Source: an uncultured Pseudobutyrivibrio sp. (GTDB taxonomy: Bacteria; Bacillota; Clostridia; Lachnospirales; Lachnospiraceae). Taken from it: a stretch of DNA of 33,588 nucleotides. Both the position numbers and the translations under genes were made by a program. Within the stretch, counting starts at the first letter, position 1, and each line of letters opens with the position of its first letter. The stretch spans positions 1 through 33,588 of the forward strand of contig CAMNPQ010000005.1 of assembly GCA_946548305.1 (NCBI GenBank), in the 5' to 3' direction. Below, piece after piece: positions 1 to 33,588 of the stretch. A model generated the notes under the pieces. That model did no database searches. It saw nothing but the letters and a program-made list of their open reading frames with translations, and was not told the origin of the DNA.

Positions 1-2112
1 ACAGGCTTTTATTACACCTTTGATGAAACGAACCACTATCAGCGCGGCAGAGGCTTTCTGGTTTGCTATTTGATGCCCCTTTTAATGCTGACAATCCAGC
101 TGGTTTCAGTATTAATGTACAGAAAGTATCTTAGCTATATTGAATTTTTACCAGTAATACTATTTGCTGTTATGCCTTATGTGGCAACAATCATTCAAAT
201 ATTCGCTTATGGCTTATCACTTACGAATCTTACCCTGGTAGGAATGGTAGTGCTTCTATATTTCTTTGAAATAAAGAACATGAGTGATTTGCAGGAAGCC
301 AAGGTAAAGGCGGAGGAGGCAAACACAGCCAAATCCAGATTCCTGGCGAATATGTCCCACGAAATCCGTACCCCTATAAACACAATCATGGGTATGAATG
401 AAATGATACTGAGGGAAGATGCTTCCGATGTACCAAGGGAATATTTCAACAAGATTACAAACTATTCAAAAGACATAGAAAATGCATCTGAGTCATTGTT
501 AAATCTGGTAAATGATATTTTGGATATCTCCCAGATAGAATCAGGAAAAATGCATTTGGATGAGCATGAATATGATTTAGATGATTTGCTGAAAAATCTC
601 ACTGCTTTTATCAGAGCAAAAAGTGAGGATAAGGATTTAAAATTTATAGTAGATGTAGATAAAAATCTTCCTAAGACTGTATTTGGAGACAGTGCAAAAA
701 TCAGACAGATTTTATCAAACATATTAACAAATGCTGTTAAAAATACGGATGAGGGACAGATTAGCTTCAACATAAAGCTTCTTGAAAGAAAGCGAGAGGA
801 TTGCAAGATACAGTTTTCCGTATCCGACACAGGTATTGGAATGAAACCTGAGGAAGTGAAAAGGCTGTTTTCAGCATTTGAGCTTCTAGACGTAGTAAAG
901 AGCAGTAACATACAAGGCTCTGGTTTAGGACTTGATATATCCAGACATTTTGCAGATATGATGGGAGCTACCTTAAATTGCGAAAGCGAATATGGCAAAG
1001 GCTCTACCTTCACCTTTGAATTGACCCAAAAGGCAGTGGAAGGAACGCTCATTGGGGAATTTGAAGAAGGTGATTTATCTCCTAACAAGGGAGCTTATAT
1101 CGCAGGCTTTGTGGCTCCAGATGTAAGCGTACTTGTGGTGGACGACAATCCTATGAATTTATCTGTAATAAAGGGATTGCTGGCTCCTACAAAAATGTAT
1201 GTTGTCACTGTTGCTTCTGGAGAAGAGGCACTGGAAATGCTGGCAGAATCAAACTACGATATTGTACTCCTTGACCACATGATGCCAGGCATGGACGGTA
1301 TTGAGACAGTGGCAAACATTCGAAAGAAGGATGAAAAAATCCCTGTAATTGCCCTGACAGCAAACTATATTTCAAATGGTGAGGAATTTTACACCTCAAG
1401 GGGTTTTGACGGGTATTTATCAAAGCCTGTTGACGGGGAGACACTTGAAAAGACCATCAGAAAGTTTTTACCAAACAGCATGGTTATGGATGTGGATGCC
1501 AGCGATAGACCGCTTCAAGCTATGGAGCTTTCAGAGGAATATAAATGGCTTGAGGATGTAAAGGGCATATCCGTAAACGACGGTATTTTATATAGCGGTG
1601 GGGCTGAAGGATTTATCGGTGCCCTAAAGATGTTCGAAGAGACGCTTGAAGAAAACGCTAATGTAATTGAAAAAGCATTTAACGATAATGATATTAAATT
1701 CTACACAGTAAAGGTGCATGCCCTAAAGAGCTCCGCTAGAATAATAGGTGCTTCGTATCTTTCAAATCTGGCAAAGCAGCTGGAGGATGCGGGCAAGGCT
1801 TCCGATGTGGAGTTTATAAAAAATAATAATGACACTCTTTTAAAGGAGTACAGGGCATACAAGGACAGGCTGGCAGGTCTTATAGTAGAAGCTGACGACA
1901 GCGACAAAGAGCTGATTGATGAAGAAGAGCTAGATGGCGCTTTTGAAGCATTGAAGGAACTGGCTCCTCAGATGGATTATGATGCCATTGAAATGGTTTT
2001 AGAGCAGGTGCATGAATATCGACTGCCAGATGAAAAAGCTAAACTAATTGGTGAAATAGAAAAAGCTTTAAAGACCTTTGATTGGGACAGAATGGAAGAG
2101 CTACTAAAATAA
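1..2112 (+). CDS. Hybrid sensor histidine kinase (HisKA-HATPase-REC-Hpt), 5' end cut by window
   Basis: The frame is open from base 1, so the TTG start at 70 given by the ORF track is artificial and the true N terminus lies outside the window. The visible part begins with about three hydrophobic membrane segments, then a short coiled linker. The HisKA motif NMSHEIRTPINTIMG follows, with the phospho-accepting His at residue 120 counted from base 1. Next come an ATPase domain with N box (NILTNAVKN) and G boxes (DTGIGM, GSGLGL), a receiver domain (VLVVDDNPMN, phospho-Asp in LLDHMMPGMDG near residue 425) and an Hpt domain (VKVHALKSSARIIGA, His near 573). The protein is expected to sense a signal at the membrane and run an internal His-Asp-His relay. 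It is 18 bp upstream of the receiver gene and closely resembles the kinase at 2898, including the C-terminal tail ending in FDWDRMEELL. The signal is unknown. Confidence 0.93.
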   Translation, partial: TGFYYTFDETNHYQRGRGFLVCYLMPLLMLTIQLVSVLMYRKYLSYIEFLPVILFAVMPYVATIIQIFAYGLSLTNLTLVGMVVLLYFFEIKNMSDLQEAKVKAEEANTAKSRFLANMSHEIRTPINTIMGMNEMILREDASDVPREYFNKITNYSKDIENASESLLNLVNDILDISQIESGKMHLDEHEYDLDDLLKNLTAFIRAKSEDKDLKFIVDVDKNLPKTVFGDSAKIRQILSNILTNAVKNTDEGQISFNIKLLERKREDCKIQFSVSDTGIGMKPEEVKRLFSAFELLDVVKSSNIQGSGLGLDISRHFADMMGATLNCESEYGKGSTFTFELTQKAVEGTLIGEFEEGDLSPNKGAYIAGFVAPDVSVLVVDDNPMNLSVIKGLLAPTKMYVVTVASGEEALEMLAESNYDIVLLDHMMPGMDGIETVANIRKKDEKIPVIALTANYISNGEEFYTSRGFDGYLSKPVDGETLEKTIRKFLPNSMVMDVDASDRPLQAMELSEEYKWLEDVKGISVNDGILYSGGAEGFIGALKMFEETLEENANVIEKAFNDNDIKFYTVKVHALKSSARIIGASYLSNLAKQLEDAGKASDVEFIKNNNDTLLKEYRAYKDRLAGLIVEADDSDKELIDEEELDGAFEALKELAPQMDYDAIEMVLEQVHEYRLPDEKAKLIGEIEKALKTFDWDRMEELLK

Positions 2113-2130
2113 TATTTTTGGAGGAAATAT

Positions 2131-2889
2131 ATGGGGCAAAATAAAATTTTGATTATTGGTGAAAAGGAGTCTTTCATCATTAGGGTGCTTTTAAAAAAGC
2201 TCAAGGATGTAGATATAGATGCTGTGTTTACACTGCCGACTTTGGACAGTATAAATGAGCACTGGGAGGAAACCGGGCTTGTGACATTTTATATGGAGCA
2301 GGATGAGAGGCTGGCAGATGAAGTGCGCACTTTTCTTGTGGACAAAATGGCAGATGATGACAAGCAGATAGTTCTTATTGGAGAGCCAAATGATACGAGT
2401 GTTGTTGAAAAGGAAATTCCCAAGGAACTGATTTATGAAATTCTCCCAAGACCTTTAGACTACGAAAAGTATATAGAGGTGGTGAATGTCTACTATAAAA
2501 AGGCGGCATCTGGTGAACTGAAAAAAAGTATTCTGGTAGTTGATGATGATCCAAATTATATGAATCTCGTTAGAGAATGGTTGAAGGATACCTACAAAAT
2601 ATCTATGGCAACCTCTGGGCTTAGAGCCATCAAATGGTTGGGGGCAAACAAGGTGGATTTGATACTCCTTGACTACGAGATGCCTGTGACAGATGGCCCT
2701 CAGGTACTGGAAATGCTCAGGGCAGATGATGACACTAAAAATATTCCTGTTATTTTCCTTACAGGAAGAGATGATAAGGAAAGTGTTATGTCTGTGGTGG
2801 CATTAAAACCAGAAGGATATTTTTTAAAGACTATAGGAAAAGAAGAGTTATTAAATAAATTAAAAATGTTTTTCATCCAAAAGGACTAA
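2131..2889 (+). CDS. Two-receiver response regulator-like protein without output domain
   Basis: The 252-residue protein starts at an ATG after a good TTGGAGG site. The C-terminal half (about residues 130-250) is a standard receiver domain: acidic pocket LVVDDDPN, phospho-Asp 181 in LLDYEMPVTDG, conserved Thr in IFLTGRDD and Lys in FLKTIG. The N-terminal half starts with KILIIGEKESF and has receiver-like alternating strands and helices, but it lacks the acidic pair and a clear phospho-Asp, so it is probably a degenerate receiver. No DNA-binding, GGDEF or other output domain is present. It sits between two hybrid kinases (18 bp and 8 bp gaps) and is probably a phosphorelay intermediate or a protein-interaction output for them. 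The receiver assignment is firm; the pathway role is inference. Confidence 0.88.
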   Translation: MGQNKILIIGEKESFIIRVLLKKLKDVDIDAVFTLPTLDSINEHWEETGLVTFYMEQDERLADEVRTFLVDKMADDDKQIVLIGEPNDTSVVEKEIPKELIYEILPRPLDYEKYIEVVNVYYKKAASGELKKSILVVDDDPNYMNLVREWLKDTYKISMATSGLRAIKWLGANKVDLILLDYEMPVTDGPQVLEMLRADDDTKNIPVIFLTGRDDKESVMSVVALKPEGYFLKTIGKEELLNKLKMFFIQKD

Positions 2890-2897
2890 TTTGAAGC

Positions 2898-5800
2898 ATG
2901 ACTAGACTGAGTAAACTATTGAAAAAGCTGGTGACTCCTGTTGCATTAATTAGCTTATTTGGTTGTTGTATTTGTGGGGCGGTTTTTGCAAAAGAGAATG
3001 TAGCTCAAAGTGAAAAAGTTCAGATTGGTGGAGGCTATGCCGCATCAAAACAATTAGGGCAGGTGGGATACTCTGCCCAGATTTATGATGCCACAAATGG
3101 TCTGCCCACCTCAGAGGCAAATTATATACTGGCAGCCGAAGATGGCTTCATTTGGATAGGGGGCTACAGCGGTATAATCAGGTATGACGGCAATGAATTT
3201 ACCAGATTTACCAATACCGATGGACTTACCAGTGGAAGAGCTTTGTTTCAGGATTCGAAAAATAGAATCTGGATTGGAACAAACGATAATGGAATAGTTT
3301 ATTTTGATACAGACAGGGGTGCTCACCATTATTCTGTGGCAGATGGTCTGCCTTCATCTTCAATTCGTACCTTTGCCGAGGATGAAAATGGAAATGTTTT
3401 TATAGGAACAACAGAGGGCGCAGCTTACTTTGACAATAGTGGTACTCTGTGCTCTTTTGATGATGAAAGAATCAATACACAAAGAATTCTTAGAATGGTA
3501 TCCGCAAGTGATGGCACTATTTACGGCTACACCAAAACCGGGGATATTTTTCAAATAAATGACTGCGAGCTTTCAAACTATATTGAAGGCAAATCTATAT
3601 CAAATCTGGAAATATCAAATATCTATGCTGATAAAGCAAATCAAGGTAAAGTTTATTTAGGAACAAAAACTGACAAGGTGTATTATGGCACTTTTGGAGA
3701 AAAGCTTTCAGATATGGAAGAAATATCTGTGAGTCCACTGAAAAATGTGAAGTGGGTGGATTATGCCTGTGGCAGAATATGGGTGGCATCAGAAAGTGCA
3801 TTTGGATATTTAGATGAAAAAGGTACTTTCACGCTTGTTGAAAATGTACCAATTAATAATGGCATAGAGATGATGACAGCCGACTATCAGGGAAATATAT
3901 GGATTGCATCTTCAAGACAAGGTGTGATGAAGCTGGTGGTAAACAATTTTTCAGATGTAACGAGAAATGCAGGACTGGAAAGTGAAGTGGTAAACACCAC
4001 CTGCAAACTGAACAATTCTCTTTACGTGGGTACAAATGATGGACTTAGAATACTAAAGAATCTGACAACCCCTGAGGAAAATGAACTCACGGATTATTTG
4101 AAGGGGGCAAAAATACGCTGTATTACAAAGGATGATGAGGACAATCTGTGGCTTTCCACCTTTGACAGCAAGCTGGGCTTGGTGTGTGCCAAAGCCGATG
4201 GAAGAATAATCAATTTTACCACGGCAGAAGGAATGCCAAGCAACGAGGTGAGATGTGCAAAGCAAGCCAGTGATGGAAGAATAATAGCTGGAACTAATGG
4301 AGGCCTGGCAATCATCAAGGATGATGAAGTGGTGGATTCCGTAGACTCCAGTGATGGCATAAAAAACACTGTATTTTTAGATATAGAAGATGGATTGGAT
4401 GGAGAGATATATGCTGCCACTGACGGTGACGGTATGTATGTTATCAAATCAGATTCCATAGAAAGATATGGAAGTGAAGCAGGTCTCACCAGTGATGTTA
4501 TCAACAGAATAAAATGGGATGAAAAAAGAAAGCTGTATTGGATTGTCACATCCAATTCCATTGAGTACATGAAGGATGGGCAAATCACCTGCGTCACCTC
4601 ATTTCCCTATAATAATATAGACAATATTTATTATGATGATAATGATGGGCTTTGGGTGCTGGCATCAAATGGTATTTACACTGTGAAGGTGGAAGAAATG
4701 CTAGAGGATAGGGTGGAAGACTATCAGCTGTATACAATGGCCAACGGACTCACCAGTATGCCTGTTTTATCAGAGTATTCCGATATAGATGCAGAAGGAA
4801 ATTTGTACATATCGGGGATAACCGGAGTATCTGCTGTTAATATCAACAACTATTACACTGGAAGTATGTGGATAAAGACAGGAGTTACTAATATTTTTTG
4901 TGATGATGAAAGCATTATCCCACAAAAGGATGGCACCTATGTGCTTCCTGCAACAAAGGGACGTATCCAAATAGTTCCGGCAGTTTTAGATTATTCCATG
5001 ACAAATCCGCTGATTCATGTATATTTGGAGGGAAGCAACGATAATGGGTATATAGAATACAGAGACAATATCACCTCACTGGAATTTACAGGCTTGAGAT
5101 ACGGCAAATATACTCTCCATGTGCAGGTACTGTCCGCAAATGGTGATGAAATTCTGGTGGATGATTTATACAAAATAAATAAGGAGCCTACCTTTTTTGA
5201 GAGAACTGCTGTCAGAGTGATGCTGGTAATTCTTTTTGCGGTATTTTCTGGTCTTGTGGTATGGCAGTTTATGACTCAAACCGTCATTCGCAGACAATAT
5301 ATGGAAATCGCCCAGGCTAAGGACGAGGCAGAGCGGGCAAACTCGGCAAAATCCAGATTTTTAGCAAATATGTCCCATGAAATAAGAACACCTATAAACA
5401 CTATTATGGGTATGGATGAAATGATTTTGAGGGAGAATCCTGACGGAGTGCCAAAGCCGTATCTAATGTCCGTTATCAACAATGCAATGGATATCATGAC
5501 TGCCTCAGAAACACTACTTGGTCTTATAAATGAAATACTTGATATATCCAAAATTGAATCCGGCAAAATGCATTTAGTGGAGCAGGACTATGAGCCAGAG
5601 GAACAGCTTAGAGCTATTATCACTATGATAAGGGTTAAAAGTGATGAAAAGGAATTGAAATTCGATGTGGATATTGATGAAAATATTCCAAAGAAGCTGT
5701 ACGGAGATGCAGGAAAGATAAAACAAATCACCCTGAACCTTCTGACAAACGCTGTAAAATATACTGAAAAAGGTGGATTTACATTAAAGGTTCAGCAGGA

Positions 5801-7148
5801 AAAAACAGAAAAAGATTATAGCGATATCAGAATATCTGTCAAAGATACAGGAATAGGTGTAAAAAAAGAGGATTTGGACAAGCTTTTTACCGCCTATGAG
5901 AGACTGGATGAGGAAAGAAACAGTGCAATTCAAGGAACAGGATTGGGACTGGATATCTCCAGAAGATTCAGTGAGCTGATGGGTGGAAAGCTCTGGTGTG
6001 AAAGTGAATATGGAAAAGGCTCTGAGTTTATTTTCACGTTCAAACAAAAAATAGTGGATGCCACACCAATAGGAGAGTTCAAGGAGCGTGTGGAGGAGGT
6101 TCCACAAGGCTTTTATGCACCTAAATTCATTGCTCCTGATGCCCATATACTTGTGGTGGACGATACACCAATGAATTTAAACGTAATCAAGGGATTATTA
6201 AAGCCTACAAAGATAGACATCACCACAGCTACAAGCGGAGCGGAATGTCTTGAAAAGGTGAAAGGGCAAAAGTTTCATGTGGTGCTTCTAGACCATCTAA
6301 TGCCAGAGATGGATGGAATCGAGACACTTCAAAAGCTCAGGGAAATAGACAAAGAAGTGCCTGTATATGCCCTTACAGCCAACACATCACCTGATGCAGA
6401 AAAATACTACAAGGAAAAAGGCTTTAGTGGATATCTGGCAAAGCCTATTGACACCAGTGTCATGGAGTCTACCTTGATGGAACACATAAAGGATGTGATT
6501 ATAGAACGCCCAGCAGAAGCCATGGATGAAATCGAGCCTACAGAGCTGTCTGAGGATATGCAGTGGCTAAAGGATGTGGAAGGCTTGGATTTAGATTTGG
6601 GCATTAAAAATTCAGGCGGAATAACTGTTTTCACACATAGCATTAAAGACTTCTATGATACTATTGATTTTAATGCAGACACAATTGAGGATGCATTTGA
6701 AGGCAAGGACTACAAGCTTTACACAGTAAAGGTTCATGCCCTGAAAACCTCAGCGAGAATTGTGGGTGCTACAGCACTTTCAATAGCTTCCGAGCAATTG
6801 GAAAATGCCGGTAAAAATAACGATATTGATTTTATACAGGCAAACACAGCCGCTTTATTAAAAGACTACAGAGCATTTAAGGATAGACTTTCAAAGCTTG
6901 ATACAGGCAAAGACCACGGTGCAAGTGATGCAAGAGAGGATATAACAAAGTCTGATTTAGACAGTGCATACGAAGCTCTAAAGGAACTGGTAGAGCAAAT
7001 GGATTATGATGGAGTGGAGCTGGTAATTTCGCAGGTAAATGATTATAAATTGCCAGAGGAAGATGCTGAAAAATTCAAAGAGTTGAAAAGACTATTGCAA
7101 CGGTTTGATTGGGATGCAATGGAAAATATGCTAAGAGAGGAGAATTAA
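2898..7148 (+). CDS. Hybrid two-component sensor with periplasm-type beta-propeller, HisKA, REC and Hpt
   Basis: This 1416-residue protein begins with a signal-peptide-like N terminus (KKLV then a hydrophobic core, ending VFA-KE near residue 31). Residues of about 55-650 form repeated propeller blades of the two-component-regulator-propeller type (repeats such as GLPTSEANYI, DGLTSGRALFQD and GNIWIASSRQG). A Y_Y_Y-like Ig domain follows (GLRYGKYTLHVQV), then one membrane helix near 770-795. The cytoplasmic part has HisKA (His 827 in NMSHEIRTPIN), HATPase (NLLTNAVKY, GTGLGL), a receiver domain (Asp 1132 in LLDHLMPEMDG) and Hpt (His 1280 in VKVHALKTSARIVGA). Such architectures in other bacteria sense extracellular glycans or peptides; the ligand here is not known. 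The gene lies 8 bp after the receiver gene, and its 3' end carries the ribosome site of the next gene, which links it to the export operon. Confidence 0.94.
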   Translation: MTRLSKLLKKLVTPVALISLFGCCICGAVFAKENVAQSEKVQIGGGYAASKQLGQVGYSAQIYDATNGLPTSEANYILAAEDGFIWIGGYSGIIRYDGNEFTRFTNTDGLTSGRALFQDSKNRIWIGTNDNGIVYFDTDRGAHHYSVADGLPSSSIRTFAEDENGNVFIGTTEGAAYFDNSGTLCSFDDERINTQRILRMVSASDGTIYGYTKTGDIFQINDCELSNYIEGKSISNLEISNIYADKANQGKVYLGTKTDKVYYGTFGEKLSDMEEISVSPLKNVKWVDYACGRIWVASESAFGYLDEKGTFTLVENVPINNGIEMMTADYQGNIWIASSRQGVMKLVVNNFSDVTRNAGLESEVVNTTCKLNNSLYVGTNDGLRILKNLTTPEENELTDYLKGAKIRCITKDDEDNLWLSTFDSKLGLVCAKADGRIINFTTAEGMPSNEVRCAKQASDGRIIAGTNGGLAIIKDDEVVDSVDSSDGIKNTVFLDIEDGLDGEIYAATDGDGMYVIKSDSIERYGSEAGLTSDVINRIKWDEKRKLYWIVTSNSIEYMKDGQITCVTSFPYNNIDNIYYDDNDGLWVLASNGIYTVKVEEMLEDRVEDYQLYTMANGLTSMPVLSEYSDIDAEGNLYISGITGVSAVNINNYYTGSMWIKTGVTNIFCDDESIIPQKDGTYVLPATKGRIQIVPAVLDYSMTNPLIHVYLEGSNDNGYIEYRDNITSLEFTGLRYGKYTLHVQVLSANGDEILVDDLYKINKEPTFFERTAVRVMLVILFAVFSGLVVWQFMTQTVIRRQYMEIAQAKDEAERANSAKSRFLANMSHEIRTPINTIMGMDEMILRENPDGVPKPYLMSVINNAMDIMTASETLLGLINEILDISKIESGKMHLVEQDYEPEEQLRAIITMIRVKSDEKELKFDVDIDENIPKKLYGDAGKIKQITLNLLTNAVKYTEKGGFTLKVQQEKTEKDYSDIRISVKDTGIGVKKEDLDKLFTAYERLDEERNSAIQGTGLGLDISRRFSELMGGKLWCESEYGKGSEFIFTFKQKIVDATPIGEFKERVEEVPQGFYAPKFIAPDAHILVVDDTPMNLNVIKGLLKPTKIDITTATSGAECLEKVKGQKFHVVLLDHLMPEMDGIETLQKLREIDKEVPVYALTANTSPDAEKYYKEKGFSGYLAKPIDTSVMESTLMEHIKDVIIERPAEAMDEIEPTELSEDMQWLKDVEGLDLDLGIKNSGGITVFTHSIKDFYDTIDFNADTIEDAFEGKDYKLYTVKVHALKTSARIVGATALSIASEQLENAGKNNDIDFIQANTAALLKDYRAFKDRLSKLDTGKDHGASDAREDITKSDLDSAYEALKELVEQMDYDGVELVISQVNDYKLPEEDAEKFKELKRLLQRFDWDAMENMLREEN

Positions 7149-7150
7149 TA

Positions 7151-7573
7151 TTGGACAACAAACTTTTTAGAAAAAAAACAATTGACAGAATATCGTCTCC
7201 AGAGCAGCTGACAGATTATTTAAAAGTGACTAACCCGGGAATATGGCTGATTCTTATTGCAGTGGTTTTGATTCTTGTGGGTTTTTTGGCGTGGGCTTCC
7301 GTAGGAACATTAACTACCACTGTGGATGCAACAGCCCAGATTGATAGTAAAGCTGCATATATAGTAGTCACAGGAAATAACAGCATAAAGGATGTGCAGA
7401 CAGGTATGAAGGTGATTGTGGACACTGAGGAGTATGTGATTTCAAATGTAGACACAGATGATTTAGGCAGAACAGTTGCTCATGCTACCATAGATTTGCC
7501 AGATGGAAAGTACAATTGCAAAATCGTGGTTGAGGAGATTCATCCCATTGTATTTCTGATGGAAGGTAGGTGA
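7151..7573 (+). CDS. Short HlyD-like membrane protein of an NHLM/NHLP-type export system
   Basis: The ORF track starts at 7109 inside the kinase gene. I prefer the TTG at 7151, because GAGAGGAG lies just upstream and the kinase stops at 7148. The resulting protein of about 140 residues has a polar N terminus, one transmembrane helix near residues 32-53 (IWLILIAVVLILVGFL) and a small beta-rich domain of about 85 residues with a lipoyl/barrel feel (GMKVIVDTEEYVISNV). The family usually seen next to such ABC genes is the roughly 400-residue HlyD-type 'NHLP secretion protein'; this one lacks the long coiled-coil hairpin. It lies 4 bp before the peptidase-ABC gene, so an accessory role in export is likely. 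The family assignment rests mainly on context and topology. Confidence 0.72.
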   Translation: MDNKLFRKKTIDRISSPEQLTDYLKVTNPGIWLILIAVVLILVGFLAWASVGTLTTTVDATAQIDSKAAYIVVTGNNSIKDVQTGMKVIVDTEEYVISNVDTDDLGRTVAHATIDLPDGKYNCKIVVEEIHPIVFLMEGR

Positions 7574-7577
7574 AATC

Positions 7578-9755
7578 ATGGAGAAAAAAATTCCACCATC
7601 CCTGACTCACGGTGTGGCAAAGGTACCTGTAATATTGCAGCTTGAAGCTTTAGAATGTGGTGCGGCATGCCTTGCTATGGTGATGGCTTACTATGGTAAA
7701 TGGGTCCCTCTAGAACAGGTAAGAGCCGATTGCGGTGTGTCCCGTGATGGCTCAAATGCAAAAAATATATTTAAAGCAGCAGAAAATTATGGCTTTGAAA
7801 CCTCAGCCTATAAAATGGATGCAGAGGAATTATTAACGGAAGGCGTATTTCCTTGCATAATTCATTGGAACATGAATCACTTTGTGGTTTTAAATGGTTT
7901 TAAAGGAAAAAAGGCATATATCAACGATCCTGCAAAGGGTCTAATTGTTGTAAACTGGGATATATTTGACGTTTCCTTTACTGGTATAGTAATAATGCCA
8001 GTGCCATCCAAAGAATTTAAACAGACAGGCAAACCAAAAAGCACTCTGGCCTTTGCAAAAAAGAGACTGGCAGGAGTGGGGGCTACCACAGTATTTGTTA
8101 TGATAGCCACTGCAATTGCCTATATGTTTGGAATACTGGATTCCATTACATCCAAAATATTTATAGACAGGCTGCTTACTGGAATTAATAGGGATTGGGT
8201 TCGCCCATTTATATATATACTGGTGGTTTTTGCCCTTTTGAACATAATAGTGCAGTGGGTAAACACCATATATTCTCTTAAAATCAATGGAAAAATGGCA
8301 GCGGTGGGAAGTTGCTCATATATGTGGAAGCTTTTAAAGCTTCCCATGGAATTTTATTCCCAGAGACTGGCTGGAGATATACAGGTAAGACTGGGGCTGA
8401 ACACAAGTATTGCAGCCACTTTGGTAAATACCTTTGGTCCACTTCTTATAAATTCTGTGATGATGGTTTTTTATCTGCTGCTGATGATTAAACAAAGCAG
8501 CCTGCTTACTGTCATAGGTCTTGCAGCAGTACTGATTAATATCTTTTTAGGAAAGGTTATTTCTGATAAAAGACTTGCTATTGCAAGAGTGCAGATGAGA
8601 GACGTGGGAAAGCTGGAAGCATCTACAGTAAGCGGAATTGATATGATAGAAACTATTAAAGCCAGTGGAGCGGAGAATGGTTTCTTTGAAAAGTGGTCAG
8701 GAATACAGGCATCAGTTAATTCTTCAAGTGTGAATTCTGCTCTTAACGAAGCCTGGCTTGGAACTATTCCAGCATTTTTTAGCAGCTTGGCAAACTATGT
8801 AGTACTTATCCTGGGTGCTTATCTTGTAATCAAAGGTGACTTCACTTTAGGTTCAGTATTGATGTTTCAGGGATTTTTAACATCCTTCATAGGTCCTGCC
8901 AACAGCCTTATATCAGTTGGACAGACTATTTTGGAGATGCGCACCAATATGGAGCGAGTAGAGGATGTTATGGAATATCCAGATGATGTGGGACTCACAG
9001 AAAATTTAGATGCTTCCACCCAAAACATTTCAAAGCTAAAGGGTGGAGTGGAGATTAATAATCTCACATTTGGTTATTCAAGGCTGGGAGAGCCTGTTTT
9101 AAAGAATTTCAATCTGTCTATAAAGCCCGGAGAAAGGGTAGCTATAGTAGGTGCCACTGGCTGTGGAAAATCCACTTTGTCAAAGCTGATATCGGGACTG
9201 TATCAGCCTTGGGAAGGGGAGATTTTATTTGATGGAAAGCCACGCAGCGCATATCCAAGAGAAGTGATGACAGGCTCAGTTGCTGTGGTGGATCAGGACA
9301 TCATTGTGTTTGAGGATACCATTGCAAACAACATCAAAATGTGGGATGAGTCAATCAAAGATTTTGAAATGATTTTAGCCGCAAGGGATGCACAGATACA
9401 TGATGACATATTAAAAATGCCTGATGGCTACAAACATAAACTGGTATCAGGGGGCAAGGATTTGTCTGGAGGCCAAAGGCAGCGTATGGAAATAGCCCGC
9501 GTGCTAGCCCAGGATCCCATTATTATAATTTTAGATGAAGCCACAAGTGCTCTTGATGCCAAGACTGAATATGATGTGGTGGAGGCTATCAAGGCTAGAG
9601 GCATCACATGCATAGTTATTGCCCATAGACTTTCCACAATTCGTGATTGCGATAAAATCATAGTTCTTGATGATGGAGAGATAGCAGAGCAGGGTACACA
9701 TGAGACCTTGCTGGCAGCTGGCGGTATTTACGAACAATTGATAGCTAATGAGTGA
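7578..9755 (+). CDS. C39 peptidase-containing ABC exporter (NHLM/NHLP-type bacteriocin processing and export)
   Basis: This is a 725-residue peptidase-containing ABC transporter. Residues 1-140 are a C39 protease domain with catalytic Cys 27 (LECGAACLAM), His 101 (NMNHFVVL) and Asp 117 (NDPAKG), which cleaves double-glycine leaders. A six-helix exporter membrane domain occupies about 165-460. The C-terminal nucleotide-binding domain has Walker A GATGCGKST (about 525-533), signature LSGGQRQRMEIARV, Walker B IIILDEATSALD and the His switch in IAHRLST. Length and domain order match the NHLP-family peptidase/permease/ATPase subunit. The start has a GGTAGGTGAAATC ribosome region 4 bp after the HlyD-like gene. 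The likely substrates are the two GG-leader peptides encoded at 12038 and 12304. The enzyme class is certain; the substrate is inferred from proximity. Confidence 0.95.
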   Translation: MEKKIPPSLTHGVAKVPVILQLEALECGAACLAMVMAYYGKWVPLEQVRADCGVSRDGSNAKNIFKAAENYGFETSAYKMDAEELLTEGVFPCIIHWNMNHFVVLNGFKGKKAYINDPAKGLIVVNWDIFDVSFTGIVIMPVPSKEFKQTGKPKSTLAFAKKRLAGVGATTVFVMIATAIAYMFGILDSITSKIFIDRLLTGINRDWVRPFIYILVVFALLNIIVQWVNTIYSLKINGKMAAVGSCSYMWKLLKLPMEFYSQRLAGDIQVRLGLNTSIAATLVNTFGPLLINSVMMVFYLLLMIKQSSLLTVIGLAAVLINIFLGKVISDKRLAIARVQMRDVGKLEASTVSGIDMIETIKASGAENGFFEKWSGIQASVNSSSVNSALNEAWLGTIPAFFSSLANYVVLILGAYLVIKGDFTLGSVLMFQGFLTSFIGPANSLISVGQTILEMRTNMERVEDVMEYPDDVGLTENLDASTQNISKLKGGVEINNLTFGYSRLGEPVLKNFNLSIKPGERVAIVGATGCGKSTLSKLISGLYQPWEGEILFDGKPRSAYPREVMTGSVAVVDQDIIVFEDTIANNIKMWDESIKDFEMILAARDAQIHDDILKMPDGYKHKLVSGGKDLSGGQRQRMEIARVLAQDPIIIILDEATSALDAKTEYDVVEAIKARGITCIVIAHRLSTIRDCDKIIVLDDGEIAEQGTHETLLAAGGIYEQLIANE

Positions 9756-9762
9756 GGGTAAA

Positions 9763-11949
9763 ATGAGTAACTGGTTTGAAGACCAAATTGAAGAGAGAAG
9801 AAATGCAGACAGGATTGCCCTGGAGGATTCCTTTAATCAAATAGCATCAGTGGTGCTGGGAAAGAATCTTGCAACTAAGCTGGAGGATGAAAGAACAGTC
9901 GCAAAGGATGCTTTGGAAGAGATTTTAAAGTTCTATCATCTAAAGCCTGTAGATATACCGGAATATATAGAAAGTGCTGAAGACCAGATGGACTATGTCT
10001 TAAGGCACCATGGCATGATGAAAAGAACTGTGGAGCTGACAGGAAAATGGTATAACGATGGCTATGGTCCTATGCTGGGAATTTTTAAGGATACGGGGTT
10101 GCCTGTGGCTATTTTGCCATACAATTTACGTGGCTATTACTATGTGGATAAGGTCACAGGTAAAAAGATAAAGTTCAATAAAAAAACGGCAAAGCTTATT
10201 GAAAAAGAAGCCTTTTTCTTCTATAAGCCTATGCCTTTGAAGGAACTGGGCATCCCGGATTTACTTATATTTCTAAAGGATTGCCTGAGTGTAGGTGATA
10301 TATTTTTGCTGGTGGTTGCCATTGCCTTCGCCAGCTTTGTTGGAATTCTCATTCCAAAGATAACAGTGGCTATAACAGGTCCAGTACTTGATAGCAAAAA
10401 TGTGTCAGCCCTTGCGGGAGCTGCCATATTTTTATTCTGTATATCACTGTCACAGCAGATTATTTCAAGCATAGGCAGTTTACTGGGAGAGCGTATAGAG
10501 ATAAAGACTTCTCTAGCCATAGAATCATCAATGATGATGAGAGTGCTGGCACTTCCAGTCAGCTTTCATAGAGCATACAGCCCAGGAGAACTGAAATCCC
10601 GTTCAATGGCAGTAAATGATTTGTGTAGGCTGCTACAGAATATATTTTTGACAACAGGCTTATCAGCACTGGCATCCCTTGTATACTTTACGCAGATTTT
10701 TGATTTTACACCTGCTTTGATGGGTCCATCAATAATCATCATTCTTATAACAGTGGGATTTTCCATTGCTGTAATACTGCTTGAGGTATCAATAAGCAAA
10801 AAAATAAAGGAGCACACGGCCAAAGAATCAGGATTTTCTTATTCTTTAATCACAGGAATACAGAAGATAAAACTGGCAGGTGCTGAAAAAAGAATTTTTG
10901 CAAAGTGGTTGAGCATATACGCAGAGGGGGCAAAGCTAGAATATAATCCACCTACATTTTTAAAGCTGAGTAATGTGATAACCACAGCTATATCTTTGAT
11001 TTCGACAATAGTATTATATTATCTTGCAATAAAAAATAATCTTTCCAGCTCTGCATATTTTGCGTTTATTGCATCATATGGAGTGGTGATGGGGGCATTT
11101 TCATCAGTTTCAGCTGTGGCTTCATCTGCATCTCAAATCAAGCCAATACTGGAGCTGGCTGAGCCATTTTTGAAGACAGTGCCTGAAACCTCAGAGGACA
11201 AGGAAATTGTAACAGGGCTTACAGGAAACGTAGAAATAGCTCATGTATCATTTAGATACAGCGAGAAGACTCCTTATGTGCTGAGAGACATTTCCCTGAA
11301 AATAAAAGCAGGGGATTATGTGGCTATAGTGGGAAGGACAGGCTGTGGCAAGTCCACATTAGTCCGTCTGCTATTAGGTTTTGAAAAGCCTGAAAGTGGA
11401 ACTATCTACTATGATGGGACAGATGTTTCAGAGCTGGATTTAGGCTCTTTGAGAAAGAATATAGGAACTGTGACTCAGGATGGAAAACTGTTCCAGGGAG
11501 ATATTTATTCCAATATAGTAATAACTGACCCACGTCTAAGTATGGATGCTGCCTGGGAGGCAGCAGAAACTGCTGGTATAGCTGAGGATATTAGAAGAAT
11601 GCCAATGGGCATGTTTACTGTCATTTCAGAGGGACAGGGTGGCATATCAGGCGGTCAAAAGCAACGACTTATGATTGCAAGAGCTGTAGCTCCAAAGCCA
11701 AAGCTTTTGATACTTGATGAGGCAACCTCGGCACTGGATAATGTGACTCAAAAACAGGTGTCGGATGCTCTTGACAATATGGGCTGTACACGTATAGTAG
11801 TGGCCCATAGGCTTTCTACCATAAAAAACTGCAGCAGAATAATTGTAATTGATGATGGACAAATCATAGAGGACGGCAATTATGATGAGCTGATAGCAAA
11901 GAATGGATACTTTGCCGAGCTTGTAGCTCGTCAGAGACTTGACGCATAG
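9763..11949 (+). CDS. Second ABC exporter subunit of NHLM/NHLP-type system (no peptidase domain)
   Basis: This ABC exporter subunit has about 728 residues. I place the start at ATG 9763, because GAGGG lies just upstream; the track start at 9748, overlapping the previous stop, has no ribosome site. The first 170 residues are a soluble N-terminal region without C39 motifs, as in the NHLP permease/ATPase partner subunit (it contains RGYYYVDKVTGKK). A transmembrane exporter domain follows at about 180-460, then a nucleotide-binding domain with Walker A GRTGCGKST, signature ISGGQKQRLMIARA, Walker B LLILDEATSALD and His switch VAHRLST. It probably pairs with the peptidase-ABC protein as a heteromeric exporter. 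It is the last large gene before the small peptide genes, which have their own promoter 10-90 bp downstream. Confidence 0.92.
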   Translation: MSNWFEDQIEERRNADRIALEDSFNQIASVVLGKNLATKLEDERTVAKDALEEILKFYHLKPVDIPEYIESAEDQMDYVLRHHGMMKRTVELTGKWYNDGYGPMLGIFKDTGLPVAILPYNLRGYYYVDKVTGKKIKFNKKTAKLIEKEAFFFYKPMPLKELGIPDLLIFLKDCLSVGDIFLLVVAIAFASFVGILIPKITVAITGPVLDSKNVSALAGAAIFLFCISLSQQIISSIGSLLGERIEIKTSLAIESSMMMRVLALPVSFHRAYSPGELKSRSMAVNDLCRLLQNIFLTTGLSALASLVYFTQIFDFTPALMGPSIIIILITVGFSIAVILLEVSISKKIKEHTAKESGFSYSLITGIQKIKLAGAEKRIFAKWLSIYAEGAKLEYNPPTFLKLSNVITTAISLISTIVLYYLAIKNNLSSSAYFAFIASYGVVMGAFSSVSAVASSASQIKPILELAEPFLKTVPETSEDKEIVTGLTGNVEIAHVSFRYSEKTPYVLRDISLKIKAGDYVAIVGRTGCGKSTLVRLLLGFEKPESGTIYYDGTDVSELDLGSLRKNIGTVTQDGKLFQGDIYSNIVITDPRLSMDAAWEAAETAGIAEDIRRMPMGMFTVISEGQGGISGGQKQRLMIARAVAPKPKLLILDEATSALDNVTQKQVSDALDNMGCTRIVVAHRLSTIKNCSRIIVIDDGQIIEDGNYDELIAKNGYFAELVARQRLDA

Positions 11950-11958
11950 AGTAAAATG

Positions 11959-11992
11959 TGTGACACTTGTGTGACAAAAACTATGCTATTAT
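11959..11992 (+). promoter_or_regulatory. Direct-repeat promoter upstream of the GG-peptide genes
   Basis: Two copies of TGTGACA (11959-11965 and 11970-11976) are separated by 4 nt (CTTG). After exactly 10 nt comes TATTAT (11987-11992), a good -10 box. There is no normal -35 box; the repeats occupy that position, as in OmpR/PhoB-class activated promoters, where 7-bp repeats with an 11-bp period lie 10 nt before the -10. The same layout recurs at 18183 and 21774. A transcript would start near 12000, about 38 nt before the first peptide gene. The binding protein is not identified. Confidence 0.72.
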
Positions 11993-12037
11993 ATCATCAA
12001 CAAAAGGAATATATTAGAAAATTCGGAGGTATGAATA

Positions 12038-12271
12038 ATGAAGGTAGAAATTAAGGATTTGGAAAATGTAGCAGGTGGCGTTAGCACAGGTGGTGATGTG
12101 GTTGCCTTCTGCAAGACCTGCGGTCAGAAGCTTAAATATTTAGGACAGACTCATATTGAAGGTGGCAACACAGGACAATACGAGTGTGAAAACACAAACT
12201 ACAACGGAACAGGGAAAAACTGTCCTGAGTACCACGTAATCAAAGACAATAACGAGGTCAGCTTTAAGTAA
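12038..12271 (+). CDS. Double-glycine leader peptide with four-cysteine core (putative secreted peptide 1)
   Basis: This 77-residue precursor has the ribosome site CGGAGG 8 nt before its ATG. The first 14 residues, MKVEIKDLENVAGG, fit a double-glycine leader: hydrophobic residues fall at -4 (V), -7 (L) and -12 (V) from the GG cut. The mature part would be about 63 residues, polar, with four cysteines at 25, 28, 50 and 62 in a CxxC...C...C arrangement (FCKTCG, YECEN, NCPEYH), resembling a small metal-binding or disulfide-linked fold. It lacks the Gly-rich hydrophobic stretch of class II bacteriocins and shows no lanthipeptide or Nif11/nitrile-hydratase leader. It lies 88 bp after the exporter and 32 bp before a second peptide. 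Export by the C39 ABC transporter is likely; the activity (bacteriocin, signal or metal scavenger) is unknown. Confidence 0.82.
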   Translation: MKVEIKDLENVAGGVSTGGDVVAFCKTCGQKLKYLGQTHIEGGNTGQYECENTNYNGTGKNCPEYHVIKDNNEVSFK

Positions 12272-12303
12272 TTTAGGCTGTGAGGGCTATGTGGAGGCGA
12301 GGT

Positions 12304-12492
12304 ATGAATATGGAAGAATTAGAATTTGATGAGCTTGGAAAAGTTGACGGTGGCAGTCAGGTATTAGGAAGCAGCGCAGGCGTGGAAGCAAGCCACTTTT
12401 GCCCAAAGTGCCAAAAGGTTACTCAGTTTATTGTATTTTCTGGAGCCAGAGGCAAATGTAAAGAGTGCGGCACTATGGTTTATGATTTGTAA
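12304..12492 (+). CDS. Double-glycine leader peptide with zinc-ribbon-like core (putative secreted peptide 2)
   Basis: The track starts this ORF at GTG 12280, but GGAGGCGAGG at 12293-12302 sits correctly for ATG 12304, giving a 62-residue precursor. The leader MNMEELEFDELGKVDGG again places hydrophobic residues at -4 (V), -7 (L) and -12 (L) before the GG cleavage site. The predicted 45-residue mature peptide contains two clean CxxC knuckles, CPKC (33-36) and CKEC (52-55), spaced as in a treble-clef or zinc-ribbon fold, which is uncommon for an exported bacteriocin. It is co-oriented with peptide 1 and followed by a hairpin at 12513. The peptides share their leader type but little core sequence beyond the cysteines. 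Function is unknown. Confidence 0.8.
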   Translation: MNMEELEFDELGKVDGGSQVLGSSAGVEASHFCPKCQKVTQFIVFSGARGKCKECGTMVYDL

Positions 12493-12512
12493 TAAGTCAA
12501 TATATACTCCTT

Positions 12513-12567
12513 TCTAGGGTCATGTGTAATGTGATTGATTTTCAGTTGCATTACATATGACCCTAGA
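12513..12567 (+). terminator. Near-perfect long hairpin after the peptide genes, probable terminator
   Basis: Arms of 19 nt (TCTAGGGTCATGTGTAATG at 12513-12531 and its complement at 12549-12567) match except for one G/A position, with a 17-nt loop. A T-rich but broken stretch (TGTTTGTTAGTTATTTT) follows. It most likely ends the peptide operon, possibly acting in both directions; a repeat-element origin is also possible. Confidence 0.6.
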
Positions 12568-12592
12568 TGTTTGTTAGTTATTTTGTGACTTA

Positions 12593-12620
12593 TTGGAAAA
12601 TATATGGTAAAATGTATAAG
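12593..12620 (+). promoter_or_regulatory. glmS: Possible sigma-A promoter for glmS
   Basis: TTGGAA (12593-12598) and TATAAG (12615-12620) are separated by 16 nt and lie about 36 nt before the glmS start codon. An alternative pairing is TTGTGA (12583) with TAAAAT (12608), with a 19-nt spacer. The match is only fair. No glmS ribozyme core was recognised in the leader. Confidence 0.35.
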
Positions 12621-12655
12621 ATTGTTTTTTATTATTTATTTAAGGAGACAAATTT

Positions 12656-14524
12656 ATGTGTGGAATAGTAGGATTTGTTGGAAGAAAGCAGGCTGCACCA
12701 GTTCTTTTGGAAGGCTTGTCAAAGCTAGAATACAGAGGCTATGACTCAGCAGGTATTGCTGTAAGAAATAAGGATAATGCACCAGAAGTGGTAAAGACAG
12801 CTGGCGTTTTAGCAAATTTAAAGGAAAAAACTGAGGATGGAAAGGCACTTGTAGGTTCATGTGGTATCGGACATACCAGATGGGCCACACATGGAGGTCC
12901 TTCTCAGATTAATGCACATCCTCATGTTTCAGGAAAGTATATTGAAAATACAGCAGGACCTGTAGACGCAACAGTTGTTGGTGTACACAACGGTATTATT
13001 GAAAATTATCAGGAGCTTAAGACCAAGCTTTTAAAGAATGGCTATGAATTTTATAGCGATACCGATACAGAGGTAGTTATAAAGCTCATTGATTACTATT
13101 ATAAAAAATATAATGTTGGACCAATTGACGCCCTTGCAAAGACAATGGTGAGAGTCCGTGGTTCCTATGCTTTAGAGGTAATGTTTTCAGATTATCCAGA
13201 TGAAATTTATGTTGCCAGAAAAGATAGCCCAATGATTATCGGTATAGCAGATGGTGAGTCTTATATCGCCTCTGATGTGCCAGCAATCCTCAATTACACA
13301 AGAAATGTATATTACATAGGCAACAATGAAATGGGACGTATTGTTGCTGGAAATGTAGAATTCTATGACTTAAACGGAGATCAGATTCAAAAGGAACTCG
13401 TTGAAATCAAATTTGATGTGAAGGCTGCAGAAAAGGGTGGATATGAGCACTTCATGATGAAGGAGATTCATGAGCAGCCAAAGGTTGTGAGAGACACAAT
13501 CAATTCACTGGTAAAGGATGGAAAAATTGATTTTTCAGAGACAGGTCTTTCAGATGAAGATATTGCAAATATCTCTGGAATATGTATAGTAGCATGTGGT
13601 TCTGCATGGCATGTAGGTATGGCAGCACAGTACGTTATAGAGGATTTGGCATCTATACCTGTGAGAGTGGAGCTTGCCTCAGAATATCGTTATCGTAAAA
13701 ACGTATTAGATAAAAACTGCCTTGTGGTTGTTATTTCCCAGTCTGGTGAAACAGCAGATAGCCTGGCTGCCCTTAGAGAGTCTAAAAAGCTTGGATTAAA
13801 GACACTTGCTATCGTAAATGTGGTGGGTTCTTCTATTGCAAGAGAGGCGGACTATGTGCTTTACACTTTGGCAGGTCCAGAGATTTCAGTTGCCACTACA
13901 AAGGCATACAGCTGTCAGCTGGTTGCATCATATTTGCTGGCTTTGAAATTTGGAACTGTAAAGGGTACAGTTACAGATGAGCTTTGCCAGACATATATAA
14001 AGGAAATCAACAAAATTCCTGAAAATATAGAAAAAATCCTTGAGGATAAGGAAAGAATACAGTGGTTTGCTGCAAAAAATGCCAATGCAAAGGATGTGTT
14101 CTTTGTAGGTCGTGGTGTGGATTATGCTATATCTTTGGAAGGCAGCTTGAAGATGAAGGAGATAAGCTACATCCATTCAGAAGCCTATGCAGCTGGAGAG
14201 CTAAAGCATGGTACTATCAGCTTGATTGAGGACAACACACTTGTAATAGGTGTGCTGGGTCAAAGTGGACTTCTTGAAAAGACCAAATCAAATATGATGG
14301 AATGCAAATCCCGTGGTGCATTTTTGATGGCACTTACAGCAAAGGGCAATTATGAAATCGAAGATACAGTAGATTTCACCACCTATGTTCCAAATATGGA
14401 CGAGCATTTTATAGGCAGCCTCCTTGTTATTCCACTTCAGCTGCTTGGCTATTACATTTCAGTGGCAAAGGGATTAGATGTGGACAAGCCTAGAAACTTG
14501 GCAAAGAGCGTTACTGTAGAATAA
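12656..14524 (+). CDS. glmS: Glutamine-fructose-6-phosphate aminotransferase (isomerizing)
   Basis: This enzyme makes glucosamine-6-phosphate from fructose-6-phosphate and glutamine, the first step to UDP-GlcNAc for peptidoglycan and other envelope glycans. The 622-residue protein begins MCGIVGFVG, with catalytic Cys 2 of the class II glutaminase domain, followed by the typical LEYRGYDSAGIAV, HTRWATHGGP and GVHNGIIENY motifs. Two SIS sugar-isomerase domains follow (ACGSAWHVGMAAQ, SQSGETADSL, GSLKMKEISYIHSEAY), and the C terminus KPRNLAKSVTVE is characteristic of the family. The ribosome site TAAGGAGACAAATTT is strong. The gene stands 34 bp before rfbD and may be co-transcribed with the rhamnose genes. 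The length is normal and no defect was seen. Confidence 0.98.
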   Translation: MCGIVGFVGRKQAAPVLLEGLSKLEYRGYDSAGIAVRNKDNAPEVVKTAGVLANLKEKTEDGKALVGSCGIGHTRWATHGGPSQINAHPHVSGKYIENTAGPVDATVVGVHNGIIENYQELKTKLLKNGYEFYSDTDTEVVIKLIDYYYKKYNVGPIDALAKTMVRVRGSYALEVMFSDYPDEIYVARKDSPMIIGIADGESYIASDVPAILNYTRNVYYIGNNEMGRIVAGNVEFYDLNGDQIQKELVEIKFDVKAAEKGGYEHFMMKEIHEQPKVVRDTINSLVKDGKIDFSETGLSDEDIANISGICIVACGSAWHVGMAAQYVIEDLASIPVRVELASEYRYRKNVLDKNCLVVVISQSGETADSLAALRESKKLGLKTLAIVNVVGSSIAREADYVLYTLAGPEISVATTKAYSCQLVASYLLALKFGTVKGTVTDELCQTYIKEINKIPENIEKILEDKERIQWFAAKNANAKDVFFVGRGVDYAISLEGSLKMKEISYIHSEAYAAGELKHGTISLIEDNTLVIGVLGQSGLLEKTKSNMMECKSRGAFLMALTAKGNYEIEDTVDFTTYVPNMDEHFIGSLLVIPLQLLGYYISVAKGLDVDKPRNLAKSVTVE

Positions 14525-14558
14525 TCATTCTGATATATTTTTAATTAGGAGACATTCA

Positions 14559-15419
14559 ATGAAAAAGATTTTAGTTACAGGCTGCAATGGGCAGCTTGGA
14601 CGGGCTATTCAGCAGGAATATAAGGAGGACGCAGAGTTTATACTTACCGATGTTGTTGAAGGCGAGAATATTAAAAAGCTGGATATCACAAAGGTTGATG
14701 AGGTGTTAAATATTGCAAGAGACTTAAAGCCAGATGTTATTATCAACTGCGCTGCTGCTACAAATGTAGATGGGTGCGAGACCAATATTGATTTTGCCTA
14801 CAGGGTAAACGCCATAGGTCCTAGAAACCTTGCAATAGCTGCAACTGATATTGACGCAAAACTCATTCACATAAGCACAGATTATGTGTTCCCAGGCACA
14901 AATCCAAAGCCTCTGACAGAATTTGATGAGCCAGGACCTATCAGTGCCTACGGCAGGACAAAATATGCCGGGGAGGAATTTGTAAGACAGTTTGCCAAAA
15001 GGTTTTACATTCTCAGAACAGCATGGCTCTATGGCGATGGGAAAAATTTTGTAAAGACAATGCTAAATCTTTCAGAAAAGCATGATGAGATAAGCGTGGT
15101 GTGTGACCAGATTGGTTCTCCTACATCTGCTAAGGAATTGGCAGCTACAATCAAATTTTTGGAGCAGACAGACAACTATGGTCTGTTTCATGCCACTTGT
15201 GAAGGCAGCACCAGCTGGGCAGATTTTGCTGATGAAATTTTCAGACTTGCCGGCAAGTGTACAAAGGTCAACCATGTAACCAGCAAGCAGTACAAAGAAA
15301 TGAATCCTGCTTCAGCAGACAGACCGGCATTTTCAGTGCTGGACAATTACATGCTTAGACTTACCAGTGATTATAAGATGGCTGATTGGCACGATGCCAT
15401 TGAAGAATATTTTAGATAA
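14559..15419 (+). CDS. rfbD: dTDP-4-dehydrorhamnose reductase
   Basis: This enzyme catalyses the last step of dTDP-L-rhamnose synthesis, the NAD(P)H reduction of dTDP-4-dehydro-L-rhamnose. The 286-residue short-chain-type protein has the dinucleotide motif GCNGQLGRAI near the N terminus, the family motifs NCAAATNVDGCE and HISTDYVFPG, the YxxxK catalytic pair in YGRTKYAGE and the RTAWLYG block. It starts at an ATG after AGGAGACATTCA, and a normal AGGAGGAAATATT site leads into the next gene 24 bp downstream. It heads a four-gene rhamnose cassette; rhamnose goes into cell-wall polysaccharide in Gram-positives. Lengths and motifs are ordinary. Confidence 0.97.
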   Translation: MKKILVTGCNGQLGRAIQQEYKEDAEFILTDVVEGENIKKLDITKVDEVLNIARDLKPDVIINCAAATNVDGCETNIDFAYRVNAIGPRNLAIAATDIDAKLIHISTDYVFPGTNPKPLTEFDEPGPISAYGRTKYAGEEFVRQFAKRFYILRTAWLYGDGKNFVKTMLNLSEKHDEISVVCDQIGSPTSAKELAATIKFLEQTDNYGLFHATCEGSTSWADFADEIFRLAGKCTKVNHVTSKQYKEMNPASADRPAFSVLDNYMLRLTSDYKMADWHDAIEEYFR

Positions 15420-15443
15420 AACACATTTAGGAGGAAATATTAA

Positions 15444-16529
15444 ATGAGAACATATCTAGTTACAGGTGGAGCAGGTTTTATTGGCTCAAATTACATTCAT
15501 TACATGTTTAGAAAATATGACAATGAAATCCGCATCATCAATGTAGATGCCCTTACTTATGCAGGAAATTTAGAGAATCTTAAGGACATTGAAAATCGTG
15601 ATAACTACACCTTTATCAAGGCTGATATCACAGACAAGGAAGCTATCTCAAAGATTTTCGCTGAAAATGATATAGATAGAGTAGTGCATTTCGCTGCAGA
15701 AAGTCATGTTGACCGTTCAATTAAAAATCCAGAGGATTTCGTTCATACAAATGTACTTGGTACAGCAGTTATGTTAAATGCTGCAAAGGCTGCATGGGAG
15801 AATCCTGATGGAACCTTCAAAGAGGGCAAAAAATTCTTGCATGTATCTACAGATGAGGTGTATGGTTCACTTCCTGATGATGGCAAGAGCTATTTCTATG
15901 AGACCACTCCATATAGCCCACACAGCCCATATTCAGCAAGCAAGGCTGGCTCTGATTTGCTGGTAAAGGCTTACATGGATACATACCATTTCCCAGCTAA
16001 TATTACAAACACATCAAACAACTACGGACCTTATCAGTTCCCGGAGAAGCTTATTCCACTTCTTATAAACAATGCCCTTGCAGGAAAGGAATTGCCTGTA
16101 TATGGTGATGGAATGAATATCCGTGACTGGCTTTATGTGGACGACCATGCAAAGGGAATCGATATGGTTCAGGAGCAGGGCAAGCTTTTCGAAACATACA
16201 ATATCGGTGGACATAATGAAAAGAGAAATATCGAGATTGTAAATCTGGTAATCGAGACATTGCTTGAATTACTTCCAGATGAAGACCCTAGAAAGAAAAA
16301 TGTAAGCAAGGATCTCATCAAATATATTGAGGACAGAAAGGGTCATGACAGACGTTATGCCATTGCCCCAGATAAAATTAAAAAGGAAATCGGCTGGGAG
16401 CCAGAGACAATGTTTGCAGATGGCATCAAAAAGACAATCAAGTGGTATCTTGAGCATGAAGACTGGCTTAAAAATGTAACCAGTGGTGATTATCAGAAAT
16501 ACTATGATGCTATGTATCAGAACAAATAG
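15444..16529 (+). CDS. rfbB: dTDP-glucose 4,6-dehydratase
   Basis: This enzyme converts dTDP-glucose to dTDP-4-dehydro-6-deoxyglucose with tightly bound NAD. The 361-residue extended short-chain dehydrogenase starts [16 protein letters not shown], with the GxxGxxG fold motif. It carries [12 protein letters not shown], the catalytic HVSTDEVYG (Thr-Asp-Glu triplet), the YSASKAGSD catalytic Tyr/Lys and [14 protein letters not shown], all diagnostic of the RfbB/RmlB family. The ribosome site is AGGAGGAAATATTAA. It is 24 bp after rfbD and 11 bp before rfbA. Slightly longer than many homologues, but nothing is unusual. Confidence 0.98.
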
Positions 16530-16540
16530 GAGAGTATAAA

Positions 16541-17419
16541 ATGAAAGGTATTATTTTAGCTGGTGGTAGCGGCACCAGGCTTTACCCATTAACAAAAGCG
16601 ATTAGTAAACAGATTATGCCTGTTTACGACAAGCCAATGATTTACTATCCACTGTCAACACTTATGCTTGCAGGAATCCGTGAGGTTTTAGTTATTTCTA
16701 CCCCTAGAGATTTGCCAGTGTTTGAGGATTTATTAAAGGATGGCTCACAGCTTGGTATGAATATCCAGTACGCTATTCAGGAAGAGCCAAGGGGACTTGC
16801 AGATGCATTTATCATTGGAGCTGATTTCATTGGAAATGATTCTGTGGCACTTGTCCTTGGAGACAATATTTTCTATGGACAAAGCTTCTCAAGTGTTCTA
16901 AAGAATGCCTTTGACAGAACTTCAAACGAAGGCGGTGCTACAATCTTTGGAGTATATGTAAAGGATCCTAGAGAATACGGTGTTGTAGATTTCGATGAAA
17001 ACGGTAAGGCTCTTTCAATTGAAGAAAAGCCAGAAAAGCCAAAGAGCAACTATGCGGTACCCGGTCTTTATTTCTACGATAACAACGTTGTAGATATTGC
17101 AAAGAACGTAAAGCCATCAGCCAGAGGTGAGATTGAAATCACTTCTGTAAATAATGAGTATTTAAGAAGAGGAACTCTTTCTGTAGAAAAGCTGGGTAGA
17201 GGCTTTGCATGGCTGGACACAGGAAACCATGATATGCTTTTAGCAGCTGCAGAATTTGTTTCATCCCTACAGAAAAGACAGGGGCTTTATGTGTCATGTA
17301 TAGAAGAAATCGCATACAAGAGAGGCTTTATCTCAAGGGATGATCTTTTGAAATTGGCAGAGCCACTTATGAAAACAGACTATGGCAAATATCTGGTAGA
17401 TGTTGCTAATGGACTATAA
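16541..17419 (+). CDS. rfbA: Glucose-1-phosphate thymidylyltransferase
   Basis: This is the first committed enzyme of the dTDP-rhamnose pathway; it joins glucose-1-phosphate and dTTP to give dTDP-glucose. The 292-residue nucleotidyltransferase begins [18 protein letters not shown], with the GGxGTRLxP signature, then [16 protein letters not shown] and [11 protein letters not shown] (metal-binding Asp). Further family blocks are [18 protein letters not shown] and [16 protein letters not shown]. The ribosome site GGAGAGTATAAA is close to the rfbB stop (11 bp gap), and rfbC follows after 15 bp. The length is typical of RmlA. Confidence 0.98.
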
Positions 17420-17434
17420 GGAGGACTTGAATAA

Positions 17435-17998
17435 ATGGGTAAATTAAAGGTAGAAGACAACTGCGGTGGCATAGAAGGACTGAAGGTAATAGAGCCAACA
17501 GTTTTTGGTGATGAGCGTGGTTATTTTATGGAAACCTACAATTTCAATGATTTTAAAGAGCAGGCAGGCATTGATTTGGAATTTGTACAGGACAATCAAA
17601 GTGCCAGCAAAAAAGGTGTTCTTAGAGGCTTGCATTTTCAGATTAATTTTCCACAGGACAAGCTGGTAAGAGTTATAAAAGGCTCTGTGTATGATGTGGC
17701 AGTTGACCTTAGGGAAGGCAGCAAAACCTATGGAAAATGGTTTGGAGTAGTGCTTACAGAGGAAAACAAAAAACAGTTTTTTATTCCAAAGAATTTTGCA
17801 CATGGATTTTTAGTTCTTTCTGATTATGCTGAGTTCTGCTACAAGGTTACAGATTTCTATCATCCTAATGATGAGGGTGGAATCATGTGGAATGACCCGG
17901 CAATTGGAGTTGAATGGCCTCTTGCAGAACATGGACTTACAGAAGCTGATTTGATTTTATCTGATAAGGACACAAAGCATCCTGCATTTAATAAGTAG
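17435..17998 (+). CDS. rfbC: dTDP-4-dehydrorhamnose 3,5-epimerase
   Basis: The enzyme epimerises dTDP-4-dehydro-6-deoxyglucose at C3 and C5 to give dTDP-4-dehydro-L-rhamnose. The 187-residue cupin protein has FGDERGYFMETYN, the family block KKGVLRGLHFQI with the catalytic His, GSVYDVAVDLREGSKTYGKW, and FIPKNFAHGFLVLSDYAEFCYKV. The ribosome site is AAGGAGGACTTGAATAA. It closes the cassette; a palindromic terminator starts 5 bp after its stop. With rfbD, rfbB and rfbA it completes the four-enzyme route to dTDP-L-rhamnose, so the window lacks only the glycosyltransferases that would use it. Confidence 0.97.
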   Translation: MGKLKVEDNCGGIEGLKVIEPTVFGDERGYFMETYNFNDFKEQAGIDLEFVQDNQSASKKGVLRGLHFQINFPQDKLVRVIKGSVYDVAVDLREGSKTYGKWFGVVLTEENKKQFFIPKNFAHGFLVLSDYAEFCYKVTDFYHPNDEGGIMWNDPAIGVEWPLAEHGLTEADLILSDKDTKHPAFNK

Positions 17999-18002
17999 AT
18001 TC

Positions 18003-18098
18003 AAAATCCCTTGTAATTATCAGGCTATATATTCACAAGCGAAGCTTTTTATGCTGAGCGGAGAATATATATGCTTGTTAATGTAACAAGGGATTTTT
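18003..18098 (+). terminator. Long compound palindrome/terminator after rfbC
   Basis: An outer 12-bp stem (AAAATCCCTTGT / ACAAGGGATTTT) encloses a second imperfect A/T-rich stem (GCTATATATTC / GAATATATATGC) and a small AAGC-GAA-GCTT hairpin. The right arm ends in ATTTTT. It would terminate rfbC transcription. The two-armed, roughly 96-bp layout is larger than a plain intrinsic terminator. Confidence 0.65.
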
Positions 18099-18115
18099 GT
18101 ATATGTCTTATTAAA

Positions 18116-18149
18116 TGTGAAACAATTGTGAAAAAATGGTATTTATCTC
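18116..18149 (+). promoter_or_regulatory. Second, weaker direct-repeat site upstream of the DUF975 gene
   Basis: TGTGAAA (18116-18122), CAAT, TGTGAAA (18127-18133), then 10 nt and TATCTC (18144-18149). The spacing is identical to the TGTGACA sites but each repeat has one changed base and the -10 box is poor. It may be an accessory binding site 67 bp upstream of the better promoter at 18183, or an independent weak promoter. Confidence 0.45.
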
Positions 18150-18182
18150 ACACTTCTACTGTCAAATGTGCAATAATATCTG

Positions 18183-18216
18183 TGTGACATAGTTGTGACA
18201 GATGAAATGGTATGCT
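18183..18216 (+). promoter_or_regulatory. Direct-repeat promoter of the DUF975 gene
   Basis: TGTGACA at 18183-18189 and 18194-18200 (4-nt spacer TAGT), followed after 10 nt by the -10-like TATGCT (18211-18216). The geometry is the same as at 11959 and 21774. The coding start at 18271 lies about 50 nt downstream of the expected transcription start. Confidence 0.68.
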
Positions 18217-18270
18217 GTCAGCAAGAAGTTACAGACATCTGGGTAGAACCCAATGAAAGGAGATAATATT

Positions 18271-18954
18271 ATGTGGTCAATAGGTGAATTGAAAGCAAAA
18301 GGTAAAGAGGCATTTAAGAGTAACTATTGGAGTTCAGTTATAGTAGCTTTAATCCTGTCTCTACTTACAGGTGGTGCTGGTGCATCAGCCAGAAGCCAGA
18401 CAAGCCAGACAGGTGGTCAGGAAGGTCTTGATATGTCTGCTTTAACCCCAGAGGGTATGGCAGTTATTGTGGGCGCATTAAGCGTAGTTTTTATAGTTGC
18501 ATTATTGCTTCGCATTTTCTTGTTTAACCCACTTGAGGTAGGTGGCTTCAGATTTTTCAAGAAAAATGTGGAAGGTGAACACCCTACAGTAGGTATGATT
18601 AAAGAAGGCTTTGGTGAGTATGGTCGTACATTTATCACAATGTTTTTGAGAGACCTGTTTTTATCACTTTGGACATGCCTGTTTATTATACCAGGAATTG
18701 TAAAGGGCTATTCTTACAGAATGGTACCTTATATTATCAAGGACAATCCTGAGCTTTCAGCAACAGAGGTAATCACAAAATCAAGAGAGATGATGAATGG
18801 ACATAAGTGGAGAGCATTCCTCCTTGATTTATCATTCATCGGATGGATTTTACTTACTCTATGCACATGCGGTTTGTTAGGAATCTTCTGGACAAATCCA
18901 TATATTCAGAATACAAACGCAGCATTGTACCTTGAACTTTCTAAAAATCAATAA
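18271..18954 (+). CDS. DUF975 family integral membrane protein
   Basis: The track begins at ATG 18253, but that ATG starts just upstream of the ribosome site AAAGGAGATAATATT, which serves ATG 18271, giving 227 residues beginning MWSIGELKAKGKEAFKSNYW. That N terminus (a helix ending in a Lys- and Asn-rich turn before the first membrane span) is typical of the DUF975 family common in Lachnospiraceae and lactobacilli. Hydrophobic spans are visible near residues 22-40, 65-88, 130-150 and 180-205, with an amphipathic block RMVPYIIKDNPELSATEVI between the last two. The family has no established biochemical role; some members are linked to envelope or stress responses. It has its own direct-repeat promoter and a hairpin after it. 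Confidence 0.85.
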   Translation: MWSIGELKAKGKEAFKSNYWSSVIVALILSLLTGGAGASARSQTSQTGGQEGLDMSALTPEGMAVIVGALSVVFIVALLLRIFLFNPLEVGGFRFFKKNVEGEHPTVGMIKEGFGEYGRTFITMFLRDLFLSLWTCLFIIPGIVKGYSYRMVPYIIKDNPELSATEVITKSREMMNGHKWRAFLLDLSFIGWILLTLCTCGLLGIFWTNPYIQNTNAALYLELSKNQ

Positions 18955-18989
18955 ATGAGCCTAAAAAAAAGGCATTATTAAGTAGAAAC

Positions 18990-19021
18990 TTAACGGAGGG
19001 AGATGAATCTTCCTCCGTTAA
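18990..19021 (+). terminator. GC-rich hairpin between DUF975 and the phosphopantetheinyl transferase gene
   Basis: TTAACGGAGGGA and TTCCTCCGTTAA form a 12-bp stem (one G:U pair) around an 8-nt loop. There is no proper T run after it (TTGTCTG), and the next gene starts 13 nt later. It could be a weak terminator/attenuator or a stem in the leader of the next gene that holds its GAGAGGA ribosome site nearby. Confidence 0.55.
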
Positions 19022-19034
19022 TTGTCTGAGAGGA

Positions 19035-19658
19035 ATGTTCTATGATATGAATATTTACGGGTTAAATATTGAGACAATAAGGGGCAGAGATTTTTCCTGG
19101 ATTGAAAAAGACATGCCTATTCGATATGAAAAAGGCATGAGATACAGATTTTACGAAGACCGATTGCGGTGCTTTGGGGTGGCATATCTGTTGAAGGAGA
19201 TTCTTGGAATATCCACAGAAAAAGACATCTGCATATTGCCATCTGGCAAGCCTGTAGCTCCTAAGTTCAAAGAATTTAGCCTATCCCACAGTGGAGATTA
19301 TTGTGTCATAGGGATTTCAGAAGAGCCCATAGGAGTTGACATAGAACTGATGTCACCACAGAACGTCCATTTAGCCAAGGATGTATATACGAAGGATGAA
19401 ATAGCATGGATGAGGCTTGATGAACTGAGAAGATTTCATGAACTGTGGACGTTAAAGGAAAGTGTGATGAAAGCAACTGGAAAAGGGCTGGTACTAGAGC
19501 CAAATACCTTTAGCACTATTCCGCTTATAAATAATGACAGTATTATTATTGAGGATAAAAAATGGTTTGGCTGTTGTGCTTCAAATGATAAATATTCCTA
19601 TAGTATTTGCATGGGAAAGCCAGTAGGAAATATAAAATGGGTTGAATGTAGCTTTTGA
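19035..19658 (+). CDS. 4'-phosphopantetheinyl transferase (Sfp/AcpT superfamily)
   Basis: The enzyme moves 4'-phosphopantetheine from CoA to a serine of carrier proteins. The 207-residue protein shows the family landmarks in order: a Pro-Lys-type substrate loop (SGKPVAPKFKEFSLSHSGD), the metal-binding GVDIE (Asp 102, Glu 104) and WTLKESVMKATGKGL (Glu 142, Lys 146). The length fits the Sfp-like two-half type. The start is uncertain: ATG 19035 lies immediately after AGAGGA, while ATG 19047 (MNIYGLNIE) is about 13 nt away. No NRPS or PKS gene is in the window, so its carrier protein is elsewhere. The next gene begins right at its stop codon. Confidence 0.9.
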   Translation: MFYDMNIYGLNIETIRGRDFSWIEKDMPIRYEKGMRYRFYEDRLRCFGVAYLLKEILGISTEKDICILPSGKPVAPKFKEFSLSHSGDYCVIGISEEPIGVDIELMSPQNVHLAKDVYTKDEIAWMRLDELRRFHELWTLKESVMKATGKGLVLEPNTFSTIPLINNDSIIIEDKKWFGCCASNDKYSYSICMGKPVGNIKWVECSF

Positions 19659-19679
19659 GTGATACCAGTGGGGGTGGCT

Positions 19680-21764
19680 ATGAGACTGATTGATAGTTTT
19701 CCAACAAACAAAATTGGGGATATAGAATATAGAGTAGGGCGTGTGTTCCCCTTTGGTGCCAGCGTGGTAGAGGGGGGAGTGAATTTCAGTGTTTATTCCA
19801 AAGAAGCAACAGGCTGCACTTTGGTACTTTATAATCACAGTGCAAGTGAGCCTTTTTTGGAAATTGAGATTCCAGAGGAATACAAAATTGGCAACGTATA
19901 TACGGTGATGGTTTTTGGAATAAACATTGAGACCACAGAATATGGGTATCGATTTGATGGAGTTTTCGACCCAGGAAAGGGACTGTGGTTTGACAAGACA
20001 AAAGTGCTGCTAGACCCATATGCTAAATCTGTTTCAGGAAACAGTATATGGGGAAAAGCTCAATATTTAGATAGAGAGTTTCGCCATAGAGGGCAGATAA
20101 TTCGTGAAGACTATGATTGGGAGGGGGATACACCACTAGGGCTTGCCCAACAGGATTTATGCATTTATGAGCTGCATGTCAGATCCTTTACTATGAATGA
20201 CAACAAGGTAAAGCATAAAGGCACATTCTACGGACTTACCGAGAAAATCCCTTACTTAAAGGAACTGGGTATAAACTGCGTTGAACTTATGCCTATATTT
20301 GAATTTGATGAATTCGAAAATACGAAGGAGTTCAATGGCAATACTCTATACAATTATTGGGGATATTCCACAGTGGATTTTTTCGCTCCAAAGGCAGGCT
20401 ACGGTGCATCAGCTCCATTTGGAATGGAGACTGACGAGCTGAAAAATATGATAAGGCAGTTCCATAAGAATGGTATAGAAGTGATTCTGGATGTGGTGTT
20501 CAATCATACAGCCGAAGGGAATGAAAAGGGAAGGTATATATCCTATAGAGGAATTGACAATTCCACCTATTATATGCTTACTCCTGATGGTGGGTATTAC
20601 AATTTTAGCGGCTGCGGAAACACATTCAATGGCAATAATGCTGTGGTCAGAAATATGATTTTGGATTGTCTGCGTTACTGGGTTTCCTCATATCATGTGG
20701 ACGGCTTCCGCTTTGACCTTGCCTCCATTTTAACTAGAAATATAGATGGCTCGCCTATGTACTATCCGCCTCTAATAGAGATTTTGGTGAATGACCCTGT
20801 GCTTGGAAAGACCAAGCTTATTGCAGAGGCTTGGGATGCTGGTGGACTATATCAGGTGGGAAGCTTTCCAGCCTGGCATCGATTTGCTGAATGGAATGGC
20901 AAATACAGGGATTGTGTCAGAAGGTTTTTAAGAGGAGAAGCTGATGCTGCAATAGAACTGTATTGGAGAATCGGCGGCTCAAAAGACATGTATGAATCCA
21001 GAAGCGCAGAAGCATCTATAAATTTTGTCACCTGTCATGATGGATTTACACTGTATGACACAGTGTCTTATAATGATAAGCATAACGAAGCCAACGGGGA
21101 AGAAGGTCGTGATGGCACCAATGATAATTACAGCTGGAATTGTGGACAGGAAGGTGAGACAGAGGATAGCGAAATAAACAACCTGCGAATGCGTCAAATG
21201 AAAAACGTATTTACGATATTGCTTACAAGCCGTGGCGTTCCGATGTTTTTATCAGGAGATGAATTTGCTAACAGCCAGTTTGGAAATAATAATGCATATT
21301 GTCAGGACAATGAGGTATCATGGCTCAATTGGAGTAAATTAAATAAAAACAGAGGCTTGTTTGAGTATGTCAAGGGACTCATAGCATTCAGAAATGCTCA
21401 TCCTGTACTAAGGAATAAAACCTATGACGAGGGGCAAAATGCCACAGGTTATCCTGAATTGTCATTTCATAGTGAAAATCCATGGGAATATGATATCATG
21501 TGCCCACGACTTGTGATAGGATATATGTATGTGGAAGAACACGAAAAGTATAATGTTACAGCTGATACATTTATCTATGTGGCATTAAATGCACACTGGG
21601 AAAGCCATACCATGAATCTTCCTATAATACCAGAGGGCAAACACTGGTATCTTGTGGCTGATTCCAATGCAGGAGTTTTCTTTGGTGACAAGGAAGAGAT
21701 TGAAATATCAAATGGGTGCTATGGACTCGCCCCCCGTAGTAGTGCCATATTGATAGCAAAGTAA
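19680..21764 (+). CDS. glgX: Glycogen debranching enzyme / isoamylase-type GH13 (GlgX-like)
   Basis: The predicted enzyme hydrolyses alpha-1,6 branches in glycogen or related glucans in the cytoplasm. I start at ATG 19680 (694 residues) after GGGGGTGG; the track's GTG 19659 abuts the previous stop. An N-terminal CBM48/early-set domain (FPFGASVVEGGVNFSVYS) is followed by the GH13 barrel with region I DVVFNHTAEG, region II GFRFDLAS (nucleophile Asp 346), region III IAEAWDAGG (acid Glu 383) and region IV CHDGFTLYD (Asp 454). A C-terminal beta domain closes the protein. No signal peptide is seen, which fits glycogen metabolism. It shares a tight junction with the transferase gene, probably by chance of operon order. 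A pullulanase-like specificity cannot be excluded. Confidence 0.93.
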   Translation: MRLIDSFPTNKIGDIEYRVGRVFPFGASVVEGGVNFSVYSKEATGCTLVLYNHSASEPFLEIEIPEEYKIGNVYTVMVFGINIETTEYGYRFDGVFDPGKGLWFDKTKVLLDPYAKSVSGNSIWGKAQYLDREFRHRGQIIREDYDWEGDTPLGLAQQDLCIYELHVRSFTMNDNKVKHKGTFYGLTEKIPYLKELGINCVELMPIFEFDEFENTKEFNGNTLYNYWGYSTVDFFAPKAGYGASAPFGMETDELKNMIRQFHKNGIEVILDVVFNHTAEGNEKGRYISYRGIDNSTYYMLTPDGGYYNFSGCGNTFNGNNAVVRNMILDCLRYWVSSYHVDGFRFDLASILTRNIDGSPMYYPPLIEILVNDPVLGKTKLIAEAWDAGGLYQVGSFPAWHRFAEWNGKYRDCVRRFLRGEADAAIELYWRIGGSKDMYESRSAEASINFVTCHDGFTLYDTVSYNDKHNEANGEEGRDGTNDNYSWNCGQEGETEDSEINNLRMRQMKNVFTILLTSRGVPMFLSGDEFANSQFGNNNAYCQDNEVSWLNWSKLNKNRGLFEYVKGLIAFRNAHPVLRNKTYDEGQNATGYPELSFHSENPWEYDIMCPRLVIGYMYVEEHEKYNVTADTFIYVALNAHWESHTMNLPIIPEGKHWYLVADSNAGVFFGDKEEIEISNGCYGLAPRSSAILIAK

Positions 21765-21773
21765 AATCTGTTG

Positions 21774-21807
21774 TGTGACACTTTTGTGACAATTCGTGTG
21801 GCATAAT
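21774..21807 (+). promoter_or_regulatory. Direct-repeat promoter of the partner-switch module
   Basis: TGTGACA at 21774-21780 and 21785-21791 (4-nt spacer CTTT), then 10 nt and CATAAT (21802-21807) as -10. The layout is identical to 11959 and 18183. It begins 9 nt after the debranching-enzyme stop and would start transcription about 28 nt before the RsbW-like gene. Confidence 0.72.
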
Positions 21808-21842
21808 AGTAGTGTTGCAGGGGAGTTTTAAGGAGAAATTAA

Positions 21843-22280
21843 ATGAAAAAAGTTTTTGAATGTGAAGCTACGGTTGAAAATTTGACTAACGCATCAGCAT
21901 TTGCAGAGGCTGAACTTGAAGAGCTAGGTTGTGGCATGAGGCAAATGATGCAGCTGTCAGTTGCTTTAGAAGAGATTTATGTAAACATTGCCCATTATGC
22001 CTATGCAAAACTTGATGATAATGGCAAGCCGATTCCAAATACAGGGGTTGGTCCTATGAAGCTGACTGTGGATTCTGACGAGGAAAATGTGTATCTCATT
22101 TTTGAAGATGAGGGGATGCCATATAATCCTTTGGAAAAGGAAGACCCGGATGTGACCCTTGCAGCAGAGGATAGAGAAATAGGTGGACTTGGAATTTTTA
22201 TGGTCAAAAAGAGTATGGATGATGTATTATATGAATATAAGGATAATAAAAACATCCTAACATTAGTGAAAAAACTGTGA
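21843..22280 (+). CDS. RsbW/SpoIIAB-like anti-sigma serine kinase (HATPase_c_2)
   Basis: This 145-residue GHKL ATPase of the anti-sigma-factor class has its N box in LSVALEEIYVNIAHYAY (Glu 44, Asn 48), the Mg/adenine-binding Asp in IFEDEGMPYNPL and the G box GGLGIFMVKKSMD. Members bind a sigma factor or another client and phosphorylate a STAS antagonist on serine. The matching STAS protein is encoded two genes downstream at 23566, which supports a partner switch. No sigma factor or PP2C phosphatase gene is in the window, so the controlled client is unknown. The start follows AAGGAGAAATTAA, and transcription probably begins at the direct-repeat promoter at 21774. Confidence 0.9.
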   Translation: MKKVFECEATVENLTNASAFAEAELEELGCGMRQMMQLSVALEEIYVNIAHYAYAKLDDNGKPIPNTGVGPMKLTVDSDEENVYLIFEDEGMPYNPLEKEDPDVTLAAEDREIGGLGIFMVKKSMDDVLYEYKDNKNILTLVKKL

Positions 22281-22348
22281 ATCACTAATAAAATAAAACA
22301 AAAACAGTTATACTAAACAAAGACAAACACGTCAGGAAGGGGAATATA

Positions 22349-23563
22349 ATGCAATCAGAACATGTAAAAATTGGAACATTGCAGGAAAACCTTGACAGAG
22401 TGGAGGATATTCTTGAGGATTATCTTTTCCGACTGGACATTAAAGGTAAGGATGCAATTAGATTTAATTTATTAACAGAGGAAGCACTTAGACTGGCAAA
22501 GTCCATTACAAGCGACGAGACAGCAGTAGAGCTATGGTTTGAAGGAAATGCCAGGGTGTCTCACATCTGCCTGATGCTTGAAAGCAAGCTTACACCAAAT
22601 AAGGAAGAGAAATTTATTTCTATTTCATCATCAAAAGAAAACAGTGCCGACCACACATTTTTTGATGACCTGAAGGAATTCTTTATTAAGCCTAGCAAAC
22701 CTACCTGGTCTTTGGCTGAATACGAAGCAGAAGTTATGAAGAAACGCTGTGCTGACAAGTATTCTGAAGAAGCCTGGGGCAATCTGGAGCGTTCTGTGCT
22801 GGCAAATCTGGCAAACGATATTTCTGTTGGAGTAAAGGATAATCATGTTCTTATGATTATCACAAAGGATTTTTCAAAATCCCTTGGTACAATCAATTCA
22901 AACAGACCACTTCAGACATCTAGCCAGATTTTTGTATCTTCAGATGAAGAGTCACTTAAAAAGGCATATGCCAGGGTAGATGGGGTAGTTGATGAGGTGA
23001 AACTCTCAGGCAAAAATGCTCTTAGAGTAAAGCTATTGTTAGAAGAGACAATCGGAATGGTTGAAGAAATGACAGGGGATTTTTCAGCTTTGCTCTGGTT
23101 GGAACAATATAAGGGCGAATGTGCTCTAAAGCTTGTGGGTAACACAAAGATTGACGCAGACAAAAAATATGATATTCTATCATTATCTACTACTGGAGAA
23201 AATGCTTTAGTTCATGGCTTTATGGGCAAATTAAAGGACATGATTGAGACTGGTATTTTAAATTACGAAAGTGTCATGAAGCTTAACCAGGAGTACAACG
23301 GCATCAGCGTAAATTATGCTGGAATGGGTGCTTACAATGATGTGTCCATCGCTACAAACCCTACAGCAATGTCGGGCTTTATGTGGTCAATGGTAGACTA
23401 TCGTAATGGCTTGGATGGCGAGAGAAACACCAATGAGGGCGTAAAGGCAGCTTGGGATGAATTGGAGAAATCTATTGTTGCTAGTATTGCTGATGATGTA
23501 ATAGTTGGTGTTAAAAATAATAAAGTACAAATGACTATGATTTATAAACTTAAGGAGGATTAA
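22349..23563 (+). CDS. 404-residue internally duplicated protein, possible degenerate GHKL-ATPase pair
   Basis: I do not recognise a named family. The protein consists of two homologous halves of about 180-215 residues. The first runs from LQENLDRVEDILEDYL and the second from SLKKAYARVDGVVDEV; both contain an LLTEEA/LLLEET helix and an ELWFEG/LLWLEQ strand, and both close with a matching block, AWGNLERSVLANLANDISVGVK against AWDELEKSIVASIADDVIVGVK, split here by eye. Each half resembles the start of an RsbW-like ATPase (helix with Glu-Glu followed by strands), but the N-box Asn and glycine-rich G box are missing, so ATP binding is doubtful. It lies between an RsbW-like kinase and a STAS protein, only 2 bp before the latter, so it is probably a scaffold or decoy in the same switch. 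The start follows AGGAAGGGGAATATA. Confidence 0.8.
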   Translation: MQSEHVKIGTLQENLDRVEDILEDYLFRLDIKGKDAIRFNLLTEEALRLAKSITSDETAVELWFEGNARVSHICLMLESKLTPNKEEKFISISSSKENSADHTFFDDLKEFFIKPSKPTWSLAEYEAEVMKKRCADKYSEEAWGNLERSVLANLANDISVGVKDNHVLMIITKDFSKSLGTINSNRPLQTSSQIFVSSDEESLKKAYARVDGVVDEVKLSGKNALRVKLLLEETIGMVEEMTGDFSALLWLEQYKGECALKLVGNTKIDADKKYDILSLSTTGENALVHGFMGKLKDMIETGILNYESVMKLNQEYNGISVNYAGMGAYNDVSIATNPTAMSGFMWSMVDYRNGLDGERNTNEGVKAAWDELEKSIVASIADDVIVGVKNNKVQMTMIYKLKED

Positions 23564-23565
23564 TT

Positions 23566-23865
23566 ATGTTAAACATTAATGAGACAAAGGATGGGGCTAA
23601 TCTTAAAATTGCACTTGAGGGAAGACTTGATACTACTACAGCACCACAGCTTGAGGAAAAGGTAAACGGTTTGATTGATGGTGTTACAGATTTAAAATTT
23701 GATTTTGAAAAGCTTGAGTATATTTCCAGTGCAGGGCTTAGAGTATTACTTTCTACACAAAAGACCATGAACAAGCAGGGAAAAATGGTTATCAACAATG
23801 TGTCTGAGGAAGTTATGGAAATTTTTGATGTAACAGGATTTTCAGATATCCTTACAATTGAGTAA
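23566..23865 (+). CDS. STAS-domain anti-sigma factor antagonist (RsbV/SpoIIAA-like)
   Basis: This 99-residue single STAS domain has the expected order: N-terminal strands, GRLDTTTAPQLEEKV, and the phosphoacceptor loop YISSAGLRVLL, with Ser 55 as the likely phosphorylation site. It ends in the VMEIFDVTGF helix. Unphosphorylated, such proteins bind the RsbW-type kinase and release its client. The gene follows the duplicated 404-residue protein after 2 bp (ribosome site AAGGAGGATTAATT) and ends the module at a clear terminator. The family assignment is secure; the regulated process is not visible. Confidence 0.94.
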   Translation: MLNINETKDGANLKIALEGRLDTTTAPQLEEKVNGLIDGVTDLKFDFEKLEYISSAGLRVLLSTQKTMNKQGKMVINNVSEEVMEIFDVTGFSDILTIE

Positions 23866-23883
23866 GAATAATTTAATTTATTT

Positions 23884-23909
23884 AGCCAGCTTTTTAGCTG
23901 GCTTTTTTT
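23884..23909 (+). terminator. Intrinsic terminator after the STAS gene
   Basis: AGCCAGCT (23884-23891) and AGCTGGCT (23896-23903) form an 8-bp stem with a TTTT loop, followed by a run of seven T. This is a textbook rho-independent terminator and separates the partner-switch module from the CRISPR region. Confidence 0.92.
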
Positions 23910-23996
23910 GTTATATAAACTACAGAACAAAGACACAACTTGATAACAATTGTCTAGTAAAATACCACTAAAGATTTTTATTTCAGGAGGTAGAGT

Positions 23997-24503
23997 ATGA
24001 AGAAATTATATATTAAGGAAAAGCTATTATCATTCGTCGATCATTTCACAGTAAAAAATGAGCATGAAGAGGATTGCTATGTTGTGCAGGGAGATAGAGT
24101 TCAAATCGGAGGAAAAAAGCTTCATATATTTGACATGAATGAAAGAGAACAGCTGATGATACAGCAGAAGATTTTAGCTCTAATGCCAAAATTTTTTGTA
24201 TATAAGGGTGACGAGCAGGTTGCAATGATTCAAAAGAAGATGTCGTTTTTAGGAAGTAAATACATCGTTGAAGGACCTGGCTGGGAAGTAAAGGGAAAAG
24301 TCATGGGTCACGATTATACTATGACAAAAGATGGAAAAGAGATAGTGTCCCTACACAAAGCCTGGCTTTCATGGGGCGACAGCTATGAGATGGATATAGC
24401 AGATGATGTAGATGAAGTGCTGGCTCTTGCGGTGGTACTTGCCATTGAGATGGTAATACAGCAGGAGGAGGCAAATGCTTCTGCTTCAGTTGGAACGGAT
24501 TAA
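23997..24503 (+). CDS. LURP-one-related / YxjI-like (tubby-type fold) protein
   Basis: This 168-residue protein fits the LURP-one-related family: an N-terminal strand KKLYIKEKLLSFVDHFTV, short beta hairpins (VVQGDRVQIGGKKLHIFD), the conserved KFFVYKGDEQVAMIQKKMSFLGSKYIV, WEVKGKVMGHDYTM and a C-terminal hydrophobic helix (VLALAVVLAIEMVI). Bacterial members have no settled function; the fold resembles tubby and scramblase proteins. A strong AGGAGGTAGAGT ribosome site precedes the ATG. Its 3' end overlaps the small ORF at 24475 by 29 nt, so it may be transcribed together with the CRISPR genes; whether it takes part in immunity is unknown. Confidence 0.83.
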   Translation: MKKLYIKEKLLSFVDHFTVKNEHEEDCYVVQGDRVQIGGKKLHIFDMNEREQLMIQQKILALMPKFFVYKGDEQVAMIQKKMSFLGSKYIVEGPGWEVKGKVMGHDYTMTKDGKEIVSLHKAWLSWGDSYEMDIADDVDEVLALAVVLAIEMVIQQEEANASASVGTD

Positions 24504-24663
24504 TGAAGATAAAACAGGCATTGCCCTTGCAAATGGTGATTCACTTTCCTACACTTTCAGCAATGCCCAAGTCCTTCAAAAGATTGCATCTGAAATGAAA
24601 TATGATATTTGGGTGGGGAGAGTGATTGATTATTTAATAAATGTTTGGAGGGAACATAATTGA
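24475..24663 (+). CDS. Small 62-residue ORF at the head of the csm operon, unknown function
   Basis: The ORF starts at ATG 24475 directly after AGGAGGAGGCAA, one of the strongest ribosome sites in the window, which lies inside the end of the upstream gene. It stops at TGA 24661-24663, overlapping the TTG start of csm6. Both junctions suggest that it is translated and coupled to csm6. The product (MLLLQLERINEDKTG..., ending VIDYLINVWREHN) is mixed-charge, has no signal peptide or cysteines, and looks like a short beta hairpin followed by two helices. I recognise no family. It may be a small accessory or regulator of Csm6, or only a translational coupler. Confidence 0.6.
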   Translation: MLLLQLERINEDKTGIALANGDSLSYTFSNAQVLQKIASEMKYDIWVGRVIDYLINVWREHN

Positions 24664-25979
24664 GTAAAACTGTGCTTTTTTCCCCAGTTGGTGGGACCGA
24701 CCCAATTTCGCAAAATAATATACGAGATGGTTCACTTTTGCATATATGCAGATGGTACAAGCCAGACGAGGTATATCTATATATGTCAAAGGAAATGCTG
24801 GATTTTCAAGAGCAAGACGATAGATATAGATTTTGTATACAAAAGCTAGCAGAACAACAATCAAGAGAGATTATTATTAATGAAATAGAACGCTCAGATT
24901 TAATAAATGTACAGGACTATGATTATTATTACAGTGATTTCAGGAGTATAATCGCAGACATTTCAGCTTCATTGTCCAGCGAAGATAAGCTGATATTAAA
25001 TGTATCTTCAGGAACACCTGCGATGAAAAGCGGATTGATTGTACTAGCTACTCTTGGTGAATTTAATTGCAAAACAATACAGGTTGTAACACCAGTACGA
25101 AGAATAAATGAGCATAATCATAAAAACTATGATGTTCAGACACTGTGGGAATTAAATGAAGACAACAATGGGGATTCTGAAAACAGATGCAAAGAAGTTG
25201 TTTGTCCAACCTTGTCAAATATCAAACAGGAAGAAATAATCAAGCGATTACTCAAGGTGTATGACTATCAAGCCGCCTATTTAGCAGCAGAAAGCTTACC
25301 GTCAGAAAAAACAATAAACTATTTGGAACTATTACATGTGGCATATAAACGAATACAGCTTGATAATCAAGGACTAAATGCTTTAGTGAAAAAACATAAT
25401 ATGGAAGGCTTTCCAATAAAAAATGACGGAAGCAGAGAAATATTTGAGTATGCCTTAGCACTGGATATAAAGCGTAAGCGGGGTGAATATGCTGACTTTG
25501 CAAGAGCCATATCACCGCTTATAGTGGCATTATTTAGGGATGTATTATTAAAACAAGAGCAAGTACGCATAGAAGATTATACAAAAAATGAAAATGGTAG
25601 GGAATACTGGGATAGAGGAAAGCTGGCTGGCACAAAGCTAGATGAAATATTTAAAAATAAATGGCCTTATTTTAAATATGATTGGCCTCAATCCTCTCAT
25701 ATTTCACTTTTAACGCAGAAATTGATTACTAATCCTAAGATAGTTGATTTATGTTCAAAGCTAAGATCAGTAGAAGAAGGAGCAAGAAACGTGGCGGCTC
25801 ATCAAATAGTATCTCTTACGGAGGATGGCTTTAAAAAGAAGACTGGGTATTCCCCTGCTGATGTAAGTGGTTTGATTAAGGAATTGTGCAAATATACTAC
25901 ACTTAACATAAAGGATGAGTATTGGAATGCCTATGATGATATGAACAACTACATAATTAAGAAAATAGAGGAGATATGA
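24660..25979 (+). CDS. csm6: Type III-A CRISPR accessory ribonuclease Csm6 (CARF-HEPN)
   Basis: Csm6 is a cyclic-oligoadenylate-activated RNase that degrades transcripts non-specifically once Cas10 signals. The 439-residue protein starts at TTG 24660 (TTGGAGGGAACATAA upstream), overlapping the previous stop. The N-terminal CARF domain has the ligand loops LFSPVGGTDPIS and NVSSGTPAMKSG (residues 114-124). The C-terminal HEPN domain has the catalytic R-x4-H motif in GARNVAAHQIV (Arg 376, His 381). Both functional sites look intact. It is placed first in the operon, ahead of cas6 and cas10, rather than at the end as in staphylococcal and streptococcal loci. The natural activator (cA4 or cA6) cannot be read from the sequence. 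Confidence 0.93.
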   Translation: MSKTVLFSPVGGTDPISQNNIRDGSLLHICRWYKPDEVYLYMSKEMLDFQEQDDRYRFCIQKLAEQQSREIIINEIERSDLINVQDYDYYYSDFRSIIADISASLSSEDKLILNVSSGTPAMKSGLIVLATLGEFNCKTIQVVTPVRRINEHNHKNYDVQTLWELNEDNNGDSENRCKEVVCPTLSNIKQEEIIKRLLKVYDYQAAYLAAESLPSEKTINYLELLHVAYKRIQLDNQGLNALVKKHNMEGFPIKNDGSREIFEYALALDIKRKRGEYADFARAISPLIVALFRDVLLKQEQVRIEDYTKNENGREYWDRGKLAGTKLDEIFKNKWPYFKYDWPQSSHISLLTQKLITNPKIVDLCSKLRSVEEGARNVAAHQIVSLTEDGFKKKTGYSPADVSGLIKELCKYTTLNIKDEYWNAYDDMNNYIIKKIEEI

Positions 25980-25989
25980 TAATCCTAAT

Positions 25990-26757
25990 ATGACAGAGAT
26001 AAACACAAATATATTGGCATCAATAACTATGGAGCTATCAGCAGATGGAATAAACTATAGAAAAGCGTCCGATTTTCAAGGTGTACTTTTTACAAAGATA
26101 GATTCAGAGTATGCCGACTTCCTTCATAAGGAACAGATGCATCCCTACAGTCAATACATTTATCAGGATGAGCACAGATGGTATTGGAAAGTAAGTACAC
26201 TTAATAATGAAGCCTATAAAAGAATAATAGAACCGTTATTAGCACCTGAATTTAATTGTTTTCATATAAATAATGGAGACATTAATGTGGATATTAAAAA
26301 TAAATCTATTGTAACTAAAAGCTATTCAGATTTAATGGAGGACTTCTATGAAAAGCCTGCTGAAAAGAACTTTGATTTGCGGATATTAACACTTACTGCA
26401 TTCAAACAGAGAGGCAGATACAATGTGACACCAGATTTACGGTTGATATTTCAAAATCTTATGATGAAATATAGTATTATTCTTGGAAACGAAAATATGG
26501 AGGATGAGGATACATTAAATCAGATTATAGATGATACTATTGTCTCTAAATATAGGTTAAAAACAGGAATCTTTCCAATTGAGGGACGAAACATTCCTGG
26601 CTTTAACGGAAACCTAAGCCTGAGGCTGTTTGGCTCTGAAACAATGATGCGCTATGTGCGGCTGCTTTTGAAATTTGGAGAATTCTCAGGAGTAGGAATA
26701 AAAACAGGAATGGGAATGGGAGCGATAAAAATAATTGAGGAGGAACCTAGTGACTGA
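25990..26757 (+). CDS. cas6: CRISPR pre-crRNA endoribonuclease Cas6
   Basis: Cas6 cuts the CRISPR transcript inside each repeat to give crRNAs with an 8-nt 5' tag. The 255-residue RAMP protein has candidate catalytic histidines at 46 and 51 in LHKEQMHPYSQYI, a family-typical early position. Its C-terminal glycine-rich loop is GEFSGVGIKTGMGMGAI. The start ATG lies 10 bp after csm6 with no well-placed ribosome site (GAGGAG is 16 nt away), so translation may depend on coupling. Its 3' end overlaps cas10 by 8 bp. Its substrate is expected to be the GAGA-loop hairpin in the repeats at 32302 onward. Confidence 0.93.
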   Translation: MTEINTNILASITMELSADGINYRKASDFQGVLFTKIDSEYADFLHKEQMHPYSQYIYQDEHRWYWKVSTLNNEAYKRIIEPLLAPEFNCFHINNGDINVDIKNKSIVTKSYSDLMEDFYEKPAEKNFDLRILTLTAFKQRGRYNVTPDLRLIFQNLMMKYSIILGNENMEDEDTLNQIIDDTIVSKYRLKTGIFPIEGRNIPGFNGNLSLRLFGSETMMRYVRLLLKFGEFSGVGIKTGMGMGAIKIIEEEPSD

Positions 26758-29110
26758 TAAAGAATTGAAGGTGACAATTGGGGGCTTACTACATGATATA
26801 GGTAAGGTTATCTATCGTGAGGGAAATGAAAAAAGAACTCATAGTCAAATTGGATTTGAATATTTAAAAGAGAATATTGGAATTGAAGATAGGGATATTC
26901 TAGAATGCGTAAAATATCATCATGGGAAAGCACTAAGCAATAGTAGCATATCAGATGATTCCTTGGCTTATGTGGTATATATTGCTGACAATATAGCATC
27001 ATCTGTTGACAGGCGTGAAAAAATGTCAGATGAATCAGGATTTGAACTGCACACTCCACTGCAGCCTGTATTCAACCTTTTGAATGAAAATAATGGAAAA
27101 GATTACTATTCAACTAATAAATTAAATGTTGAAGAGAGCATAAATTTTCCCTCTTCAGAGAAAGGTACTTTTGCAAAAGAAGAGTACGCTAAAATAGTGA
27201 ATAACCTTACAGATAATCTGAAGGGAATCGATTATTCCTCTGAATATGTAAACTCGCTACTGGAAGTTATGGAAGCAAATCTTTCATTTGTGCCATCTTC
27301 CACATCAGCAGCTGAAGTTCCAGATATATCACTATATGATCATTTAAAACTGACAGCTGCTATTTCAAGTGCCATAGTAAAATATTTAGAGGATGAAGAA
27401 AGCGATTATAAGAGCACACTATTTAAAGCTGAGAAAGCATTTTATGAAAAAGAAGCATTTTTGATTGCAAGTATGGATATCTCTGGAATTCAAAAATTTA
27501 TATATACCATACAAACTAAAAATGCATTGAAGACACTTAGAGCAAGGTCATTTTATTTAGAGATTGTGATGGAGCATATTATTGACGAACTCCTGAATAC
27601 ACTAGGGCTTTCTAGATGCAATCTATTGTATGTTGGTGGCGGACATTGCTATTTATTACTTCCTAATACCCAACAATGTAAGACTGAGTTCGACGAGTTT
27701 ATCAAAAGGACTAATCAATGGTTTCTGGAAAAATTCCAAACAGAGCTTTATATAGCAGGTGGGTATGGCTCATGCTCAGCAAATAGTCTAAAAAATATTC
27801 CAAGTGGAAGCTATGAAGATATTTTTAAAAGAGTATCTTCAATGATATCAGAGCATAAAATCTGCAGATATGATGCGGATGTAATAAAGGCATTAAATAG
27901 CATAAAGCATGATGATTATACAAGGGAATGTTCTGTTTGTAAAAGAATAGCTGTTGGGGATGATAATGAACTTTGCCCGATTTGTTCAGGCTTTGAAAAG
28001 CTTTCAGCAAAGGTTTTGTATGCAGATTTCTTCACTGTTGAAAGGGATGAAAATAAGGACTTACTTCCTTTACCAGGAGGCTATAGTCTTTCGGTTGATA
28101 CAGATGAAACCCTAAAGAAAAAGATGGAGACTAGTGAAAATTTTGTGAGAGCCTATTGTAAGAATCGTTCTTATACAGGAAAACACATAGCTACAAAACT
28201 ATGGGTTGGCAGCTATTCCGCAAAAGCTACCTTTGAAGAATTTAGTAATACTGCTACAGGTATAAATCGTATAGGCGTTTTACGAGCAGATGTAGACAAT
28301 CTTGGAAATGCATTTGTTTCAGGCTTCCGTAATAAAGCCAATGACAATAGGTACATGACAATTTCCCGTACAGCAACACTGTCAAGGCAGCTTTCACTAT
28401 TCTTTAAATTACATATTAACAAGCTTTTAGAAAATCCTGAGTTTTCCCTTGATGGTAAAACAAAGGAGAAAAGAAATATCACAATAGTATATTCAGGAGG
28501 AGATGATGTATTTGTTGTTGGCTCTTGGAACGAAGTGATTGAATTTGCAGTAGACCTTAGTAATGCATTCAAAAAATATACAGAAAATACCCTTACCATT
28601 TCTGCAGGAATTGGAGTATACACAGATAACTATCCAATCAGTGTTATTGCCTCGGAAGTTGAACAGATGGAGGATGAATCCAAGGATTTGTCAGGCAAAG
28701 ATGCTATTACCTTGCTAGAGGACGGTGAATTTCATAATGAAGCTGGACAAAGTATTAGTGATGGCACATATAAGTGGCAGGAGTTTGAAACTGGCGTAAT
28801 AGCCGAAAAACTTAAAACGATTTCCACATACATGGATGCCACAGATAATCCGCATGGCAATGGTCTGTTGTACAGGATTTTAGAACTAATCAGAAATCAA
28901 AGTGAAAGAATAAACCTTGCTAGATTTGTCTATTTATTAGCTCGCCTGGAGCCAGATAGTCATTCTGATAATTACAAGGAAATAAAAGCGAAGTTTGACG
29001 TTTTTTCCAAAGACATGATTAGGTGGATAAACAATGAAAGGGATAGGCGACACTTGAAGACAGCAATTGAATTGTATGTATATATGCACAGAGGGGAGGA
29101 AACAAATTGA
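26750..29110 (+). CDS. cas10: Cas10/Csm1, large subunit of the type III-A effector
   Basis: Cas10 carries ssDNase and cyclic-oligoadenylate synthase activities in the Csm complex. The track begins at TTG 26735, but AGGAGG at 26738-26743 places the start at GTG 26750 (786 residues), overlapping the cas6 stop. The N-terminal HD domain has His 15-Asp 16 (GGLLHDIGKVIYR) and KYHHGK. A first palm-like domain (SMDISGIQKFIYTIQ) and a zinc ribbon (Cys 394/397 and 409/412) follow, then the second palm with catalytic GGDD at 583-586 (IVYSGGDDVFVVG). Both active sites look intact, so DNA cleavage and second-messenger synthesis are expected, with Csm6 as receiver of the signal. The csm2 start overlaps its stop by 4 nt. 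Confidence 0.96.
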   Translation: MTDKELKVTIGGLLHDIGKVIYREGNEKRTHSQIGFEYLKENIGIEDRDILECVKYHHGKALSNSSISDDSLAYVVYIADNIASSVDRREKMSDESGFELHTPLQPVFNLLNENNGKDYYSTNKLNVEESINFPSSEKGTFAKEEYAKIVNNLTDNLKGIDYSSEYVNSLLEVMEANLSFVPSSTSAAEVPDISLYDHLKLTAAISSAIVKYLEDEESDYKSTLFKAEKAFYEKEAFLIASMDISGIQKFIYTIQTKNALKTLRARSFYLEIVMEHIIDELLNTLGLSRCNLLYVGGGHCYLLLPNTQQCKTEFDEFIKRTNQWFLEKFQTELYIAGGYGSCSANSLKNIPSGSYEDIFKRVSSMISEHKICRYDADVIKALNSIKHDDYTRECSVCKRIAVGDDNELCPICSGFEKLSAKVLYADFFTVERDENKDLLPLPGGYSLSVDTDETLKKKMETSENFVRAYCKNRSYTGKHIATKLWVGSYSAKATFEEFSNTATGINRIGVLRADVDNLGNAFVSGFRNKANDNRYMTISRTATLSRQLSLFFKLHINKLLENPEFSLDGKTKEKRNITIVYSGGDDVFVVGSWNEVIEFAVDLSNAFKKYTENTLTISAGIGVYTDNYPISVIASEVEQMEDESKDLSGKDAITLLEDGEFHNEAGQSISDGTYKWQEFETGVIAEKLKTISTYMDATDNPHGNGLLYRILELIRNQSERINLARFVYLLARLEPDSHSDNYKEIKAKFDVFSKDMIRWINNERDRRHLKTAIELYVYMHRGEETN

Positions 29111-29502
29111 AAACTATAAATGATAGCAATTATGTAGATACTGCGGAAGCAGTTATAAAACACTTAAAGTCAAAGGTAAATACTAAAACAAATAAACCGA
29201 TTCCAATGGTCTCTACATCAAAAATCAGAAACCTTTTGGCTATGTCAGCGGACATTTACAACAATGTTTTGCTTCTGCAGGACGATACATTAAATGATGA
29301 ACTTGTTGGGCGCATAGAGTATTTAAGAATGAGATTTGTGTATGAAAGTGGCAGAGATCAAAGCGTAAAAGATTTTGTTTTAGAGGGAAAAATATTAGAT
29401 ATATTAAAGGAGATATCTGGTAGCAAGGCAAATTATATTTTGTTTAATCACTATATGGAAGCATTGATAGCTTATCATAAATTTTATGGTGGAAATGATT
29501 AG
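29107..29502 (+). CDS. csm2: Type III-A effector small subunit Csm2
   Basis: This 131-residue mostly helical protein matches Csm2 in length, position and content, including YVDTAEAVIKHL, a STSKIRNLLAMSADIYNNV block, the Arg-rich helix GRIEYLRMRFVYESGR and the C-terminal NHYMEALIAYHKFYGG. Csm2 subunits line the belly of the complex along the crRNA-target duplex. The start is TTG at 29107 in the overlap TTGA with the cas10 stop, with GAGGGGAGGAAACAAA upstream. csm3 follows 11 bp downstream. Confidence 0.92.
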   Translation: MKTINDSNYVDTAEAVIKHLKSKVNTKTNKPIPMVSTSKIRNLLAMSADIYNNVLLLQDDTLNDELVGRIEYLRMRFVYESGRDQSVKDFVLEGKILDILKEISGSKANYILFNHYMEALIAYHKFYGGND

Positions 29503-29513
29503 GAGGCTGGGAA

Positions 29514-30173
29514 ATGTATAGTAAAATTCAAATTACAGGAAAGCTTAATATAGAAACAGGTATGCACATTGGAGGCTCTTCTGCTTTTGCTGCCATAGGA
29601 GCAGTGGATTCGCCAATAGTAAGAGATGTCAAAACAAATCTCCCGATGATTCCAGGATCATCATTAAAGGGAAAGATGAGAACACTTTTGGCAAAGGAAT
29701 ATAATGCTGGAGTATTACAACCTGATGATGACGATGAGCGTATTACACGTCTATTTGGTAGTGCAAAAAAGGGAAATGTAAAGAGAAGCAGACTGTTATT
29801 TTCAGATATGGTGTTGGCAAATCAGGAGGAACTCAGAAAGCTAGGCTTACAGAGTATGACGGAAGTAAAGTTCGAGAATTCTATAAATAGGGCAACTGCA
29901 GTAGCAAACCCACGCCAGATAGAAAGGGCTGTACGAGGTTCAGAATTTAATTTAGATATTATCTATGAATTTGAAAACGAAAAGGAATTCATAGAGGACA
30001 TGGAAACTTTAGCAGAGGCATTCAAGCTTCTTCGGTACGATTACCTGGGAGGAAATGGCTCTAGAGGATATGGCAAGGTCAGATTTGATGATTTGTATGC
30101 AGAAGTTGTAGTTGGTGAAGTGGAAGATTCATTAATGGATGAATGCAACAGAATGCTTAATACTGATAACTAA
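29514..30173 (+). CDS. csm3: Type III-A backbone RAMP protein and target RNase Csm3
   Basis: Csm3 forms the helical backbone on the crRNA and cuts target RNA at 6-nt intervals. The 219-residue protein has the RAMP start KIQITGKLNIETGMHIGG, then the catalytic-loop Asp 32 in AIGAVDSPIVRD, the position of the known active aspartate. PGSSLKGKMRTLLA and the glycine-rich C-terminal GGNGSRGYGKV are further family landmarks. The ribosome site is AGGAGGCTGGGAA. All key residues are present, so target RNA cleavage should be active. Confidence 0.96.
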   Translation: MYSKIQITGKLNIETGMHIGGSSAFAAIGAVDSPIVRDVKTNLPMIPGSSLKGKMRTLLAKEYNAGVLQPDDDDERITRLFGSAKKGNVKRSRLLFSDMVLANQEELRKLGLQSMTEVKFENSINRATAVANPRQIERAVRGSEFNLDIIYEFENEKEFIEDMETLAEAFKLLRYDYLGGNGSRGYGKVRFDDLYAEVVVGEVEDSLMDECNRMLNTDN

Positions 30174-30186
30174 GGTAGGGCATGGT

Positions 30187-31107
30187 ATGGAGTATGATAT
30201 TTTCAAACTAAAATTTCCCTATGGCATACACATAGGAGATAGGTCTTTAGAAAACTCTCATAATTCTTTTTTGGCGGACACACTGTTTTCGGCTTTATGT
30301 ATAGAAGCAGTAAAGGAAGGAAAAGAAACTTTTGAGAGACTATTGCAATATGCAAAAGCTGGTGAACTATTGATATCAGATGCATTTCCGTTTCTGGGGG
30401 ATGAGTTGTTTTTACCAAAGCCCTATATACGAATTAACGATAATAGCGATGGTACATCAACTTTAAAAAAGCAATATAAAAAAATGAACTATGTGGCTAT
30501 GTCAAAGTGGGATGAATATTTGGCAGGTAGTCTTAACCCAAATGATGAAATTGCTTTGGAAAAAAAGATTGGATGGTATAAAACCGAAACCCACTGTGCA
30601 ATAAGAGGTTTGGATGAAACCAAGCCATACAGGATTGGTTCATACGTTTTTTCTGACCAAGCAGGGTTATATATTATATATGGCTACGATAATGAGGATG
30701 CAAAGGATTTATTCTACAATCTACTAGATAAGTTATCCTTTTCTGGTATAGGTGGAAAAAGGTCTTCTGGTTTGGGTAGATTTGAGATATATACAGGAAA
30801 AATGTCAGAAGACATAAAAAACAGGCTTGAAACTGGCAATGACGCATTTATTTCTCTTTCGGTAAGTTTACCAAAGGATGACGAAATTTCAGATGTTATG
30901 CCAGACGCTAGGTATATGTTGGAAAAGAGAAGTGGTTTTGTTGAATCAGTCAGCTATTCAGACAGGTATATGCGAAAAAAGGACTTGTTTATGTTTGCAG
31001 CAGGATCGTTTTTTACAAAAAAGTATACTGGAGATATTTATGATGTATCGGCAGGGGGTAATCATCCAGTATATAGATATGGAAAGCCAATCTTTTTAGG
31101 AGTATAG
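30187..31107 (+). CDS. csm4: Type III-A RAMP protein Csm4 (crRNA 5'-tag cap)
   Basis: Csm4 binds the 8-nt 5' tag of the crRNA and contacts Cas10. The track opens at 30139 inside csm3, but the natural start is ATG 30187 (306 residues, MEYDIFKLKFPYGIHIGD), 13 bp after the csm3 stop, with a weak AAGGTAGGG site. Family landmarks are the N-terminal LKFPYGIHIG, the helix FLADTLFSALCIEAV and the late glycine-rich GIGGKRSSGLGRFEI loop. It keeps the usual place between csm3 and csm5. Confidence 0.92.
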   Translation: MEYDIFKLKFPYGIHIGDRSLENSHNSFLADTLFSALCIEAVKEGKETFERLLQYAKAGELLISDAFPFLGDELFLPKPYIRINDNSDGTSTLKKQYKKMNYVAMSKWDEYLAGSLNPNDEIALEKKIGWYKTETHCAIRGLDETKPYRIGSYVFSDQAGLYIIYGYDNEDAKDLFYNLLDKLSFSGIGGKRSSGLGRFEIYTGKMSEDIKNRLETGNDAFISLSVSLPKDDEISDVMPDARYMLEKRSGFVESVSYSDRYMRKKDLFMFAAGSFFTKKYTGDIYDVSAGGNHPVYRYGKPIFLGV

Positions 31108-31111
31108 ATTT

Positions 31112-32212
31112 ATGAGGGATTATCTTAAAGAATATAATGTTGAGATTGAAACCATAGGTCCAGTATTCATTGGTTCAGGAAAAGAACTAAACAAGAAGGA
31201 ATATATTCTAAAGCAAAATGAAATATGGGTAATGGATGTTCAAAAGCTATATGAATATATGAAACAAAAAAGAATTGTGCCATTGTTCGAAAAGTTCTTT
31301 CTAAATGAGTATAGAAAGGATTTATATGGTTTTCTTAGGGAAAATAATATCAAGGCAGAAGATATAACACCGTATATTAAGTATAGGCTAAGGCAATCTG
31401 ACACATCTTTAGAAAGAGGTAATCAAATATCAGTATCTGAATTTGTGAAGGATTCTTACGGATTGCCCTATGTGCCAGGCAGCTCAATAAAAGGAATGTT
31501 GCGCACTATATTGTTGTCATACGAGATTATGTCAGACGGTTCTAGCTTTAATGAGGTAAAAGCTGGATTGCAGCAGGGGATAGGAAGAAAGACTGGCAGG
31601 AATAAATATCTTAGAAATGAGCAAAAGAATATAGAGGTGCAAGCATTTAACAAGCTTGATAAAAACGAAAAAAGAATTTCGGATGCTGTAAATGATATTT
31701 TGTCTGGATTAAGAGTGAGCGATTCTACCCCTCTGGCAATAGATGATTTAGTCTTGTGTCAACGAAGTGAGTATCACGCAGATGGAAGTGAGAACAAGCT
31801 AAATGTATTGAGGGAATGCATAAAACCTAAAACAAAGATATGTTTCACCCTAACAATAGATGAGACATTATGCAAATATACACCTAATGATATAATGAAT
31901 GCTATAAAACTATTTAGTGATAATTACAATGACGTTTTTCGAATGAAATATCCAAAGATTACCAAAGGGGCTGCCGACACTGTATACTTGGGAGGCGGCG
32001 TAGGATTTGTTTCAAAAACTAGTATATACCCTATGTTTGGGGATAAAATGGGAGTGAATGCTGTGGTTGATATATTTGATAATACAAATGTACCGAAGAA
32101 TCATAAGCACTACAAGGACAGGCAGATGGGGGTGGCACCACATATTCTAAAAACGGTTCATTATGAAGGAAAAATGTATCAAATGGGAGAGTGCAGATGG
32201 ATGTTTGTCTAG
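31112..32212 (+). CDS. csm5: Type III-A RAMP protein Csm5 (crRNA 3' end)
   Basis: Csm5 caps the 3' end of the crRNA in the Csm complex and helps crRNA maturation. The 366-residue protein starts YNVEIETIGPVFIGSGKEL, a typical RAMP first strand, contains the conserved VPGSSIKGMLRTIL and has the late GGGVGFVSKTSIYPMFG glycine loop. The ribosome site AGGAG overlaps the end of csm4 (4 bp gap). It is the last protein-coding gene before the CRISPR leader; no cas1, cas2 or reverse transcriptase follows within the window. Confidence 0.93.
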   Translation: MRDYLKEYNVEIETIGPVFIGSGKELNKKEYILKQNEIWVMDVQKLYEYMKQKRIVPLFEKFFLNEYRKDLYGFLRENNIKAEDITPYIKYRLRQSDTSLERGNQISVSEFVKDSYGLPYVPGSSIKGMLRTILLSYEIMSDGSSFNEVKAGLQQGIGRKTGRNKYLRNEQKNIEVQAFNKLDKNEKRISDAVNDILSGLRVSDSTPLAIDDLVLCQRSEYHADGSENKLNVLRECIKPKTKICFTLTIDETLCKYTPNDIMNAIKLFSDNYNDVFRMKYPKITKGAADTVYLGGGVGFVSKTSIYPMFGDKMGVNAVVDIFDNTNVPKNHKHYKDRQMGVAPHILKTVHYEGKMYQMGECRWMFV

Positions 32213-32301
32213 ATTTCTGCTTTTTATCAGAAAAACAGAAAATATTTTCCCACGCAAAACAATGATTCATGGCAGCAATAATAAGGGCTGCCATGGATGG
32301 T
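32213..32301 (+). promoter_or_regulatory. CRISPR leader with perfect inverted repeat
   Basis: Only 89 nt separate csm5 from the first repeat. The segment holds an AT-rich part (TTCTG...CAGAA, a weak 5-6 bp hairpin) and a perfect 9-bp inverted repeat CATGGCAGC / GCTGCCATG (32268-32276 and 32287-32295, 10-nt loop), extendable by about three pairs, ending 6 nt before repeat 1. It may hold the array promoter or an integration anchor. I place the leader here because the repeats are cleanest on this side and end in GGAAAC next to the spacers. Confidence 0.6.
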
Positions 32302-33588
32302 ATTTAGATATGTAGACTCCGAGAGGGGATGGAAACCAGCCCACAACTTATACATTCATTTTCGTATTTAACATTTAGATATGTAGACTCCGAGAGGGGA
32401 TGGAAACAATTCATTTATTTCATTCTTAGTAAATCCTATTAATTTAGATATGTAGACTCCGAGAGGGGATGGAAACCCTTTGTCAAATTCAAATAAATAC
32501 TTTTTATCTTATTTAGATATGTAGACTCCGAGAGGGGATGGAAACGCTTTAGTGTTAAATTCATCAAAAGGTTTCATATATTCATTTAGATATGTAGACT
32601 CCGAGAGGAGATGGAAACTTATAGTCAAAATTCATTGCTTCGTTATGTTCTATTTAGATATGTAGACTCCGAGAGGAGATGGAAACAATGTCTTCCTCCT
32701 TGACAAATATAAAAAAATAATTTAGATATGTAGACTCCGAGAGGGGATGGAAACGGGGTTCATTTAATGTTCTTATTTTAACAATACATTTAGATATGTA
32801 GACTCCGAGAGGAGATGGAAACTATTCTAAAACTGTTATTGTGTTACAAGTCTGTGACTATTTAGATATGTAGACTCCGAGAGGAGATGGAAACACTTCT
32901 GCAAGTTCTTTAGTAGTTTTCATTATCTTATTTAGATATGTAGACTCCGAGAGGGGATGGAAACGGGGTTCATTTAATGTTCTTATTTTAACAATACATT
33001 TAGATATGTAGACTCCGAGAGGAGATGGAAACTTATGTGCTTGTTTTTTCTCTAATTGAGTTTTAAAGCTAATTTAGATATGTAGACTACGAGAGGGGAT
33101 GGAAACAATAATCCAAATTGTATTAAATCCGAAAAAGAAATATTTAGCTATGTAGACTTCGAGAGGAGATGGAAACTTTACCTCCAAATTATGAACTTTT
33201 TAAAATATCATTTAGATATATAGACTCCGAGAGGAGATGGAAACTCTTCCAACATGTTATCTGCCATGTTTTCATAATACTTTGATGATTTAGATATATA
33301 GACTCCGAGAGGAGATGGAAACCTCATTTCTTCATATCGTTTCATTTGTTCTTTTGTATTTAGATATGTAGATTCCGAGAGGAGATGGAAACTTTGTAGC
33401 AAACTTGTGAACAACTTTTTTATAGTCACAGTTAGATATGTAGACTCCGAGAGGAGATGGAAACGGGTATTGCTCTTTTACGTAGTTTCTAACTATCTTT
33501 GCATTTAGATATATAGACTCCGAGAGGGGATGGAAACTTAATCTTCCTGTGATAAACATTTTGTTACTCATATTTAGAAATGTAGACT
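32302..33588 (+). CRISPR. Type III-A CRISPR array, 18 full repeats plus one cut by the window
   Basis: The repeat is 35 bp: ATTTAGATATGTAGACTCC followed by GAGAGGRGATGGAAAC (R is G or A). Repeats start at 32302, 32373, 32442, 32511, 32584, 32652, 32720, 32788, 32860, 32930, 32998, 33072, 33142, 33210, 33288, 33358, 33430, 33503 and 33572 (partial). The 18 spacers measure 33-43 nt. The last 8 nt, ATGGAAAC, would be the crRNA 5' tag, so the array is read on the + strand from the csm5 side. Repeats 1-11 differ only at R; repeats 12-19 carry other substitutions, typical of the old (trailer) end. Spacers 7 (32755-32787) and 10 (32965-32997) are identical. The ORF-track entries on the minus strand here are repeat artefacts. 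Confidence 0.99.

Follow-up and report, generated by a model that had tools for sequence, protein, structure and literature searches.

Two double-glycine peptides with zinc-ribbon-like cores as probable cargo of an adjacent NHLM-type C39 exporter

Two short neighbouring genes, pep1 and pep2, probably (at a probability of about 0.7) encode precursors that are cleaved and exported as Zn(Cys)4 mini-proteins of 45-63 residues, acting as substrates of the NHLM-type PCAT exporter encoded beside them. The window, meaning the whole analysed stretch of 33,588 nucleotides, is contig C5 of a 2.6-Mb genome that is 78% complete and has its closest exporter relatives in Pseudobutyrivibrio. From the left, genes for a hybrid kinase, a receiver protein and a propeller hybrid kinase (2898-7148) are followed by those for a truncated HlyD-like protein, a C39 peptidase-ABC protein (ABC1), a second ABC protein (ABC2), pep1 and pep2, and to the right of pep2 lie glmS and rml-type sugar genes, named by translation. 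The features of the locus are:

7149-7573, plus strand: truncated HlyD-like accessory protein, about 140 aa (partial TIGR03794 match, E 4e-8)
7578-9755, plus strand: NHLM/NHLP-type peptidase-permease-ATPase (C39 PCAT, ABC1; TIGR03796, 878 bits; Peptidase_C39, E 5e-34)
9748-11949, plus strand: partner permease-ATPase without C39 domain (ABC2; TIGR03797, 671 bits)
12025-12029, plus strand: Shine-Dalgarno sequence GGAGG of pep1, 8 nt 5' of ATG 12038
12038-12079, plus strand: double-glycine leader of pep1, MKVEIKDLENVAGG (V-12, L-7, V-4, GG)
12080-12271, plus strand: core of pep1, 63 aa, CxxC...C-x11-C zinc-ribbon-like domain (invariant Cys; AlphaFold)
12293-12297, plus strand: Shine-Dalgarno sequence GGAGG of pep2, 6 nt 5' of ATG 12304
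12304-12354, plus strand: double-glycine leader of pep2, MNMEELEFDELGKVDGG (L-12, L-7, V-4, GG; homologue starts agree)
12355-12492, plus strand: core of pep2, 45 aa, CPKC...CKEC zinc-ribbon-like domain (invariant Cys; AlphaFold)
12513-12567, plus strand: near-perfect palindromic hairpin of 26 pairs 3' of pep2 (predicted -38.8 kcal/mol, z -9.9)

The start of the HlyD-like gene near 7149 was placed from the length of its homologues; the listed ORF begins at 7109 and overlaps the upstream kinase. The hairpin is present as a single copy in the genome and lacks a clean T tract, and it probably marks the end of the transcription unit. Further to the right (21843-23563), the window contains an HATPase_c_2 (RsbW-like) gene and a 404-aa gene of no named family, homologues of which are located directly 3' of pep2 in L004 and near pep1/pep2 and a STAS gene in L089 and L090 (L numbers denote loci, G numbers genomes). 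A type III CRISPR-Cas-like module (24660-32212) with Csm6-like, Cas6-like, Cas10-like and Csm2-5-like genes was recognised by translations only.

Sequence comparison shows that pep1 and pep2 are genuine genes whose products have classical double-glycine leaders and conserved four-cysteine cores, and it likewise establishes their association with the exporter. The initial annotation had proposed two double-glycine peptides with hydrophobic residues at -4, -7 and -12, and this description proved correct. Pep1 spans 12038-12271 (77 aa); the start of pep2 had to be moved from GTG 12280 to the conserved ATG 12304, with the ORF ending at 12492. Positions -12/-7/-4 are occupied by V/L/V in pep1 and by L/L/V in pep2 and are hydrophobic in 15/15 homologues compared, with Leu always at -7, and all 15 display the leader pattern of C39 substrates (hydrophobic -12, Leu -7, Val/Ala -4, GG). 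The core of pep1 begins with VSTGG and carries CKTC at core residues 11-14 and single cysteines at residues 36 and 48 (C-x11-C), and that of pep2 begins with SQVLGSS, followed by CPKC...CKEC. Leader and all four cysteines are retained in ten of ten pep1 homologues and five of five pep2 homologues. Invariant in the ten pep1 homologues are L-7, V-4 and GG of the leader and, within the core, the four cysteines, GG.TG and one Val; the conservation picture is similar across the five pep2 homologues. The second cysteine pair of pep1 is C-x11-C in the clade of the window and C-x4-C in more distant relatives, a difference of seven inserted residues between the third and fourth ligands. Where dS was measurable, dN/dS among relatives was 0.05-0.31 and mostly <0.2. 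With a 12-residue profile trained on these leaders, true leaders score about 18-36 bits and no score above 18 bits occurred among about 1000 shuffled ORFs, which argues against a chance origin of the leaders.

When pep1 was used as a single sequence against 200 genomes of the family, only pep1 itself was matched, owing to the sampling of about one genome per genus and the patchiness of the family. Beyond the known members of the genus, core-only profiles run over the order and the class gave weak matches to other zinc ribbons and one real pep2 relative. In L134, from another genus, a divergent pep2 relative has a longer leader/N-terminus ending in AA in place of GG; it lies near another GG peptide, and its genome encodes an NHLM-type exporter of 58% identity elsewhere. 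Two leaderless 60-aa proteins (L096, L098) are weakly similar to the pep1 core (E about 0.001) and are possible intracellular relatives. Neither peptide reached a curated NCBIfam family, and neither matched the NHLP (TIGR03793) or Nif11 (PF07862/TIGR03798) leader domain up to E 10. Tests for a phage origin of the cores gave no support.

By its sequence, the exporter next to pep1 and pep2 is of the three-gene NHLM/NHLP type and not a generic C39 system; the earlier assignment as a C39 exporter was right and had missed this more exact identity. ABC1 scores 878 bits with TIGR03796, above the curated cut-off of 853.3, and possesses the C39 catalytic residues Q21, C27, H101 and D117. For ABC2, TIGR03797 is the best family by far, at 671 bits just below the cut-off of 709.4. 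The HlyD-like protein matches TIGR03794 only in part (32.5 bits, cut-off 156.2) and falls short of the full-length family; short homologues of it, mostly of 138-165 aa, adjoin the exporter in 67/81 loci, and the truncation is seen at almost every related locus.

A pep1 profile search over relatives gave matches in five genomes of the same genus, that of the window included. These are exactly the five of 29 genus genomes that encode an orthologous exporter (at least 70% identity), which was found in no others; the hypergeometric p for this co-occurrence is 8e-6, a value that ignores kinship, and G217 and G224 look closely related, so that the independent co-occurrences number fewer than five. 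In these two genomes the contig that carries the peptide pair is not the one that carries the exporter, and no other GG peptide was found beside the orthologous exporter. Elsewhere, the pair lies 5' of the exporter (L003), or pep1 precedes and pep2 follows it (L004). The genus-wide co-occurrence lends support, at the level of sequence, to the earlier proposal of an unusual exported class of zinc-ribbon-like cores tied to a C39 exporter; homologues without a GG leader, of cytoplasmic type or unlinked to an exporter would have spoken against it, and instead the leaders were kept and the link held across the genus. In three genomes a 250-aa lipoprotein of no named family is encoded directly 3' of pep2 (L089:3426-4178 and L091:2305-3057 are examples). 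As a pep2-specific immunity partner it was rejected, since it has matches in 18/29 genus genomes, also in those without the peptides.

As to the nature of the cores, the initial annotation had left a choice between zinc ribbon and disulfide-linked mini-protein, and the present data favour the former. AlphaFold predicted a three-stranded ribbon for the core of pep2 (core pLDDT about 84-91) and a beta-rich core with beta strands for pep1 (about 77-85), with both leaders disordered, in models that rest on shallow alignments of 5 (pep2) and 10 (pep1) sequences. Foldseek searches of the PDB returned no significant fold match for either peptide, the weak matches of pep2 being mostly to ribosomal zinc-ribbon proteins. 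Sequence searches of the PDB yielded weak or spurious matches only; adiponectin, the only low-E match, was obtained for pep1 and looks spurious. The single match in Pfam was a borderline zinc finger for pep2; with zf-FPG_IleRS the 60-aa pep2 scored 21.5 bits (versus 21.3) and the longer reading 20.9 bits. In L032, C2H2 and C2HC cores carry the same leaders, and a further C2H2 core has a Nif11-type leader. Because related cores use C2H2/C2HC ligands and the predicted folds are beta-ribbons, sequences and models together favour zinc binding over disulfide formation by pep1 and pep2.

A survey of exporter neighbourhoods for GG-leader peptides revealed a recurrence of zinc cargo that the initial annotation had missed. 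Among 80 exporter loci gathered with ABC1, leader scores were bimodal, with 59 short-leader substrates at or above the cut-off of 18 bits, in addition to others with Nif11-type leaders. Zinc-ribbon or zinc-finger cores are present in 26 of the 59, in 17 loci, compared with 62 of 1687 leaderless short ORFs, most of which are not genes, so that the odds ratio for enrichment is inflated; the share of zinc cores is nevertheless striking in its own right. By eye, the zinc cores fall into at least ten unrelated sequence families (among them pep1, pep2, the L005/L011 type, several in L032 and L048, those of L039, L041 and L046, and chimeras). On the exporter tree, from which six rows of the wrong ABC gene were left out, the zinc label changes at least ten times, which suggests repeated gain and loss of zinc cargo; the flanks of the loci are limited and absences of such cargo are accordingly weak. 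The best explanation is that zinc-ribbon and zinc-finger domains with double-glycine or Nif11-type leaders are a recurrent cargo of NHLM-type exporters in rumen Clostridia.

Several of these loci are notable in their own right. Chimeric precursors (L032:19595-19936, L049:3095-3478, L074:8210-8518 and L081:15961-16927) consist of a GG leader, a radical-SAM-type Cys-rich block (G-C-x2-TVE-x-GS-x-C) and a C-terminal zinc ribbon, and adjoin a gene of the radical SAM/SPASM family. At L032:13968-17049, about ten different peptides with GG or Nif11 leaders stand in one run, and zinc fingers or ribbons of varied types are frequent among them. A GG leader (32.7 bits) is joined to a Cro/CI helix-turn-helix (HTH_26, best E 5e-10 in the set) at L048:13417-13734, beside an NHLM exporter, where a domain of DNA-binding type thus bears an export tag, and to a LysM domain (best E 3.5e-13 in the set) at L008:11085-11333, downstream of the exporter. 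A second NHLM exporter of the genus (L116:13588-15825 and L117-L119) is accompanied by a radical-SAM-like gene and two Cys/Gly-rich precursors of Nif11 type.

From these data we infer the following route of cleavage and secretion. By analogy with PCAT1 and LahT (PMC6959990, PMC6363468), the C39 domain of ABC1 would recognise L-12/L-7/V-4 of the leader and cut after GG, and the transporter would pass the cores of 63 and 45 residues to the outside of the cell. No modification enzyme would be needed; as the initial annotation had noted, none was found on inspection of the window ORFs, and none is common to the loci of pep1 relatives. A single zinc ion, acquired either before the transport step or after it, would be held by the four cysteines in a small folded beta-ribbon. 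With 6.9 kDa and about 8300 cubic angstroms for pep1 and 4.8 kDa and about 5800 cubic angstroms for pep2, both core volumes are smaller than the cavity of 15,000 cubic angstroms reported for PCAT1 (PMC6959990), which we count in favour of export.

Other explanations of the peptides themselves appear weaker. That the cores are disulfide mini-proteins, or carry some other modification introduced by a distant enzyme, is quite unlikely: a radical SAM/SPASM maturase does occur at some loci with zinc-ribbon cargo (L032, L039, L049, L074 and L081), but in most peptides linked to radical SAM enzymes the Cys block is separate and N-terminal, the pep1 family shares no enzyme, C2H2/C2HC variants exist and the host is an anaerobe. 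It is highly improbable that pep1 and pep2 are zinc ribbons that stay in the cell and have a GG leader only by coincidence or as a vestige. Most zinc ribbons do reside inside cells, and the leaderless proteins of L096 and L098 weakly resemble pep1; however, the leader positions are conserved as strongly as the cysteines, co-occurrence with the exporter is perfect and many unrelated zinc cores bear the same leader.

As exported zinc ribbons, pep1 and pep2 would most likely serve in bacteriocin-like competition between microbes, a use to which by itself we give somewhat less than even odds. This use is favoured by the patchy distribution in the genus, the number of dissimilar cargos found at single loci (L032, L048) and the radical-SAM chimeras (L032, L049, L074, L081), and its main weakness is that no dedicated immunity gene was found. 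The main alternative, which we consider doubtful, is signalling between cells, with the peptides sensed by two-component or partner-switching regulators encoded close to the exporter. Hybrid kinases are indeed encoded 5' of the exporter in the window and in L004, and genes for SpoIIE phosphatase, HATPase_c_2 and STAS proteins recur near related exporters, but regulators are found repeatedly at loci with different cargo as well, the analysis identified no receptor, and a zinc ribbon would be an unusual signal. Moreover, the kinases are missing next to pep1 or the exporter in L089, L114 and L115, and in L090 the only hybrid kinase lies farther away, with several genes in between. Signalling to the propeller kinase, as suggested initially, is not supported: kinase and peptides adjoin each other in the window and L004 but in none of the other pep1 genomes examined, and no specific tie to this kinase was found. 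The partner-switching regulators (SpoIIE phosphatase, HATPase_c_2, STAS) may control expression. A role as secreted metal-capture proteins or metallophores is very unlikely, although each small protein has four conserved thiols and the C2H2/C2HC variants suggest metal ligands: structural zinc ribbons seldom release their metal, such unlike cores would be redundant, and neither zinc uptake genes nor metal regulators were seen around the window genes or as recurrent neighbours at related loci. More tentatively than competition, one may suppose that NHLM exporters are a broad secretion route by which normally intracellular domains with a GG or Nif11 leader are sent out as intercellular effectors, forming an unrecognised class of mini-proteins; the domain types in question are zinc ribbons, C2H2 fingers and, once, a Cro/CI helix-turn-helix.

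C39 exporters serve as guides to bacteriocins and peptide signals. Search pipelines look for hydrophobic helices or for modification enzymes next to the exporter and would miss zinc-ribbon cargo, although nearly half of the short-leader substrates found at loci of this exporter branch are of that kind. Were such peptides secreted, a dense microbial community would contain small extracellular zinc proteins of an unusual class, and precursors that can be tested directly are available in named strains (Pseudobutyrivibrio sp. MD2005, which is the source of L004 and has homologues of both pep1 and pep2, and Lachnospiraceae bacterium NE2001). The exporter type and unmodified C39 cargo are already known; for a class of zinc-ribbon C39 cargo, we found no description in the open-access literature searched.

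Among known systems, class II unmodified bacteriocins (e.g., PF10439) resemble pep1 and pep2 in their short GG leader, unmodified core and dedicated C39 exporter. They differ by an amphipathic or hydrophobic membrane helix and an immunity gene, neither of which was found here, where the core is of a four-Cys metal type; GRAVY values are -0.80 (pep1) and 0.09 (pep2), and a Bacteriocin_IIc match to pep2 (E 0.07) spans only the leader and the start of the core. The maturase that would mark a lanthipeptide or radical-SAM peptide was likewise absent from the inspected window ORFs. In Lachnospiraceae C6A11, one C39 exporter, LahT, serves multiple LahA precursors (PMC6363468); the host family and the many diverse cores behind conserved GG leaders are shared, whereas LahA peptides are precursors of a lanthipeptide cluster with Nif11-type leaders. 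PCAT1 of Clostridium thermocellum, with its CtA substrate of a 24-residue leader and a 66-residue cargo recognised via L-7/L-12 (PMC6959990), is similarly a Gram-positive C39 PCAT with the same recognition positions, but it is homodimeric without a partner ABC protein, and zinc is not mentioned for its cargo in that paper. The NHLM/NHLP export system, defined by TIGR03794/03796/03797 (Haft 2010, PMC2887384), differs from the present case in that the HlyD-like protein is here cut to about 140 aa, the cargo is zinc-ribbon-like, and the window peptides are devoid of NHLP or Nif11 leader domains and of a modification enzyme. Shared with it are the three-gene exporter (C39 peptidase-ABC, partner ABC and HlyD-like protein), the GG leaders and a mixed cargo that includes Nif11-type leaders.
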